DNA from: Geothrix sp.
GTDB lineage: Bacteria > Acidobacteriota > Holophagae > Holophagales > Holophagaceae
Assembly: GCF_020622065.1 (NCBI RefSeq)
Contig: NZ_JAHRYQ010000002.1
Location: forward strand, 803,905-867,904
Reading direction: 5' to 3'
Length of the DNA stretch: 64,000 bases
Shown here: piece after piece, positions 1 to 64,000 of the stretch
How the letters are laid out: the number at the start of each line of letters is the position of its first letter
Numbering within the stretch: position 1 is the stretch's first letter
Program-made: the position numbers and the translations under genes
The notes under the pieces: generated by a model
Told to the model about the DNA's origin: nothing
Databases searched by the model: none
What the model saw: only the letters and a program-made list of their open reading frames with translations

Positions 1-1
1 G

Positions 2-970
2 GCACTGCGCATCTCGGTCACCGACCGGTGCAACTTCCGTTGCACCTATTGCATGCCCAAGGAGGTCTTCGGGCCCGACTACCCCTTCCTGCCCCGGGAG
101 GCCCTCCTCAGCTTTGAGGAGATCACCCGGCTGGTGCGGATCTTCGCAGGCCTCGGCGTCACCAAGCTCCGCCTCACCGGGGGCGAACCCCTCATGCGCC
201 GGGAGCTCGCCAGCCTGGTGCGCATGCTGGCTGCGGTGCCCAGCATCGAGGACCTGGCGCTCACCACCAATGGCGCCTTGCTTCCGGATCAGGCCGCGGC
301 CCTGCACGACGCGGGCCTGAAGCGGCTCACCGTGAGCCTGGACACCCTCCGTCCGGACCGCTTCCGCGCCCTCAGCGATACGGACCTGCCCCTGTCCCGG
401 GTGCTGGAGGGCCTCACCGCCGCCCGGGCGGCCGGCTTCAGCCGCCTCAAGCTCAACTGCGTGCTCCAGCGCGGCGTGAACGAGGACGAGATCCTGGATC
501 TCGCCGCCTTCGCCCGGGAGCGGGGTCATTCCCTCCGCTTCATCGAGTTCATGGATGTGGGCACCACCAACGGCTGGCGCATGGAATCCGTGGTGCCCGC
601 CGCCGAGGTGCATCGCCGCCTCCACGAGCGCTGGCCCCTGGAGCCCGTGGACGCGCCCCGCGGTGCCGTGGCCCGGGAATGGCGCTACCGCGACGGCCAG
701 GGTGAGCTGGGCCTCATCGCCTCCGTCACGGCCCCCTTCTGCCGGGGCTGCGACCGGGCCCGCCTGTCCGCCGACGGCCACCTCTACACCTGCCTCTTCG
801 CGGGCGAGGGGCTGGATCTCAAGGCCTTCCTCCGCAGCGGCCACACCGACGCGGACCTCGCCTCCCTCCTGGCGTTCCACTGGAAGCGGCGGGATGACCA
901 CTACTCCGAGCTCCGGCACGGCGCCACCCCCGGCCTGCCCAAGGTCGAGATGTCCCGCATCGGCGGCTGA
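2..970 (+). CDS. moaA: GTP 3',8-cyclase MoaA, 5'-truncated by the window edge
   Basis: This radical-SAM enzyme catalyses the first step of molybdenum cofactor synthesis, converting GTP to the cyclic pyranopterin precursor together with MoaC. The reading frame is open from base 2 and begins inside the N-terminal radical-SAM loop, which reads TDRCNFRCTYC with the CxxxCxxC cluster ligands. The C-terminal second [4Fe-4S] motif CxxC-x13-C (FCRGCDRARLSADGHLYTC) is present, and the protein ends in the Gly-Gly pair typical of MoaA. Only a few N-terminal residues are missing. It fits with moeA and a molybdopterin oxidoreductase further along the window. Confidence 0.95.
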   Translation, partial: ALRISVTDRCNFRCTYCMPKEVFGPDYPFLPREALLSFEEITRLVRIFAGLGVTKLRLTGGEPLMRRELASLVRMLAAVPSIEDLALTTNGALLPDQAAALHDAGLKRLTVSLDTLRPDRFRALSDTDLPLSRVLEGLTAARAAGFSRLKLNCVLQRGVNEDEILDLAAFARERGHSLRFIEFMDVGTTNGWRMESVVPAAEVHRRLHERWPLEPVDAPRGAVAREWRYRDGQGELGLIASVTAPFCRGCDRARLSADGHLYTCLFAGEGLDLKAFLRSGHTDADLASLLAFHWKRRDDHYSELRHGATPGLPKVEMSRIGG

Positions 971-983
971 GTCCAGGAGTCCC

Positions 984-1970
984 ATGAGCATCCCCACCCG
1001 ATTCGCCGCCCTGCTCCTCACCACGGGCCTGCTGGCCGCGCCCCCAGCCGCGGTCGTCCATGGCGGGGCCGGCAGTCCCCGCACCCGCATGGATGGCACT
1101 GATCCGGCTGCCGCGAAAGCCCTGGCCGCCCTGAAAACCGGCGCTTCCGCGCTGGACGCCGCCCTGGCCGGCGTGATGGTGCTGGAGGACGATCCCCGCT
1201 TCAACGCGGGCACCGGCGCCAACATCCGCCTCGACGGCAAGACCATCCAGATGGACGCCGCCTGCATGGACGGCGCCACCGGCGGCTTCGGAGCTGTGGC
1301 CGCCATCGAGCGCGTGAAGAACCCCGTGCTCGTAGCCCGCAAGGTCATGGACACGCCCCACCTCCTCATCGTGGGTGAGGGCGCCACGCGCTTCGCCCGG
1401 GCCATGGGATTTCCCGACTACGACCCCACCTGCGCCGAGAACCGGGCCCGCTTCCAGCGCGTGCAGAGCATCCTCCAGGGTTCGGATCCGCGCCAGATCG
1501 AGGCCTGGAAGCGCTACGACTGGAAAAAGGCCTGGAACTTCCCCACGCCCCTGAAGGAGGCCCTGGGCTCTCCCGACACCGTGGGCTGCGTCACCCGGGA
1601 TGCCCAGGGCCGCTTCGCCGCCGCCATCAGCACCGGGGGCACCACCATCACCTTCTACGGCCGCGTGGGCGATGTGCCCATGTACGGCGCGGGCATTTAT
1701 GCCGGGCCCAAGGGCGCCGTGGCCTGCACCGGCAACGGCGAGGACATCGTCAAGCACCTGGTGGCCAAGACCACCTACGACCTGCTGGCCAAGGGCCTCT
1801 CCGCCCAGAAGGCCGTGGACCGCGCCCTCGCCGCCTTCCCCGCCCGCATCGACCTGGGCCTCGTCGCCGTCGGTCCCGCCAGCACCGGCGGCGGCTGCAA
1901 CTACTCTGCCGAGAAGAAGCAGTTCGGGACGGACTACCGGAACCAGATGGCGTGGAGCGCGGCGCAGTAG
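984..1970 (+). CDS. Isoaspartyl peptidase/L-asparaginase (Ntn-hydrolase, family 2)
   Basis: A 328-residue N-terminal-nucleophile hydrolase that probably releases aspartate from isoaspartyl dipeptides or asparagine. The start at 984 lies 14 bases after the moaA stop, behind an AGGAG-like site, and gives a short hydrophobic signal-like N-terminus (AALLLTTGLLAAPPA). Family motifs include VVHGGAG near the start, NAGTGANIRLDG, and the autocleavage region DTVGCV with predicted nucleophile Thr199, followed by AAAISTGG. The residue before the nucleophile is Asp, as in glycosylasparaginases and Taspase, whereas most bacterial isoaspartyl peptidases have Gly there. The exact substrate is therefore uncertain. 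Confidence 0.85.
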   Translation: MSIPTRFAALLLTTGLLAAPPAAVVHGGAGSPRTRMDGTDPAAAKALAALKTGASALDAALAGVMVLEDDPRFNAGTGANIRLDGKTIQMDAACMDGATGGFGAVAAIERVKNPVLVARKVMDTPHLLIVGEGATRFARAMGFPDYDPTCAENRARFQRVQSILQGSDPRQIEAWKRYDWKKAWNFPTPLKEALGSPDTVGCVTRDAQGRFAAAISTGGTTITFYGRVGDVPMYGAGIYAGPKGAVACTGNGEDIVKHLVAKTTYDLLAKGLSAQKAVDRALAAFPARIDLGLVAVGPASTGGGCNYSAEKKQFGTDYRNQMAWSAAQ

Positions 1971-1974
1971 GCCC

Positions 1975-3072
1975 TCACATTTCCCCCGCCCTCGGGTAGC
2001 TGCCCAGCACCTTCATGGAGGCGCAGGCGCCCTTCAGCTCGGCCAGGGCTTCGGCCATAAGGGCGTCGGCGGCGTGGCCTTCGATGTCGAGGAAGAAGGC
2101 GTATTCCCAGAGCTTGCGGCGGGTGGGGCGGCTCTGGATGCGGCTGAGGTTCAACCCGCGGCGGGCCAGTGGCTCCAGCAGGTGGAGGAGGGCGCCGGGG
2201 CCATCCTGGGCCATGGCCAGCAGGGTGGTGCGATCTCGCCCCGTGGGCTCGGCGGCCTTCGGGCCCAGCACCAGAAAGCGCGTGGCGTTGGCGGCCAGAT
2301 CCTGGATCCGCGTCTCGGCCACCTTGAGGCCGAACAGCTCCGCGGCCAGCTCCGAGGCCACGGCAGCCCCTTCCGCGTCCTCCCGCGCCAGACGCGCCGC
2401 TTCGGAGGTGGATGGCGCCTCGATGCGGTCGGCCTGGGGAAGGTGCGCCTCCAGCCAGCGGCGGCACTGACCCAGGGCCTGGGGATGGGAATAGACCCGG
2501 CGCACGGCCCCCAGATCGAGCTCGGGTCGCAGCAGCAGCGCCTGATCCACAGGCAGCAGGATCTCCGCGCAGATCCGCAGGGGGCTGTCGAGGAAGGCGT
2601 CCAGCGTGGAGTCCACCGCCCCTTCAGTGGCGTTCTCCACAGGCACCACGCCGTAGTCGGCCCGGGCCCGCTCCACCGCCTGGAACACGGCCTGGATGGT
2701 GCCCTGGGGCAGGGACTGGCTGGAGCCGCCGAACTGGTGGCGGGCCGCCAGGTGGGTGAAGGTGCCCTCGGGCCCCAGGAAGGCCACCCGGAGCGGCTTC
2801 TCCAGGCTGAGGCAGGCGCTCATAATTTCCTGGAAGATCGTGCGCACGGCCGGAGCCGGAAAGGGCCCGCCGTTCTCCGCCTCGAGGCGCGCAAGGACCT
2901 CCCGCTCGCGCTTCGGGGCATGGAAGATCCCCTCGGGCGCGGCGGCCGTCTTCAGGCGGCCCACCTCGGCGGCCAGGGCGGCCCGTTGGTTCAGCAGGGT
3001 CAGCAGCTCGTCGTCCACGCGGTCGATGGCCTGGCGGAGGCCCTGGAGGGGATCGGATGGCGTCGGGATCAC
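1975..3072 (-). CDS. pheA: Bifunctional chorismate mutase/prephenate dehydratase
   Basis: P-protein of 365 residues that converts chorismate to prephenate and then to phenylpyruvate for phenylalanine synthesis. An AroQ-type mutase helix bundle occupies about residues 8-90 (RQAIDRVDDELLTLLNQRAALA). The prephenate dehydratase domain spans about 92-270 (AFLGPEGTFTHLAA, then NATRFLVLG). The C-terminal ACT domain (GALLHLLEPLARRGLNLSRIQSRP) is the usual Phe feedback site, with Gln replacing Glu of the common ESRP motif. The start is GTG at 3072 behind AGGAG. A Phe-rich leader peptide and terminator hairpin lie directly upstream, so control by attenuation is predicted. Confidence 0.96.
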   Translation of the reverse strand: MIPTPSDPLQGLRQAIDRVDDELLTLLNQRAALAAEVGRLKTAAAPEGIFHAPKREREVLARLEAENGGPFPAPAVRTIFQEIMSACLSLEKPLRVAFLGPEGTFTHLAARHQFGGSSQSLPQGTIQAVFQAVERARADYGVVPVENATEGAVDSTLDAFLDSPLRICAEILLPVDQALLLRPELDLGAVRRVYSHPQALGQCRRWLEAHLPQADRIEAPSTSEAARLAREDAEGAAVASELAAELFGLKVAETRIQDLAANATRFLVLGPKAAEPTGRDRTTLLAMAQDGPGALLHLLEPLARRGLNLSRIQSRPTRRKLWEYAFFLDIEGHAADALMAEALAELKGACASMKVLGSYPRAGEM

Positions 3073-3094
3073 GAGAGCTCCTGAAATGCAGAAA

Positions 3095-3174
3095 CCCCCG
3101 AGCCGTGAGGTCTCGGGGGCGATGGCGGAAGCGGTTCAGGTCTAGAAGCCGTCCACCCCCGCACCCGGGGTGCG
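3095..3174 (-). promoter_or_regulatory. Transcription attenuator of pheA (Phe-responsive)
   Basis: Four mutually exclusive RNA segments can be read. A 7-bp arm pair centred on 3167 (3160-3174) lies over the codons after the Phe run. A CGGGGG segment (3156-3161) can instead pair with CCCCCG (3114-3119), forming an antiterminator. That CCCCCG is also the 5' arm of an 8-bp terminator stem, 3112-3119 with 3095-3102, followed by a short UUUCU tract. Ribosome stalling at the Phe codons would cover the first arm, favour the antiterminator and allow pheA transcription. The U tract is short, so termination may be incomplete. Confidence 0.78.
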
Positions 3175-3210
3175 AAAGCTGAAGGCGAAAAAGCAGCGGG
3201 GAGTCGGCAT
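3142..3210 (-). CDS. pheL: Phe-rich leader peptide of pheA
   Basis: A 22-codon reading frame lies between the upstream gene and pheA: MPTPRCFFAFSFRTPGAGVDGF. Four of the six residues 7-12 are Phe, and a fifth Phe is the last residue. An AGGA Shine-Dalgarno sequence sits six bases before the ATG. Just after the Phe codons come alternative RNA pairings and a terminator hairpin (see the attenuator entry). This is the layout of pheA/pheST-type leader peptides. The gene call rests on sequence and layout; no homology search was run. Confidence 0.82.
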   Translation of the reverse strand: MPTPRCFFAFSFRTPGAGVDGF

Positions 3211-3256
3211 GACGGTCCTGACACCATGCCCGAAAGCCGGGCAGGTCCGCAAGCCG

Positions 3257-3703
3257 TCAGGCGCCGAGATGGGTAATGACTTCTGCCAGGCAGGCCGCCC
3301 ACACCTCGTCCGGAGTCTCTTCCAGGAAGAACTCCACGGCGCGGCCCGCCGGCCGGGCCTCGGGATGCTGGGACCAGGCCTCGAACAGGGCGTCCAGGGG
3401 GGCGGCATCCAGGGGGTTGTGGCGGAACTTGTGGGATTTCCGGGCCCGGTCCGGCTCGGGCCCCCGGAGACAGACGCCTTCGCGTCGCGTGGCCACGAAG
3501 GTGAAGGCCTGGACCCACTTCCCGTCCATGAGCTGGTTGAAGTGCAGGAAGGCCCCGTGGTGGCTGCGGGAGTAGTCGAACACCCGGTGCTTGCCGCGCC
3601 ACTTGCCCACCCAGTGGGTGAGGAGGACCGCCAGGCGGGCCCGCTCTGAAGGGTGCTTCAGACAGCTCTGGGCGTAGGGCAGGAATTCATCGAGCAGGTC
3701 CAC
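3257..3703 (-). CDS. Hypothetical protein, 148 aa
   Basis: The family is not recognised. The soluble 148-residue product is rich in aromatic and charged residues, with segments such as VGKWRGKHRVFDYSRSHHGAF and WVQAFTFVATRREG. It has no signal peptide, membrane segment or metal-binding motif. It starts at GTG 3703 with a GGAGAG sequence upstream. It lies just upstream of the pheA leader on the same strand, and a GCCCG/CGGGC hairpin (about 3228-3242) falls in the gap. It is divergent from the histidine kinase gene, with about 70 bases between the starts. Confidence 0.6.
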   Translation of the reverse strand: MDLLDEFLPYAQSCLKHPSERARLAVLLTHWVGKWRGKHRVFDYSRSHHGAFLHFNQLMDGKWVQAFTFVATRREGVCLRGPEPDRARKSHKFRHNPLDAAPLDALFEAWSQHPEARPAGRAVEFFLEETPDEVWAACLAEVITHLGA

Positions 3704-3775
3704 GGCAACTCTCCAACAGTATCCACCCTACCGCATGGAAGATCCCGAGGGTGCAACCGGGCCCAGGTGGCTACC

Positions 3776-6415
3776 ATGGGGCCGGTTTCCATCCCTCCCA
3801 TGACGGCGCCCCCACTCCCATCCACCCCTCCGCTCACCTCGCCCCGGGGTCCGTCCCTGCTTGCTCTGGCCGTCCTGCTGGTGAGCCTGGGCGCGACGCT
3901 GCTGTCCTGGAGCGTCGCCCGCCGCAATCAGGAACAGCGGGACCTGGCCCGGCTCAACCGGTTCGTGGGCCGCACCGAACAGAGCCTGAAGAACCGGCTG
4001 GGCCGCTACGAGGACATCGTTCGGGGGGCCCAGGGCATGTTCGCCGCGGACCGGGGTGAGCCCGGCGTGGAGGAATGGCGGGCCTTCGTGGGCTCGCTGG
4101 CCCTCCAGGAGCGGCACCCGGGCCTGTCGAGCCTCGCCTTCATCCGCCGCGTTCCGGCCGCCGACCTGGATGGCTTTCTGCGGGACCGGCCGCAGCTGAG
4201 GGACCGCTACCATCGACCCATCTCGGATCCCCTGCCCCTTCGACACCCGGGCCAGGATGCGGACCACCTCATCATCGAGCTCTGCGAATCGGGCGCCCGG
4301 GGGGCGGCCGCCCTGGGACTCGATGTCGGCGTCAGCCCCACCCAGCGCCTCGCAGCGGAACGCGCGGCCGAGACGGGCCAGCCCACGCTGTCCGGGCTGC
4401 TCTACTTCACCCTCAAGGAGGGCCGTCAGGATGCCGTGGCCCTGTTCATGCCCGTCTATTCGGGGCCCGGCCTGCCCGGCACGCCGGAGGAGCGCCACCG
4501 CCACCTCAAGGGCTGGGTTTCCGCGGGGATCCTCCTCCAGCCGCTCCTGGAAGACCTCCTCCGGGGCGAAGACGCCGGTGTGGCCCTCAGCCTCGTGGAC
4601 GCCTTCGCGCCCCAGGGCCCCCAGCAGCTGATGGCCAGTGAGGGCTGGCCCCAGGGCGGGACACCTGAAGCGATCCAGAAGCTGGAGGCCGGGGGCCGCG
4701 GCTGGCAGCTCCGCTACGCGGTCAAGCCGGGCTTCTACCGCACCGAGGGACGGAACCAGCCCTTGCACCTGCTGATCGGCGGGCTCGTCATCAGCCTCTC
4801 GCTGGCGGCCGTGGTCTGGTCCCTGGCCGGCACGCGGGTGCGCGCCCTCGCCCTGGCCCACGACATGAATGCGACGCTGTTCGAGGCCCTCCAGCGGAAT
4901 CGCAGCCACCTGGAATCCACGCCCCTGGCCGTGATCGAGACCGACGGCGCCTTCCGGATCCGCGAGTGGAATCCAGCCGCGGAGCGGATCTTCGGCTACA
5001 CCCGGGAGGAGGCCCTCGGCAAGGACACCCGGGACCTCGTTCCCAAGGAAGGCCAGGCAGGGGTGGCCGCCCACCGGGAGGCCCTGCTCGGCGGCACGGA
5101 TGGCATCCGGGCCACCATGGAGAACCTCACCCGGACCGGCCAGCGGATCCTCTGCGATTGGTACAACACGGCGCTGCGCGACGAGCGGGGCCGCTTCCTC
5201 GGCGCCATCTTCATGGCCGACGATGTCACGGAGCGCCGGCGGGCCGAGAGCGCCCTGCGCCAGGCCCAGAAGCTGGAGAGCCTGGGCGTCCTCGCCGGGG
5301 GCATCGCCCATGACTTCAACAACCTCCTCACGGCCATCCTGGGCAATACCGAAGTGGCCCTGGACCTCGCCAAGGGCAATCCCCGCCTCCTGCACGCCCT
5401 CCAGCGCGTCGAGGCCACCACCCAGCGCGGTGCCGACCTGGCCCGCCAGTTGCTGGCCTATGCGGGCAAGGCCCACTTCTCGGTCCAGCCCCTGGATCTG
5501 AACGGCATCATCGTCGAGATGGGCGACCTGCTGTCGGTCTCCATCTCCAAGAAGGTGGTCCTGCGCCGGGACCTCCAGCCTGGCCTCCCGCCCGTGGAAG
5601 CAGACAGCGCACAGTTCCAGCAAGTCGTGATGAACCTGGTGATCAACGCCTCCGAGGCCATCGGCGATCGGCCCGGGAAGATCATCCTCCGCACGCGGGC
5701 GGCCGAATACACCCAGGCCCAGCTCTCCGCCGCCTTCCCGGGCCAGGTGCTGGAGCCCGGCCTCTATGTCCGCATGGAGGTGGAAGACGACGGCAGCGGG
5801 ATGGACGCGGAGACCATCGGCCGCATCTTCGACCCCTTCTTCACCACCAAGTTCACGGGCCGGGGCCTGGGCCTCTCCGCCATGCTCGGCATCGTGCGGG
5901 GCCACCGGGCGGGCATCCGGGTGGAGAGCACGCCGGGCGAGGGTACGACCTTCATCCTGCTCTTCCCCGCCGGCGAGGCCACCGTCACCATCCCGCCCCC
6001 CGAGGCCCAGCCCCGGCCCGCGGTGTCGGGGACCGTGCTGGTGGTGGATGACGAGGCCATCCTGCGTGACCTCGCGCGGACCGCCCTGGAGAACGCGGGC
6101 TTCCAGGTGCTGGAAGCCCGGGACGGCCTGGAGGCCGTGGAGGTGATCCAGGCGGGCCGGACCTCCGTGGATCTGGTGCTGCTCGACATGACCATGCCCC
6201 GCATGGGCGGCGCGGAGGCCTTCCGGAAGATCCGGGAACTGGCTCCTGGCATGCGGGTCCTCCTCACCAGCGGATACACCCAGAAAGAGTCCCTGGAGTC
6301 CCTGGAGGACTTCCCCCCGGACGGCTTCCTCCAGAAACCCTTCCAGGTGAGGGAGCTGGTGGCGAAAATTCGGGACATTCTCACCGATTCACCCCGGAGA
6401 CGAACGCCTGAATGA
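3776..6415 (+). CDS. CHASE-PAS hybrid sensor histidine kinase
   Basis: Membrane sensor kinase of about 879 residues. TM1 (about residues 20-45) and TM2 (IGGLVISLSLAAVVWSLAG, about 335-355) flank a periplasmic region of about 270 residues that resembles a CHASE ligand-binding domain. A PAS domain follows (VIETDGAFRIREWNPAAERIFGYT), then HisKA with the H-box GIAHDFNNLLT (His512) and an HATPase domain (GRGLGLSAMLGIV). The C-terminal receiver contains VVDDEA, LLDMTMPRMGG (Asp804) and a conserved Lys in LQKPF. The start at 3776 is chosen for its AGGTGG site. ATG 3800 is an alternative start, and an in-frame extension to 3653 is unlikely. The ligand is unknown. Confidence 0.88.
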   Translation: MGPVSIPPMTAPPLPSTPPLTSPRGPSLLALAVLLVSLGATLLSWSVARRNQEQRDLARLNRFVGRTEQSLKNRLGRYEDIVRGAQGMFAADRGEPGVEEWRAFVGSLALQERHPGLSSLAFIRRVPAADLDGFLRDRPQLRDRYHRPISDPLPLRHPGQDADHLIIELCESGARGAAALGLDVGVSPTQRLAAERAAETGQPTLSGLLYFTLKEGRQDAVALFMPVYSGPGLPGTPEERHRHLKGWVSAGILLQPLLEDLLRGEDAGVALSLVDAFAPQGPQQLMASEGWPQGGTPEAIQKLEAGGRGWQLRYAVKPGFYRTEGRNQPLHLLIGGLVISLSLAAVVWSLAGTRVRALALAHDMNATLFEALQRNRSHLESTPLAVIETDGAFRIREWNPAAERIFGYTREEALGKDTRDLVPKEGQAGVAAHREALLGGTDGIRATMENLTRTGQRILCDWYNTALRDERGRFLGAIFMADDVTERRRAESALRQAQKLESLGVLAGGIAHDFNNLLTAILGNTEVALDLAKGNPRLLHALQRVEATTQRGADLARQLLAYAGKAHFSVQPLDLNGIIVEMGDLLSVSISKKVVLRRDLQPGLPPVEADSAQFQQVVMNLVINASEAIGDRPGKIILRTRAAEYTQAQLSAAFPGQVLEPGLYVRMEVEDDGSGMDAETIGRIFDPFFTTKFTGRGLGLSAMLGIVRGHRAGIRVESTPGEGTTFILLFPAGEATVTIPPPEAQPRPAVSGTVLVVDDEAILRDLARTALENAGFQVLEARDGLEAVEVIQAGRTSVDLVLLDMTMPRMGGAEAFRKIRELAPGMRVLLTSGYTQKESLESLEDFPPDGFLQKPFQVRELVAKIRDILTDSPRRRTPE

Positions 6416-6466
6416 TTAATCCGGAATGCCTTTTCCATTAGCTAAGTCCTTGCGATTCCAGCGTCC

Positions 6467-6482
6467 TGTGGCATGGGTCACA
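6467..6482 (+). promoter_or_regulatory. Crp-like site upstream of the hemerythrin-Nfn gene
   Basis: TGTGG-N6-TCACA, one mismatch from TGTGA-N6-TCACA. It is centred about 83 bases before the ATG. A possible -10 element (TAGACA, 6503-6508) lies about 28 bases past the centre, which would suit class II activation. Confidence 0.5.
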
Positions 6483-6557
6483 AGTGTTCCCAATTAGGTT
6501 TTTAGACACAGAATTCCCCCTCCCGTCATCGCATGCTGAACGGATCTGGAGGCCTCC

Positions 6558-9341
6558 ATGTCTGAGTCCGAAGCGGCCACGAACCTGATCAGCGCTGGGA
6601 ATCTTCCCACGCCGAACTGGCACGCCACCCATGAAGAGGCCCAGGGCCAGCTGACGCGCATGTCCGAAGCCCTGGGCGCGGGCGACTGGAAGGGCGTGGA
6701 CCGGGGCGCCCGGTGGATCTTCGAGGTGCTGCGCGTCCACAACGAGGCCGAGGAGCGGGAACTGTTCCCCCTCCTGGAGGAGATCGGCGCCGAGTCCCTG
6801 CACCAGCGCCTGCACGAGGATCACCGCCAGATGTGGGATCTGAACCTGCAGCTGCTGGCCGAGATCAACGACGGCCAAGTGCGCGCCCCCCGCTCCCTCA
6901 CCCTGCTGGGCCAGCGACTGGTGGACCTGATCCGCGAGCACATCGAGACGGAAGAGCACCTGATGCTCCCCTTGCTCAAGGGCAAGACCCTCTACTGGTC
7001 CGACGACGAGACCCAGGACGGCTACCTGATCCTCGAGAAGAAGCTCATCGCCCCCGAGACCTGGTCCTTCATCGTGCAGGCCCCCCAGGTGGCCCGGGGC
7101 CGCAAGCCCGGCCAGTTCTTCATGGTGGCCCCCTTCCCCGAGAGCGAGCGCATCCCCCTCACCCTCGCCGGCGGCGATGCCCGCCGAGGCTACATCCACT
7201 TCATCATGCAGGAGGTGGGCGCCACGACCCAGGCCATGGGCAAGCTCAGCGCGGGCGACCGCCTCTACGCCGTGGCCGGCCCCATGGGCACCCCCACGGA
7301 GCTGGTGGAGGAAGGCACCATCGTCCTGATGGCCGGCGGCTACGGGTCTGCGGCCATCCTGCCCGCGGCCGAGGAGCTGCACGCCAAGGGCCGCCGCGTG
7401 ATCACCATCCTGGGCGGCCGCAGCCGGGAGCGCGTGCTGCTGGCCGATGAGCTGGGCAAGGCCTCCGCCGAACTGATCATCACCACCGATGACGGCACCC
7501 TGGGCCGCCAGGGCCTGGTGACGGACGCCCTCAAGGACATCATCGCCCGGGAGAAGGTGGCCCAGGTGGTGGCGGTGGGCCCCCTGCCCATGATGCGGGC
7601 CGTGTCCGACCTGACGAAGCCCCACGGCATCTTCACCCTCGTGAGCCTCAACGCCCTCATGGTCGATGGCACGGGCATGTGCGGCGGCTGCCGCGTCAGC
7701 GTGGGCGGGCAGACCAAGTTCGCCTGCTTCGACGGTCCCGACTTCGACGGCCACCAGGTGGACTTCAACATGCTCCGCATGCGCCAGGACTGGTACAAGC
7801 AGGAGGAGAAGGACATCTGCGATCCCTCCGAATGCAAGATCGGCCGCGTGGCCGCCACCGGCCCCGTGGACTACTCGCAGTACCTCAACGAGCCTGTGAC
7901 GGAGCTGGACTGGCAGAACCTGGACCTGGGCGCCATCAAGCCCAGCCAGAAGATGAAGATCCCCCGCCAGGAGATGGCCTGCCAGCCGCCCGAGCTGCGC
8001 GTGTGCAACTTCGACGAGGTGAGCCTGGGCCTGTCGCCCGAACAGGCCAAGCTGGAGGCCGCCCGCTGCATCATGTGCAAGCACCCCGCCTGCATCGAAG
8101 GCTGCCCGGTGAGCATCAACATCCCGGCCTTCCTGCAGCAGATCGTCAATGACGATCCCCAGGCCGCGGCCCGCGTCATCAAGGAAAGCTCCTCGTTGGG
8201 CTCCGTCTGCGGTCGTGTCTGCCCGCAGGAGAAGCAGTGCGAGATCAAGTGCGTGGTGGGCATCAAGGGCCTGCCCGTGTCCATCGGCCGCCTGGAGCGC
8301 TTCGCCTCGGATTCCATGCTGGGCTCCCAGGAGCTGCCCCCGGTCGAGGCGGCCACGGGCAAGAAGGTCGCTGTCATCGGCGCGGGCCCCGCGGGCCTCA
8401 CGGTCGCGGGGGAGCTCATCAAGAAGGGCCACCAGGTCACCGTCTACGACGCCCTCCACAAGCCCGGCGGCGTGATGCTCTACGGCATCCCCGAGTTCCG
8501 CCTGCCCAACAAGATCGTGGATCAGGAAGTGGACACCCTTCGCCGCCTGGGCGTGAAGTTCGTCATGAACACCCTGGTGGGCCGCAGCATGACGCTGGAG
8601 GATCTCCGCCAGGAGAACGACGCCATCTTCATGGGCACCGGCGCCGGCCTGCCCAAGATGATGGGGATCCCCGGCGAGGAGTTCAAAGGCGTCTACACCG
8701 CCAACGAGTTCCTCACCCGCATCAACCTCATGCGTGCCGACCTCTTCCCCGAATACTCCACGCCCGTGACCATCGGCAAGAATGTGATCATCGTCGGCGC
8801 TGGCAACACCGCCATGGACGCCTCCCGCGCCGCCCGCCGCATGGGCGCCGAGAAGGTCACGGTGGTCTACCGCCGCACCATCAATGAATCCACGGCCCGC
8901 AAGGAAGAGCTCGAGCACGCGATGGAGGAGGGGGTCGAGTTCAAGTTCCTCACCACCCCCGTGCAGCTCCACGGCAACGAGAAGGGCTGGATGACCCACG
9001 CCGAATGCGCCGTGATGGAGCTGGGCGAGCCCGGCCCCGACGGCCGCCGCAGCCCCAAGATGACCGACGAGCGCATCATGATCCCCTGCGAGACCCTGGT
9101 GGTCGCGCTGGGCTTCGATGTGAACCCCCTCCTGGCCATGACGGAAAAGGGATTGCGGACCCTCAAGGGGGGGGTTGTTGTCGTCGACAATGAAACTGGC
9201 GAGACCTCCCTCCCGGGCGTCTTCGCAGGCGGCGATGTCATCACCGGTGGCGCCACGGTGATCCTGGCCATGGGTCAGGGCCGCCGGGCCGCCGCCGCCA
9301 TCCACAAACGCCTTTTGGGGGAAGCTCAGGCTGTGGTCTGA
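6558..9341 (+). CDS. Hemerythrin-NfnA-NfnB fusion (NADH-dependent ferredoxin:NADP+ oxidoreductase)
   Basis: A 927-residue single polypeptide. Residues 1-145 form a hemerythrin-like four-helix domain with the diiron ligand pattern (HATHEE, VHNEAEERELFP, HEDH, REHIETEEHLMLP). Residues about 150-390 are a ferredoxin-reductase-like NfnA part with FAD/NAD folds and a [2Fe-2S] motif (GMCGGCR, about 374-378). Residues about 400-927 are a GltD-like NfnB part with CIMCKHPACIEGCP and CGRVCPQEKQCE cysteine sets and two dinucleotide folds (GAGPAGL, VGAGNTAMD). NfnAB couples NADH and ferredoxin to NADP+ by electron bifurcation and is normally two subunits. The hemerythrin could sense or bind O2 or NO. GGAGG precedes the ATG, and PFOR follows. 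Confidence 0.88.
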   Translation: MSESEAATNLISAGNLPTPNWHATHEEAQGQLTRMSEALGAGDWKGVDRGARWIFEVLRVHNEAEERELFPLLEEIGAESLHQRLHEDHRQMWDLNLQLLAEINDGQVRAPRSLTLLGQRLVDLIREHIETEEHLMLPLLKGKTLYWSDDETQDGYLILEKKLIAPETWSFIVQAPQVARGRKPGQFFMVAPFPESERIPLTLAGGDARRGYIHFIMQEVGATTQAMGKLSAGDRLYAVAGPMGTPTELVEEGTIVLMAGGYGSAAILPAAEELHAKGRRVITILGGRSRERVLLADELGKASAELIITTDDGTLGRQGLVTDALKDIIAREKVAQVVAVGPLPMMRAVSDLTKPHGIFTLVSLNALMVDGTGMCGGCRVSVGGQTKFACFDGPDFDGHQVDFNMLRMRQDWYKQEEKDICDPSECKIGRVAATGPVDYSQYLNEPVTELDWQNLDLGAIKPSQKMKIPRQEMACQPPELRVCNFDEVSLGLSPEQAKLEAARCIMCKHPACIEGCPVSINIPAFLQQIVNDDPQAAARVIKESSSLGSVCGRVCPQEKQCEIKCVVGIKGLPVSIGRLERFASDSMLGSQELPPVEAATGKKVAVIGAGPAGLTVAGELIKKGHQVTVYDALHKPGGVMLYGIPEFRLPNKIVDQEVDTLRRLGVKFVMNTLVGRSMTLEDLRQENDAIFMGTGAGLPKMMGIPGEEFKGVYTANEFLTRINLMRADLFPEYSTPVTIGKNVIIVGAGNTAMDASRAARRMGAEKVTVVYRRTINESTARKEELEHAMEEGVEFKFLTTPVQLHGNEKGWMTHAECAVMELGEPGPDGRRSPKMTDERIMIPCETLVVALGFDVNPLLAMTEKGLRTLKGGVVVVDNETGETSLPGVFAGGDVITGGATVILAMGQGRRAAAAIHKRLLGEAQAVV

Positions 9342-9458
9342 CCACCTGACCCTTTGTGATCAAATCGACCCGCTCATCACATATGATGTTCAAAGTGTGA
9401 TTTTTGTCTTGATGCCCATTGCCGGCAACGCCCCCAAGGACCCCGGAAGGAGTGAACC

Positions 9459-13019
<3,561 letters not shown>

Positions 13020-13029
13020 GGGAGACGAC

Positions 13030-14022
13030 ATGAACCTCTCGACCACCTACCTCGGCCTCAAGCTGGCCCATCCGTTGATGGCGGGCGCCTCGCCCCTGGT
13101 CGATGACATGGGCATGGTCAAGCGCCTCGAAGATGCCGGCGCCTCCGCCATCGTCATGCACTCGCTCTTCGAGGAGCAGATCACCCGCGAAGAGCAGGGC
13201 ATGATCATGGACATGGAGCTGAGCTCCAATTCCAGCGCGGAAGCCATCTCCTTCTTCCCCCAGCCTGATGAGTTCCGCCTCGGCCCTGAGAAGTACCTCG
13301 AGCAGCTTCGTCGCATCAAGCAGGCCGTGGCCGTGCCCGTCATCGCCTCCCTGAACGGCACCACTCCGGCCGGCTGGCTGCACTATGGCCAGCTCATGGA
13401 ACAGGCCGGCGCGGACGCCCTCGAACTGAATGTCTACTACCTGGCCACGGATCCCACGGAAACCGCCGCCGCCGTGGAAAAGCGCACCCTCGACGCCGTG
13501 CGCGCCGTGAAGGCGCAGGTGAAGATCCCCGTCGCCGTGAAGCTCTCGCCCTTCTTCTCCTCCCTGGCGCACTTCGCCGGGGAGCTGGAGACGGCTGGCG
13601 CCGATGGCCTGGTGCTCTTCAACCGCTTCTTCCAGCCCGACATCAATGTGGAGGAGCTGACCGCCGAGCCCAGCCTGCAGCTGTCCGGGCCCGAGGACCT
13701 GCTGCTCCGCCTGCGCTGGCTGGCCGTGCTGCATCACCACATGAAGGGCAGCCTCGCCGTCTCCGGCGGCGTCCACGACGGCATCGGAGCCCTCAAGGCC
13801 GTGATGGCTGGCGCCGACGCCGTGCAGATGGTATCCGCCCTCCTGATCCACGGCCCCGAGCGCCTGGCCCAGTCCCGCGCCACCCTGGCCGAGTGGCTGG
13901 AGGAGCATGAGTACGAGTCCCTGGCCCAGGCCCGCGGCAGCATGAGCCTTCAGAAGTGCCCGAACGCCCAGGCCTTCACCCGCGCGAACTACATGCGCAT
14001 CCTGAACGGCTGGAGGGCCTGA
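13030..14022 (+). CDS. Dihydroorotate dehydrogenase-like FMN protein
   Basis: A 330-residue TIM-barrel protein of the dihydroorotate dehydrogenase/PreA superfamily. Visible features are YLGLKLAHPLMAGASPL at the N-terminus, VPVIASLNGTT, ADALELNVYYLA, VKLSPFF and VSGGVHDG with ADAVQMVSALL, which match FMN-phosphate loops. The start lies ten bases after the PFOR stop behind GGGAG, so the two are probably co-transcribed. Homologues often sit next to PFOR genes, but their substrate is not established, and this is not clearly the pyrimidine-synthesis enzyme. Confidence 0.82.
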   Translation: MNLSTTYLGLKLAHPLMAGASPLVDDMGMVKRLEDAGASAIVMHSLFEEQITREEQGMIMDMELSSNSSAEAISFFPQPDEFRLGPEKYLEQLRRIKQAVAVPVIASLNGTTPAGWLHYGQLMEQAGADALELNVYYLATDPTETAAAVEKRTLDAVRAVKAQVKIPVAVKLSPFFSSLAHFAGELETAGADGLVLFNRFFQPDINVEELTAEPSLQLSGPEDLLLRLRWLAVLHHHMKGSLAVSGGVHDGIGALKAVMAGADAVQMVSALLIHGPERLAQSRATLAEWLEEHEYESLAQARGSMSLQKCPNAQAFTRANYMRILNGWRA

Positions 14023-14038
14023 AACCCTGTTTTTCCAA

Positions 14039-14067
14039 CGAGACCCCCGGCTCTCCGGGGGTCTCGC
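14039..14067 (+). terminator. Hairpin after the PFOR/DHOD-like genes
   Basis: GAGACCCCCGG and CCGGGGGTCTC arms with a four-base loop lie 20 bases past the stop. There is no clear U tract after it on the plus strand. It probably acts as a terminator or 3'-end stabiliser. Confidence 0.6.
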
Positions 14068-14161
14068 GCATTGTGAAAGAAAGTACACTCTTTGCTGTGA
14101 TTGACCTAAAGATCGTCTATCATTCAGAATCGACAACCGCCCATAACCTGCGCAGGTGACC

Positions 14162-14716
14162 ATGCTTCCTCTGTCCCAGTCCTCCGGTTACGCCGTTCTG
14201 GCCATGAGCTGCCTTGAGGATCCCGGCGGCAAGCCGACGCTGGTGGTGGATGTGGCGGCCCGCACGGGCTTCCCCCGCCCCTACCTCTCGAAGATGATCC
14301 ACAAGCTCGCCAAGGTGGGCCTGGTGATGGCCAAGCGCGGCAACAAGGGCGGCGTGGTGCTGGCCCTGCCGGCCAAGGAGATCACCCTCGATCTCATTGC
14401 CGAGGCCGTCGACGGTTCCGAATGGCGGAACAAGTGCCTGCTGGGCTTCTCGGAGTGCACCGACGAGCGCGCCTGCCCCGCCCACACCTTCTGGAAGTCC
14501 GAGCGCGATCACATCCACCGCTGCCTGAAAGACATCTCCCTCGAGGAGATCCGCACCTTCGAGCAGCAGAGCCGCACCTGGCGCCTGGCGGATGCCCTGC
14601 CCGAGAAGAAGCTCAAGCCCAAGCCCAAGAAGGCCACCAAGCCCGCCGGCGCCAAGCCTGCCGCCGCGGCCCGCAAGCCGGCCGCGCCGAAGAAGGCCGC
14701 CCCCAAGAAGGCCTAG
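14162..14716 (+). CDS. Rrf2-family regulator with a basic Lys/Ala/Pro-rich tail
   Basis: Rrf2 proteins are winged-helix repressors, often with a [2Fe-2S] cluster sensing iron-sulfur status, NO or redox state. The N-terminal domain (MLPLSQSSGYAVLAMSCL, then RPYLSKMIHKLAKVGLV and RGNKGGVVLA) closely matches its convergent neighbour. Three cysteines in NKCLLGFSECTDERACPAH (C-x6-C-x5-C) suit a cluster. The last 35 residues are Lys/Ala/Pro repeats like a histone H1 or AlgP tail, which is unusual for the family. ATG 14162 is preferred over GTG 14156 because the paralogue begins with the same MLPLSQ. Confidence 0.88.
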   Translation: MLPLSQSSGYAVLAMSCLEDPGGKPTLVVDVAARTGFPRPYLSKMIHKLAKVGLVMAKRGNKGGVVLALPAKEITLDLIAEAVDGSEWRNKCLLGFSECTDERACPAHTFWKSERDHIHRCLKDISLEEIRTFEQQSRTWRLADALPEKKLKPKPKKATKPAGAKPAAAARKPAAPKKAAPKKA

Positions 14717-14726
14717 CCCACCTTTT

Positions 14727-14774
14727 GAGAGCGCCTGCCAAAACCCGGCCGTCTGGGTTTTGGCAGGCGCTCTC
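14727..14774. terminator. Perfect 20-bp inverted repeat between convergent rrf2 genes
   Basis: Arms 14727-14746 and 14755-14774 are exactly complementary over 20 bases with an 8-base loop. It lies between the two convergent rrf2 stops, ten bases after the plus-strand stop. It has no long U tract on either strand. It probably works as a bidirectional terminator. Confidence 0.65.
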
Positions 14775-14804
14775 GATTCCCGTCGACGGGCTTGGGTGGA
14801 ACGA

Positions 14805-15251
14805 TCAGTTGAGCCCGTGGTCCGCCCGGAATCGCTCGACGCCCGGGTCCTGGTGGCGGGCCATGTCCGCCAGCGTGACGCCCCTCAGGCGGGCCAGGAT
14901 CATGTCCAGCGTCTCTCCCCAGAATTCATGGAGGACGCAGGGCGTCTCGTCCGAGCAGCCGGCCAGCCCCACCAGGCAGCGGTTCCGCCAGGTCACGCCA
15001 TCGATGGCCTCTGACAGATCCTCCAGGGTGATTTCCGTCGCCGGCTTGGCCAGCACCACCCCCCCGTGGTGCCCCCGCCGCGCGGTCACCAGTCCCTTCT
15101 TCGCCAGCTTGTGAACCAGCTTGGACAGATAGGAGCGCGGGATCCCCGTGTAATCGGCCACCGACTCCACCAGGACCGGCTGCCCACCCGGCTCCTGAAG
15201 ACAGCGCATGGCGCGCAGCGCGTAACCAGTGGTTTGGGATAAGGGCAACAC
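14805..15251 (-). CDS. Rrf2-family transcriptional regulator
   Basis: A 148-residue Rrf2 protein. The winged helix is MLPLSQTTGYALRAMRCLQEPGGQPVLVESVADYTGIPRSYLSKLVHKLAKKGLV in outline, with the wing RRGHHGGVVLAKP. The likely cluster ligands lie in NRCLVGLAGCSDETPC (C-x6-C-x5-C). The start is GTG at 15251. It is a close paralogue of the regulator at 14162 but lacks the basic tail. A perfect-looking Crp-type site lies 80 bases upstream, inside a 62-bp element that recurs upstream of a decaheme cytochrome gene. A role in redox or cytochrome control is inferred. Confidence 0.88.
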   Translation of the reverse strand: MLPLSQTTGYALRAMRCLQEPGGQPVLVESVADYTGIPRSYLSKLVHKLAKKGLVTARRGHHGGVVLAKPATEITLEDLSEAIDGVTWRNRCLVGLAGCSDETPCVLHEFWGETLDMILARLRGVTLADMARHQDPGVERFRADHGLN

Positions 15252-15284
15252 GCGCGCCTCCTGTACTCAGGGTTTCACAGTGGC

Positions 15285-15347
15285 CTTCTTCAATGAGGAT
15301 CAGTCGGTAATCTAACGAGTCAACCACCCTTGTGATCTTCGTCACGG
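15285..15347 (-). promoter_or_regulatory. Rrf2 promoter element, copy A of a 62-bp repeat
   Basis: On the minus strand the order is Crp-like site (15331-15346, TGTGATCTTCGTCACG read on the plus strand), a TTGACT segment, and a possible -10 TAGATT (15309-15314). The segment is closely similar to 24899-24961 across its whole length, with only a handful of substitutions and no gaps. Confidence 0.6.
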
Positions 15348-15368
15348 ATGTCTCGGGGAGGAAAAAAA

Positions 15369-15391
15369 CGGGGCCCTGAAGCAGGGCCCCG
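15369..15391 (-). terminator. Rho-independent terminator of ccsBA
   Basis: A 10-bp perfect stem (CGGGGCCCTG with CAGGGCCCCG) with a 3-base loop, followed on the minus strand by a run of seven T. It lies just after the stop at 15414. Confidence 0.9.
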
Positions 15392-15413
15392 AAACAGCCA
15401 GATCAAGTGAGCC

Positions 15414-17705
15414 TCAGGCCCCTCCACCCGTGAGGGCGCGGTTCTTTCGGAAGGACCAGATGCCCCAGGCCAGGAAGGCGGCCTCGGCGAGGGCCACCAG
15501 CACCATCCACATCACCACCGGCGAATCGCCCATGCCGTAGGAGTGCATGCCCGTGGCCAGGACGAAGTTCACACCCAGGTAGGTCATCACGATGGTCTGG
15601 AAGGCCAGGATGCTGACCACCGCCACGCCGAACTTCCCGAGCATCCGGTCGATCTTGGCGTGCAGGATGGCCATGTAGGCCAGGAAGGCGACCAGGGACC
15701 AGACTTCCTTGGGGTCCCATCCCCAGTAGCGCCCCCACGACGAGGCGGCCCACATGGAGCCCGTGATGATGCCGGCGATGAGGAAGATGGAGCCCACGAA
15801 CATGTACCAGTAGAGGAGGTCGTACATCCGGTCGGCGAGTTCCGTCCGGCGCGGGGCGAAGGCGGTCACACCGATCTGCATGTGGGCCACGGCGAGGCCC
15901 AGCGCCAGGATGGCGTAGCCCACCATGATGATGGGCACATGGATGGCCAACCAGGGCGTGCCGGCGAGCACCGGCGCGATGGGGTGGATGAAGCGGTCGA
16001 TGGGCAGCAGGTCGGTGAGCGCCATGGTCAGTGCGGCCATGACCGCCGCGTTCAGGACCACCAGGCGGTTCCGCAGCAGCGCATAGGCGATGACCGCGAA
16101 CAATCCCACGCCCCAGGCGAGGAAGAGCATGGATTCATACATGTTCGCCGCGGGGATCCGGCCGCCGACATTCCAGCGCAGGAGGATGCCCCAGGTCATC
16201 ATGGCGAAGCCGCCGATCAGCAATCCGAAGGCCACCCGGTCCAGCATCGGGTTCTGCCGCTTCCAGGCCACGATGGACGCGGCCAGGGAGGCCAGCAGGA
16301 TGATCCAGGACAGACGGACGGGGTTCAGCCGGTTGTAGAAGATCTCGCGATCGATCGCCTCCACCGAAGGCCAGCCTTCCTGGCGGGGTCCCTGCATCAG
16401 GCGCTCCATGCCCTCGGGCGTCGGCTCGGGAATGGCCCGCCAGCGGGCCTTGGGATCCACGGAGACGGGGAGCGGCCGCACCGCTTGGTTGAGCCCGATG
16501 GACTGCATGGCGAGCAGGCGCTGTTCGAGCTTCTGCGCGTCTTGCAGCAGGCCCTGGAGCGGCCTCCGCTCCGCCTCGGCCTGATGGGCGGCCTGCAGCA
16601 GCCCCACCAGCTTCGGGTTGCGGACGAACTGCACGAAGGAGGCATGGGTGGTGGAGGCCGGGAAATCCAGGGCCTTGGCCAGGGCATCCGACCCCACCAG
16701 GACCATTGGCGATTCGGCACCCACATTGGGATTGAAGAGCCACACCGAGACCGTCGCCACGGGATCCTCCCCCTTCCAGGAAGAGGCTCCCGTCACGGTC
16801 CACACCATCTCCCGCGCCAGGGTGTCGAAGGGCATGACGCGGCCATCATGCTGCACCGGCAGGCGTCGCAGAGACTCCGTGGCCGGGGCGGCCTGGGCGC
16901 TGAGCGCACCGCCGAGCAACGCCAGCGCCAACAGCGCCGTCCGGCCCGCTCCCGGCGCCGTGGGCTTCGCCAGGGCACCATTCCGGCTCTGGGAGGCGCG
17001 CGTGGCCAGTACGATGATCATGCCCAGGATGAGGGTGATGAACCCGGTGAAGACGATGGACTGACCCGGATCCTTGGACACCGCGAGCACAGTCGCCTCG
17101 CGGCCGGCCATCTGCTGGTAGCTCGACTGGAAGAGCGCGTAGCCCCGGTGGTGGAGCTCGTTGTTCATCCAGATCTTGGCCGGAAAGGTCTTGCCGGTCT
17201 CATGATCCGTGATCTGGACCTGGCTGGAGAATCCGGCCGGCCGCATGGTGCCCGGGTAGGTGTCCAGCACGAAGTCGTCCAGCTTGACCGTGAACGGAAG
17301 CTGGTGGCGGACCACCGTCTCGCTCTCCTGGTGCTGTCCGTTCGCGTGGATGTGCTGTTCGATGACCGAGGCGCTCTCCCCTTCCCAGAGGCTGAGGTTA
17401 CCTTCGATCTTGAAGAAATATGTGACGGCCGAACCCGCGAAGATCAGCAGCAGCGAGGCGTGGACCACCACGAAGCCGATGCGCTTCTTCGTCCACGGGA
17501 ACAGGTCGGCGATGGACAGGGCCAGGTTGAGGGCGAACAGCCCCTGCAGCCCCAGGAACCACCACGCGTAATAGACCAGGCGGCCGGCCGTTTCCGCGCC
17601 GGTGCGGGTCTCGACGATGGTCCCCACGGACAGGCCGACCAGCAGCAGGATGAGCAGGATGACCGCCAGCTTCAGGGAAGCGAGAAACGCGAACAGTTTT
17701 TTCAT
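15414..17705 (-). CDS. ccsBA: Cytochrome c synthase CcsBA (ResB-ResC fusion)
   Basis: A 763-residue membrane protein of cytochrome c maturation system II that exports heme and ligates it to CxxCH motifs outside the cytoplasm. The N-terminal ResB/CcsB half has three or four TMs (SLKLAVILLILLLVGLSVGTIVETR) and a large periplasmic part. The C-terminal CcsA half has multiple TMs and the heme-handling tryptophan-rich motif WGRYWGWDPKEVWSL. It lies downstream of the multiheme cytochrome genes on the same strand, which have about 40 heme attachment sites to be filled. AGGA precedes ATG 17705. Confidence 0.95.
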   Translation of the reverse strand: MKKLFAFLASLKLAVILLILLLVGLSVGTIVETRTGAETAGRLVYYAWWFLGLQGLFALNLALSIADLFPWTKKRIGFVVVHASLLLIFAGSAVTYFFKIEGNLSLWEGESASVIEQHIHANGQHQESETVVRHQLPFTVKLDDFVLDTYPGTMRPAGFSSQVQITDHETGKTFPAKIWMNNELHHRGYALFQSSYQQMAGREATVLAVSKDPGQSIVFTGFITLILGMIIVLATRASQSRNGALAKPTAPGAGRTALLALALLGGALSAQAAPATESLRRLPVQHDGRVMPFDTLAREMVWTVTGASSWKGEDPVATVSVWLFNPNVGAESPMVLVGSDALAKALDFPASTTHASFVQFVRNPKLVGLLQAAHQAEAERRPLQGLLQDAQKLEQRLLAMQSIGLNQAVRPLPVSVDPKARWRAIPEPTPEGMERLMQGPRQEGWPSVEAIDREIFYNRLNPVRLSWIILLASLAASIVAWKRQNPMLDRVAFGLLIGGFAMMTWGILLRWNVGGRIPAANMYESMLFLAWGVGLFAVIAYALLRNRLVVLNAAVMAALTMALTDLLPIDRFIHPIAPVLAGTPWLAIHVPIIMVGYAILALGLAVAHMQIGVTAFAPRRTELADRMYDLLYWYMFVGSIFLIAGIITGSMWAASSWGRYWGWDPKEVWSLVAFLAYMAILHAKIDRMLGKFGVAVVSILAFQTIVMTYLGVNFVLATGMHSYGMGDSPVVMWMVLVALAEAAFLAWGIWSFRKNRALTGGGA

Positions 17706-17746
17706 GGATCCGATCCTGGTTAAGGAAGGAGGGTTCGACTGAGTGG

Positions 17747-18103
17747 CTAGCGGATCGCGCCTGACTGCTTGGCGACGACCTTGTCCTTGATCCGCGCGTA
17801 GACCTCGGGAGTCACGATGTTGCGCGTGAGGAGGTGCGCCTTCGAGTGGTAAGGCCGCCCTGCGATGATCTTGGCCGCCAGCTCCTCAGGAATACCCAGC
17901 ATGAAACTGAGTTCGTTCTTGGCGGCGCCGTTGATGTCCACGGGCTTCAGTTTGCCCTTTGTCCTGGGGGCGATCGCCGGCGCCTTGGGCGCCCTGGCCG
18001 CCTTGCCCTTCGCGGCCGGCTGGTCTTCGGCGGCCAGCGGAGCGGCGGCCGTCAGCAGGAGCAACGCAGCAGCCAGGCAGGTCCTGAGGGTACGGATCGT
18101 CAT
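17747..18103 (-). CDS. Exported helix-hairpin-helix (ComEA-like) protein
   Basis: A 118-residue protein with a cleavable signal peptide (RTCLAAALLLLTAAAPLAA) and a Lys/Ala/Pro linker. A C-terminal helix-hairpin-helix segment follows (VDINGAAKNELSFMLGIPEELAAKIIAGRPYHSKAHLL). HhH domains bind DNA backbone non-specifically; ComEA is the DNA receptor of competence. The ATG at 18103 is chosen for its GGAG site and signal peptide; an upstream extension is unlikely. A paralogue lies at 21430, and both alternate with decaheme cytochrome genes. A role in handling extracellular DNA or in cell-surface assembly is speculative. Confidence 0.8.
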   Translation of the reverse strand: MTIRTLRTCLAAALLLLTAAAPLAAEDQPAAKGKAARAPKAPAIAPRTKGKLKPVDINGAAKNELSFMLGIPEELAAKIIAGRPYHSKAHLLTRNIVTPEVYARIKDKVVAKQSGAIR

Positions 18104-18153
18104 GGGTGGTCTCCGTGGGGGTGCATGAAACCCCGACCCAGGAGAACACAAAA

Positions 18154-18228
18154 ACGACCCGGGTACGGTCACATACCCGGGTCGTCTTCTATGGATGGGA
18201 AGGGTGGATTTTCACCACCCTTCCCTTT
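18154..18228 (-). terminator. Two tandem hairpins between the decaheme gene and the HhH gene
   Basis: The first hairpin has GGGAAGGGTGG arms (about 18198-18226). On the plus strand it is followed by a T run. The second has a 12-bp stem (ACGACCCGGGTA/TACCCGGGTCGT, 18155-18186) and on the minus strand is followed by TTTTTGTG, a good terminator for the decaheme gene. Confidence 0.8.
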
Positions 18229-18236
18229 TTATTTCT

Positions 18237-20843
18237 TTACTTGTGAACAGCGGTGGGGCCGAACTGCGAACCCGCGCCGTGGCAGGCGCCACAGGCTTCA
18301 CTGGTCATGTTCAGGGCACTGCGGTTCACCTTGATCTGGCCACCGTTCGTGACCATGTGGGCCTTGGCGGCGGCACTGTCATGGCAGGTGACGCAGGCGG
18401 CGGTGAACGGGGTGATCATCTTGTCCGTGGCGCTGACGGTGTCGATCGAGGTCTGGGCGTCCGCGGTGGTCAGGATGGCGCCGTTGTCCGCCAGTTCGCG
18501 GCTGGCCAGCAGCTTGCCGGAGGTGGGCATGTTGTAGCCGGTGGAGGTGTGGCAGCTCTGGCAGTTGCTCAGGATGCCGGGGAAGCCGACCCGGGCGCCG
18601 TCCACGATGGTGATGTTGCCACTGCGGTTGCGGGTGATCGCGATGGGGCTGGTGCGATCGGCGCCGGCGTGGATGCCGTGGATCATGTCCTTGAAGTTGT
18701 TGGTGGTCTGGGGGAACTTCAGGGCCACATTCGGGTTGGTCGGAACGGGGTTGGTGGTGAAGTCGATGCCCGTCCAGTTCTTCAGGCTGACCAGGTCCTT
18801 GGCGGAGAACTTGTTCGAGGGCACATAGTAGGCGTTGATCTGGGCATCGGAGGTGCCGCGGCCGCTGGTGGTGAGGCCGGGGACATGGCAGGTGACGCAG
18901 ACCTGGACTTCATAGACGCGGTTGCCGCCGTGGCCTTCGAACCACTCGTGGCACTTGGCGCACTTGGCCGAATCGATGGCGGTGCGACGGACGGCATCAC
19001 CCGTGACGGCCTTGACCACGGAGATGGCGTGGCGGGCAGCGGCGGGACTGACCTGGGTGAAGTAGCCCTGCAGCGAAACCGAGCGGAGCTTGGCGGTGGC
19101 GGGGAAGGCGTTCAGCACGGTCGCGGTGTAGTAGCCGCTGGCATCGACTGAGGCGGAAATCGTTCCGCTAGCCGCAGCTTTGCTATTGTCCCGAAGGGTG
19201 ATCAGGGAAACCGACTGAGGCTGGCCGTTCTTGAGACCGAGGTTGTTGTAGTCGGCGGGATCGGTGATGCCGTCCTGATCCTGGGCGTAGGCGAACAGGA
19301 AGCTGGGAGCGCCGGTGAAACCAGTAAGGATGCTGCCACTGTTGGTGTTCAAAGGGCCGGCAGCGGCGGGCAGGAAGGTGGTGTCCTTGCCGTCGGCCTT
19401 GATCTTGAAGACGACCGTGGCGGTGGTGCCGGAGACGGCGGCGGACTTGATCTCGTAGGTGAAGTTCACCAGGCCGGCCGCAACGGTCGGGTTGTGGGGC
19501 GTCACATTGGCGGTCATGTGGTAGGTCTTGATCGCGGCCGAGTCATGGCAGATGGTGCAGGCCAGATCGTTGAGCTGCGGGACATTGGTGCCCGGCATGT
19601 GGTTCGCGCCCGTGGCGAAATCCACGGCGTCGTGGCAGGTGCCGCAGGCCAGCCGGCTGGGCTTCAGGTTCCAGTTCTGGGCCTGGGCCACGCCGTCATG
19701 GCACTTGGAGCACATGCGCTGACCACCGTCGAGCATCGAGTAGCCGAGGGTCTCGAACTTGACATTGGCGTAGTTGTAGCCGGTCTTGGTCAGTTCGGAG
19801 CCCATGTGGATCCGGTGGGCCATGGCCGTCAGATCGCCCACGGCGCCGCCGTTGATCTTGCGCTGCCCGGCGACGGCATCGTAGCCCGTGGCCGTGGTGG
19901 TGGCTTCGGCGTAGCCGAACTTGCGCTGGTCGGTGTGGCACACGGCGCAGTAGCGGACTTCCACGCGGCCGCCGCCATGGAAGGCGAGCTTGTCATGGCA
20001 CTCATTGCAGTTGTTGATGGAGACGACATCGCGGATGTCCGTCGTGGCGGTGACGGGGGCGCCCGTGGCCGGCACGAAGTCGTAGATCACATTGATGGGG
20101 TTCGTCATGTTGACGGAAGGCGTGACAGTCACGCCGTTGGCCGTGTTGCTGCCGGTCCCGCGGGCGGCGCCCGAGAACTGGATGCTGAGGCGGTGCACGA
20201 GGTTGGGCGCGTAGGTCACATCACCCAGGTCGGCCTTGGCGGCAGGGGCGGTGTAGGTGGCCGCATCCAGGGCCGCCTGGACCTTGGTGATGTCGCGGTA
20301 GAAGGTGTACTTGTAGGTGCCGTCGCCGTTGTCCACCAGGGTGCCGGTGTTGTCGGTGGTGGGCCGGGTGGGGGCCGCGGCGGCAGTGGTGGTCGGGGTG
20401 CTGGTCACGATGTAGCTGACCCACTTGCTGGGAGCCTTGGTCGCGGCATCCTCGGGCACCAGCTTCGCCATGGCGAAGGCCAGGTTGGGATAGCTGGCGA
20501 CAAGAGCCGTGGAGCTCTTGGAGGTGAAGCCACCGAGGCCCCGGATGCCGATGCCGGCGGCATCGGTCACCTGGAAGTTGACCACCGGGGCAGCGCCCAT
20601 GGTGACGCTGGTGACCTTGACCGTGGCCTTGAGGTTGGCCCACTGATCCGTGGTCAGGCGATCCGCATCGACGATGGTGATGCCGTTGGTGCCATTGGTG
20701 CCATTGGTGCCATTGGTCCCGTTGGTGCCATTGGTCCCGTTCAGGCCGGCGTTGCCGTCTTTGCCATTGCAGCCGATCAGCACCAGCGCGATGGCGGCGG
20801 TGGCGATCAGGCCGCACAGCTGTTTGAGGGGTTTGTGTTGCAT
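18237..20843 (-). CDS. OmcA/MtrC-family decaheme c-type cytochrome lipoprotein (paralogue 1)
   Basis: An 868-residue outer-surface cytochrome with exactly ten CxxCH motifs (CNECH, CAVCH, CSKCH, CGTCH, CTICH, then CAKCH, CVTCH, CQSCH, CVTCH, CGACH). The N-terminus is a lipoprotein signal with lipobox LIGC (Cys25). Nine collagen-like Gly-X-Y triplets follow (residues 27-53, mostly GTN). Five hemes fall on each side of a beta-rich central part, as in the OmcA/MtrC architecture. Such proteins pass electrons to extracellular acceptors such as Fe(III). GGGAG precedes the ATG. The paralogues at 22011 and 25186 share the same plan. Confidence 0.95.
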   Translation of the reverse strand: MQHKPLKQLCGLIATAAIALVLIGCNGKDGNAGLNGTNGTNGTNGTNGTNGTNGITIVDADRLTTDQWANLKATVKVTSVTMGAAPVVNFQVTDAAGIGIRGLGGFTSKSSTALVASYPNLAFAMAKLVPEDAATKAPSKWVSYIVTSTPTTTAAAAPTRPTTDNTGTLVDNGDGTYKYTFYRDITKVQAALDAATYTAPAAKADLGDVTYAPNLVHRLSIQFSGAARGTGSNTANGVTVTPSVNMTNPINVIYDFVPATGAPVTATTDIRDVVSINNCNECHDKLAFHGGGRVEVRYCAVCHTDQRKFGYAEATTTATGYDAVAGQRKINGGAVGDLTAMAHRIHMGSELTKTGYNYANVKFETLGYSMLDGGQRMCSKCHDGVAQAQNWNLKPSRLACGTCHDAVDFATGANHMPGTNVPQLNDLACTICHDSAAIKTYHMTANVTPHNPTVAAGLVNFTYEIKSAAVSGTTATVVFKIKADGKDTTFLPAAAGPLNTNSGSILTGFTGAPSFLFAYAQDQDGITDPADYNNLGLKNGQPQSVSLITLRDNSKAAASGTISASVDASGYYTATVLNAFPATAKLRSVSLQGYFTQVSPAAARHAISVVKAVTGDAVRRTAIDSAKCAKCHEWFEGHGGNRVYEVQVCVTCHVPGLTTSGRGTSDAQINAYYVPSNKFSAKDLVSLKNWTGIDFTTNPVPTNPNVALKFPQTTNNFKDMIHGIHAGADRTSPIAITRNRSGNITIVDGARVGFPGILSNCQSCHTSTGYNMPTSGKLLASRELADNGAILTTADAQTSIDTVSATDKMITPFTAACVTCHDSAAAKAHMVTNGGQIKVNRSALNMTSEACGACHGAGSQFGPTAVHK
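20685..20765 (-). repeat. Collagen-like Gly-X-Y repeat region in decaheme paralogue 1
   Basis: Nine Gly-X-Y codon triplets, the last six identical GTN units, sit right after the lipidated cysteine. The DNA shows a 9-bp periodic pattern. Such regions can change length by slippage. Confidence 0.85.
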
Positions 20844-21277
20844 GTCTTTTCTCCCTTGGTGGAGGTGGAACTAAGAGTCATGAGACGCGTGGAGGGGTCC
20901 TGGGACTGAGCAACCGGATCACGCACCCCCTGTGGAACTGGGTGGGGCGGGCGCGGGATTCCCAAGGAAGCCAGCGCGAAGGAATGCATCTGTGGGTCCG
21001 GTGCGCCGGCAAGGCGCTGATGTTCAATCCACAGAAAGCTGATGCCTATGTCAAAAATCACCCAAAGGATAGCCATCCCTTTGATCACCTCAAAGGTGGA
21101 TATGATCCTCATGCATATGCCTTCATGCTTAAAAAGATGCCAATACAAATTGGGTGTCTAGACCTTTTGTTATCTGCAAGATCACGCGGATGATGCCTTT
21201 CAGCCTCTCCCGCTTTATCCGACGGAGGAGGCTTGAAAAAAGAATCGGCGACCAGAGGTTCCCACTTGCGACAAAGT

Positions 21278-21293
21278 TGTGACCTTTGCCACT
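21278..21293 (-). promoter_or_regulatory. Crp-like site upstream of decaheme paralogue 1
   Basis: TGTGA-N6-CCACT preceded by GACAAAGT. The same GACAAAGTTGTGACC string precedes the site at 30946, which supports a shared function. Confidence 0.45.
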
Positions 21294-21314
21294 CGAGCCC
21301 GGCCCCATGCGAAA

Positions 21315-21342
21315 GGACCCGGAGCGGGTCGGCTCCGGGTCC
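21315..21342 (-). terminator. Terminator of the second HhH gene
   Basis: An 11-bp perfect stem (GGACCCGGAGC with GCTCCGGGTCC) and a 6-base loop, followed by TTTCG on the minus strand. Confidence 0.75.
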
Positions 21343-21429
21343 TGGGTGCAGCGGCTTCTTCGGGGAGGTGGCGAGGTCGTTGGCGCGATCGTGGCGGCTC
21401 GGCGGGCCGCCGGGCTCCGCGGGTTTCCC

Positions 21430-21819
21430 TCAGCGCTTGGCGGCCGGGTTCCGTACGGCCACCCGGTCCCGGATGGCCAGGTAGACCCCCTCAGGCAGGG
21501 CCCCGTTGGTCACCAGGTGCGCCTTCGTCAGATAGGGGCGCCCGGCGATGATCTTGTCCGCATAGGCGTCTGTGATCCCCGGGACGGTCTTCAGCTGCTC
21601 CTTGGAGGCCGTATTGAGGTCGATGCGCTTGGCATCCGCCTCGGCTTTGGCCTTCTCCTTCGCCTTGATGCGCGCGGCCCGGGCCTTGGCCTTCGCCGCG
21701 GTGCTGCTGGATTTCTTCGGCGTCAGGCGCTGGTCCTGGGCAGGATCCTGCGCGGGGGCCACGGCAGCAGCGGTCATCACCAGGGTCAGCAGGGTGGTCT
21801 TGAGGGCTCGGTTCATCAT
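21430..21819 (-). CDS. Exported helix-hairpin-helix (ComEA-like) protein, paralogue 2
   Basis: A 129-residue protein with a signal peptide (TTLLTLVMTAAAVAPAQ) and a long Lys/Ala-rich, probably helical, basic linker. A C-terminal HhH segment follows (RIDLNTASKEQLKTVPGITDAYADKIIAGRPYLTKAHLVTNGALPEGVY). The IDLNTAS...GI...AxxIIAGRPY pattern is typical of ComEA-like domains. It resembles the protein at 17747 in its last 60 residues. GGAG sits six bases before the first of two adjacent ATGs. It lies between two decaheme cytochrome genes on the same strand, so a link to the cell-surface electron-transfer system is suspected but not shown. Confidence 0.82.
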   Translation of the reverse strand: MMNRALKTTLLTLVMTAAAVAPAQDPAQDQRLTPKKSSSTAAKAKARAARIKAKEKAKAEADAKRIDLNTASKEQLKTVPGITDAYADKIIAGRPYLTKAHLVTNGALPEGVYLAIRDRVAVRNPAAKR

Positions 21820-21920
21820 GGCTCACTCCAGTCGGGGCTTGATTGTCAGGCGGTGGGCTGACAATCGTCAACGGCCGGCTCCCGCGCCGACGGTGGGCAG
21901 GCCGCCGTGGGATCCACGCG

Positions 21921-21953
21921 AAACGGCCCGGACGCAAAGCGTCCGGGCCGTTT
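21921..21953 (-). terminator. Terminator after decaheme paralogue 2
   Basis: A 14-bp perfect stem (21921-21934 with 21940-21953) and a 5-base loop lie 58 bases past the stop. Only a short T run follows. Confidence 0.75.
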
Positions 21954-22010
21954 CGTCAGGGCGGGGTGGTGCGCCCCGGAGCCGGCAAGCCGGACTCCGG
22001 GAAACAGCGA

Positions 22011-24650
22011 CTAGAACTTCATGTGCACAGCCTTGATGTCCGCGGTCTTGCCGGTGCCGTGGCAGATCATGCACTGCTCGGTCCGGGTGGACAGCAGGCT
22101 GCGGTTCTCGTTGATGGTGCCGCCATTGCCCTTCATGTGGGCGATCGCCGCCGTGTTGTCATGGCAGGCGAAGCAGGCCGCGCTGATGGGTGAGATGACC
22201 ATGTTGGTCCCCGCGCCATCCGCATAGGCACCGGTGGCCGCGGTGAAGCTGAAGCCCGCACCGTAGATGGTGTTGGGCTGCACCCAGGGGGCGTAGTAGA
22301 TGCCGAAGGGTTCATTCCCGGTGGTGACCACGGCCAGGGTGGCGGGGGTGGCCGTGGTGCCGCTCATGGCCGTGGAGGCCAGGAGGTTCGGCAGGGCGGA
22401 CGCGGAGCCACTGAGGGAGAAGTCGTAGGTGCCGGAGATGTGGCAGGCTTCGCAGTTGTTCAGGATGGCCGGGTAGGTCGGCTTCCAGAGCTGCGTGACA
22501 TCCGCGTGCCAGGAGAACTTGTTCTCGCGGACGGCGGAGGCGTGCAGGGCGTGGACGGAATCCTTGGCGTTCACGCTCCAGCCGCTGTTGGCGCGGTTGG
22601 CGGTGTGGCACCAGGAGCAGGTGGGCGCGTCGTTGCGCTGACCAGCGTGGTAGACCTTCTCGGTGAAGACGCCGAGGGCCGCGTGGCAGTCATTGCACTT
22701 GGCGTTGCTCACGATGGTGCGGCGGGCCGTCTGGGCGGCAAAGCCGGTGGGCAGCGTGCCGCTAACAACCTTGAAGGTGTTGGGCGCGGGAACGCTCACG
22801 CCCCCCTGCCGCTTGCCGTCGGCGTTGTAGGCGTAGCCAGCCACATTGGTCTGGGTGAGGGGCTGGGTGTTGGGAATGCCGTAGCTGTAGCCGATGCCGC
22901 CGGTGATCATCGTGGCGGTGGTGGGGATCTTCACGCTCTTGATGGTCAGCGTGTAGTAGCCGCTGGCATCGGGGCCGGTCATGTCGCTGGTGGTGACGGT
23001 CTTGTTCCAGACATTGCGGATGTAGGCGCTGGCCGAGGCATTGAAGTCCGCGGGCTTGGCGATGCCATCCTGGGGTACGGCGAAGACCACATAGGCGCTG
23101 GGGCCGCCCACGAAGTTCGGCAGCAGTTCCACGGTGGCGTCCGCCGCCGCAGGCTGCGCGTTGAAAGTCGCGGCCTTGCCATCCAGGAGGAAGCGGAACT
23201 TGAGGACGGGCTGCTGGCTGGCGTTGATGGTCACGCTGCTCAGATCCCAGGTGGGCGTCACGGCGCCGGCGGGCAGGTTGCCGGTGTAGGCCGCCACATA
23301 GGAGGCATTGGTGTTGGTGCCCGTGCCGCCGTTCCAGACATTGTTCGGGTCAGGCCGCACCGCGGGGACATGGTTCAGCTTGACGCCGGCCGCGCCGTGG
23401 CAGGAGCTGCAGTTGGCGTCAGAAGTGGCCGCGCCGCCCGCGTGGTTGGCGCCGGTGGCCCAGACGATGTTGTCGTGGCAGGCGCCGCAGGCCAGGCGGC
23501 TGGGGACCAGGTTCCAGTTGTCGCCCTGGGGCGTGGCGGTGGAGGCCGTATGGCACTTGGTGCAGTTCCGCAGGTCCTGCGGATAGGTCACCTCGTTGTA
23601 GGCCAGGAACTGGTTGTAGCCCTGGTAGTACAGGAGTTCCCCGGTGTGGATCTTATGGATCATGTTCGGGAAATCCGCCAACGCCATGCCCTGGAGCCGC
23701 TGGGTGCTGCCGTACAGGCCGGCGGCCACCAGGGTGTTGCCCGTGGCAGGCAGGGACTCGCCGCTGCCGTACTTCAGCTGATCGGTGTGGCATACCGCGC
23801 AGAGCTTCGCGTCCTGGATGGGCGGGAACTGGGCAGCATGCAGCGACAGCTTGGTGTGGCAGGTGTTGCAGGAAGCGGTGTCGACGATCAGGCGCTCGGC
23901 ATCCGTGGCCGCGACGGCCTTGCCCGTGGAGGGGATGAGGTCGTAGGTGAGGTTGGCCGTATCCTTCGCCGTGGTGGTGGTACCGATCTGGTAACCGCCC
24001 ATGGTGACGATCACGCGATGCGTCAACGCCGGTTCGTAGGTCAGATCGCCGAGATCCGCCTTCAAGTGCGTGGCGTCATAGGTGGCGCCATCCACATAGC
24101 CCTTGGCCTTGGTGAGATCCAGGGCGGCGGTGTAGGTGTATGTGCCGTCCAGGTTGTCCTTCAGGGTTCCGGAATTCTCGGTGTGGGGCCAGCCGGGCAC
24201 GGCCGCCTTGCCCGCAGCGGGGGTGGTCACGACCATGTAATTGACCCAGCGGCTGGGGCTCTTCGAGGTGGCGTCGCCCGGGACCAGCTTGGCGACGGCG
24301 AAGCCGAAGTTCGAGTAGGCGCCCGTCGAGCTCTTCTGGGCCAAGCCGATCACCGGGATGCCCTGGGCATCGGTGATGGAGAAGTTCACGACCGGCGCGC
24401 CGCCCATGGTGACGCTGGTGATGGAGCCGCGGAGGGAGAGCTTCGCCCATTCGTCTTGGCTGAGCTGGGCGGCATTCACGGTGATGGTGGCGTTGGTGCC
24501 GTTGGTGCCGTTGGTGCCATTCGTTCCATTCGTGCCGTTTGTGCCGTTGGCACCGTTCTGGCCGGCCTTGCCGTTGCAGCCAATCAGGACGAGCGCGACG
24601 GCGGCCGTGGCGATGAGCCCACAGAGCTGTTTGAGAGGTCGGTGTTCCAT
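22011..24650 (-). CDS. OmcA/MtrC-family decaheme c-type cytochrome lipoprotein (paralogue 2)
   Basis: An 879-residue protein with ten CxxCH motifs (CNTCH, CAVCH, CTKCH, CGACH, CSSCH, then CNDCH, CSWCH, CEACH, CFACH, CMICH). It has the same lipobox (LIGC, Cys25) and nine Gly-X-Y triplets as paralogue 1. It is closer to paralogue 3 than to paralogue 1, sharing for example GATYD/LKADLGDLTYEPALTHR-like text, TMITGGIGY, CMICHGTGKTADIKAVHM and LLASTA. The predicted location is the outer cell surface, attached by lipid, with electron transfer to extracellular acceptors. AGGA precedes the ATG. A Crp-like site and an rrf2 remnant lie upstream. Confidence 0.95.
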   Translation of the reverse strand: MEHRPLKQLCGLIATAAVALVLIGCNGKAGQNGANGTNGTNGTNGTNGTNGTNATITVNAAQLSQDEWAKLSLRGSITSVTMGGAPVVNFSITDAQGIPVIGLAQKSSTGAYSNFGFAVAKLVPGDATSKSPSRWVNYMVVTTPAAGKAAVPGWPHTENSGTLKDNLDGTYTYTAALDLTKAKGYVDGATYDATHLKADLGDLTYEPALTHRVIVTMGGYQIGTTTTAKDTANLTYDLIPSTGKAVAATDAERLIVDTASCNTCHTKLSLHAAQFPPIQDAKLCAVCHTDQLKYGSGESLPATGNTLVAAGLYGSTQRLQGMALADFPNMIHKIHTGELLYYQGYNQFLAYNEVTYPQDLRNCTKCHTASTATPQGDNWNLVPSRLACGACHDNIVWATGANHAGGAATSDANCSSCHGAAGVKLNHVPAVRPDPNNVWNGGTGTNTNASYVAAYTGNLPAGAVTPTWDLSSVTINASQQPVLKFRFLLDGKAATFNAQPAAADATVELLPNFVGGPSAYVVFAVPQDGIAKPADFNASASAYIRNVWNKTVTTSDMTGPDASGYYTLTIKSVKIPTTATMITGGIGYSYGIPNTQPLTQTNVAGYAYNADGKRQGGVSVPAPNTFKVVSGTLPTGFAAQTARRTIVSNAKCNDCHAALGVFTEKVYHAGQRNDAPTCSWCHTANRANSGWSVNAKDSVHALHASAVRENKFSWHADVTQLWKPTYPAILNNCEACHISGTYDFSLSGSASALPNLLASTAMSGTTATPATLAVVTTGNEPFGIYYAPWVQPNTIYGAGFSFTAATGAYADGAGTNMVISPISAACFACHDNTAAIAHMKGNGGTINENRSLLSTRTEQCMICHGTGKTADIKAVHMKF
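24492..24572 (-). repeat. Collagen-like Gly-X-Y repeat region in decaheme paralogue 2
   Basis: Nine Gly-X-Y triplets, the last six GTN. Same position and number as in the two paralogues, although the codons differ. Confidence 0.85.
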
Positions 24651-24714
24651 GTTTCATTCCTTTCGGGAAATCGAACTGCGGTTGAAGAGCCAGATGGGGG
24701 AGTTGGGATGCGCC

Positions 24715-24867
24715 TTAGCCGTAGGCCCGCCGCCGCCGCACCCTCTGGTTGGCGGTGCCGCAGAAGCCCTGGGCCGATCCGAAGGTGGTCACCCAGCCCA
24801 GGCTCAACTCGGCCCCAGCCTGCCGAAGGCAGCGCATGGGGGCGGGACCAGGCATGGAGAGAAGCAC
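24715..24867 (-). pseudogene. Decayed rrf2 copy upstream of decaheme paralogue 2
   Basis: A GTG at 24867 lies at nearly the same distance from the Crp-like site (78 bases) as the GTG of the intact rrf2 gene at 15251 does from its own site (80 bases). The open frame reads MLLSMPGPAPMRCLRQAG, matching the MLPLS...MRCLQEPG start of Rrf2 with gaps. Similarity then fades, and the frame stops after 50 codons, before any complete wing or cysteine motif. Together with the near-identical upstream 62 bp, this suggests a duplicated and decayed rrf2 gene. A remnant is inferred; it is not proven. Confidence 0.5.
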
Positions 24868-24898
24868 GCGGCATCCTCAGGAGGAGCGTTCCTCGGAT

Positions 24899-24961
24899 CT
24901 TCTTCAATGAGGATCTGCCGGTAATTTAACGCGTCAACCAGCCTTGTGATCTTTGTCACGG
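24899..24961 (-). promoter_or_regulatory. Copy B of the 62-bp rrf2 promoter element, with Crp-like site
   Basis: Gapless match to 15285-15347 with few substitutions. It holds TGTGATCTTTGTCACG (24945-24960) and, on the minus strand, a TTGACG segment and a better -10 match, TAAATT. It lies about 250 bases upstream of decaheme paralogue 2 and could drive it. Confidence 0.6.
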
Positions 24962-25098
24962 GCCCCATGACAAAACTGAGACGGCCCATCAACCGGAGGC
25001 CCCGACTAATTCCAAAGGGCAGATGGACCACCTGCACCTCCCCCGTTGCAACGACCCCAGCCTGGCTGGCTACCCCCCCGAAGGGCGCACGCACAAAA

Positions 25099-25133
25099 GA
25101 AAGGACCCGGGCTCGAAAGCGCCGGGTCCTTTC
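25099..25133 (-). terminator. Terminator after decaheme paralogue 3
   Basis: A 12-bp perfect stem (GAAAGGACCCGG with CCGGGTCCTTTC) and an 11-base loop, followed on the minus strand by TTTTGTG. Confidence 0.85.
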
Positions 25134-25185
25134 ATCGTACGGGTGGTGCGTCCGGAGCGCGGCGAACCGCGCTCCGGTTGGATGG

Positions 25186-27864
25186 CTACTTGAAGTTCAT
25201 GTGCACGGCCTTGATGTCCGCGGTCTTGCCGGAGGCGTGGCAGATCATGCACTGCTCGGTCCGGACGGCCAGGAGGTCGCGGGTCTCGTTGATGGTGCCG
25301 CCGTTGCCGCGCATGTGAGCGACGGCAGGCTTGCTGTCATGGCAGGCCCAGCAGGCGGCGGTGATCGGCGAGGTGACCAGGGTCGTGAGGGTCGCGGGGG
25401 TGGTGACACCCGCGGCGGACACGGCGAAGGTGGTGCCGTAGTTGCCCCAGCCGACATAGGGGGAGTAGTAGTTGCCGAAGGCCTCGTTGCCAGTGGTGAC
25501 CACAGGCAGGGTGGAACCGGCAGGGAGCACCGTTCCGTCCACAGCCTTCTTGTAATCGCCATAGGCGGTCGTGGAGGCCAGGAGGTTCGGGAGGGCCGCA
25601 GCAGAGCCGCTGGCGGTGAAGTCATAGGTGCCGGACACATGGCAGGCTTCGCAGTTGTTCAGGATGGCCGGGTAGGTCGGCTTCCAGAACTGGGCGACAT
25701 CCGCGTGCCAGGAGAACTTGTTCTCGCGCACGGAAGAGGCGTGCAGGGCATGGATGGCATCCTTCGCATTCACGCTCCAGCCATTGTTGGCCCGGTTGAC
25801 GGAGTGGCAGAAGGTGCAGCTGTAGGCATCGTTCCGCTCACCAGCGTGGTAGGCCGAGGCGGTGAAGACGCCCAGGGCCACATGGCACTCGTTGCACTTC
25901 GCGTTGGTGACGATGGTGCGGCGAGCGGCCTGCGCGGCGAAGCCGGTGGGCAGGGTCCCGCTGACGAGCTTGGTGACATTGGGGGGAGGAACGCTCAGGC
26001 CACCCATCATCGTGGTCGTGTCGTAGGCGTAGCCCGGGACATTGGTCTGGGTGATGGACTGGCTGTTCTTGTTGTAGGTGTAGCCGATGCCGCCGGTGAT
26101 CATGGTGGCGGTGGTGGGGACCTTCACACCCGTGAGGGTGATCTTGTAGTAGCCGGAGCTGTCAGGCCCGGTCATGGTGCCCGCAGCGGCGCCGGTGGCG
26201 GTGCCGTTCCAGATCTTCTTGATGTAGCCGCTGGCAGTGGCATTCCAGTCGGCGGGGGTGGCCACGCCATCCTGGGGCACCGCGTAGGCCAGGTAGACAC
26301 TGGGGCCGCCCACGAAGTTGTCCCACATCTCGGTCTTGGTGGCGCTGGCGACATTGAAGTCAACGCGGGCGCCGTCCTGGAGGAAGCGGAATTCGAAGAC
26401 GGGCTGCGAGCTGGCGTTCAGGGTCACGCTCTTGAGATCCCAAGTGACCTTGATGGCGCCGGCGGGCAGGTTGTTGGTGTAGGCGGCCAGGGCCGAGCCG
26501 TTGGTGTAGCCACCGGTGGCGAAAGCCGGGTTCGGCGGAGCCACGGGGATGTGGTTCAGCTTGATGCCGGCGGCACCATGGCAGGAAGAGCAGTTCACAT
26601 CGGAGGTGGCAGCACCGCCCGCGTGGTTGGCGCCGGTCGCCCAGTCAATCTTGTCGTGGCAGGCGCCGCAGGCCATGCGGCTGGGCTTGGTGTTCCAGTT
26701 GTCGCCCTGGGGCGTGGCAGCGATGGAAGCCGTGTGGCACATCGCGCAGTTGCGCAGGTCCTGGGGATAGGTGGTTTCGTTGAACGGGATGCCGGCATAG
26801 TTGTAGCCGTCCTTGCTCAGCTCTTCACCGGCATGGAGACGGTGGATGAAGGCGGGGAAATCGCCCACGGCCAGGCCGTTGATCTTGCTGGTGCTGCCGG
26901 AGTAGCCCGTGGCGGTCTTGGTGGCTTCGGCATTGCCGTACTTGCGCTGGTCGGTGTGGCAGACCACGCAGTATTCGGCACTGATGCGGCTGCTGCCGTG
27001 GAAGCCGTTGAACTTGGTGTGGCAGCGGTTGCAGGAAGCCGTGTCCACGATGTTGCGCTGCTCGTCCGTGGCCGCGACAGCCTTGCCGGTGGCAGGGATG
27101 AAGTCGTACCACATGTTGGCCGGGGTCTTGACGGTGACGCCGGCGATCCCGGAGTTGGTGGCATCGGGGGTGTTGGTGCTGGTGCCACGGGCGTTGCCGC
27201 TGATCTGCAGGGCAATGCGGTGGGTCAGGGCCGGCTGGTAGGTCACATCGCCCAGGTCAGCCTTGAGGTTGTTGCCAGTGTAGGTGGCGGCATCCAGGAC
27301 GCCCTGGGCGGCCGTGATGTCGCGGTAGAAGGTGTACTTGTAGGAACCGTCGCCGTTGTCGACCAGGGTGCCCGCGTTGTCGGTGGTGGGCTTGGCGGGG
27401 GCCGTGGCGGTGGTGGTGTTCGGCATCGAGGTCACGATGTAGCTGACCCACTTGCTGGGGCTGCCGTTCGTGCCGGGCACCAGCTTCGCGATGGCGAAGG
27501 ACATGTTGGCGTAGCTGGGAACCAGGGCGTTGGAGGCCTTGGTGGTGAAGCCGAGGCCCACCACGGGGGTGCCGGTGCCGTTGGTCACGGTGAAGTTCAC
27601 CACGGGCTTGCCGTTGGTCACGGTGGCGCTGGTGATGGTGCCCTTCAGGGTGAGGTCGCCCCACTGATCGGGGGTCATCTGGGCGGCGTTCACGGTGATG
27701 GTGGCGTTGGTGCCATTGGTCCCGTTGGTGCCGTTGGTGCCATTGGTGCCGTTGGTGCCGTTCAGACCGTTCTGACCGGCCTTCCCGTTACACCCGATCA
27801 GCACCAGGGCGACCGCTGCGGTGGCGATGAGCCCGCAGAGCTGTTTGAGAGGTGGTTGCTTCAT
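25186..27864 (-). CDS. OmcA/MtrC-family decaheme c-type cytochrome lipoprotein (paralogue 3)
   Basis: An 892-residue protein with ten CxxCH motifs (CNRCH, CVVCH, CAMCH, CGACH, CSSCH, then CNECH, CTFCH, CEACH, CWACH, CMICH). It has lipobox LIGC at Cys25 and nine Gly-X-Y triplets. It is a close paralogue of the protein at 22011 and a more distant one of that at 18237. It is the nearest of the three to the porin and small cytochrome genes, with 180 bases between, so it may belong to the same outer-membrane conduit. GGAG precedes the ATG. No clear Crp-like site was found directly upstream. Confidence 0.95.
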   Translation of the reverse strand: MKQPPLKQLCGLIATAAVALVLIGCNGKAGQNGLNGTNGTNGTNGTNGTNGTNATITVNAAQMTPDQWGDLTLKGTITSATVTNGKPVVNFTVTNGTGTPVVGLGFTTKASNALVPSYANMSFAIAKLVPGTNGSPSKWVSYIVTSMPNTTTATAPAKPTTDNAGTLVDNGDGSYKYTFYRDITAAQGVLDAATYTGNNLKADLGDVTYQPALTHRIALQISGNARGTSTNTPDATNSGIAGVTVKTPANMWYDFIPATGKAVAATDEQRNIVDTASCNRCHTKFNGFHGSSRISAEYCVVCHTDQRKYGNAEATKTATGYSGSTSKINGLAVGDFPAFIHRLHAGEELSKDGYNYAGIPFNETTYPQDLRNCAMCHTASIAATPQGDNWNTKPSRMACGACHDKIDWATGANHAGGAATSDVNCSSCHGAAGIKLNHIPVAPPNPAFATGGYTNGSALAAYTNNLPAGAIKVTWDLKSVTLNASSQPVFEFRFLQDGARVDFNVASATKTEMWDNFVGGPSVYLAYAVPQDGVATPADWNATASGYIKKIWNGTATGAAAGTMTGPDSSGYYKITLTGVKVPTTATMITGGIGYTYNKNSQSITQTNVPGYAYDTTTMMGGLSVPPPNVTKLVSGTLPTGFAAQAARRTIVTNAKCNECHVALGVFTASAYHAGERNDAYSCTFCHSVNRANNGWSVNAKDAIHALHASSVRENKFSWHADVAQFWKPTYPAILNNCEACHVSGTYDFTASGSAAALPNLLASTTAYGDYKKAVDGTVLPAGSTLPVVTTGNEAFGNYYSPYVGWGNYGTTFAVSAAGVTTPATLTTLVTSPITAACWACHDSKPAVAHMRGNGGTINETRDLLAVRTEQCMICHASGKTADIKAVHMNFK
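27706..27786 (-). repeat. Collagen-like Gly-X-Y repeat region in decaheme paralogue 3
   Basis: Nine Gly-X-Y triplets directly after the lipidated cysteine, the last six GTN. Confidence 0.85.
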
Positions 27865-28043
27865 GGTTCTTTTCTCCGTTGTGAGTGGGTGGAACTATTC
27901 GTAAAAAGGGGCTAACAAAAGCAGTGACGACTAAAAAAGCGGATAAGGGAGGTCCCCTGGGGTCAACTCGGCCATGAACCTCCTTCTACATCAGTAGTTT
28001 CGATGCAATCACGGGCCTGCCCCGAAAGGCTGGGACGAGGGCT

Positions 28044-28679
28044 CTAGTTGACGGTCCGACCGTGGCACATGGTGGCGTTGAAGCAGCCGGGGGCGGTTCC
28101 CGCCGGAGCGGGCGTCGCGGGCTTCAGCACCGAGTTGGCGCCGTTGGCGTGGCACTTGAAGCATTCCGGCGCGTTGGCCACATTGGTGTTCACATGGCTG
28201 GGCGTCGCCAGGGTGGCGCCGAGCCAGGGCCGGTCAGGATGCGGCGCCTTGGTGTGGCAGCTCTTGCAGGAGGTGGTGAGGCCATTGTCGTAGGTCGACC
28301 CGTGGCACTTGGCGCAGTGGGCGAAGCCCGCCATGGCCGTGGGATCGGTGCTCGGCGCCAGCTGGGCGCCGAGGCGGCCGTGCTGGGCGGGGTCGGCCCA
28401 ACCCGCGGGATGGTTGATGCCCTTGGGGTGGCAGGTGAAGCAGCTCACCTTGGAGATGCCGCCCGCCGCCGCCGGGTCCGAGGTGGAGCCGTGGCAGGTG
28501 CGGCACTGGTCCGGCGTCTTCACATACTCAGCCCAGTGGATCTGGATCCAACCGGCCTGGTGCTCGGCCTTGGTCGGGCTCAGCTGGGTCGCCGGACCGG
28601 CGGTCCCGCTGCATCCCCAGGCAAGGAGGGCGAGGGCCACTGCAAAACAGCTTCCCATCACCAGCTTAGCTCTGTTCAT
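28044..28679 (-). CDS. Multiheme c-type cytochrome lipoprotein, five CxxCH plus one CX5CH
   Basis: A 211-residue lipoprotein (LLAWGC, Cys23) with five CxxCH sites (CRTCH, CFTCH, CAKCH, CKSCH, CFKCH). A sixth candidate at the extreme C-terminus has wider spacing, CFNATMCH (Cys199 to Cys205, His206). The ATG at 28679 is chosen for its AGGGG site and lipoprotein signal; a TTG 15 bases upstream is less likely. The gene follows the pentaheme lipoprotein with a 30-base gap, so it is probably in an operon with the porin. It may be the heme subunit inside or beside the outer-membrane barrel. Confidence 0.88.
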   Translation of the reverse strand: MNRAKLVMGSCFAVALALLAWGCSGTAGPATQLSPTKAEHQAGWIQIHWAEYVKTPDQCRTCHGSTSDPAAAGGISKVSCFTCHPKGINHPAGWADPAQHGRLGAQLAPSTDPTAMAGFAHCAKCHGSTYDNGLTTSCKSCHTKAPHPDRPWLGATLATPSHVNTNVANAPECFKCHANGANSVLKPATPAPAGTAPGCFNATMCHGRTVN

Positions 28680-28709
28680 GGTGTTCCCCTTCAAGGCTTA
28701 AACGGATGC

Positions 28710-29183
28710 CTACCGGTGACAAGCCTTGCACTTGTCGTTGTTGGCTCGGCCGTGGCAGGTGTAGCAGCTGGATGGATCCATCTTGCCTTCCAGGCGGTGG
28801 AGGGTCATGAAGTCGCCGCGGTGCGGCGTGTCGCGGTCCGGGCGGTCGCTCAGCCGGATCGAGGGCTTCATGGGCACCTTGCCGCCGTGGCAGTCGGTGC
28901 AGAAGGACTGGGCGTGGCAGGAAGCGCAGGTGTTCGCATCCTGGTTGGCCTGGAAGCGGTGGTCCTTCACGAAATTGGCGGTGTGGTCGAAGGAGGCGTA
29001 GGGCTTGAGGGCGCCCTTGGCCACATCGGTGCTGTGGCACTCGGAGCACATGGGGCGGCCGGCGCTCAGCTCCTGCGGATGGGAGGGGGCGTAGCTCGTC
29101 TCAGGCGAGATGAGGCTGCAGGCCATGAGGAACCCGAGGCCCAGCGCCACGCCGATGAACTTGAAGACCGTATTCCGGGCCAT
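28710..29183 (-). CDS. Pentaheme c-type cytochrome lipoprotein
   Basis: A 157-residue protein with lipobox FLMAC (Cys22) and five CxxCH motifs (CSECH, CASCH, CTDCH, CYTCH, CKACH). Several additional His residues (DHTANF, DHRFQ, TPHRGDF, TLHR) can serve as distal heme ligands. The GGGAGG site lies inside the end of the porin gene, whose TAA stop overlaps this ATG by one base, which suggests translational coupling. The predicted role is a heme wire associated with the porin, carrying electrons across the outer membrane. Confidence 0.9.
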   Translation of the reverse strand: MARNTVFKFIGVALGLGFLMACSLISPETSYAPSHPQELSAGRPMCSECHSTDVAKGALKPYASFDHTANFVKDHRFQANQDANTCASCHAQSFCTDCHGGKVPMKPSIRLSDRPDRDTPHRGDFMTLHRLEGKMDPSSCYTCHGRANNDKCKACHR

Positions 29184-30571
29184 TAGCGACCTCCCTTCTT
29201 AGCAAAGCCGAACCGATACTCGGCCCGCAGCAATCCCCGGGTTTCATGCTTGGCCACGGGGTTGGTGCCATAGCTGACATCGCCGGACATCTTCAGGTTC
29301 GTGGTCGCCTGGAAGCCGAGCGAGGCGACCGCTTCATAGACATTCTTCATGCCTGCCAGGTACGGATTGCCGCTGTCGTAGCGCTGCAGGATGCCGTCCA
29401 GGCTCGCGGAGAACTTGCCCTTGACGGTCATCATCCAGGCGCGGGCCTCCTTGTGGGAGAGGCTGCGGTAGGGCGTGGCGGGATCCACGAACTTCGTGTT
29501 CGCGGCGTTCACCCAGTGGCCGCCGACGCCGGCCTGGAAGGTCTTCTCGCTGGAAGCCCAGCGGATCTCGCCGCCGGCCCGGTTCACATCGCCGAAGCTC
29601 TCCCGGTGCATGTGGCGGTAGTCGGCCACGATCTGCACCGTCGAGGGCGCGTTCCAGGTGATGCTGCCGCCGAAGCCGCGGAACATGTCCTTCTCGTCCT
29701 GACGGAAGAGGGAGGGCAGGTTCGTCCCGGCGAAGTAGGCGAAGAAGTTCCGTTCTGCGAAGTTCCCGGACAGGACGAACTGGCCGCCCAGCTTCAGGCT
29801 GGCGGTGTAGTCGTGCTCGGCGATCTTGTTGCGGTCCGGGGCACCGGGCGCCGCGGGGGCGTGGTCGGCGAGGTCAAACACCGTCCGGCCGCGGACATCG
29901 AAGATCGTGGCCGGCGTGATCAGGACATCGACGCCCAGCTGCTTGCGGGTGTAGTCGATGGGGGAGGGGATGTCGAGGTCCTTGGCGGCCTTCGTCCCGT
30001 CCTGGAGGAAGGAGACGCCGATCTCGCCGACCTTGGGCAGGCGCCAGCCGAGGCGCGTACCGAAGATGGCATCCCGCTGGAACTCGTAATCCGTCTGGTT
30101 CCGGGGATCCACCGTCTTGTAGTAGACGGGGCGACCACCGAAGGCCGACACGGAGAACCCGCCCCGCAGGTCGGTCCGGACACTGACGCCGTCGATCTGC
30201 TCGAAGCCGGTGCTCTGGTTGACCGTCATCCGGCCCGCCTTGATCTCGGCGTTGGCCCGGTCGAACCGGTACTGCAGGTAGCCGTAGTTCAGGTAGCCGC
30301 CCGACTTCCCTTCCAGCGTGGAGGCGTCGGACAGATCCGTCCGGCCCCAGCCGAAGAGGTGCAGCGACAGGTTGTCGGTGCCCAGCTTGGTGGCGTCGAT
30401 CCCGAGGTACTGGGTCGCGGGGGTGAAGGTGGCCTTGTCGAAGCCGGGGGTGTCCTGCTTCCACATCTGGGCCATGGTGGTGCCGTAGAGGCTGACCTCC
30501 TGGCCCCACGCGGTGGCCGCGGTGGCAGACATCAGTGTGGCAAGGAGGACCACATGGTTGCGTCGCTTCAT
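29183..30571 (-). CDS. Outer-membrane beta-barrel porin of a porin-cytochrome conduit
   Basis: A 462-residue exported protein with signal peptide MKRRNHVVLLATLMSATAATAWGQ. Alternating aromatic/polar strands follow throughout (EVSLYGTTMAQMW, GYLQYRFDRANAEIKAGRM, ARAWMMTVKGKFSASLDGILQRY), with a C-terminal beta-signal-like YRFGF shortly before the end. ATG 30571 is chosen for GAGG at good spacing. It heads a cluster with pentaheme, multiheme and decaheme lipoproteins, matching Geobacter-type porin-cytochrome (Pcc) gene layouts. No clear sequence similarity to MtrB or OmbB could be judged by eye. Confidence 0.82.
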   Translation of the reverse strand: MKRRNHVVLLATLMSATAATAWGQEVSLYGTTMAQMWKQDTPGFDKATFTPATQYLGIDATKLGTDNLSLHLFGWGRTDLSDASTLEGKSGGYLNYGYLQYRFDRANAEIKAGRMTVNQSTGFEQIDGVSVRTDLRGGFSVSAFGGRPVYYKTVDPRNQTDYEFQRDAIFGTRLGWRLPKVGEIGVSFLQDGTKAAKDLDIPSPIDYTRKQLGVDVLITPATIFDVRGRTVFDLADHAPAAPGAPDRNKIAEHDYTASLKLGGQFVLSGNFAERNFFAYFAGTNLPSLFRQDEKDMFRGFGGSITWNAPSTVQIVADYRHMHRESFGDVNRAGGEIRWASSEKTFQAGVGGHWVNAANTKFVDPATPYRSLSHKEARAWMMTVKGKFSASLDGILQRYDSGNPYLAGMKNVYEAVASLGFQATTNLKMSGDVSYGTNPVAKHETRGLLRAEYRFGFAKKGGR

Positions 30572-31110
30572 GATTCGCCTCATCTCGCAGTGCGCGGTGG
30601 GTTGGCCGTTCTAGACGAATGATCCCTGGGGGCGGTGGCCGGATCCCTCGTGACAGTTTCGTGAGTCATGCGGGACCTCCTTGGGCTGGACGAGGGACAT
30701 CGAGTGCTAAGCCGATGTTCGTATCAGCAACGACACTAGGCCTGAACTCAGCCGACCTCAAGAGTGCAAATGCACTTTTCTTTCTTAATCAAATAGTTCT
30801 ATAGAATGTTTTAAACATGGAACCATGACACTTTGACTGCATTCATAAAAATTAATATTAAATGAATTAGCACTTTTGAAATCTCAAAAAATCCTGTTTT
30901 AAAACCCTCCCGGATCTCATCAAAACCTGTCCCAACGGACAAAGTTGTGACCGGGGGCACTGGGAAAGGTTCCCGGATTTCTCACCGGAGTTACGACCGC
31001 CCCGGACCGCTGTGATGCCGGGCACAGCCCGGGCCCCGGGTGCCGCCGTGTGACCCTAGGCACTGTCGGCGCTGAACATACTTCCCACTTGGAAAAGGTT
31101 GGAGGATTTC
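30572..31110. other. 539-bp divergent regulatory region between the porin and iorA
   Basis: No gene is seen. About 30740-30910 is strikingly AT-rich for this genome and probably holds the porin promoter. The iorA-proximal half is GC-rich and contains three Crp-like sites (30946-30961, 31011-31026, 31049-31064). Confidence 0.65.
30946..31064 (+). promoter_or_regulatory. Array of three Crp-like sites upstream of iorA
   Basis: TGTGACCGGGGGCACT (30946-30961), TGTGATGCCGGGCACA (31011-31026) and TGTGACCCTAGGCACT (31049-31064) all have the form TGTGA-N6-GCAC. The last ends 46 bases before the iorA ATG, close to where RNA polymerase would bind. Confidence 0.5.
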
Positions 31111-32757
31111 ATGGCAGATAGCACCCTGGCGCTGGGCGTGGAGGCGGTCGGTTGCGCCGCCTTCGATGCCGGCATCAAGGGCGCGTTCGGGTACCCGGGC
31201 ACGCCATCCACGGAAGGCTTCGAGTTCGTCGAGGCCCTCATCCACCAGGCCGGCGATGGCCGGGCGGCCCAGTGGGCCGCCAATGAGAAGGTCGCCTACG
31301 ACCTGGGCATGGGCATGAGCTACGCCGGCCACCGCACGCTGGTGACCATGAAGCATGTGGGCCTGAATGTGGCCCTGGATGCCTACGCCAACTCGGCGCT
31401 CACCGGCGTCCGCGGCGGACTCGTGCTGCTGGTGGCAGACGACCCGGGCATGCACAGCAGCCAGAACGAGCAGGACAGTCGCCGCCTGGCGGAATTTGCC
31501 TGGCTGCCCTGCCTGGAACCCAGCACCGTGCAGGAATGCTACGACCTCACCTTCCGGGCCTTTGAACTGTCCGAGACCCTCCAGGTGCCCGTGATGCTGC
31601 GCATCGTGACCCGCCTGGCCCATTGCCGGGCGGCTCTGGTCCGTCGCGAGACCCTGGCCCCCACCGGCCTGGGTGTCGCCCCGAAGGCCTCCATCCAGGA
31701 CTGGGTGCTCATTCCCGCCAACGCCCGGCGGCGTTATGTGGATCTGCTGGCCAAGCAGCCGCGCCTGAAGGCCGAGGCCGCCACCCTCAACCACCTGGTC
31801 CCCGGAACCGGACGCCGGGGCGTGGCCCTGGCCGGCATGGGCCGGGCCTATTTCGGTCAATTGGCCCTGGAGCACCCGGCCCTGGCCGCCCTGCCCCGCC
31901 TGGAGATCGCCGCCTACCCCGTGGACCCGGCCCTGGAGCAGGCCTTCCTGGCCCAGGTGGATGAGGTCGTGGTCTTTGAAGAGGACTACCCGGTGATCGA
32001 GGAGCGTCTCGGCCTCCGCGGCACGGCCAAGGTCCACGGACGCCTTGACGGGGCCCTCCCCCGCACGGGCGAGCTGTCCCCGCGCCTCCTGAAGGACGCC
32101 CTCGGGCTCAAGCTGCCCGATGGGAAGGCCGCCGCCCGCCTGGACCTGCCCATCCGCGCACCGCGCTTCTGCGACGGCTGCGGCCATGTGGACGCCTACG
32201 AAGCCATGCAGGAGGCCCTCGCCAAGGTCGGCGCCCCCGAGGCCCGCGTCTTCGGCGACATCGGCTGCTACACCCTGGCGGCCCAGGAACCCATGGCCGC
32301 CATCCATGCCGTGGTCGAGATGGGCGCCAGCATCAGCATGGCCGTGGGCGCGGCCCTGGCCGGCGAAACGCCCTCCGTGGCCGTCATCGGCGACTCTACC
32401 TTCGGCCATAGCGGCCTGCCCGCCCTGCTGACCGCCGCCGACGCCGGCGTGAATGTCACGGTGGTCATCCTCGACAACCGCGTGGTGGGCATGACCGGTC
32501 AGCAGCCGAGTCAGGCCCTCGATCAGGTCGAGCGCATGGTGCTGGGCATGGGCATCCCCGAAGCCCAGGTCCAGGTGCTCCTGCCCGTGCCCAAGCAGCA
32601 CGAAGCCAATGTGGCGGCCATGGAGGCCGCGCTGCGGCATCCCGGCCCCTCGGTGGTGGTGTTCCGCCGGGAGTGCATCCAGTCCATCCGCCGCGGCGTC
32701 CTGAAGGACCACGACCGTCAGGAACGCGAGCGTTGCGTCAGCGAGGCCTGCTCATGA
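31111..32757 (+). CDS. iorA: Indolepyruvate ferredoxin oxidoreductase alpha subunit, without ferredoxin domain
   Basis: A 548-residue TPP enzyme that oxidatively decarboxylates aryl-pyruvates (from Trp, Phe, Tyr) to aryl-acetyl-CoA with ferredoxin reduction. The N-terminal domain contains AFGYPGTPSTEGFEFVE and the middle VADDPGMHSSQNEQDSR. The TPP domain contains FCDGCGHVDAYEAM, GDIGCYTL and GDSTFGHSGLPALL...ILDN. The usual C-terminal two-cluster ferredoxin domain of IorA is absent; the protein ends soon after FRRECIQSIRRG. GGAGG precedes the ATG. The stop overlaps the iorB start (ATGA). Confidence 0.9.
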   Translation: MADSTLALGVEAVGCAAFDAGIKGAFGYPGTPSTEGFEFVEALIHQAGDGRAAQWAANEKVAYDLGMGMSYAGHRTLVTMKHVGLNVALDAYANSALTGVRGGLVLLVADDPGMHSSQNEQDSRRLAEFAWLPCLEPSTVQECYDLTFRAFELSETLQVPVMLRIVTRLAHCRAALVRRETLAPTGLGVAPKASIQDWVLIPANARRRYVDLLAKQPRLKAEAATLNHLVPGTGRRGVALAGMGRAYFGQLALEHPALAALPRLEIAAYPVDPALEQAFLAQVDEVVVFEEDYPVIEERLGLRGTAKVHGRLDGALPRTGELSPRLLKDALGLKLPDGKAAARLDLPIRAPRFCDGCGHVDAYEAMQEALAKVGAPEARVFGDIGCYTLAAQEPMAAIHAVVEMGASISMAVGAALAGETPSVAVIGDSTFGHSGLPALLTAADAGVNVTVVILDNRVVGMTGQQPSQALDQVERMVLGMGIPEAQVQVLLPVPKQHEANVAAMEAALRHPGPSVVVFRRECIQSIRRGVLKDHDRQERERCVSEACS

Positions 32758-33353
32758 ACGCGTCCCGCATCCACGGCATCGTCCTGTCCGGCGTCGGGGG
32801 CCAGGGCGTGCTCTCCCTCGCCCAGATCCTGCTGGAGGCCCTGCGGCGCAGCGGCCTCCATGCCCTCCAGTCCGAGATCCACGGCATGAGCCAGCGGGGC
32901 GGCAGCGTGCACGCCCAGGTCTGCTACGCCGAAGGCCCCCTCAGCTCGCCCATCATCGACGAGGGCTGTGCCGATCTCCTGATCGCCCTCGAGCCCCTGG
33001 AAGCCCTGCGGTATGTGTCCATGCTGCGCGTGAGCGGCGCCCTCGTGGTGTCCGAGGAGCCTCAGACCGACATGGAGGGCTATCCTCCGCTGGACGACAT
33101 CTACGCAGCCCTCAAGGCCGTGCCCGGCGCCCACCTGGTGGATACGGAAGACCTCGCCCGGCGCCTGAACCACCGCCAGGCCGGCGGCATGGTCCTGCTG
33201 GGCATGGCCTCGCGCTTCCTGCCCGTGAATGACGGCATCTGGCGCGAAGTCATCACCCAGCGCTTCGAGTCCAAGGGCGCGCGCGTGACCGAGAAGAACC
33301 TCGAAGCCTTCGAAGCCGGACGGGGCCTGATCAAGGAACCGGTGGGAGTCTGA
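32754..33353 (+). CDS. iorB: Indolepyruvate ferredoxin oxidoreductase beta subunit
   Basis: A 199-residue gamma-type 2-oxoacid oxidoreductase subunit. The start GIVLSGVGGQGVLSLAQILLEA and the segment SEIHGMSQRGGSVHAQV are characteristic of IorB. The start codon overlaps the iorA stop, so translational coupling is likely. Together with IorA it forms the aryl-pyruvate oxidoreductase. The next gene can convert the acyl-CoA product to acid with ATP formation. Confidence 0.93.
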   Translation: MNASRIHGIVLSGVGGQGVLSLAQILLEALRRSGLHALQSEIHGMSQRGGSVHAQVCYAEGPLSSPIIDEGCADLLIALEPLEALRYVSMLRVSGALVVSEEPQTDMEGYPPLDDIYAALKAVPGAHLVDTEDLARRLNHRQAGGMVLLGMASRFLPVNDGIWREVITQRFESKGARVTEKNLEAFEAGRGLIKEPVGV

Positions 33354-33354
33354 C

Positions 33355-35493
33355 ATGAGCGACGCGACGGGATTCCTCCACGAGGGGCGGGCCTACGGCC
33401 TGCTCGCCGCCGCGGGCCTGCGGGTGCCGCGCCACGGGTTCCTGGAGACGGGGCCGCTGCCCTTCGCCCCCGGGGAGCCCATCGTCCTCAAGGGCATCGC
33501 CGACCAGCTCTGGCACAAGTCCGACAAGGGCGCCGTCCACTTCGGCGCCTTCGACGCCGAGGCCCTGAAGGCCGAAGCCGCGGCCATGCGGCAGCGGGTC
33601 GCGGAGCATCCCTGGATCGGCGGCCTGGTCTGCGAGAAGGTGGCCTTCAAGCGCCTGGCGGGCCTGCCCACGGAAGCCCTGGTCTCCCTGAAGCGCGATC
33701 CCGACGCGGGCTGGCTCGCGGTCTGCGGCATCGGCGGCCTCCAGGCCGATGCCTGGGCCGCCCTGGCCCCCCCGATGATCTGGCCCCTGGCCCTCTGCAC
33801 ACCGGAGCAGGCCCTCGCCGACCTGCGCGTCCACTGGCTGGGCCGCACCTGGCTGGGCCACCAGCGCGGCGCCGAGGCCCTCACGGACGAAGCCAAGCTG
33901 CTGGCCTTCCTTCAGGGGCTCTGGCGCGCGGCCGCAGGGCTCGAACGCGAAGGGGTCACCCTGCTCGAACTGAATCCCGTGGTGCTGGATGGTGACGGCC
34001 TGCCCACGGCGCTGGATGGCGTGGGCACCCTGGGCGCCGCCGCCCCGGCCCCGGCGGCCGCCCCGGATCCCGCCTGGTACCAGGCCCTCGTGAGCCCCCG
34101 GGACCTGGTGATCGCGGGGGTCTCCAGCCGCGCGGGCACGGTGGGCCGCATCATCCTGGAGAACGCGCAGAAGGCCACGCTGCCGGAGGGCTCCATCCGC
34201 CTCATCAAGCCCGGCGCCACCGAATTCCTGGGCCTGCCCTGCCTGCCCTCCGTGGCCGAGCTGGCGCTGGCGCCCACGGACCAGCTCATCGTCTCCCTGC
34301 CCGCGGCCCAGACCCTGGAGCTGGTGGAGCAGCTCTGCCGCCAGGGCGGCGGCGCCACCGTGGTCTATGTGGTGGCCGGCGGCCTGGGCGACGGCGCCGA
34401 CACCGAGGGCCTCGGCCAGCGGCTCGTGGCCGGCCTGGAGGCGCACCGGCGCGAAGGCAAGTGGACGCCGGCCCTGGTGGGGCCCAACGGCCTGGGCCTC
34501 TACAGCCCGGACCAGCACCTGAACACCCTCTTCATCCCCGACGAAAAGCTGCCCCTGCGCCCCAAGCCCGGCCATGTGGCCCTGGTGAGCCAGAGCGGCG
34601 CCTTCCTCATCACCCGCCTCAGTCGGCGACCGGACCTGGGGCTGCGGGCCGCCATCGCCATCGGCAACCAGATGGACCTGCGCTGTTCGGACTTCCTCGC
34701 CGGCTTCGCCTCGGATCCGGCTGTGAAGGTGGCCGGCGCCTACCTGGAAGGCTTCGCCCCCGGGGATCTCAAGGCCACGGCCGAGGCCACCCGGGGGCTC
34801 CGTGCCGCCGGTCGCCGCGTCCTGCTCTACAAGGGTGGCCGCAGCCAGGAGGGCATGGCTGCCGCCAGCAGCCACACGGGCGCCCTCGCGGGCGATCACG
34901 CCCTGCAGGCCAGCGTTCTGCGGCGCGCGGGCGCGATGCTGGCCGAGCGCATCGAGGCCTTCGACGCCGCCCTGTCCTGGCTCGGCGCCTTTGCCGAGGG
35001 AAGGCCCCGCCGCGTGGCCATCATGACCAACGCGGGCTTCGAGTCCGTGGTCTCCGCCGACCTCCTGGGCGGGCCCTTCCGTGGGGCCAAGCTCACCGAA
35101 GCCGAGACGGCCGCCCTGACCGCCACCATCGAGGCCCACGGCCTGACGGGCCTCGTGAGCCCTCGGCTCCCTCTGGACCTCACGCCCATGGCCGACGAAG
35201 CGGCCTACCTGGCCAGCGCCGACCTGCTGCTGGCCTCCGAGGCCGATGTGCTGGTGGTGGGCCTGGTGCCTCTGACCCGGCGCCTGGGCACGGCGGATCC
35301 GGCCGTCTTCGGTCCCTTCGCCCGGGCCCTGGCGGACCTGGCCCGGCAGCACGGCAAGTGGGTGGGCGTGGCCGTGGAGGGCGGGCACCTCTACGACGCC
35401 TATCGCCAGGGGCTCCGTGAGGCGGGCCTGCCCGTCTTCCTGACCATGGAGGAGGCTCTGGAGGGTCTGCAGCTCATCGCGTCCGAGCTGTGA
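33355..35493 (+). CDS. Acyl-CoA synthetase (ADP-forming), fused beta-alpha subunits
   Basis: A 712-residue NDP-forming acyl-CoA synthetase that turns acyl-CoA, ADP and phosphate into the free acid, CoA and ATP. Residues 1-225 resemble the ATP-grasp beta subunit (PIVLKGIADQLWHKSDKGAV, LLELNPVVL). Residues about 235-710 carry the CoA-binding alpha part (GPNGLGLY, VALVSQSGAF, AAIAIGNQMDL) with the phosphohistidine loop SSHTGALAGD. The gene starts two bases after the iorB stop. In this operon it probably conserves energy from arylacetyl-CoA, as in archaeal amino-acid fermentation. The domain order is beta before alpha. Confidence 0.9.
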   Translation: MSDATGFLHEGRAYGLLAAAGLRVPRHGFLETGPLPFAPGEPIVLKGIADQLWHKSDKGAVHFGAFDAEALKAEAAAMRQRVAEHPWIGGLVCEKVAFKRLAGLPTEALVSLKRDPDAGWLAVCGIGGLQADAWAALAPPMIWPLALCTPEQALADLRVHWLGRTWLGHQRGAEALTDEAKLLAFLQGLWRAAAGLEREGVTLLELNPVVLDGDGLPTALDGVGTLGAAAPAPAAAPDPAWYQALVSPRDLVIAGVSSRAGTVGRIILENAQKATLPEGSIRLIKPGATEFLGLPCLPSVAELALAPTDQLIVSLPAAQTLELVEQLCRQGGGATVVYVVAGGLGDGADTEGLGQRLVAGLEAHRREGKWTPALVGPNGLGLYSPDQHLNTLFIPDEKLPLRPKPGHVALVSQSGAFLITRLSRRPDLGLRAAIAIGNQMDLRCSDFLAGFASDPAVKVAGAYLEGFAPGDLKATAEATRGLRAAGRRVLLYKGGRSQEGMAAASSHTGALAGDHALQASVLRRAGAMLAERIEAFDAALSWLGAFAEGRPRRVAIMTNAGFESVVSADLLGGPFRGAKLTEAETAALTATIEAHGLTGLVSPRLPLDLTPMADEAAYLASADLLLASEADVLVVGLVPLTRRLGTADPAVFGPFARALADLARQHGKWVGVAVEGGHLYDAYRQGLREAGLPVFLTMEEALEGLQLIASEL

Positions 35494-35556
35494 CCGGCGC
35501 CATGGCCTGAAACAGGTTTTGAGGGCAGACTCTATTTCGGACCAACGAGGCCCGAA

Positions 35557-36324
35557 ATGTCCCGAATCCTCCCCCCCTGGCGCACCCTCCTTCCTGCTGA
35601 GCACGGCAGCTGGTTCATGCTGGGGTTCCCCCTGGTGCTGGGTCTGCTGGTACGCCCCAGCCTCGCCGGAGGCCTGGTGGCCCTGGCCGCCCTGGCGGTC
35701 TTCCTGGCCCGGCCGCCGCTCCGGCGGGTGCTGAGCGGCCAGCGGGACCCCCTCCAGCGGCGGGCCCTGCTGCTCTTTGCGGGCCTGGCCGGCGGCCTCG
35801 GCCTCGGCGCCCTGGTCCTGGCCGGTCCCCGTTTTCTGATCCCCCTGGCCCTCACGGCGCCCCTGGTGGGGCTGGCACTCCGGGCCGATCTGGCCCGGGC
35901 CGTCCGCTCCCTGGCGGTGGAACTGACCGCCCAGGCGGCTTTCGCGGGCCTGGCCGCGATCCTGCTCGTCGCCGGCGGCGCCACGGGGACCCAGGCGGGA
36001 CGGGCCTGGCTTTTCGCCACCCTCCTGGGCGGCGCCAACCTCGCCCATGTGCGCCGGCTCCTGGGCCACGCCCACCGGCTCGAGGCCTCGGAGTTGCGCC
36101 GCCGCTGGCTCCCCGTGCACCTGCTCCACCTCGCGCTCCTGGGCGCCTCGGCCCTTCTGCTGGCCCCCCGGGGGGTCGCGGGACTGACCTGGACCGGCTG
36201 GACGGCCCTGCTCTACCTCCGGGCGGCCCTGCCCTACCGGCCCATCCCGGCCCGCACCCTCGGCTGGCGGGAAGGGGCCCTCAGCACCGTGGGCCTGCTG
36301 CTGCTCTGGCGCGCGCTGGCCTGA
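35557..36324 (+). CDS. YwiC-like integral membrane protein
   Basis: A 255-residue protein with about seven hydrophobic segments. The N-terminal signature LLPAEHGSWFMLGFPLVLGLL is that of the YwiC-like family, whose function is unknown. Basic loops such as ARPPLRRVL lie between helices. GAGG is seven bases before ATG 35557. In Bacillus subtilis ywiC sits in the fnr-nar region; here it precedes an Rrf2 gene and a nitrate-reductase-like locus, so an anaerobic-respiration context is suggested. Confidence 0.8.
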   Translation: MSRILPPWRTLLPAEHGSWFMLGFPLVLGLLVRPSLAGGLVALAALAVFLARPPLRRVLSGQRDPLQRRALLLFAGLAGGLGLGALVLAGPRFLIPLALTAPLVGLALRADLARAVRSLAVELTAQAAFAGLAAILLVAGGATGTQAGRAWLFATLLGGANLAHVRRLLGHAHRLEASELRRRWLPVHLLHLALLGASALLLAPRGVAGLTWTGWTALLYLRAALPYRPIPARTLGWREGALSTVGLLLLWRALA

Positions 36325-36478
36325 TCCGCAGGGACCATCGGCCCGATTCGCCCGCGAGGCCGCCTGGGGTCCACCGTGATCGAGCGGAGCCTGGGCGCTG
36401 CGTCGGATTTCCATCACAACAGGGCTGGACTCCGGAATCCCCTGCCGCGATCCTGATAATCAGAAAAAGGATTCCTGA

Positions 36479-36925
36479 ATGCTCTTCACCACGGCCACCG
36501 GCTATGCCCTTCGCGCCCTCGCGGCCCTTCCCGAGGACGGGAGCTACTGCCTGGCCAAGGACCTGGCCTCGAGCCTGGAGCTGCCCGGCCCCTACCTGGC
36601 GAAGATCCTCCAGGGCCTGGTGCAGGCGGACATCCTCGAATCCGTGCGGGGCCCCAAGGGCGGCTTCCGGCTCGTGCGGCCCGCCCATCGGATCACGGTG
36701 GGCGAAGTGGTTGTGGCCCTCGAAGGTCCGAATTCCATGGACGGATGCGTCATGGGGTTCCCCACCTGCAGCGGTGACCACCCCTGCCCGCTTCACGATG
36801 CCTGGGGTGCCGTGAAGGCCCAGGTGGCCTCCTCCATGACCGAGGCCACCATCCGGGACCTGCAACTCATGGACTTGCGGAACCTGAAGGAATCCAAGGC
36901 GAGGAACCCGGAGGGGAAGGCTTGA
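36479..36925 (+). CDS. Rrf2-family regulator (NsrR-like position)
   Basis: A 148-residue Rrf2 protein. The DNA-binding half is MLFTTATGYALRALAAL, then LPGPYLAKILQGLVQADILES and the wing GPKGGFRLVRP. The likely [2Fe-2S] ligands lie in DGCVMGFPTCSGDHPC (C-x6-C-x5-C). It lies directly upstream of the membrane Mo/FeS locus on the same strand and probably controls it. An 11-base palindrome-like CCTAATTTAGG sits in the following gap (about 36942-36952) and could be its operator. Confidence 0.85.
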   Translation: MLFTTATGYALRALAALPEDGSYCLAKDLASSLELPGPYLAKILQGLVQADILESVRGPKGGFRLVRPAHRITVGEVVVALEGPNSMDGCVMGFPTCSGDHPCPLHDAWGAVKAQVASSMTEATIRDLQLMDLRNLKESKARNPEGKA

Positions 36926-36941
36926 TGCCTCCCCTTTTTTG

Positions 36942-36974
36942 CCCTAATTTAGGACTCTGATATCCATTTATAAT
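36942..36974 (+). promoter_or_regulatory. Promoter region of the Mo/FeS/Rieske locus
   Basis: CCTAATTTAGG (near-palindrome, AT-rich) followed by TATAAT at 36969-36974, about 30 bases before the ATG at 37004. The -35 element is not obvious, which suits an activated or Rrf2-controlled promoter. Confidence 0.45.
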
Positions 36975-37003
36975 CGACCTCCCGATCTTTTCGGAGTCCA
37001 CCC

Positions 37004-38128
37004 ATGCGCCTCACCAGGGATCTCGACCTTGAAGCCCGCCCCCTGATCCGGGCCGCCCTGGCCACCTTGGCCCTCGGCGGCATGGTGGCCCTGGGCAGCC
37101 GGGGCGGCCGCTGGCTGGACCCCGCCCTCCTGGGCTACCTGCTCGCCACCCTCTTCGCCTGCTTCGGCGTGGCCTACCGCTACTTTTCCTGGATCGAGCG
37201 CCCAGCCACGCGAATGTACTTCCGCCACACGGTCCGCACCCTGCTTTCCCGCAAGGTCCTGGCCGCGCTGCCCCGGATGGCCCTGCTCACCCTGGACCAG
37301 ATTTTCCTGCAGCGCTTCATCGAAAAGCGCTCCCTCAAGCGCTGGGGGGCCCACGCCCTGCTGGCCTGGGGGTGCATGCTGGGCTTTGCGGTGACCCTGC
37401 CGCTGGTCTTCGGGTGGATCCGCTTCACCAGTGAAGGCCTGGACGCCACCCGCTACCAGACTTGGCTCTTCGGCTTCCCGGCAGGTTCCTTCCCCCTCGA
37501 CAGCCTCGTGGCCTTCATCAGCTTCCATGTCCTGGACCTGGCGGCCGTCATGGTGATCGCCGGCTGCGTGCTCAGCCTCGTCCGCCGCGGGGGCGACGAG
37601 GGCGATGCGGCAACCCAGCGTTTCGATCTGGACCTGGCGCCTCTGGTACTCCTCATCGCCGTGAGCGTGACGGGCCTGCTGCTCACCGCCTCCGAGAAGT
37701 GGCTCCAGGGCCGCAACTTCGGCACCCTGGCCTTTCTGCACGAACTCACCGTGATCCTCCTGCTGCTGGGCTTGCCCTTTGGCAAGCTTTTCCACATCGT
37801 CCAGCGGCCCGCCCAGGTGGGTGCCACGATCTACAAAGCCGAGGGCGAGGCGGAGGGCCGCCGGGCCTGCAAAGGCTGCGGCACGCCCTTCATCCGGGCC
37901 AATCAGCACCGCGATCTGGTGGCTTTGTGGAAAGAGCTCGACCTGGATGGGGCGCGGCACGGCACCCAAGGCGGAGGCGGCGTCCACCACCTCGACCTCT
38001 GCCCCCGCTGCAAGCGGCGGCTCGTGGCCAAGGCCCAGGGCGTGCGGCTCCATGGGGCCTTCGATCCCTTCGCCACGGTCCCCGTGTACGCCGAGCCCAT
38101 TCCCGATCCCACGAGCATGAAAGCCTGA
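37004..38128 (+). CDS. Cytochrome-b-like membrane protein with C-terminal zinc-ribbon-like domain
   Basis: A 374-residue protein with about six TMs. Histidines in [27 protein letters not shown] and [10 protein letters not shown] are placed like heme-b ligands of NarI/HdrE/DsrM-type quinol oxidases. After residue about 285 it is soluble, with paired cysteines CKGCG and CPRCKRR about 45 residues apart, suggesting a small metal-binding domain. It starts at 37004 behind GGAG and lies eight bases before the molybdopterin oxidoreductase gene. A quinone-linked membrane anchor is inferred; no exact family is recognised. Confidence 0.65.
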
Positions 38129-38135
38129 GGTCCCC

Positions 38136-40396
<2,261 letters not shown>

Positions 40397-40397
<1 letters not shown>

Positions 40398-40978
40398 TGG
40401 TGCCCCAGGACTACGGTTTTTTCATTGATCCCCAGCGCTGCATCGGCTGCCGCTCCTGCGTAGGCGCCTGCGCCGAGTGCGGCACCCACCGCGGCCGTTC
40501 CATGATCCACCTCGACGAGATGGATCGCTTCGACAGCCCCCAGACCGTGCCCACCGTCTGCATGCACTGCGAAGATCCCATCTGCGCCCAGGTCTGCCCC
40601 TCAGATGCCATCAAGCGCAGCGAGGACGGCGTGGTGCACGCCGCCCAGAAACCCCGCTGCATCGGCTGCCAGAACTGCGAACTGAGCTGCCCCTTCGGCG
40701 TGCCCATCGTGTTCTCGGGGCTGGAGCAGATGCTCAAGTGCGATCTTTGCTACGACCGCACCTCCGTGGGCCACAAGCCCATGTGCGCCACGGTCTGCCC
40801 CAGCCAGGCCCTGCTCTTCGTCCGCAAGGACGAGGTCGCCAACCTGCGCCACAACAAGCCCCTGCGCGACTTCCTCATCGGCAGCGTGCGGGTGAAGACC
40901 AAGAACGCCATCATGGTGCCCGATCCGGAGACGCCCCTGCACCTGGACGCGGCCCTTCTCATCGACGGAGGCCTCTGA
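40397..40978 (+). CDS. Four-cluster [4Fe-4S] ferredoxin subunit (DmsB/HybA-like)
   Basis: A 193-residue electron-transfer subunit with four cysteine groups: CIGCRSCVGACAEC, CMHCEDPICAQVCP, CIGCQNCELSCPFG and CDLCYDRTSVGHKPMCATVCP. This is the DmsB/NrfC/HybA arrangement that links a catalytic Mo subunit to a membrane quinone site. Its ATG overlaps the stop of the Mo subunit, and its own stop overlaps the Rieske start. No signal peptide is seen, in keeping with a cytoplasmic complex. Confidence 0.93.
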
Positions 40979-41538
40979 TGACCTGGTGGCGCCGCGCCTT
41001 CCCCCTGGACCTCGCCGAGGAGAGCCGCTTTTCCCGCCGGGAGTTCGCCCGGTTCCTGGCCGTGGTGAGCGCCGGGTTCACCGCCGGCATCGGCTTTCTG
41101 TGGCTGCGGAAAAAGCCCCTGGAAGGAGGGTCAAATCCCGAGCCCGGCCCCATCGAACATCCCGTGGCCCTGGGCCTGGCCTCGGACCTGCTGCCCGGCC
41201 AGAGCCGTCTCTTCAAGTTCCGCGACGCCCATGATGCCTGCATCCTCCTGCGCACCACCAAGGGCGAACTGAAAGCCTACCGACAGACCTGCACCCACCT
41301 GGGCTGCGCCGTGCGGTTCCGCGACGAGCGGTTGGAGTGCCCCTGCCACGAGGGGTTCTTCGAGGTGGACCGGGGCCTTCCGATCCAGGGCCCCCCGACA
41401 CGGCCCCTGTCGGGCATCGAGCTGGAGGTGCGCGCCGACGGCAGCCTCTGGGCCGTGAGCGAACTGCCCAAATCCGCGGATCTCACCCGGAGGGCCGCCA
41501 CCTGTCCCCGGGACGCCCGAACGGAGGTGCCGTCATGA
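40978..41538 (+). CDS. Tat-dependent Rieske [2Fe-2S] protein
   Basis: A 186-residue protein. The N-terminus has a twin-arginine motif followed by a hydrophobic segment (SRREFARFLAVVSAGFTAGIGF), as in membrane-anchored Rieske proteins. The cluster motif is C105-T-H107-L-G-C110 with C121-P-C123-H124; C110 and C123 would form the stabilising disulfide of bc1-type high-potential Rieske centres. It should face the periplasm, while the Mo and ferredoxin subunits seem cytoplasmic. The start overlaps the previous stop and the end overlaps the next start, so it belongs to the same operon. A cytochrome b or bc-type partner is not in the window. Confidence 0.9.
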   Translation: MTWWRRAFPLDLAEESRFSRREFARFLAVVSAGFTAGIGFLWLRKKPLEGGSNPEPGPIEHPVALGLASDLLPGQSRLFKFRDAHDACILLRTTKGELKAYRQTCTHLGCAVRFRDERLECPCHEGFFEVDRGLPIQGPPTRPLSGIELEVRADGSLWAVSELPKSADLTRRAATCPRDARTEVPS

Positions 41539-41765
41539 ACCAGCCTGCCCACCCCAGCCGGGGCCTGCTCTCGGATGTCGCCCTGGGCGTGGCCCTGCTC
41601 GCCCTGGTCATCCAGCTTTACTTGTTCGAGACCGTCCTCCAGTCCGTGCTCGACGGCCATCGGGCCCTCCTTCCGGGCGCCTTCGCCGCCTCGCTCGCCC
41701 TCACCTTCGTGGTCCTCTTCCTGGCCTTCAAAGCGCCCCGCATCGACGCCGGTCCCAAGGCCTGA
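41535..41765 (+). CDS. Small two-TM membrane protein, 76 aa
   Basis: The family is not recognised with certainty. Two predicted TMs (VALGVALLALVIQLYLF and ALLPGAFAASLALTFVVLFLAF) are separated by a short polar loop, and the C-terminus is basic. The ATG overlaps the Rieske stop, and GGAGG-like bases precede it, so it is a real operon member. It may stabilise the membrane complex. Confidence 0.72.
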   Translation: MNQPAHPSRGLLSDVALGVALLALVIQLYLFETVLQSVLDGHRALLPGAFAASLALTFVVLFLAFKAPRIDAGPKA

Positions 41766-41807
41766 GATGTCTTCCAGATCCTCGATCTCCGCCCCGATGG
41801 AGGCGCC

Positions 41808-42425
41808 ATGACCCCCAACCGCCGCCCTCTGGAACTGCTGGAGCCCGATGTCACCCGCGGTCTGGTGGCGAGATTCCGCCTCACCGCCCTCCTGGGCCAC
41901 TTCCCGGAACGCCAGGTCTGGGCCGCCTTCATGTTCATCAACGGCCTCGTCAGCATCGGCCTGCTGGCCGGGCTCGCCATGCTCACGCACACCCCCATGG
42001 TGTTCCCCTCCCTGGGGCCCACGGCCTTCCTCTTCTTCTTCACCCCGACGCTCCCCACCGCCAGCCCCCGGAACACCATCTACGGCCACATCATCGGCAT
42101 CGCCTGCGGCTATGGGGCCCTTTGGCTCATGGGCCTGCACCACGCACCGCCCGCCATGGTCATGGGCGTCGACCTGGCGCGCATCGGAGCTGCGGCGCTT
42201 TCCCTGGCTGCCACCGGTGCCCTGATGATCCTGTTCAGGGCCGCCCATCCGCCTGCCGGAGCCACGACGCTCATCATCTCGCTGGGCATCATCACCAAGC
42301 CGCAGCATCTGGCCATCATGTTGCTGGCCGTGGCGCTGCTCACGGTCCAAGCCGTCGTCCTCAACCGCCTGGCGGGCATTGATTACCCGCTCTGGGCCAA
42401 GCGGGTGCCTTCGCCTGCTCCCTGA
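41808..42425 (+). CDS. HPP-family membrane permease
   Basis: A 205-residue protein with four to six TMs and the family motif FRAAHPPAGATTLII. Further family features are FPSLGPTAFLFF and SPRNTIYGHIIGI. HPP proteins include plant chloroplast and cyanobacterial nitrite transporters, which fits a nitrate-reductase-like locus where nitrite must leave the cytoplasm. GGAGG precedes ATG 41808. The substrate here is inferred from the family and its neighbours. Confidence 0.85.
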   Translation: MTPNRRPLELLEPDVTRGLVARFRLTALLGHFPERQVWAAFMFINGLVSIGLLAGLAMLTHTPMVFPSLGPTAFLFFFTPTLPTASPRNTIYGHIIGIACGYGALWLMGLHHAPPAMVMGVDLARIGAAALSLAATGALMILFRAAHPPAGATTLIISLGIITKPQHLAIMLLAVALLTVQAVVLNRLAGIDYPLWAKRVPSPAP

Positions 42426-42483
42426 TTCGACCGCCGCCTAAAAACATCGGTGCAATCAGGCCGGAAGGACGGCATAAGAGAGC

Positions 42484-43623
42484 ATGGCCATGAGTTGCGA
42501 TCATCCTGACCTGCTGCCCCTGGACGAGGCTCTGGCCCGGCTGTGGGCGGCGCTCCCGGCCCCGCCCGTCACGGAACTGCGGGCGGACCGGGATGATCCA
42601 GCCTCAGACCTTGCTGCCATGGATGGCGTGGCCCTGCGGGCGGAGGAGGGCCGGGCTCCCCGGCGGCTGCTGGGCACCCTCTACGCCGGGGATGACCCCG
42701 CGGCCTTCAGGGTGGCGCCGGGCACGGCCGTGCGCATCATGACCGGCGCGGCCCTTCCCCCAGGGGCCGACGCCATCCTGCCGGTGGAGCAGCTGCGCGA
42801 AGCAGAGGGCCTCATCCATCCGCTGGAGGCGCCACGATCCGGCGACCACACGCGCGCCCGGGGCGAGCAGGCCCGGGCCGGAGACCGGCTGCTGTCCGCG
42901 GATCGCCCCTTCAGTGCCGTCCGCGTGGCTTTGCAAGCCTGGGTGGGCCAGCCCGTGCCGCCGCTCGCCCGCATCCGCGTGGCCGTGGCCTCCACCGGGG
43001 ACGAACTGGTGGCCCACCCCGCGCCCCATCAGATCCGCGATTCCAACGGTCCCATGCTGGCCGCCCTGGCCCACACCCTGGGCGCCGAGGTCGAGCGCCG
43101 GCCCTCGCTTCCGGATGATCCCGCGGCCCTGGGCCGGGCCCTGCGGGATGCCGGCGGCGCCCGCATCCTGCTGACTTCTGGCGGCGTAAGCATGGGCGAG
43201 CACGACCACCTGCCTTCGGTGCTGAAGGACCTGGGCGCCACCATCCTCTTCCACAAGATCCGCCTCAAGCCCGGCAAGCCCATGCTGGCCGCCCAGCTGG
43301 ACGATCTGCTGGTGCTCGCCCTCCCCGGCAATCCCGTGTCGGCCTACCTGAACGCCCTGATCTTCCTGCCGGTGGCCCTGGCCCGTCTGGAAGGCCGGGC
43401 CATGCCCGATCCCTGGCACTGGGGCCGCCTGATGGCCGCCGTGAAAACCAAGGGCGACCGGCCCTTCATGGTTCCGTGCCGCCGTTCCGGCAGCCAGCTC
43501 CATCCCTTGGCCGGCAGGGGCTCCGCTGACCTGGTCACCCTCGCCCAGGCGGATGCCTTCGCCTGGGTCGATCCCGGCGGCCTGGAGGCCGGGGCCGAGG
43601 TTCGCTACCTCACGATGGTGTAG
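42484..43623 (+). CDS. moeA: Molybdopterin molybdenumtransferase MoeA
   Basis: A 379-residue enzyme inserting molybdate into adenylylated molybdopterin. Visible motifs are AMDGVAL, VRIMTGAALPPGADAILPVEQL, STGDELV, SNGPMLAAL, ILLTSGGVSMGEHDHL, KIRLKPGKPMLAA and LALPGNPVSAYL. It is slightly short (about 400 is usual) at the N-terminus. Either ATG 42484 or 42490 could be the start. It lies 58 bases after the HPP gene and would serve the adjacent Mo enzyme. Confidence 0.94.
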   Translation: MAMSCDHPDLLPLDEALARLWAALPAPPVTELRADRDDPASDLAAMDGVALRAEEGRAPRRLLGTLYAGDDPAAFRVAPGTAVRIMTGAALPPGADAILPVEQLREAEGLIHPLEAPRSGDHTRARGEQARAGDRLLSADRPFSAVRVALQAWVGQPVPPLARIRVAVASTGDELVAHPAPHQIRDSNGPMLAALAHTLGAEVERRPSLPDDPAALGRALRDAGGARILLTSGGVSMGEHDHLPSVLKDLGATILFHKIRLKPGKPMLAAQLDDLLVLALPGNPVSAYLNALIFLPVALARLEGRAMPDPWHWGRLMAAVKTKGDRPFMVPCRRSGSQLHPLAGRGSADLVTLAQADAFAWVDPGGLEAGAEVRYLTMV

Positions 43624-43642
43624 CCGCTGCTCAGCCCGCCGC

Positions 43643-44317
43643 TCAACCCTTGGCGTACCGCTGGAGCTTGCTCAGATCCAGGATGCGCACCACGGGAAAG
43701 GTGCTCTGGATCAGCCCCAGGTCGGTCAGCAGGCGCAGGGCGCGGCTGAAGGCCTCGCGGCTGGCGCCGATGCACTGGGCCAGATCCTCCTGGGTCTCCT
43801 GGAACTCCACAATGGACCGCATGGGGTTGGATTCGTGGGCCTCCAGCAGGAGCTGGGCCACACGCTCGGGAACGCTGTGCAGGCTGAGGGTCTCCACCAG
43901 GGTCACCAGGTGGCGCACCTTGGCGGCGAAGTGCTGGATGAGCATCTCGGCCACTTCGGGGTGCCGGTGGACGATCTGGCGCAGCGGCGCGGCGGGAATC
44001 AGCCAGCACTCGGTCTCGCCATGGGACTCGGCGCTGGAGGCGATGGAGGCGCCGTCGAACACGGGCACTTCCCCCACGCAATCGCCCACTTTCAGGAACT
44101 GAAGCACCTGGACCCGGCCCCGGCCATCCGTGCGGAAGACCTTGAGGCCCCCCTTCACCACCACGAACACGCCCTGAACCTGGTCCCCCTGGGTGTAGAC
44201 CCGGGCACCGTCAGGGAACCGGCGCAATTCGGCGATGCTGGCCAGCTCCTCGGCCGCATTCATCGGCAGCCCGGCCAGGAACTCGATCCTTCTCAGGTTG
44301 AGGACTGCTTGAGGCAT
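43643..44317 (-). CDS. Crp/Fnr-family transcriptional regulator without Fnr cysteines
   Basis: A 224-residue regulator. The cyclic-nucleotide-binding-like beta-roll spans about 1-120 (YTQGDQVQGVFVVVKGGLKVF, KVGDCVGEVPVFDG), followed by the dimer helix. A winged helix-turn-helix lies at about 170-215 (TQEDLAQCIGASREAFSRALRLL). S186-R187-E188 and R192 match Crp residues that read GTGA. No N-terminal Fnr cysteine cluster is present, so the signal is not an Fnr-type Fe-S cluster. ATG 44317 is chosen for GGAG; the longer frame would overlap a Crp-like site at 44366-44381. It converges with moeA. Confidence 0.9.
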   Translation of the reverse strand: MPQAVLNLRRIEFLAGLPMNAAEELASIAELRRFPDGARVYTQGDQVQGVFVVVKGGLKVFRTDGRGRVQVLQFLKVGDCVGEVPVFDGASIASSAESHGETECWLIPAAPLRQIVHRHPEVAEMLIQHFAAKVRHLVTLVETLSLHSVPERVAQLLLEAHESNPMRSIVEFQETQEDLAQCIGASREAFSRALRLLTDLGLIQSTFPVVRILDLSKLQRYAKG

Positions 44318-44365
44318 GGGGCTCCACCAAGGCACTAGATCAGTTATCGCACATTTCCATCGGAT

Positions 44366-44381
44366 TGTGATTCCGGTCACG
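44366..44381 (-). promoter_or_regulatory. Crp-like site upstream of the crp/fnr gene
   Basis: TGTGATTCCGGTCACG, a good TGTGA-N6-TCAC dyad. A possible -10 (GATAAC, with TG one base before it) follows on the minus strand about 25 bases from the centre. Autoregulation is inferred. Confidence 0.6.
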
Positions 44382-44453
44382 CATCCCGGGACCGAGCGAC
44401 CAGTACTTTACCGCGGGGTTGGAATTTCGTCTGGGAGAATTCACATGGAACAA

Positions 44454-44482
44454 GGCCCCGGCGGCATCTGCCTACCGGGGCC
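44454..44482 (-). terminator. Terminator of efp
   Basis: An 8-bp GGCCCCGG/CCGGGGCC stem with a 13-base loop lies 30 bases past the stop, followed by TTGTT. Confidence 0.75.
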
Positions 44483-44511
44483 TCCATTGAGTCTCTTGAT
44501 CGATGGGGAGA

Positions 44512-45078
44512 CTACTTCACCCGCTCCATGAAGGTGCGGTCGACGGTGTTCACGCGGATCTTCTGCCCCGCCTCCATGTAGGGGGGCACGCCCACGGTGA
44601 TGCCGTTGTCGAGCTTGGCGGGCTTGTAGGAGCCCGTGGCGTTGGCGTTCTTCATGACGGGGTCGGTCTCCACGATCTCCAGCACCACACTGGGGGGCAG
44701 AGTGGCGCCCATGGCCTGGCCCTCGTAGAACTCGATCTCCACCTGCATGTTGGGCTCGAGGAAGACCATGTCGTCGCCGAGGATGTCCTTGCTGACTTCG
44801 AGCTGCTCGTAGGTCTCGTTGTTCATGAAGACGAGGTGGTTGCCGTCGTCGTAGAGGTATTCCAGCAGGTGCTGCTCGAGGCTGGCCTTGTCCACCTTGT
44901 CGGAGCTGCCGAAGCGGTTCTCCCGATTGATGCCGTCCTTGAGGCGCTTCATCTTCACCTGGACCCGGGCCGGCAGGTTGCCGGGGGTCTGGTGCTCGAC
45001 GCTGATGACCCGGCAGAGTTCGTTCTCGAAGTTGACGATCATCCCGGCGCGGACCTGGGTGGCGAGGATCAGAGGCAT
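44512..45078 (-). CDS. efp: Elongation factor P
   Basis: A 188-residue EF-P with KOW, central and C-terminal OB domains, which relieves ribosome stalling at polyproline. The start MPLILATQVRAGMIVNFENELCRV and the end AGQKIRVNTVDRTFMERVK are typical. The domain I tip loop reads TPGNLPARVQVKM. Where many bacteria carry a modifiable Lys34 or Arg32 (PGKG or SGRN type), this loop has Asn-Leu-Pro. The modification, if any, is therefore uncertain. It lies just downstream of tRNA-Val on the same strand. ATG 45078 has GGGAG-like sequence upstream. Confidence 0.93.
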   Translation of the reverse strand: MPLILATQVRAGMIVNFENELCRVISVEHQTPGNLPARVQVKMKRLKDGINRENRFGSSDKVDKASLEQHLLEYLYDDGNHLVFMNNETYEQLEVSKDILGDDMVFLEPNMQVEIEFYEGQAMGATLPPSVVLEIVETDPVMKNANATGSYKPAKLDNGITVGVPPYMEAGQKIRVNTVDRTFMERVK

Positions 45079-45120
45079 GGGAGACTCCCGAAGGAATGAA
45101 GAGGACGGGCTGGAAGAAGA

Positions 45121-45148
45121 AAAGGCCCCGATCACGATCAGGGCCTTG
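45121..45148 (-). terminator. Terminator of the tRNA-Val gene
   Basis: An AAGGCCC-TGATC stem pairing with GATC-GGGGCCTT, with one mismatch and a two-base loop, followed on the minus strand by TTTTCTTCTT. Confidence 0.75.
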
Positions 45149-45156
45149 GCTTGGAG

Positions 45157-45231
45157 TGGTGGGCGTACCAGGATTCGAACCTGGGACTTCTACCGTGTGA
45201 AGGTAGCACTCTACCGCTGAGTTATACGCCC
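45157..45231 (-). tRNA. tRNA-Val (anticodon CAC)
   Basis: A 75-base cloverleaf with 3' CCA encoded. The acceptor stem is GGGCGTA/TACGCCC, the D arm ACTC/GAGT, and the anticodon stem CTACC/GGTAG with loop TTCACAC. The T arm CCAGG/CCTGG has loop TTCGAAT. Anticodon CAC reads GUG. Confidence 0.97.
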
Positions 45232-45302
45232 GCGGTCGATCAGATTACCCCAGGATGACTCCGTTTCCAAGCCTGAATCACATGGCTGAATCCAAGCCCG
45301 AA

Positions 45303-46517
45303 TCAAGGGGCGGCCACCTTCCGCAGGGCTCGCGCGAACCGGGGCGCCTCGGCGACCCGCAATCCGCAGAGGCCCACCCGCAGTCCCTCGGGCAGGGGCA
45401 CCGTGAACACCCCCTCGGCTTTCAATCGCTGGCAGGCAGCGTCGGGATCCGCCGCGGGCGCCATGACGAAGAACCCACCCTGCCAGTGGAGGGTCTCCAG
45501 GCCTTCGGCAGCCAGGGCCGCATCCAGGGCCGAGGCCCGGGCCGCCAGCACCTCGGACCAGTGGCGATGTTCGGCCGCGAGGCGCGCCTGGGCCTTGCCG
45601 TCCCTCGCGAAGCGAAGCATCAAGGCCTGGGGCGCCCGGGCGCAGTTGGACCAGGTTCCCCGGCAGGACTGCGTCAGCGCCGCCTGCAGGCCCGGGTCCC
45701 CGCACCAGGGGAAGGCCAGGGCGCCTCCGCGGGCGCCATACAGCGTCATGGCCTTCGACAGGGACATCGAGGCCCCCACCAGCACGCGGCCCTCCGCCCC
45801 CAGGGCCGCATAGTCCTTCAGCGCGGCCGCCACGGCCTCGGGCTCCCGGGTGTAGTCCAGGTAGGCGAAATCCAGGAGCAGCGTGACGGGGCCGCGGGTC
45901 GAGAGGTCGCGGAGGAGGTCCGCCAGGCTCGCCCGGTCGGCGGCCGAGAGGCTCCGCCCCGTGGGGTTGTGGCAGGGGTCGTTGAGCCAGAGCAGGATGC
46001 GGCCCTGAGCCTGCATCAGTTTCCCGAGCGTCGCCGCCCAGGTCGCCGTGTCCAGCGGCTCTCCCACCTTGGGCCAGGGCGCGGTGGCCAGGTGCATGCC
46101 GTTTTCCGAAGCCAGGGTGGCGTAGGGCCCCCAGAAGGGCGCGGTGGTGAGCAGGGTCTGGCCCGGCTCCAGGAAATTCCGCAGCGACAGGGCGAGCGCC
46201 CCGCTGCCGCCGGGCGTGGCACACGCGGCGCCCGCGGCATCCAGGAGCGGCCAGTGGCGCTGCACCAGGGCTTTCAGGAAGGCGGGATCGCCCGCGATGG
46301 GCGCGTAGGGCGCCACCTCCAGGGCAGTCAGCTCGCGCCAGAGCTCCATGACGGACTCCAGCACCACCAGCTGGCCGGACTCGTCCAGCAGGGCGCCCAC
46401 GGTGGCGTTGAGGATCGATTCGCCCGCCGTCTGCCGGGCCAGGGCCTCCGCGTTCAGGGCGAAGATGGGATCGTCCGCCGGAAAGGCACGCCGGGTGGGA
46501 ATGAGCTGGTCGGTCAT
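45303..46517 (-). CDS. PLP-dependent class I/II aminotransferase
   Basis: A 404-residue fold-type I aminotransferase similar to aspartate/aromatic enzymes. Visible motifs are ATPGGSGALALSL, PFWGPYATLASENG, WLNDPCHNPTGRSL, LLDFAYLDY and the PLP-lysine region GASMSLSKAMTLYGARGG, with RVGLCGL near the C-terminus. It starts at ATG 46517; the extended frame to 46748 overlaps the divergent gene and is rejected. The substrate is unclear; an aromatic or aspartate donor is likely. It could feed aryl-pyruvates to IorAB. Confidence 0.88.
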   Translation of the reverse strand: MTDQLIPTRRAFPADDPIFALNAEALARQTAGESILNATVGALLDESGQLVVLESVMELWRELTALEVAPYAPIAGDPAFLKALVQRHWPLLDAAGAACATPGGSGALALSLRNFLEPGQTLLTTAPFWGPYATLASENGMHLATAPWPKVGEPLDTATWAATLGKLMQAQGRILLWLNDPCHNPTGRSLSAADRASLADLLRDLSTRGPVTLLLDFAYLDYTREPEAVAAALKDYAALGAEGRVLVGASMSLSKAMTLYGARGGALAFPWCGDPGLQAALTQSCRGTWSNCARAPQALMLRFARDGKAQARLAAEHRHWSEVLAARASALDAALAAEGLETLHWQGGFFVMAPAADPDAACQRLKAEGVFTVPLPEGLRVGLCGLRVAEAPRFARALRKVAAP

Positions 46518-46522
46518 GACCC

Positions 46523-46534
46523 CAGAGTACTCTG
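46523..46534. promoter_or_regulatory. 12-bp palindrome between divergent starts
   Basis: CAGAGTACTCTG is a perfect dyad lying between the aminotransferase and YeiH starts, which are only 22 bases apart. It is a possible operator, on weak evidence. Confidence 0.25.
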
Positions 46535-46539
46535 AGGCC

Positions 46540-47511
46540 ATGAGTCCGTCCGCGCCCGCCTCCTGGATTGCCAAGCCCCTGCTGATGCTCGGAGCTCTCC
46601 TCGCCTTGGCGCCATTCACGCCCGCCGCCGCGGCCCTGGTGGGTGGCGCGCTGCTGGCACTGACCCTGGGCAACCCCCTGCAGGCGCTCACGCGCACCTG
46701 GACGCACCGCCTGCTCCCCCTCGCCGTCGTGGGCCTGGGCGCGGACATGAACCTGCGGGCCGTGGCGAAGGCGGGCCTGCACGGCCTGGGCTACACGGCG
46801 CTCAGCCTCGCGTTGGTTCTCGCCCTGGGCCTCTGGCTGGCCCGCTGGCTGAAGGTGGACGCCGAAGCCGGGTTGCTGATCTCCGTGGGCACGGCCATCT
46901 GCGGCGGCAGCGCCATCGCGGCCGTGGCACCCGTGATCCGGGCCCGGGAGCAGGCCATCTCGGTGGCCCTGGCCACCGTCTTTCTGCTGAATGCCGCAGC
47001 GTTGGTGATCTTCCCCCCCCTCGGGCACGCCGCGGGCCTGAGCCAGGACGCCTTCGGCCTCTGGTCGGCCCTGGCCATCCACGACACCAGCTCGGTGGTG
47101 GGCGCAGGGCTGGCCTACGGGCCCCGGGCCCTGGAAGTGGCCACCACCGTGAAGCTGGCCCGGGCCCTGTGGATCGTGCCACTCACCCTGGGCCTCGGCT
47201 GGTTCCTCGCACGGCGGCAACCGGCCGCCCCCGACGCGCCTCCCGTCAAGAAGCCCTGGTTCATCGCCGGTTTCCTGGCCATGGCTGCCCTCGTGACCTT
47301 CGTACCGGCCCTTCACGCGCCGGGCCACCTCATCGCCGTGACCGCCCGCCGCGTGCTGGTGCTGACGCTCTTCCTCATCGGCGCCGGGCTCAGCCGGGAA
47401 GCCGTCCGCAGCGTGGGCCTGCGGCCCTTCCTCCAGGGGCTGCTGCTGTGGCTGGCCGTAGGCTCCCTGGGCCTCGGGGCCGTGAAGCTGGGGTGGCTGT
47501 CGGTGGGGTAG
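46540..47511 (+). CDS. YeiH/UPF0324-family putative sulfate exporter
   Basis: A 323-residue membrane protein with about ten TMs. Family signatures are LPLAVVGLGADMNL, LLISVGTAICGGSAIAAVAPVI and SALAIHDTSSVVGAG, typical of YeiH proteins. Members are thought to move sulfate or related anions, though many are untested. The ATG at 46540 is divergent from the aminotransferase with almost no spacer. The next gene follows 21 bases after the stop. Confidence 0.88.
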   Translation: MSPSAPASWIAKPLLMLGALLALAPFTPAAAALVGGALLALTLGNPLQALTRTWTHRLLPLAVVGLGADMNLRAVAKAGLHGLGYTALSLALVLALGLWLARWLKVDAEAGLLISVGTAICGGSAIAAVAPVIRAREQAISVALATVFLLNAAALVIFPPLGHAAGLSQDAFGLWSALAIHDTSSVVGAGLAYGPRALEVATTVKLARALWIVPLTLGLGWFLARRQPAAPDAPPVKKPWFIAGFLAMAALVTFVPALHAPGHLIAVTARRVLVLTLFLIGAGLSREAVRSVGLRPFLQGLLLWLAVGSLGLGAVKLGWLSVG

Positions 47512-47532
47512 ACTCTCCCGCTGGAGATGCCC

Positions 47533-48114
47533 ATGATCCGCCCCTTCCAAGGCATGGTCCCCAAGCTCGGCGCCCGCGTGTTCGTGCCGGACAGCGCCCT
47601 GGTGCTGGGGGATGTCACCCTCGGCGACGATGCCAGCATCTGGTTCAACTGCGTTCTCCGCGGCGATGTGAACTGGATCCGCGTCGGGGCCCGCACCAAC
47701 ATCCAGGATGGTTGCTGCCTCCATGTCACCAACGGGAAGTGGCCGCTGCTCATCGAGGACGAGGTCAGCATCGCCCACCATGTGATGCTCCACGGCTGCA
47801 CCATCCGCAAGGGCGCCCTCATCGGCATGAGCACCACGATCATGGATGGCGCCGAGATCGGGGAGGGCTGCCTTGTCGCCGCGGGAAGCCTGGTGCGCGA
47901 AGGCTTCCAGGCCCCGCCCCACAGCCTCGTGGCAGGCTGGCCCGCGGAGGTGAAGGGCCCCCTCAGCGAGAAGCAGCGCGGCCTCGTGGCCAGCGTCTGG
48001 ACCCGCTATGTGCGGTACAAGGAGGCCTACTTCGCCGACGGCTGGCCCCTCGCCGAGGCCCCGGCGATTGAAGACCCGCAGCCCGGCTTCGCCGAGGGAC
48101 ACCCGTATCCCTAG
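47533..48114 (+). CDS. Gamma carbonic anhydrase-like protein
   Basis: A 193-residue left-handed beta-helix hexapeptide-repeat protein (SIWFNCVLRGDVNWIRVGARTNIQDGCCLHV, IGMSTTIMDGAEIGEGCLVAAGSLV). Zinc-ligand histidines occur in LHVTNGK and IAHHVMLHGC, as in YrdA/CaiE/PaaY-type gamma carbonic anhydrases. The ATG at 47533 is preferred because GGAG lies six bases before it; ATG 47527 abuts the same site. True carbonic anhydrase activity varies in this family. Confidence 0.88.
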   Translation: MIRPFQGMVPKLGARVFVPDSALVLGDVTLGDDASIWFNCVLRGDVNWIRVGARTNIQDGCCLHVTNGKWPLLIEDEVSIAHHVMLHGCTIRKGALIGMSTTIMDGAEIGEGCLVAAGSLVREGFQAPPHSLVAGWPAEVKGPLSEKQRGLVASVWTRYVRYKEAYFADGWPLAEAPAIEDPQPGFAEGHPYP

Positions 48115-48161
48115 ATTCAGTCCTCCCCTCTCTTGACACCCTCGGCTAGACTCTCGGGATC

Positions 48162-49241
48162 ATGTCCCCCCTGCTGATCCTCCGCGTCCACGCCGATCTG
48201 CGCCTCGGGCTGGGCCATGTGGCCCGGGCGCTCGCCCTTCAGGAAGCCTGGCGCGCCCTCGGCGGCGAGGCCTGCATCGCCGTCTCCGGCGACGACCGCG
48301 CCCGCCGGGTGGGCGGGGGCCGCCACCCCTTCCTGGACCAGCCCCTGCCCTGCGAGGCCGTGTACCTGGGTGAGGCGATCCATGCGCCGCTCCCGGCGGA
48401 CCTGAAGGCCCGCGCCGTCGCCGTGCTGGTGGACCAATGGGACACCAGCGCCCCGTTCCTGCAGGCGCTCCGCCCCCTCAAGGTCGCCGTGATGGAGGAC
48501 GACACCGACGCTCATGAGACGGCGGATCTCCTCTTCCAGCCCTTCCTGGAGGGCGCACGCTGGCCGGATCATCCCGTGAAAGTGGTGGGCGGCCGGAAGG
48601 TGCGCCCCTACGAGACGGTTTCAGGCGCCTGCCGCGTGGTGCGGGGCTCCAACTTCATCGTGGTGGACAAGGCGGCCCTGGAGCTGCGCCCCAAGCGCGT
48701 GCCCCTCCAGCCCCTGGCGGTCCACAAGCTGCTGGTCACCTTCGGCGGCAGCGACGGCCCCAACCTGGCGCAGAAGGCCTTCGACACCCTGGCCCAGCTG
48801 GCGGTGGAGGACCGCTGGCGGGGCGCCTGCACCCTGTTGGCCCCCAACGGCATCCAGGGCACCCCCTTCCCGGGCTGCACCGTGGTCAAGAGCCTGCCCG
48901 GCCTCACCCGCCGCATTCCGGAGTTCGACGCCATCTGGTGCTCGGCGGGCGTGACCCTCGCCGAGGCCCTGTGCATGGGCATCCCGGCGACGGTTTGGGG
49001 CCAGAACGAACGACAGCACACCATCCTGGCGGACCTGGCCCTGGCCAACGGCTGCTTCGACCTGGGGGTGGGGCCCGAAGCCGACCTGGCCATCGTGCGG
49101 GAGGCCTTGGCCCAATGGCTGGGCCCCGAAGGTCAGGACAACCGTCAGGAGCAGGTCCGCGACGGCATGGTGCTGGTGGATGGCCTGGCTGCCTCGCGCG
49201 TGGCCCAGGAGCTGTGGCGTCTGGTGGAGTGCCCCGCCTAG
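48162..49241 (+). CDS. PseG-like glycosyltransferase-fold protein
   Basis: A 359-residue GT-B-like protein resembling PseG (UDP-diacetamido-trideoxy-altrose hydrolase) and MurG relatives. The N-terminal RVHADLRLGLGHVARALALQEAW matches the PseG start (R-D-x-GxGHxxR). VTFGGSDGPNL and WCSAGVTLAEALCMGIPATVWGQNERQ form the nucleotide-sugar site. A pseudaminic-acid role would need the rest of that pathway, which is not in the window, so the exact function is open. Confidence 0.7.
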   Translation: MSPLLILRVHADLRLGLGHVARALALQEAWRALGGEACIAVSGDDRARRVGGGRHPFLDQPLPCEAVYLGEAIHAPLPADLKARAVAVLVDQWDTSAPFLQALRPLKVAVMEDDTDAHETADLLFQPFLEGARWPDHPVKVVGGRKVRPYETVSGACRVVRGSNFIVVDKAALELRPKRVPLQPLAVHKLLVTFGGSDGPNLAQKAFDTLAQLAVEDRWRGACTLLAPNGIQGTPFPGCTVVKSLPGLTRRIPEFDAIWCSAGVTLAEALCMGIPATVWGQNERQHTILADLALANGCFDLGVGPEADLAIVREALAQWLGPEGQDNRQEQVRDGMVLVDGLAASRVAQELWRLVECPA

Positions 49242-49251
49242 AAATCCCGGC

Positions 49252-49280
49252 TTGACCCCACGGGCCCTCAACGATAAGCT
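49252..49280 (+). promoter_or_regulatory. Promoter of the rplM-rpsI operon
   Basis: TTGACC (49252-49257), a 17-base spacer, then TAAGCT (49275-49280), about 70 bases before the rplM ATG. Confidence 0.55.
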
Positions 49281-49349
49281 TTCCCTTCTGTGAACTCGCC
49301 GCCCCTGGGGTGGTGTCTTCGCAGCGCGACCGCGATTCCGGAGCAGGCC

Positions 49350-49784
49350 ATGAGCACTTACTTCCCGAAAGCCAATGATCTCAAGCGCCAGTGGTTCCTG
49401 GTGGATGCCACCGGGATTCCCGTGGGCCGCCTCAGCACCGCCGTGGCGGATGTCCTGTCCGGCAAGAACAAGCCGACCTGGACCCCGTTCCTCGACACGG
49501 GCGACCATGTGATCGTCATCAACGCCGAGAAGGCCGTGCTGACCGGCAAGAAGGGCGTACAGAAGTTCTACCGTCGCACCACCACCCAGCCCGGCTCCAT
49601 GAAGGAAGTCCGCGCCGAGGTGATGAAGGCGACCTTCCCCGAGCGCATCATCGAGAGCGCCGTCAAGGGCATGCTGCCCAAGGGCCCCCTCGGCCGGGCG
49701 ATGTACCGCAAGCTCAAGGTCTATGCCGGCCCCGAGCACGAGCAGAGCGCCCAGCAGCCCCAGATCCTGACCATCCAGAAGTAG
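49350..49784 (+). CDS. rplM: 50S ribosomal protein L13
   Basis: A 144-residue L13 with [39 protein letters not shown] and [24 protein letters not shown]. It starts at ATG 49350 after GGAG. It is followed 13 bases later by rpsI, the standard pair. Confidence 0.98.
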
Positions 49785-49797
49785 AGGCGAGGAACCC

Positions 49798-50190
49798 ATG
49801 GCCATTTCCCAGAACTACGGAACCGGTCGCCGCAAGAGCGCGGCCGCCCGCGCCTTCCTCCGCCCCGGCACCGGCAAGATCACCGTCAACGGTCGCAGCC
49901 TCGAGAGCTACTTCCCGAACGCCGTGCTCCGCATGATGGTCCACCAGCCCCTGGTGCTGGCCGACCTCGACGGTAAGTTCGACATGATCATCAGCGTGTG
50001 CGGCGGCGGCCCTGCCGGCCAGGCTTCGGCCATCCGCATGGGCATCTCCCGCGCCCTGCTGGGCTACAACGAGCAGCTGAAGTCCCTCCTGCGCGGCGCC
50101 GGTCTCCTGACCCGCGACCCCCGCATGAAGGAGCGCAAGAAGCCCGGTCGCCGGGCCGCGCGGCGCCGCTTCCAGTTCAGCAAGCGCTAG
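49798..50190 (+). CDS. rpsI: 30S ribosomal protein S9
   Basis: A 130-residue S9 with [40 protein letters not shown] and the basic C-terminus [15 protein letters not shown] that reaches toward the P-site tRNA. GAGG and GAGGAA lie before the ATG. Confidence 0.98.
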
Positions 50191-50200
50191 TCCGTTTCTG

Positions 50201-50228
50201 GAAGGGGGGGCCAACCGGTTCCCCCTTC
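50201..50228 (+). terminator. Terminator after rpsI
   Basis: GAAGGGGG pairs with CCCCCTTC across a 12-base loop, followed by TGTTTTCC. Confidence 0.75.
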
Positions 50229-50346
50229 TGTTTTCCCGGTCCGCGCCGGACACCTTCTGGAGCGGGCGATTCGGGCGAAGGGGATCAACCCCCGAGCCTT
50301 TCATCCCACCCGCGGCGTCCTTCGCCGCTTGAACAGGGAGGCCAGC

Positions 50347-51099
50347 ATGGCTGCCATCCAGATGAAGGAACTTCTCGAAGCCGGTGCCCATTTCGGACAC
50401 CAGACCAAGCGTTGGAATCCGAAGATGAAGAAGTTCATCTTCGGGGCGCGCAACAGCATCTACATCATCGACCTCCAGAAGACCCTGCGCCTCTGGAACA
50501 CCGCCGCGAACTTCCTCACCAAGGCCGCCGGCGAGGGGAAGAACTTCCTCTTCGTGGCCACCAAGCCCCAGGCCCAGGAGCTCATCGCCGAGCAGGCCGC
50601 CCGCTGCGGCGCCTTCTATGTCAACAACCGCTGGCTGGGCGGCATGCTGACCAACTTCTCCACCATCAAGAAGAGCCTCGAGAAGTTCCGCGAGATCGAA
50701 GCCACGCTGGCGGATCCCGCCCGCACGGCCCTGCTCTCCAAGAAGGAACTGCTCACCCTGAACCGCACCCGCCTGAAGCTGGAAGCCTCCTTCCACGGCA
50801 TCCGCGACATGCGCTCGCTGCCCGAAGTCATCTTCGTCATCGATCCGCACCGTGAGGACATCGCCGTCACCGAGGCCAAGAAGCTCGGCATCAAGGTCGT
50901 GGGCATCGTGGACACCAACTGCGATCCCGACATGGTGGACTATGTGATCCCCGCCAATGACGACGCGATCCGCTCCATCCTTCTCTTCTCCGAGCGCGTG
51001 GCCGACTCCATCCTTGAGGGCCGCCAGCGCTTTCAGGACAAGGGCGACAGCGAGGACATGAAGAAGATGATGGCCGAAAAAATGGAAGTCGAGGGCTAG
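50347..51099 (+). CDS. rpsB: 30S ribosomal protein S2
   Basis: A 250-residue S2 with [56 protein letters not shown] and VDTNCDP. The start at 50347 follows GGGAGG. It heads the usual rpsB-tsf-pyrH order. The 156-base leader after rpsI could hold an S2 autoregulatory element, but none was recognised. Confidence 0.98.
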
Positions 51100-51116
51100 A
51101 CCCCACCCCCCATTCG

Positions 51117-51150
51117 TCAGCCATCAGAGGGTCCGCCCGCTGATGGCTGA
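51117..51150 (+). promoter_or_regulatory. Stem-loop between rpsB and tsf
   Basis: Perfect 11-bp arms TCAGCCATCAG/CTGATGGCTGA with a 12-base loop and no U tract. It could be a partial attenuator or a processing site that sets the rpsB to tsf ratio. Confidence 0.5.
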
Positions 51151-51185
51151 TGGTCTGAAGACCCCACCCGATTTCAGGAGATCCC

Positions 51186-51836
51186 ATGGCATTCACCGCC
51201 AATGATGTGAAGACGCTGCGCGAGAAGACCGGTCTCGGCATGATGGACTGCAAGAAGGCCCTGGAAGAGAACAGCGGCGACATGGAGCAGGCCATCGAAT
51301 GGCTCCGCAAGAAGGGCCTCGCCGCTTCCGCCAAGAAGGCTGATCGCATCGCCGCCGAAGGCATCGTGGAAGCCTACATCCACCCCGGTGGTCGCGTGGG
51401 CGTGCTGGTCGAAGTGAATTCCGAGACCGACTTCGTGGCCCGCAATGAGGCCTTCCAGCGCCTGGTGAAGGAAATCGCGATGCACATCGCGGCCGCCGAC
51501 CCCGCGCCCCGCTTCGTCACCAAGGAAGAGGTCACCCAGGACTTCCTCGACACCGAGAAGCGCATCGCCACCGAGCAGGCGCTCGCCACCGGCAAGCCCG
51601 CCAACATCGTCGAGCGGATCGTCGAGGGCAAGATGAACAGCATCTTCAAGGAGGTCTGCCTCCTCGAGCAGCCCTTCATCATGAATCCCGACCTCACCAT
51701 CCAGCAGTACCTGTCCCAGAAGACCGCGGAGATCGGCGAGAAGCTCAGCATCCGCCGCTTCACAAAGTACATCATGGGCGAGGGCCTCGAGAAGCGCAGC
51801 GAGAACTTCGCCGCCGAAGTCGCCGCCGCCAAGTAG
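51186..51836 (+). CDS. tsf: Elongation factor Ts
   Basis: A 216-residue EF-Ts, the nucleotide exchange factor of EF-Tu. The UBA-like start [37 protein letters not shown] and the core [16 protein letters not shown] (TDFV motif) are intact. It is shorter than the E. coli protein (283) and resembles the compact forms with one core subdomain. GGAG precedes the ATG. Confidence 0.97.
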
Positions 51837-51848
51837 CGTTTTTTGCTG

Positions 51849-51887
51849 CTACAAAAGAGGCGGCCGTTTCGGCCGCCTCTTTTGTAG
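51849..51887 (+). terminator. Strong terminator after tsf
   Basis: An 18-bp perfect stem (51849-51866 with 51870-51887), 3-base loop. The lower arm contains TTTT. It separates tsf from pyrH. Confidence 0.85.
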
Positions 51888-51924
51888 GTGGGAATGGCAT
51901 GTCAGTGAAACCACGGGAGTCGGC

Positions 51925-52629
51925 ATGAAATTCAAGCGCATCCTCCTCAAGCTCTCGGGCGAAGCCCTCATGGGCGATCAGAAGTACGGCATCGACCCGG
52001 CCGTGGTCAACATGATCGCCGATCAGGTGAAGGCCATCCGGGAACTGGGCGTGGAAGTCGGCCTCGTCATCGGCGGCGGCAACATCTTCCGCGGCGTGGC
52101 GGGCGCCACCAAGGGCATGGACCGCACCACGGCCGACCACATGGGCATGCTGGCCACCATGATCAACGCCCTGGCACTCCAGGACGCGCTCGAGCACAAG
52201 AATGTCCATACCCGCACCCTCTCGGGCCTGGAGATGCCCAAGGTGGCCGAGAGCTACATCCGGCGCCGGGCCACCCGCCACCTGGAGAAGGGTCGCGTGG
52301 TGATCTTCGGCGCGGGCACCGGCAACCCCTACTTCAGCACCGACACTGCCGCGGCGCTGCGTGGCAACGAGATCTGCGCCGAGGTGGTGATGAAGGCCAC
52401 CAATGTGGACGGCATCTACACCGCCGATCCCAAGAAGGACCCCACGGCCACGCGCTTCGACCGCATCTGCTTCCAGGATGTGCTGGAGAAGGGCCTGAGG
52501 GTCATGGACGCCTCCGCCATCGCCCTGTGCATGGAAAACCGGCTGCCCATCCTGGTCTTCGACATGAACAAGCCCGGCAACCTGGTCGCCGCCGTGAAGG
52601 GCGAGCCCGTGGGCACACTCGTCAGCTGA
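51925..52629 (+). CDS. pyrH: UMP kinase
   Basis: A 234-residue hexameric bacterial UMP kinase with [42 protein letters not shown] and [14 protein letters not shown]. It phosphorylates UMP in pyrimidine synthesis. It follows tsf as in many bacteria, here with a strong terminator between, so it probably has its own promoter. Confidence 0.97.
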
Positions 52630-52689
52630 TCGGCCGCTGGCGTGAAGCCGGTTCGCCAGTTTCAGATCTAAATCCGTCAGACTGGAGGC

Positions 52690-54027
52690 ATGGACTTCCT
52701 GCGGAACCTGCCCGATGCCGCGGTCCTCACGGACCGGGAGGCGCTGGAACCCTACCTGCGGGACGAGTCCCATGTCCGGGGGAGCCTTCCCCTGGCCGCG
52801 GTGCGCCCCCGGAGCGCCGCCGCCCTGAAGGAACTGGTCCGGCTGGCCAAGGCGGAAGGGTTCGGCCTGGTCCCGCGCGGGGCGGGCACGGGGAAGGCCG
52901 GGGGCTGCGTGCCCACGGCCCGTACGGTGGTCGTGGACTTCTCCACCTGGCCCGGCGACCTCCATGTCTCGCCGCAGGACCTCTGCCTCAGCGCCCCCGC
53001 CAGTGCGCCCCTGCGCGAAGTGAAGGCCGCCGCGGAAGCCCATGGGCTGTTCTACCCCCCCGACCCCAACTCCTGGGAGAGCTGCGCCCTGGGCGGCACC
53101 CTGGCCACCAACGCGGGGGGGCCCAACGCCTGCAAGTACGGCATGACCCGCCACTGGGTGCTGTCCGTGGACGCCCTGCTGGAAGATGGCGAGATCCACA
53201 CCTTCGGCATTCACAGCGTCAAGGCCAACGCGGGTCCCGCCCTCGGGCAGCTGTTCATCGGCAGCGAGGGCATCTTCGGCTTCATCGTGGGGGCGACGCT
53301 GCGCCTCACGACCCTGCCCCGCGAATTCGCCACACTCCTGCTCCCGGTGAAGCGTTGGGAGGACCTTCTGGATCTTCCCGGCCGCCTCTGCGGCGCGGGC
53401 TACCTGCCCAGCGCCTTCGAATTCTTCGATCCCGCCGTGTTGGCGGAACTGCGGGCCCACGGCCCGGAGGAGGCCCGGCGTCTGCCCGGCGAGGCCCTGG
53501 CCATCCTTGAATTCGACGACCGGGGCTGTACCTCCGAGGCCTTCCTAAGTGGTCTGATGGATCTGCTGGGGCCTGTGGCCGAAGGCCTGGAGATTGCTTC
53601 GAGCGAGCGCCAGCGTCAGGGCATCTGGGCCGTGCGCCGCATGACCAGCGCCTTTCTCAAGGAACGGCATCCCAAAAAGGTGAGTGAGGACATCGTCGTG
53701 CCCCGCAGCCGCCTCCGCGAGTTTTTCGCGGGCCTGGAGCGCCTGGACCTGCCCAGCGTCAGCTATGGCCACCTGGGCGACGGCAACCTCCATGTGAACC
53801 TGCTGGCCGCGGGCGAGACCGAGCCCGCCCAGCTCGAGCGCCAGCTCATGGACCTCTTCCGACTGGCTCTGGACCTCGGCGGCACCCTCAGCGGCGAGCA
53901 CGGCATCGGCCTTGCCAAGCGGGAGGCTTTCCTGGCCCTGAGCGATCCCGGACAGATCCAGGCCCTGCGGGCCCTCAAGCAGGTCCTGGATCCCCAGGGG
54001 ATCTTCAATCCGGGCAAAGTGATCTGA
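52690..54027 (+). CDS. FAD-linked oxidase, GlcD/D-lactate dehydrogenase-like
   Basis: A 445-residue VAO-type flavoprotein. The FAD-binding PCMH half has VPRGAGTGKAGGCVP, NSWESCALGGTLATNAGGPNACKYG and IGSEGIFGFIVGATLRL. The C-terminal cap ends with VSYGHLGDGNLHVNLL and LSGEHGIGLAKREAF...PQGIFNPGKVI. These are the hallmark motifs of glycolate oxidase GlcD and D-lactate or 2-hydroxyglutarate dehydrogenases. The electron acceptor and exact substrate are not decidable. GGAGG lies just before the ATG. Confidence 0.9.
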   Translation: MDFLRNLPDAAVLTDREALEPYLRDESHVRGSLPLAAVRPRSAAALKELVRLAKAEGFGLVPRGAGTGKAGGCVPTARTVVVDFSTWPGDLHVSPQDLCLSAPASAPLREVKAAAEAHGLFYPPDPNSWESCALGGTLATNAGGPNACKYGMTRHWVLSVDALLEDGEIHTFGIHSVKANAGPALGQLFIGSEGIFGFIVGATLRLTTLPREFATLLLPVKRWEDLLDLPGRLCGAGYLPSAFEFFDPAVLAELRAHGPEEARRLPGEALAILEFDDRGCTSEAFLSGLMDLLGPVAEGLEIASSERQRQGIWAVRRMTSAFLKERHPKKVSEDIVVPRSRLREFFAGLERLDLPSVSYGHLGDGNLHVNLLAAGETEPAQLERQLMDLFRLALDLGGTLSGEHGIGLAKREAFLALSDPGQIQALRALKQVLDPQGIFNPGKVI

Positions 54028-54038
54028 AGGGAGTTCCC

Positions 54039-54695
54039 ATGTCCAAGCAGCCCCTCGTCCTCGGCCACCGCGGCCTGTCGTCGAAGCATCTGGAGAACAG
54101 CATGGAGGCCTTCCGCGCGGCGCTGGCCGCGGGGATGGACGGCTTCGAGCTCGATGTGCAGCCCACCCGGGATGGCGTCTGCGCCGTGCTGCACGACGAG
54201 GACCTCGCCCGCACGGCCCAGGGGTCGGGCCTCCTCCGCAAAATGAAGTCGGCGGAGCTGCCGCCCCTGAAAAACGGGGAGCCCCTGCCCCGCCTGGCGG
54301 ATGTGCTGGAGCTGCCCGCGAAGCTCATCAATGTCGAGCTGAAGGGCGAGCCCGGCTGGCAGCAGGCCCTGGCCACCGTGGAGGCCGCCGAAGCCCTGGA
54401 CCGCGTGCTGTTCAGCAGCTTCGAGCCCAGCGAAGTGCTCCAGCTCTGGGCCGCCTGCGAGACCGCCCGCTGCGGCTTCCTGTGGGAGACCGACGAGGCC
54501 CTGGACCTCACAGCCGAGGAACTCGCCGACCTGCCTGGGGCCCTATGGTTCCATCCGCCCCTCAAGGCCGTGAAGGCCAAGCCCGACCTCTGGGCGCCCT
54601 ACGCGGACCGCCTGGCCCTCTGGGGCATGAAGACACCCGCCGAGGCCCAGGCTCTGCCCTTCGCGCCTGCCGTGCTGATCGTCGATGGGATCTGA
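54039..54695 (+). CDS. Glycerophosphodiester phosphodiesterase
   Basis: A 218-residue GDPD-type TIM barrel that cleaves glycerophosphodiesters to glycerol 3-phosphate and an alcohol. The catalytic core is GHRGLSSKHLENSMEAF, GFELDVQPTRDGVCAVLHDEDLARTAQG and NVELKGEP, and HRG, ELDVQ and the HDE region are intact. There is no signal peptide, so it is cytoplasmic. GGGAG precedes the ATG, and the end overlaps the next start by 11 bases. Confidence 0.92.
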   Translation: MSKQPLVLGHRGLSSKHLENSMEAFRAALAAGMDGFELDVQPTRDGVCAVLHDEDLARTAQGSGLLRKMKSAELPPLKNGEPLPRLADVLELPAKLINVELKGEPGWQQALATVEAAEALDRVLFSSFEPSEVLQLWAACETARCGFLWETDEALDLTAEELADLPGALWFHPPLKAVKAKPDLWAPYADRLALWGMKTPAEAQALPFAPAVLIVDGI

Positions 54696-55167
54696 AATCC
54701 CGTTCAGCGAGGCGGCGTCAGGCGGTGGCTTGGCACTGGTCTGGCGCAGCCTGGCGAATCTCTGGTTCTTCGGCTGGCTCGGCAATCTCTGGTTCTCCAC
54801 CCTGGCGGACACCGAGGCCGGCCGCAGGCAGGCCAGGCAGGCGGTCGAGGACCACGAGGCCCTGAAGGGTACGCAGCCCTACACCCAGGTGCTCCAGGCC
54901 ATTCTCAACGACCCGCATTACCGGCTGGTGGATCAGGCCCCGGCCCTGGGGGAGCAGGTGCTGATCCATGCGGCTTGCTTCGATGAAACCTGGATCCAGA
55001 TGCGCGGGGCGGCGCTGGACCGGGCCCGCTACCTGCGCCTCTACTGCGTCAGTCGCTTCAAACCTTTTCGGCAGGCCTACACCTTCGATGTGGCCTCTAA
55101 CGAGATCACGCGCCATGTCCTCCCCGGCGCCCAGTGGCATCGCGAGGTCCCCTACGCTTTCTGGTGA
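54685..55167 (+). CDS. Hypothetical protein, 160 aa
   Basis: The family is not recognised. It overlaps the GDPD gene by 11 bases, which suggests co-translation. An N-terminal hydrophobic stretch (LVWRSLANLWFFGWLGNLWF) may form a membrane-associated helix. The remainder is soluble, with strands such as VLIHAACFDETWIQM and ARYLRLYCVSRFKPFRQAYTFDV. The neighbouring kinase converges on it, with 21 bases between the stops. Confidence 0.65.
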   Translation: MGSEIPFSEAASGGGLALVWRSLANLWFFGWLGNLWFSTLADTEAGRRQARQAVEDHEALKGTQPYTQVLQAILNDPHYRLVDQAPALGEQVLIHAACFDETWIQMRGAALDRARYLRLYCVSRFKPFRQAYTFDVASNEITRHVLPGAQWHREVPYAFW

Positions 55168-55188
55168 GACTCCGGCCCAACCGTCTCG

Positions 55189-56976
<1,788 letters not shown>

Positions 56977-57102
56977 ATCGCGACCTCTCGGCATGTCCCA
57001 AGGTGGGCAAGTATAGGCCGCTCGAACGGATAATCGCCGTCCAGAATGGTTTTGTTTGCAGATGTTTGATTTTAGAGCCGTTGGAAAGGTGGATGAGGTG
57101 CC

Positions 57103-58368
57103 CTAAGCCAACCGTCGCTTCAAGGCCTCGGTCTCCGCCGCCAAGGGTTCGCTGAGCAGGGGCTTGGCCAGCAGGTCGCTGAGGGTCCTGGGCAGGGGGA
57201 TCTCGCGACCCAGGGCCGGGGTCAGGGCTTCGCGGAATTTCGCCGGATGGGCTGTGGCCAGGAAGAGGCCCTGCTCCCCGGGGCGCAGGTGGGCCCGGAG
57301 CACGGCGCAGGCCACGGCGCCGTGGGGATCGGCCAGGTAGCCCGCGCCATCCAAGGCGACCACGGTCGCCATCGTCTCCGCATCCGTGCAGCTGCCCCAG
57401 CGCAGGGCCGCCACCATGCCCCCGTGGTCGCCTCCGAACCGCGTGAAGATGCGTTCCCAGTTGCTGGGCGAGCCCACATCCATGGCGTTGGAGAGGGTGG
57501 CCACGGAGGGTCGGGGCCGGTAGGTGCCGGTGTCCAGGTAGTCGGGCACCACGCGGTTGGCGTTGGTGGCGGCCACGAAGGCGTGGATGGGGGCGCCCAT
57601 GGCCTGGGCCATCAGGCCCGCATAAAGGTTGCCGAAGTTGCCACTGGGCACGGACACCACCAGGGGCCCGGGGTCGGCCTGGGCCACAGCCTCGAAGTAG
57701 TACAGCGTCTGGGCCAGCAGCCGCGCGATGTTGATGCTGTTGGCCGAGGTCAGGCCCAATCGGGACACCTGCTCGGCGTCCTCGAAGGCCCCCTTCACCA
57801 GCCGCTGGCAGTCGTCGAAGGAACCGGCCACCGCCAGGGCGAGCACATTGCCGCCGCAGGTGGCGAACTGGCGCTCCTGCAGGGGGGACACACGGCCTGC
57901 CGGATAGAGCACCACCACCCGCACGCCCGGCAATCCCTGAAAGGCCTGGGCCACGGCAGCGCCCGTGTCGCCGGAGGTGGCCGTGAGCACCGTGCGGGGG
58001 CGGTCCCCGGCGCCCAGGGCCAGCACCCGCGCCAGGAAGCGCGCGCCGAAATCCTTGAAGGCCAGCGTGGGCCCGTGGAAGAGTTCCAGCGCCGAGAGGC
58101 GATCGCCCACCTTCACCCGAGGCGCGGGAAAGGTGAAGGCGGATCGCGCCAGCATCTCGACCACGGAACGGGGGAATTCCTCGCCCAGCAGGCGATGGAG
58201 GATCTCCGTCGCGCGCGAGGGGAAATCCAGCTTCAGCAGCTCGGAAACATCCGGAAAGCGCGGGAGCTCCACCGGCACGAAGAGGCCGCCATCGGGAGCC
58301 AGGCCCGCCTGCACGGCCGCCATGAAGGTCGCGTGAAGCCCGGGGGTGCGGGTGCTGACGAGCTTCAT
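57103..58368 (-). CDS. thrC: Threonine synthase
   Basis: A 421-residue PLP enzyme that converts O-phosphohomoserine to threonine. Motifs are LFHGPTLAFKDFGARFLARVL (PLP lysine in FKDF), TATSGDTGAAVA, SANSINIARLLAQTLYYF and VPSGNFGN. The ATG overlaps the thrB stop (ATGA), so it is the last gene of thrA-thrB-thrC. Confidence 0.96.
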   Translation of the reverse strand: MKLVSTRTPGLHATFMAAVQAGLAPDGGLFVPVELPRFPDVSELLKLDFPSRATEILHRLLGEEFPRSVVEMLARSAFTFPAPRVKVGDRLSALELFHGPTLAFKDFGARFLARVLALGAGDRPRTVLTATSGDTGAAVAQAFQGLPGVRVVVLYPAGRVSPLQERQFATCGGNVLALAVAGSFDDCQRLVKGAFEDAEQVSRLGLTSANSINIARLLAQTLYYFEAVAQADPGPLVVSVPSGNFGNLYAGLMAQAMGAPIHAFVAATNANRVVPDYLDTGTYRPRPSVATLSNAMDVGSPSNWERIFTRFGGDHGGMVAALRWGSCTDAETMATVVALDGAGYLADPHGAVACAVLRAHLRPGEQGLFLATAHPAKFREALTPALGREIPLPRTLSDLLAKPLLSEPLAAETEALKRRLA

Positions 58369-59381
58369 GGCCGGACCTCGCACCGCGAGGACCGGAACCC
58401 GGCCGGCAGCACCCGGGCCCCTTCCGGATCCAACGCGCAGACCCAGCCCTGGCTGGCCAGCCCCGCCCCCTCGAAGGCCCCGCGAATGGCCTCAGCGATG
58501 GCCAGGGCCTGGGTTTCATCCTCGGCCACCGCGAAGACGGAGGGCCCCGACCCCGACAGGCTGCAGCCGAGGGCGCCCAGGCGCCTCGCCGCTGCCTGCG
58601 CCGCCCGGAAGCCCGGCACCAGCGGCGCGCGGTGCACCTCCACCAGGGGATCCCGCAGGCACCGCCCGAGCAGCGCACGGTCCCCACTGTGCAGGGCCTG
58701 CACCAGCCCGGTGAGGTTGCCCGCGAAGGCCACCGTCTCGGGCCACCCCGGGTGCTCGGGCAGGACGCGACGGCTGTCCGCCGTGGACAGCCGGAGCTCG
58801 GGATGCACCACCACCATCAGCAGGTCCGCGGGCCAGGGCAGGCGCCGGGCGGCGGCTTTCCCCTCCCGGCCCGGCACCACCAGCTGGAGCCCGCCCAGCA
58901 GCGAGGGCACCACATTGTCGAGGTGGATGCCGCCGCTGGTGGAACCCTCCGCCTGCCCCGCCAAGTCCAGCAGCTCGGGCACGCTGAGCGGATCGCCGCA
59001 CAGGGCCTGGAGCCCGACCAGCGTCGCCACGATGGAGCTGGCGCTGGATCCCAGACCGCTGGCCACGGGAAGGCACTTCTCCAGGGTGATGGCGAAGGGT
59101 CCGGCCCCGCCGCCCCCCGCGCGCAGGGCCGCCAGGAAGAGGTCGCGGGCCTTCAGGGCGAGGTTGGGCCGGGGATCGTCCGCCAACGCGGTGGCGAAGG
59201 GACCCGTCACCCGGAAGGAGTCGTTCTCGGCGGGCGCGATGGATACGAGGTCCCCGAGCAGGCTGCCGTCCAGCGGCGCCAGCGCCGCGCCCAGCAGGTC
59301 GAATCCCGCGGCCACATTGCCGATGCTGGCAGGGGCGAAGGCCACCACGCCTTCAGAAGATGGATCAGAGGACCTCGTCAT
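58365..59381 (-). CDS. thrB: Homoserine kinase
   Basis: A 338-residue GHMP kinase that phosphorylates homoserine. The substrate and ATP loops are FAPASIGNVAAGFDLLGAAL and LEKCLPVASGLGSSASSIVATL, with a C-terminal LGCSLSGSGPSVFAVA. The start overlaps the thrA stop (TGATG), and its stop overlaps the thrC start, so the three genes are translationally coupled. Confidence 0.95.
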   Translation of the reverse strand: MTRSSDPSSEGVVAFAPASIGNVAAGFDLLGAALAPLDGSLLGDLVSIAPAENDSFRVTGPFATALADDPRPNLALKARDLFLAALRAGGGGAGPFAITLEKCLPVASGLGSSASSIVATLVGLQALCGDPLSVPELLDLAGQAEGSTSGGIHLDNVVPSLLGGLQLVVPGREGKAAARRLPWPADLLMVVVHPELRLSTADSRRVLPEHPGWPETVAFAGNLTGLVQALHSGDRALLGRCLRDPLVEVHRAPLVPGFRAAQAAARRLGALGCSLSGSGPSVFAVAEDETQALAIAEAIRGAFEGAGLASQGWVCALDPEGARVLPAGFRSSRCEVRP

Positions 59382-61858
59382 CAGCGCCTCCGGGCCGGGC
59401 GGGCCCCGGGGGGCACCAGGCGCAGGATGTCGGCCAGCACGCCGGCGGCCGTCACTTCGGCGCCGGCTCCATATCCGCGGATGACCATGGGATGGGGCTG
59501 GTAGCGCTCTGTCAGCAGGGCCAGGGCATTCTCGCCGCCCTTGATGGCGATGAAGGGGTGCTCGGCGTCCACGGGCAGGAGGCCCACACGACACCCCTGG
59601 TCCGACAGGGAACCCACATAGCGGAGGGTCTTCCCTTCAGCCTTCAGGGCCGCCAGCCGCTCGCGGAAGGGGGCGTCCAGCTGGGGCAGACGGGCCAGGA
59701 AGGCGGGGATGTCGCCGCTGGCATCGAAGTCCGCGGGCAGCAGGCCTTCCACCGCCACATCCTCGAGCTCCAGTTCCAGGCCCAGCTCCCGGGCCAGGAT
59801 GAGCAGCTTGCGCGCCACATCCATGCCGCTGAGGTCGTCGCGGGGATCAGGTTCGGTGAAGCCGCTGTCCTTGGCCCGGTGCACGGCTTCGGACAAGGCC
59901 ACGCCTTCGCCCAGCAGGCCGAGGATGTACGACATGGAGCCCGACAGGATGCCTTCCGCCCTCAGCACGCGGTCGCCGGTGAGCACCAGGTTCTTCACCG
60001 TGTCGATGATGGGCAGGCCCGCGCCCACATTGGCCTCGTAGAGGAACCGCAAGCCGCGGCGCGACGACCGTTCACGCAGCTCGCGGTAGAAGGCCTGGGA
60101 GCTGCTGTTCGCCTTCTTGTTGGCGGCCACCACATGGAACCCGGCCTCGAACAGATCCGGGTACCGGGCTGCCAGCTCGCCACTGGTGCTGCAATCCACC
60201 AGCACCGACAGGGCCGGAGGCCCCCCGCGCACGGTCTCGATGAGCCGCTCCAGATCCATCGGTTCACCCAGGACCAGGTCCTCGCGCCAGCGTGTGAGGT
60301 CGAGGCCCGCCGCATCCATTTTCATGCGGCGGCTGGTGGCGATGGTCGTCACGCGGAGATCCAGTCCCTGGGCCAGCAGCCGTTCATGCTGCCGGTGGAT
60401 CTGTCCCAGCAGGCTGCCGCCCACATTCCCGGCGCCGAGCAGATGGACATCCACCACCACCCGGGTCTGGAAGAAGCGCCGGTGGATGTGGGCCAGGGCC
60501 CGGGCCCCATCGCCCTCCTCCACCACCGCCGAGATGATGCGCTCGCTGGCACCCTGGGCGATGGCCACCACATTGCAGCCCACTTCGGCCAGGGCCTCGA
60601 AGAAGGTGCCAGCCACCCCCGGCCGGGTGCGCATGCCATCCCCCACGATGCTCAGCACCGCGAGGCCCTCGCGCAGGGCCACCGGATCCATGAAGCCCGC
60701 CGACAATTCCGCGGGGAAGGCCTCCTCGATGGCGGCCACCGCGGCGGGACCATCCGCCCGGCGCACAGCAAAGCAGATGGAGAGCTCGGACGAACTCTGG
60801 GTGATGAGCACGACGGAGATGCCCCTGCGGGCCAGGGCGCCGAACACGCGCCCGGCGATGCCCGGCACGCCGGGCATGCCGGGGCCCGTCAGGTTCACCA
60901 CCGAGAGGTCGCGCAGGAAGGACAGCCCCCGCACCCCACTGGGCGGCGGCGGCACCTCGCCGCGGATCACCGTGCCGGGGTGGGCCGGGTCGAAGCTGCT
61001 GCACACCCGCACCGGGATGCCGCGTTCCCGCACCGGGGGAATGGTCTTCGGGTGCAGCACCTTGGCCCCGAAGAAGGACAGCTCCATGGCCTCCTCGAAG
61101 CTCGCCTCCGGCAGCGGGAAGGCCTCAGGCACCAGGGTGGGATCGGCGCTGTAGAGGCCGGCCACATTGGTCCAGATCTCCAGCAGCTCCGCGCCGAGGG
61201 CGGCGGCGGCCAGGGCGGCGCTGTGGTCCGAGCCGCCCCGGCCCAACGAGAGGATGCGCCCCTGCCCATCGCCGCCGAAGAAGCCCGGCAGCACCCAGAG
61301 CCCGCCCTCCGCGGCCTTCACGGCGGCGAAGCCCGCCTCGATGTCCGCACTGCGCGGCCGGGCCTGGAGCGGATCGCCCTCCACCTTGATGTGCGCCACA
61401 GGATCGAGGTACCGGGGGGCGAGGCCGCGGGCTTTCAGCAGCCCCAGCAAAATGGCGCCGGCCGCCCGTTCACCCAGGCTGGAGACTTGCGCCAGCACCG
61501 AGGGCGGGCCCTCCTCCAGCAGGGCCATGCCCTGCAACAGGCGGCGCCCGAGCCCTTCGAGGGCGTCCAGCTCCTCACGCACCGGAACCGCCTCGGGTCC
61601 CAGATCCCCCGCCAGCTCCGTCACCACCTCGGCGTGCCGCGCCCGGAAGGTGGCGATGAGCCGATCCGCCTCCTCCCGGTCGGGCACGCGCCCCCCGTGC
61701 AGCAGCAGGTTGGTGATCCCCGCCATGGCGGAGGCCACCACGCAGACGCGGTGGGTGGCGCGAGCGGCGGCCACCAGGTCGGCCACGGTGCGGAACCGGC
61801 CCGCCCCGGCCAGGCTGGTGCCGCCGAACTTCATGACTCTGATGGCGGGGGCGGGCAT
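59381..61858 (-). CDS. thrA: Bifunctional aspartokinase/homoserine dehydrogenase
   Basis: An 825-residue fusion covering the first and third steps from aspartate to threonine and methionine. The kinase half begins [15 protein letters not shown] and has [36 protein letters not shown] in outline. Two ACT-type repeats follow at about 300-460 ([25 protein letters not shown] and [19 protein letters not shown]). The dehydrogenase half has [21 protein letters not shown] and [10 protein letters not shown] with [25 protein letters not shown] 61858 is chosen for GGAG. An attenuator with Met/Thr-rich leader precedes it. Confidence 0.95.
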
Positions 61859-61882
61859 GAGGGCTCCGGGGAAGAACAAAAA

Positions 61883-61957
61883 AGCCCCGCGTGGGATACG
61901 CGGGGCTGAGTCTGAGGGTTGGAAATCAGGTCAGGTGCCCCGCACGCCGGTGGGCGT
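61883..61957 (-). promoter_or_regulatory. Transcription attenuator of thrABC
   Basis: The terminator is AGCCCCGCG/CGCGGGGCT (61899-61907 with 61883-61891) with a 7-base loop and a six-T run. Its 5' arm GCCCCGC can instead pair with GCGGGGC at 61937-61943, inside the end of the leader peptide, giving an antiterminator. That segment is adjacent to a small ACGCC/GGCGT hairpin (61944-61957) over the last Thr codons. This is the usual 1:2, 2:3, 3:4 scheme, in which stalling at Met/Thr codons would permit readthrough. Confidence 0.78.
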
Positions 61958-62068
61958 ATTGGTCATGCCAGTCATGCCGGTCATGGCAAACAAGTGGACG
62001 GACCCCACGCCGGTCGTGCCGGCGGGCCCGAAGGCCGTGGGGTTCATCGAAATCGTCATGTCCGACAT
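61931..62068 (-). CDS. thrL: Met/Thr-rich leader peptide of the thr operon
   Basis: A 45-codon frame ends 24 bases before the terminator stem. Residues 29-45 are MTGMTGMTNTPTGVRGT, three Met and six Thr in seventeen; overall there are ten Thr and six Met. An AGGA-like sequence lies just before the ATG at 62068, with tight spacing, so a later ATG (62046) could be the real start. The Thr/Met content fits control of the aspartate pathway, whose ThrA product feeds both amino acids. The known E. coli leader uses Thr and Ile instead. Confidence 0.72.
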   Translation of the reverse strand: MSDMTISMNPTAFGPAGTTGVGSVHLFAMTGMTGMTNTPTGVRGT

Positions 62069-62090
62069 CTTCCTGGAAGCCGCCTGAATG

Positions 62091-63380
62091 TCAACCCTGT
62101 TCCCCCGCCGGCCGGCCCTTCACCCGGCGCCCCAGCGCCAGGCTGCTGCCCAGCCAGAGGCCCGAGCAGCCCACGGCCGCCAATCCCACCGGAATGGCGA
62201 GCGCCACGAGGGCCGTGGGCGCCCACACGCCCAGCAGGTCGCCGCCCCGGTAGACGAAAGTGTCGATGAAGGGCTTCGACTTGTAGCGTTCTTCCGGGCC
62301 CAGCGGAATGTAGAGGATCTCGCGGGCCGGCCGGTCCACGGCATAGTGCAGGCCACGGCGCAGCACCTGGAAGAGCGCCATCATGCCGAAGGTGGGCCAG
62401 ATCCACAGGGCGCCGAAGCCCAGCAGGCTCAGCACGGGGAGAATGGACAGCACCACCGGGATGCCCAGTCCCGTCAGGAGGCGGCCGGTGAGGAAGACCT
62501 GGGTCGCCAGGGTGAGCACATTCACCCAGAGGTCGATGCGGGCGAAGGCCGCCGTGCGGGCGGCGGTGCCGCTGAAGGTCCGTTCGACGATGGCGCCCTG
62601 CTGCAGGTAGAGGAAGGTGCTGGTGATGGTGAAGAGCAGCATGTAGGCGCAGATGAGCTGCAGGTAGCGCGATTTCGCGATGAGCTTGAGCCCCTCCAGG
62701 GGGCCGGGTCCGGGCTCCCGCTCGCCGTGGGCCTGGTCGCCCAGGCGGAAGATGGCCGCCAGGCGCCCCACGCACTGCACCGCCAACTCCAGCGTCAGCA
62801 TCGACAGCAGCAGCAGCGACAGGGGATCCACCTTCAGGGGGAGACCCCCCAGCGTGAAGCCCTTGGTGAGGGCCCCCGTGAGGGCGGCCCCGGCGATGGC
62901 GCCCAGGGTGCCGCCCGTGGCGATGAAGCCGAAGAGGCGCTTGCCCTGGGTCTGGGTCCACACATCCGACATCAGGCCCCAGAACACCGAGACCACGAAG
63001 AGGTTGAAGACGCTGAGCCAAATGTAGAAGGCGTAGCCCAGGGCCGCGCCGCCGCGGTGGGGCAGGAAGCGGAAGGCCAGGAAGAAGGCCAGCATGTTCA
63101 GCCCGAAGAAGCGGTAGGCCCATGGGATGAACCGCCGGCGCGGCAGCTTCGACACCAGGGCCGCGAAGGCCGGGTTCGCCAGCGCCATGGCCAGCAGGGT
63201 GCCCGTCATCAGCCAGGGCAGCTTGTCCGCCCCCCGGGCGATGCCGATGGCCTCGCGGACGGGCCGCAGCAGGTAGAAGCCGAAGAGCAGCAGGAAGAAA
63301 TACAGGGTCGACCAGAGCAGAGCCGGGGCTTCACCCTCGTCGAGCATCACCAGGCGTCGGAGGAGGCGGGCGGGCGTCAT
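62091..63380 (-). CDS. NTP/NDP exchange transporter-like MFS protein
   Basis: A 429-residue protein with about eleven to twelve TMs. It resembles the ATP/ADP translocase-like MFS family of bacteria, with LLRPVREAIGIARGADKLPWL near the start and DRPAREILYIPLGPEERYKSKPFIDTFVYRGGDLLGVWAP near the end. Free-living members have unknown substrates. ATG 63380 is chosen over upstream starts. Its stop lies inside the TTGACA-like sequence before the thr leader. Confidence 0.82.
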   Translation of the reverse strand: MTPARLLRRLVMLDEGEAPALLWSTLYFFLLLFGFYLLRPVREAIGIARGADKLPWLMTGTLLAMALANPAFAALVSKLPRRRFIPWAYRFFGLNMLAFFLAFRFLPHRGGAALGYAFYIWLSVFNLFVVSVFWGLMSDVWTQTQGKRLFGFIATGGTLGAIAGAALTGALTKGFTLGGLPLKVDPLSLLLLSMLTLELAVQCVGRLAAIFRLGDQAHGEREPGPGPLEGLKLIAKSRYLQLICAYMLLFTITSTFLYLQQGAIVERTFSGTAARTAAFARIDLWVNVLTLATQVFLTGRLLTGLGIPVVLSILPVLSLLGFGALWIWPTFGMMALFQVLRRGLHYAVDRPAREILYIPLGPEERYKSKPFIDTFVYRGGDLLGVWAPTALVALAIPVGLAAVGCSGLWLGSSLALGRRVKGRPAGEQG

Positions 63381-63400
63381 GGGCGGTCCGGAAAAGGCAG

Positions 63401-63428
63401 TTGCATGGATGTCTGAAAAGAGTATATA
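63401..63428 (+). promoter_or_regulatory. Promoter of the epimerase-like gene
   Basis: TTGCAT (63401-63406), a 16-base spacer, then TATATA (63423-63428), about 45 bases before the ATG. An AT-rich island in otherwise GC-rich DNA. Confidence 0.55.
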
Positions 63429-63472
63429 TCGATTCACGAGGTATCAATCCCAGCCCATCGACCGGAGGTCCC

Positions 63473-64000
63473 ATGACCGTCACCCGCCGTGAGTTCATCC
63501 AGTGGTCCGCCGCCGCCACCGCCCTGGCGGCCACGGGGCTCGACCTCTCCGCCGCGCCCGCCGAGAAGGCCGCCCCCAAGAAGATCCTCATCCTGGGCGG
63601 CACAGGCTTCCTCGGCCCCGCCACCATCGAAGCCGCCCAGGCCCGCGGTCACCAGGTGACGATGTTCAACCGCGGCAAGACGCGGCCCGACCTCTTCCCC
63701 GGCGTGGAGAAGCTGCACGGCGACCGTGATCCCAAGAAGGGCGAGGGCCTGAAGGCGCTCGAGGGCCGGAGCTGGGATGCCGTCATCGACAACAGCGCCT
63801 ACTACCCGAGGATGGTGGCGGCCTCCGCGGGCCTGCTGGCCCCGCACGCGAAGCAGTATCTGATCATCTCCAGCATCAGCGCCTACAAGGAGCCGAACCC
63901 CGAGAACGGAACCGAGGATGCGCCCCTGGCCACCATGACCGACCCCACGGTCGAGTCCATGGGGAAGGACTACGCGAACTACGGGGCCCTGAAGGCCCTG
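63473..64000 (+). CDS. Tat-exported NAD-dependent epimerase/dehydratase-like protein, 3'-truncated
   Basis: The frame begins at ATG 63473 behind GGAGG and runs off the window end (176 codons seen). A twin-arginine signal (VTRREFIQWSAAATALAATG) is followed by the Rossmann start KILILGGTGFLGPATIEAAQARGHQVTMFNRGKT and then DAVIDNSAYYPRMVAASAGLL and YLIISSISAY. An extended-SDR fold with a Tat signal is uncommon but recurrent among atypical SDR proteins of unknown substrate. Confidence 0.85.
   Translation, partial: MTVTRREFIQWSAAATALAATGLDLSAAPAEKAAPKKILILGGTGFLGPATIEAAQARGHQVTMFNRGKTRPDLFPGVEKLHGDRDPKKGEGLKALEGRSWDAVIDNSAYYPRMVAASAGLLAPHAKQYLIISSISAYKEPNPENGTEDAPLATMTDPTVESMGKDYANYGALKAL

What the first reader, a model, noticed from the sequence alone, without database searches (positions are those of the whole stretch)
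6558..9341. Hemerythrin fused to both subunits of NfnAB
One frame encodes a complete-looking hemerythrin domain (ligand histidines and glutamates present), then NfnA, then NfnB. NfnAB is usually two proteins without hemerythrin. A diiron domain on a flavin bifurcating enzyme could shut it off or protect it when O2 or NO is present. A Crp-like site lies upstream and PFOR is next.
Basis: partly seen in the sequence, partly recalled or inferred. Interest (0 to 1): 0.66.

Follow-up and report, generated by a model that had tools for sequence, protein, structure and literature searches.

The report
Diiron-tipped fused NfnAB transhydrogenase
Soil and sediment bacteria of the Geothrix family make a ferredoxin/NADH/NADPH-coupling enzyme as one chain with an iron-binding hemerythrin-like domain on its front end, a conserved arrangement that may let the enzyme cope with oxygen, peroxide or nitric oxide, though this is untested.

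Summary
Window 6558-9341(+) is one 927-aa frame: hemerythrin/HHE domain, NfnA, NfnB. It is no sequencing artefact: a match running from the Hr domain into NfnA occurs in 57 of 77 genomes of the family (Holophagaceae, mostly Geothrix), seven genera, including several cultured Geothrix species. All Nfn cofactor motifs are present. The iron-ligand set H25, H61, E65, H89, H128, E132 is invariant, and it is the YtfE type (4 His, 2 Glu), not the 5-His O2-carrier type: a Trp stands where O2-carrier paralogues in the same genome have the fifth His. The Crp-like site is real: it stands at about -91 in 39 of 39 Geothrix-genus upstream regions and recurs before a 2-oxoacid:ferredoxin oxidoreductase gene (15 of 15). 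PFOR follows in 33 of 33 genus loci long enough to show it. A sister genus has NfnAB without Hr; one genome has a foreign two-gene nfnAB with a free hr gene right behind it. NfnAB carrying another diiron domain (ferritin, PRK12775) is already annotated by NCBI, and fused NfnAB is known. So: a new variant of a known kind. Protection or reductive detoxification in cis is the likeliest role; no step of it has been shown.

The parts
6466..6483 (+). Crp/Fnr-type operator CTGTG-N7-TCACAA; TGTG starts 91 nt before the ATG
   Evidence: Window 6467-6482 TGTGN7TCACA; present in 39 of 39 genus upstream regions at -91 to -94 (window plus 38 loci)
6558..9341 (+). Hr-NfnA-NfnB single-chain protein, 927 aa (end includes stop)
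6609..6977 (+). Hemerythrin/HHE domain, residues 18-140; ligands H25, H61, E65, H89, H128, E132
   Evidence: PF01814 44.7 bits; four-helix bundle in both models; ligand conservation
6978..7022 (+). Short conserved linker, residues 141-155
   Evidence: alignments
7023..7832 (+). NfnA domain, residues 156-425: FAD motif ERIPLT 197-202; Asp/Cys3 [2Fe-2S] motif 370-390
7986..9308 (+). NfnB domain, residues 477-917: two [4Fe-4S] motifs 503-518 and 552-581; R648 aligned with the bifurcating-FAD Arg of T. maritima NfnB
9459..13019 (+). Pyruvate:ferredoxin oxidoreductase, single chain
   Evidence: TIGR02176 1808 bits; directly downstream in 33 of 33 genus loci whose contig extends far enough
13030..14022 (+). 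Dihydroorotate-dehydrogenase-like protein (PRK07565)
   Evidence: 426 bits, cut-off 303; beside PFOR and Hr-Nfn in another order in a second genus
14156..14716 (+). Rrf2-family regulator with Cx6Cx5C
   Evidence: PF02082 80.7 bits; sequence printed

Best explanation
It is the only NfnAB-type transhydrogenase found in this Geothrix genome, made as one chain. It couples reduced ferredoxin (from PFOR and 2-oxoacid:ferredoxin oxidoreductases) plus NADH to NADPH formation. Its N-terminal YtfE-type diiron domain is held close to the NfnA (a-FAD / [2Fe-2S]) end by a short conserved linker and acts there as a built-in defence module: it captures O2, peroxide or NO/nitrite and most likely reduces them with electrons from the enzyme's own flavin or from NAD(P)H, so that the Fe-S clusters of Nfn and of nearby ferredoxin enzymes survive oxic or nitrosative pulses. 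Shown here: architecture, ligand and cofactor-motif conservation, single NfnAB, conserved operator and PFOR neighbourhood. Inferred: iron content, electron transfer into the diiron site, the substrate, and the benefit.
For: Invariant six-ligand set in every fused relative. The ligand columns fall on YtfE H129/E133/H160/H204/E208 in the profile alignment (E=0.017, marginal; YtfE ligands read in PMC9052748). Complete Nfn motifs, including the Asp/Cys3 cluster and R648. Hr under purifying selection, dN/dS 0.15-0.30 in the 6 within-genus pairs. A free hr gene starts 51 nt after the nfnB stop in G069, whose nfnAB is not orthologous to the family's, so the Hr-Nfn link seems to have outlived replacement of the Nfn part. 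A second, unrelated diiron domain (rubrerythrin/ferritin) is fused to the other end of NfnAB in other Acidobacteriota (L073, L076). Precedents: HydR, a hydrogenase-rubrerythrin chimera shown to reduce H2O2 with H2 (PMC11926857, passages); predicted Rub-Bfu complexes (PMC9304861, passages); HerA/HerB hemerythrins protecting Por and Oor in C. jejuni (PMC4257069, passages). Operator shared with a 2-oxoacid:ferredoxin oxidoreductase gene.
Against: No rubredoxin, di-Cys (ScdA_N) or other visible electron relay between flavin and diiron site. The distance from a-FAD to the diiron site was not measured: no coordinates were available, and the full model is only pLDDT 76, pTM 0.67. The sister genus g11 keeps NfnAB without Hr (3 genomes), so Hr is dispensable for Nfn function. 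Hr evolves faster than the Nfn part, and one duplicate (L047) has Hr dN/dS 0.69. HerA protects Por/Oor without any known electron transfer. The shared operator points to metabolic rather than stress regulation.
Confidence: 0.42

Rival explanations
1. Sensor/gate: the diiron domain binds O2 or NO (or changes redox state) and, through the short linker, slows or stops bifurcation so that ferredoxin and NADPH are not wasted.
For: Short, conserved linker with invariant residues before NfnA; hemerythrin domains often sit in signalling proteins (PMC4919030, passages); [quoted passage not shown]
Against: The 5-His O2-binding ligand set is absent: W93 in 48 of 49 loci, one gap. No allosteric surface could be tested.
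Confidence: 0.22
2. Iron-sulphur maintenance: a YtfE/RIC-like iron donor that repairs Nfn and neighbouring PFOR clusters after damage.
For: YtfE is the nearest solved sequence relative; Nfn carries three clusters by motif; PFOR is adjacent.
Against: No ScdA_N domain; a separate ScdA_N+Hr (YtfE-like) protein exists in the same genome (L033); in C. jejuni repair rates did not depend on HerA.
Confidence: 0.16
3. Structural or stabilising appendage: a metal-bound helical bundle that aids folding, oligomerisation or partner docking, without redox chemistry.
For: Hr diverges faster than the Nfn part (45-86% identity to the window among the 15 other fused rows of A1); sister genus lacks it.
Against: The ligand residues are invariant while the surrounding surface varies.
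Confidence: 0.15
4. Degenerate or neutral fusion.
For: The L047-type duplicate shows a relaxed Hr.
Against: dN/dS 0.15-0.30 in the genus, ligands invariant, 7 genera.
Confidence: 0.05

Closest known systems
Nfn (NfnAB), fused 'Pattern B' (PRK12778; Liang et al. 2019, PMC6405883, abstract and passages seen)
   Same: NfnA then NfnB in one chain; all quoted cofactor motifs
   Different: Extra N-terminal hemerythrin domain; none of the four patterns A-D described in the passages seen has one; PRK12778 score 947, below its cut-off 1103
PRK12775, NfnA-NfnB-ferritin 'trifunctional' protein (NCBIfam)
   Same: A diiron-type domain fused to NfnAB
   Different: Ferritin/rubrerythrin domain at the C-terminus; window protein scores 767 against cut-off 1895
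YtfE / RIC di-iron protein
   Same: Same 4-His/2-Glu ligand pattern; nearest solved sequence
   Different: No ScdA_N di-Cys domain; fused to an NAD(P)H/ferredoxin enzyme
HydR hydrogenase-rubrerythrin chimera (PMC11926857, passages seen)
   Same: Low-potential redox enzyme with a built-in diiron module
   Different: Rubrerythrin with rubredoxins, H2 as donor, activity shown
Campylobacter jejuni HerA/HerB (PMC4257069, passages seen)
   Same: Hemerythrins that protect 2-oxoacid:acceptor oxidoreductases
   Different: Separate proteins with hemerythrin spectra; not fused
Rub-Bfu (predicted, PMC9304861, passages seen)
   Same: Bifurcating core paired with a diiron protein
   Different: Different bifurcating family (BfuBC), adjacent gene, prediction only

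Membership tests
[quoted passage not shown]
   residues 197-202 and 370-390; motifs read in PMC6405883; the review's final V is F here
[quoted passage not shown]
   503-518; 552-581 with an 11-residue spacer instead of 13, as in P. furiosus NfnI in the alignment
[quoted passage not shown]
   R648 aligned with T. maritima R187, invariant in 15 rows
[quoted passage not shown]
   5jca_L Z 37.2, rmsd 3.7, 432 aligned; NfnA 4yry_C Z 27.3, rmsd 2.6, 252 aligned
[quoted passage not shown]
   needs enzyme assay
Hemerythrin/HHE domain (PF01814) | Profile match over curated cut-off | tested here: met
   44.7 bits, cut-off 25.3
Hemerythrin/HHE domain (PF01814) | His/Glu ligand set | tested here: met
Hemerythrin/HHE domain (PF01814) | Hemerythrin-type bundle specifically | tested here: inconclusive
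   3cax Z 14.3 (rmsd 2.6, 132 aligned), 2p0n 13.1 (3.0, 128), 3waq 11.8 (3.8, 120), 6q09 11.7 (2.8, 119), mixed with unrelated bundles; no Foldseek E below 0.001
O2-carrier hemerythrin (5 His) | HxxxH in helix C (canonical motif recalled) | tested here: not met
   HxxxW, W93 in 48 of 49 loci; own-genome paralogues L036, L038, L039, L040 do show HxxxH there (sequences)
YtfE/RIC | ScdA_N domain with Cys pair | tested here: not met
   no PF04405 in the protein; present in own-genome L033
PRK12775 NfnAB-ferritin | C-terminal ferritin domain, score over cut-off | tested here: not met

The most novel reading that the evidence does not exclude
Hr-NfnAB is a self-sufficient detoxifying oxidoreductase: the diiron site is an extra electron sink of a flavin-based bifurcating enzyme, so that NADPH/NADH or ferredoxin electrons reduce O2, H2O2 or NO/nitrite in cis. 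That would be an Nfn with a fourth substrate, and would offer an answer to the open question of what reduces YtfE-type diiron sites in cells.
Probability: 0.22. Interest if true: 0.75.

Novelty: new variant of a known kind. Interest (0 to 1): 0.5.

Why it matters
Nfn is a model enzyme for electron bifurcation, and the O2 and NO sensitivity of Fe-S enzymes limits where ferredoxin-based metabolism works. A bacterial lineage that carries a conserved diiron module on its only Nfn offers a natural, single-protein test of how such enzymes are defended or gated. If the diiron site is reduced by the enzyme, it would also bear on the unknown physiological reductant of YtfE-type proteins.

Tried and rejected
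Sequencing-error or frameshift fusion: rejected. Origin of the Hr from one of the other Hr paralogues of the genome: of the 8 of 12 fetched, none scores above 19.3 bits against the fused-Hr profile, so no recent source was found. Hr fusions elsewhere in the phylum: in 396 phylum genomes no listed match outside the family starts before residue 145 (the tail of that list is not shown), and of 32 flanks outside the family (L061-L092) only L076 has an Hr gene nearby, divergent, beside an NfnAB-ferritin fusion. A divergent Hr could be missed, and other phyla were not surveyed by profile: the genome-contig scan used two peptide patterns and found 49 loci, all of the fused protein's own clade. Plasmids: 246 records match, one place covers 80% or more of the query, and the 12 listed matches start at residue 156 or later. 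Own-genome Hr paralogues as a phylogeny: no tree built, similarity too low. Structural distance from FAD to the diiron site: no coordinates supplied. Hr-domain fold search gave no exclusive family match. The dN/dS values are NG86 on a few pairs (9 pairs, 3 regions), not a site model. In the NfnAB tree the split of all Hr-bearing rows from the rest has support 0.707 only, so a single gain of Hr is likely, not proven. I first noted a sigma-70 promoter before PFOR with a 16-17 nt spacer; the spacer is 11 nt, so I withdrew it. Exact operator hits L150 and L152 lie inside or near unrelated genes and are probably chance; L153 is unassigned.

Print: searches for hemerythrin with NfnAB (0 papers), Geothrix with hemerythrin (1 paper listed, not opened), hemerythrin + electron bifurcation + fusion, NfnAB + rubrerythrin, hemerythrin domain architectures, Nfn + diiron terms: no description of Hr-NfnAB seen in those listings or in the passages read; only open-licence papers are held.

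Full report
WHAT IS THERE. The frame at 6558-9341 (+) encodes 927 aa without interruption. Pfam places Hemerythrin (PF01814) at 18-140, the DHODB-type Fe-S domain at 366-402, Fer4_20 at 482-587 and Pyr_redox_2 at 602-908. NCBIfam gives NfnA-like PRK06222 at 156-425 and NfnB-like TIGR01316 at 477-917, both over their cut-offs; the fused-NfnAB model PRK12778 matches 157-919 at 947 bits but below its cut-off of 1103, and the NfnAB-ferritin model PRK12775 matches its NfnAB part only (767, cut-off 1895). Solved Nfn subunits are the top sequence matches. AlphaFold2 on a 32-row alignment gives pLDDT 76, pTM 0.67; the model aligns with NfnI large chain 5jca_L (Z 37.2, rmsd 3.7, 432 aligned) and NfnA 4yry_C (Z 27.3, rmsd 2.6, 252 aligned). 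The Hr part alone is a confident four-helix bundle (pLDDT 85.6). Its structural neighbours include hemerythrins (3cax, 2p0n, 3waq, 6q09) but also unrelated bundles at similar Z, so the fold comparison alone does not prove the family.

THE DIIRON SITE. In a 48-row alignment (the window, the same gene again as own-genome locus L001, 44 other fused sequences, the free Hr gene of L056 and the Hr fragment L096) H61, E65, H89, H128 and E132 are in 48 of 48 and H25 in 47 of 48, one gap. In the 49 named loci of the genome scan the counts are 48 or 49 of 49, the remainder being gaps. A profile of the fused Hr domains finds YtfE as the nearest solved sequence (E=0.017, marginal), and its alignment puts H61/E65, H89 and H128/E132 on YtfE H129/E133, H160 and H204/E208, which are diiron ligands by PMC9052748 (passages). 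YtfE's remaining ligand, H84, lies outside that alignment; H25 is my assignment. Four residues after H89 stands Trp (48 of 49), where own-genome O2-carrier-like paralogues (L036, L038, L039, L040) have the fifth His. So the ligand set is 4 His / 2 Glu, and a reversible O2 carrier is not the natural reading.

THE NFN PART LOOKS ACTIVE. All motifs quoted in the review of Liang et al. 2019 (PMC6405883, passages) are present: ERxPxT, the Asp/Cys3 [2Fe-2S] motif, both [4Fe-4S] motifs and the Arg at the bifurcating FAD (R648), and the cluster and FAD residues are invariant in the 15-row alignment. Own genome: this is the only NfnAB-like gene at E 1e-3; two other weak hits (29% and 42% over short parts) are not Nfn.

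DISTRIBUTION AND HISTORY. The window lies in a 3.35 Mb, 2-contig genome; named relatives are Geothrix, among them G. fermentans DSM 14018, G. oryzisoli, campi, limicola, rubra, fuzhouensis, paludis and terrae. Of 77 family genomes, 57 have a match that runs from Hr into NfnA (44 of 47 in the genus, 38 of them full length; 13 in six further genera). Of the other 20: three (genus g11) have NfnAB without Hr, two have separate nfnA and nfnB, two show only gene fragments that lack the Hr end, six show only distant NfnB-like matches or fragments, and seven nothing at this limit. One of the 57 (G064) has the chain split between two frames. In the class search (93 genomes) 16 genomes outside the family give at best an NfnB-like match. 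In 396 phylum genomes, listed matches outside the family start at residue 145 or later. A tree of the NfnAB part places g11 (no Hr) beside the Hr clade with support 0.707. In G069 the nfnAB is a two-gene type that falls outside the family clade, yet a free Hr gene with 40% identity to the fused Hr starts 51 nt after the nfnB stop codon (start codon 10628, stop ends 10576); its C-terminus (GYLML) resembles the fused linker (GYLILEK), suggesting it was once fused. Hr is under purifying selection within the genus (dN/dS 0.15-0.30 in 6 pairs, against 0.11-0.19 for NfnA and 0.07-0.18 for NfnB), but one duplicate pair in another genus is relaxed (0.69). Two fused copies in G070 also contradict the review's statement that fused nfn shows no duplication in sequenced genomes.

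NEIGHBOURHOOD AND REGULATION. PFOR follows directly in 33 of 33 genus loci that extend far enough (39 genus loci; 6 end inside the gene); in one locus of another genus (G052, seen twice as L041 and L141) the order is PFOR, DHOD-like, Hr-Nfn. The Crp-like site CTGTG-N7-TCACAA is in 39 of 39 genus upstream regions (window plus 38 loci; nine regions of other genera were dropped beforehand), at -91 in 36, -92 in two, -94 in one. TGTG-N7-TCACAA occurs five times in the genome, the reversed control none. One of the other sites precedes a VorB-type 2-oxoacid:ferredoxin oxidoreductase alpha gene (PRK07119, 414 bits, cut-off 399) and stands at -75 or -76 in 15 of 15 upstream regions (16 loci fetched, one cut short). 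Both sites share TTGTGAYC-N5-CACA in this genome. Up to one mismatch there are 19 rows (one palindrome listed twice) against 2 in the control; four of these besides the Hr-nfn site lie in this window: before an Rrf2 gene, before two OmcA/MtrC decaheme cytochromes, and before a POR_N/TPP 2-oxoacid oxidoreductase-like gene. This puts Hr-NfnAB among ferredoxin and metal-respiration genes, rather than in an evident stress regulon. A Crp/Fnr-type regulator gene lies at 43643-44380; whether it binds the sites is untested.

HOW IT MOST LIKELY WORKS. See Best explanation. Shown: architecture, conservation, motifs, context. Inferred: metal content, substrate, electron path. Convergent addition of two unrelated diiron domains to opposite ends of NfnAB (Hr here; rubrerythrin/ferritin in L073 and L076, which match PRK12775 full length at 1638 and 1629 bits, below its cut-off of 1895) and the proven HydR case (PMC11926857, passages) favour reductive chemistry; C. 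jejuni HerA/HerB (PMC4257069, passages) favour protection without it. Lack of any electron relay and dispensability in g11 argue for caution.

NOVELTY. Fused NfnAB and diiron-decorated NfnAB are both already catalogued; an N-terminal YtfE-type hemerythrin on NfnAB was not seen in the literature searched (searches listed in Tried and rejected). I rate it a new variant of a known kind.

Noticed in passing
window 15330, 21277, 24944, 30945 (+ strand): Further near-matches to the Hr-nfn operator stand 79 nt before an Rrf2 gene, 434 and 294 nt before two OmcA/MtrC decaheme cytochromes, and 154 nt before a POR_N/TPP gene: a possible Crp-family regulon of ferredoxin and extracellular electron transfer genes.
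   Followed up: partly
window 43643-44380 (-): Crp/Fnr-family regulator (cNMP_binding + HTH_Crp_2), a candidate for the operator.
   Followed up: partly
window 14156-14716 (+) and 14805-15251 (-): Two Rrf2 regulators side by side, both with Cx6Cx5C, next to PFOR; possible Fe-S sensing of O2 or NO.
   Followed up: no
window 18237-27864 (-): Three OmcA/MtrC-family decaheme cytochromes in a row (10 CxxCH each) with collagen-like N-terminal repeats.
   Followed up: no
L073:2279-5248(-), L076:2323-5295(-): NfnA-NfnB-ferritin fusions (PRK12775-like) in other Acidobacteriota; L076 has a divergently transcribed hemerythrin gene beside it (5572-6201 +).
   Followed up: partly
L056:8294-11128 (+): nfnA-nfnB-hr three-gene cluster with a foreign nfnAB and an Hr whose tail resembles the fused linker.
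   Followed up: partly
window 3653-6415 (+): CHASE-PAS-histidine kinase-receiver protein directly upstream of Hr-nfn, kept in many genus loci.
   Followed up: no
L044:13426-13938 (-): A separate O2-carrier-like hemerythrin gene about 1.1 kb from a fused Hr-NfnAB.
   Followed up: no

Follow-up and report, generated by a model that had tools for sequence, protein, structure and literature searches.

A threonine-responsive leader-peptide attenuator predicted upstream of thrABC in Geothrix and across Holophagaceae

The thrABC operon of enterobacteria is preceded by a leader that combines a Thr- and Ile-rich peptide (21 amino acids in E. coli thrL) with a terminator and a competing antiterminator. 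Does thrABC of Geothrix sp. carry a comparable switch, and if so, which amino acids would it read? We addressed this question in a stretch of 64,000 nucleotides from the genome of a Geothrix sp., a soil and sediment bacterium of the Holophagaceae, phylum Acidobacteriota (hereafter the window, meaning the whole of the DNA analyzed), for which an original prediction had proposed an attenuator before thrABC with a leader peptide sensing both Met and Thr. On the minus strand, a -35 box, a -10 box, the leader open reading frame (ORF), a gap of 23 nt, a terminator and thrA (start 61858) follow one another in that order, and the coordinates of thrA, thrB and thrC overlap head to tail (Table 1). The genome to which the window belongs (G000) has a single PF00742 match, making ThrA its sole homoserine dehydrogenase. 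An Rfam scan of the window placed tRNA as the only model above gathering score, and the Thr_leader family (RF00506) gave no match even at E values up to 10; the element therefore has no detectable sequence homology to that family, although it would work like a thr leader.

Table 1. Coordinates of the two leader regions and their genes within the window
Feature	Position	Strand	Description
-35 box TTGACA	62089..62094	-	predicted leader promoter; sequence and conserved spacing across 8 genera
-10 box GAAGAT	62067..62072	-	16-nt spacer; weak TATAAT match, placed by position and conservation
Leader ORF (thrL)	61931..62059	-	42 aa, MTISMNPTAFGPAGTTGVGSVHLFAMTGMTGMTNTPTGVRGT; predicted leaderless, AUG at predicted +1; in-frame equivalents before thrA in 55 genomes
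Stall zone AMTGMTGMTNTP	61952..61987	-	codons -18 to -7 from stop; holds tandem repeat ATGACCGGC/ATGACTGGC/ATGACC
Segment A TGCGGGGC	61937..61944	-	5' arm of the antiterminator, within the final leader codons; forms 8 pairs with segment B at -18.0 kcal/mol
Segment B GCCCCGCG	61899..61906	-	5' arm of terminator; common to antiterminator and terminator
Intrinsic terminator AGCCCCGCGTATCCCACGCGGGGCT-TTTTTG	61883..61907	-	10-pair stem, then six T; segment C = 61884-61891
thrA	59381..61858	-	bifunctional aspartokinase-homoserine dehydrogenase; Pfam AA_kinase, ACT, NAD_binding_3, Homoserine_dh
thrB	58365..59381	-	homoserine kinase (GHMP kinase); Pfam GHMP_kinases_N/C; ATGA overlap with thrA
thrC	57103..58368	-	threonine synthase; Pfam Thr_synth_N, PALP
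Phe leader peptide MPTPRCFFAFSFRTPGAGVDGF and terminator	3210-3094	-	upstream of pheA
pheA	1975-3072	-	chorismate mutase/prephenate dehydratase, Pfam

The leader element is present in 55 of the 58 family genomes that have a homoserine dehydrogenase, over eight genera: it lies before thrA in every one of the 36 genus genomes having thrA, and in 19 further family genomes distributed over seven other genera, a recurrence that exceeds chance. Relatives at 84–90% ThrA identity that bear names are Geothrix species and other Holophagaceae, Geothrix fermentans DSM 14018 among them. At all 55 loci a Thr-rich run ends the leader ORF, and a hairpin of like design follows at close spacing. A covariance model comprising the leader end and the terminator, built from 19 of the 36 genus loci, gave a single strong match per genome (77–99 bits) in 36/36, each time immediately before thrA; in the 11 genus genomes devoid of a homoserine dehydrogenase, no hit scored above 31 bits. 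The anatomy of an attenuator (leader, terminator and antiterminator) can be seen in the sequence and is conserved across the family, which lends good support to the proposal of a thrABC attenuator. The three family genomes with a homoserine dehydrogenase and no such leader are G055, G114 and G115; in G114 and G115 the enzymes are monofunctional, and the DNA read from these two showed no leader. Such a leader is likewise absent from six full-length thrA genes (L045–L050) that belong to families elsewhere in the class and phylum.

The lack of a homoserine dehydrogenase match in 11 of the 47 genus genomes (G001, G008, G018, G040, G043 and six less complete ones) is an observation in its own right. 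G040 is a complete one-contig genome, yet it has neither the enzyme nor the thr leader, and most of the 11 keep SAM riboswitches. These genomes possibly reflect Thr/Met auxotrophy or another, unknown route to homoserine.

We then turn to the beginning of the leader. The frame originally proposed (MSDMTISMNPTAFGPAGTTGVGSVHLFAMTGMTGMTNTPTGVRGT, 62068-61931 on the minus strand) is the right one, its start codon excepted: the ATG at 62068 falls within the predicted -10 hexamer, and the start is therefore probably the ATG at 62059, seven bases beyond that box. The distance from TTGAC (or TTGCG) to the leader ATG is 35–36 nt in 53 of the 54 loci with enough sequence, across eight genera, the sole exception being L092, where a -35-type box lies 42 nt before the ATG; of the 48 TTGAC sites in the window, just 3 are followed by an ATG at that distance of 35–36 nt, the one at the thr leader among them. 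With a -10 box in between (GATGAT rather than GAAGAT in most Geothrix relatives), this spacing would place the transcription start at the leader AUG and not downstream of the leader frame. The -10 boxes match the consensus weakly, and a scan for sigma-70 sites found none by its own rule. A Shine-Dalgarno core precedes 8 of 54 leader ATGs, as compared to 51 of 54 thrA starts. Because the spacing from -35 box to ATG is constant and the Shine-Dalgarno core is mostly absent, the leader is probably leaderless, starting at 62059 rather than 62068.

The other end of the leader carries the terminator, which had been predicted with the right coordinates; we count its stem as 10 pairs, followed by six T. 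Two terminator-like sites were observed in the region, as compared to 0.3 expected, and a terminator was detected at 53 of the 55 family loci, a few of which have poor T tracts (L029, L031, L032, L086 and L087). The matching antiterminator segment was also found, in that A pairs with B; wherever a terminator was detected in a genus, this pairing is strong. In each of seven genera tested, the genus's own A:B pairing is more stable than cross-genus mixtures; by their sequences, A and B change together across genera. Among 19 genus sequences, 95.4% of A:B cells are paired as compared to 34–62% for slid partners; no covariation of A:B was seen within these 19 sequences, which is uninformative since A and B are nearly invariant there. 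A further sliding-partner control discriminated only moderately in this GC-rich DNA: A is the best partner of B in 27 of 53 leaders, and in the remaining 26 some upstream stretch pairs better. The conserved C-terminal RGT/RGA of the Geothrix leaders is probably due to the RNA constraint on segment A.

Folding with a ribosome mask at successive positions indicates how these segments may compete. Averaged over 27 leaders, A:B retains 0.3 pairs when the ribosome is masked at the stop codon and forms about 8.5–9 pairs when it is stalled anywhere from codon -16 to codon -8. As long as C has not been transcribed, an A-site codon at about -7/-8 or further upstream allows A:B to form, whereas one from -4 to the stop abolishes it, again as a mean of 27 leaders; in ribosome-free folding A:B would form first, before C is made. 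In these models, then, the antiterminator excludes the terminator, and a ribosome that has reached the stop codon masks the antiterminator in turn. When the window's leader is folded at full length, the terminator wins over A:B even without a ribosome; antitermination must therefore be kinetic, decided during transcription as in other attenuators.

Together, these features very probably constitute a ribosome-mediated thrABC attenuator responding to charged tRNA-Thr, with a contribution from Ile and possibly from Met. In the mechanism that we infer, transcription would start on the leader AUG (62059), give or take a base, and the leaderless 5' end would be where ribosomes load. With ample Thr, the ribosome would reach the stop codon and cover segment A, so that B pairs with C and the terminator halts transcription ahead of thrA. 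With charged tRNA-Thr in short supply, the ribosome would stall in the Thr-rich codons at -18 to -7, and A would pair with B before C is made, blocking the terminator and allowing read-through into thrABC. The leader thus probably switches thrABC on at low threonine.

Could the short ORF be incidental, lying by accident before a terminator that is constitutive or controlled by a factor? Intergenic terminators are common and others are present in the window, but the ORF is open and in frame at all 55 loci, keeps a fixed spacing to its promoter and ends on a segment complementary to the terminator, and the Thr richness is confined to the leader frame, the other two frames not being Thr-rich; we regard this reading as very unlikely. 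A functional small protein of 42–45 amino acids, rather than a leader peptide, would fit an ORF longer than typical leaders; however, the lengths range from 23 to 48 amino acids, the N-terminal half shows barely any conservation from genus to genus, and conservation is limited to the Thr codons, the stop position and the RNA complementarity, which makes a protein function highly improbable. Codon usage in the stall zone, by contrast, bears on which amino acids the attenuator would read. After dereplication at 60% identity of the last 25 residues, 28 leaders were left; their codons were counted over the zone lying 5–16 codons before the stop (336 codons), with four window proteins as background. 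The zone holds 127 Thr codons (37.8%, against 4.3% in the background), 28 Ile, 24 Met, 22 Asn and 1 Lys, which amounts to 8.7, 2.5, 4.5, 4.6 and 0.2 times background, respectively; these folds, and p-values such as the 1e-7 obtained for Met, are rough, owing to the small background and the relatedness of the leaders. Every leader has Thr in the zone (28/28), as compared to 19 with Ile, 17 with Asn and 15 with Met, and Thr is, as read from these codons, the constant signal of the leader. The stall zone is low in G+C and uses the otherwise rare codons ATT, GGT and ACT.

The possibility that has to be weighed most closely is that of a selected gate for Met plus Thr (or Thr, Ile and Met), in which a shortage of Met, too, would make the ribosome stall and so turn the operon on; the Met codons would then have been selected because ThrA is the sole route to homoserine, supplying Met, Thr and Ile. 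Consistent with such a gate, ThrA is the only homoserine dehydrogenase both in G000 and in the genus genomes having one, and Met occurs in zones from nearly all genera. Examples of Met-bearing zones are MTMIMTT (g7), TIMMIGT (g9) and VMMITMATTT (g11). Yet Met is not conserved in the 28 zones beyond non-product codons, and since Asn is equally enriched although the operon does not make it, the enrichment of Met does not by itself show Met sensing. Moreover, Met is missing from 13 of the 28 zones and has no fixed position, it is also raised (4.2%) in the non-sensing N-terminal half of the leaders, and g7, which has a second homoserine dehydrogenase match, has leaders that rank with the richest in Met, contrary to what the gate predicts. 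The three Met codons of the window are one 9-nt unit repeated in tandem, common only to G032, and comparison of leaders upstream of thrA did not support conservation of the Met/Thr run: MTGMTGMT occurs only in the window and in G032, its closest relative (97% ThrA identity), and elsewhere the leaders have runs of Thr and Ile, for instance NTNGITTTTHTAVRGT, MTTTNGTITHPD and ATTTTTITTIEA. Mutational spill-over was considered as a source of the Met codons and fails to explain the low counts of Ala and Lys. The methionine branch is, furthermore, already under the control of SAM-I riboswitches, of which G000 has two; one lies ahead of an operon with metY and, more distally, a second aspartokinase (L104, G000:C1:341000-346500), which gives this branch its own sensor. 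With ThrA as the only homoserine dehydrogenase, a Met input to the thr leader remains plausible, and we consider a selected Met gate unlikely on balance. Of the Met-plus-Thr leader originally proposed, then, the Thr component is well supported and the two-amino-acid gate is not established. As no other homoserine dehydrogenase exists in the cell than that of the operon, one could also envisage a leaderless leader that senses Thr, Ile and Met in one attenuator, with codon shares drifting between species; this we think doubtful.

A different arrangement was seen in G055 (L096, G055:C1:318500-325500), where one operon behind a SAM-I riboswitch contains metY, a gene with a metX-like ending, an aspartokinase, a homoserine dehydrogenase and asd, with metY and asd recognized by eye from the sequence. 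Here the aspartokinase and homoserine dehydrogenase are, to judge from this arrangement, under methionine control instead of the thr leader.

The window was also said to hold a second leader-peptide attenuator, and it does: a Phe leader before pheA (Table 1). It was kept in 30 of 30 genus loci read, as M..SRRFFAFSFRTSGARVGGV, and has a very short predicted 5' UTR. Like the thr leader, it combines a peptide rich in codons for the product with a terminator before a biosynthetic gene; it differs in that it is predicted to sense Phe and in that its promoter-to-AUG distance is ~42 nt rather than 35–36 nt.

How does the Geothrix element compare with known systems? With the enterobacterial thr attenuator (thrL; RF00506) it has in common a thrABC operon with a bifunctional ThrA, a Thr/Ile-rich leader, and a terminator with its antiterminator, and, as in E. 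coli, a stop codon placed so that the terminating ribosome would free the terminator. By contrast, the Geothrix leader is longer, predicted to be leaderless and sometimes endowed with Met codons, and a simple A:B:C switch was found in place of a demonstrated 1:2:3:4 set. Leaderless leader peptides have been described elsewhere: the trpL leader transcript of Sinorhizobium meliloti has the leader ORF's start codon at its very 5' end (PMC7298713), and in Streptomyces lividans the leader peptides leuL, trpL, ilvL, thrL (before thrS) and metL are leaderless, metL mixing Met and Thr codons and thrL controlling thrS without a clear terminator (PMC8079986). In these members of the Alphaproteobacteria and Actinobacteria the leaderless form was established by mapped transcript ends, whereas in Geothrix it is predicted from promoter-to-AUG spacing; and the Geothrix candidate, in an acidobacteriotal genome, sits on thrABC, whereas S. 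lividans thrL sits on thrS. A survey from 2010 listed almost no predicted Acidobacteria attenuators with an assigned function and knew leader-peptide systems only from Proteobacteria and Actinobacteria at that time (PMC2965389). Our full-text literature search, whose coverage mostly excludes subscription journals, returned nothing specific on thr attenuation in Acidobacteria. The mechanism and the leaderless form thus have precedents; to judge from the literature searched, the novelty lies in their assignment in Acidobacteriota.

These data provide a fully anatomized, family-wide candidate thr attenuator, together with a second one on pheA, in a phylum in which almost none had been assigned. 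The constant promoter-to-AUG spacing moreover yields a sharp and cheap prediction, namely that Geothrix would translate leaderless transcripts.
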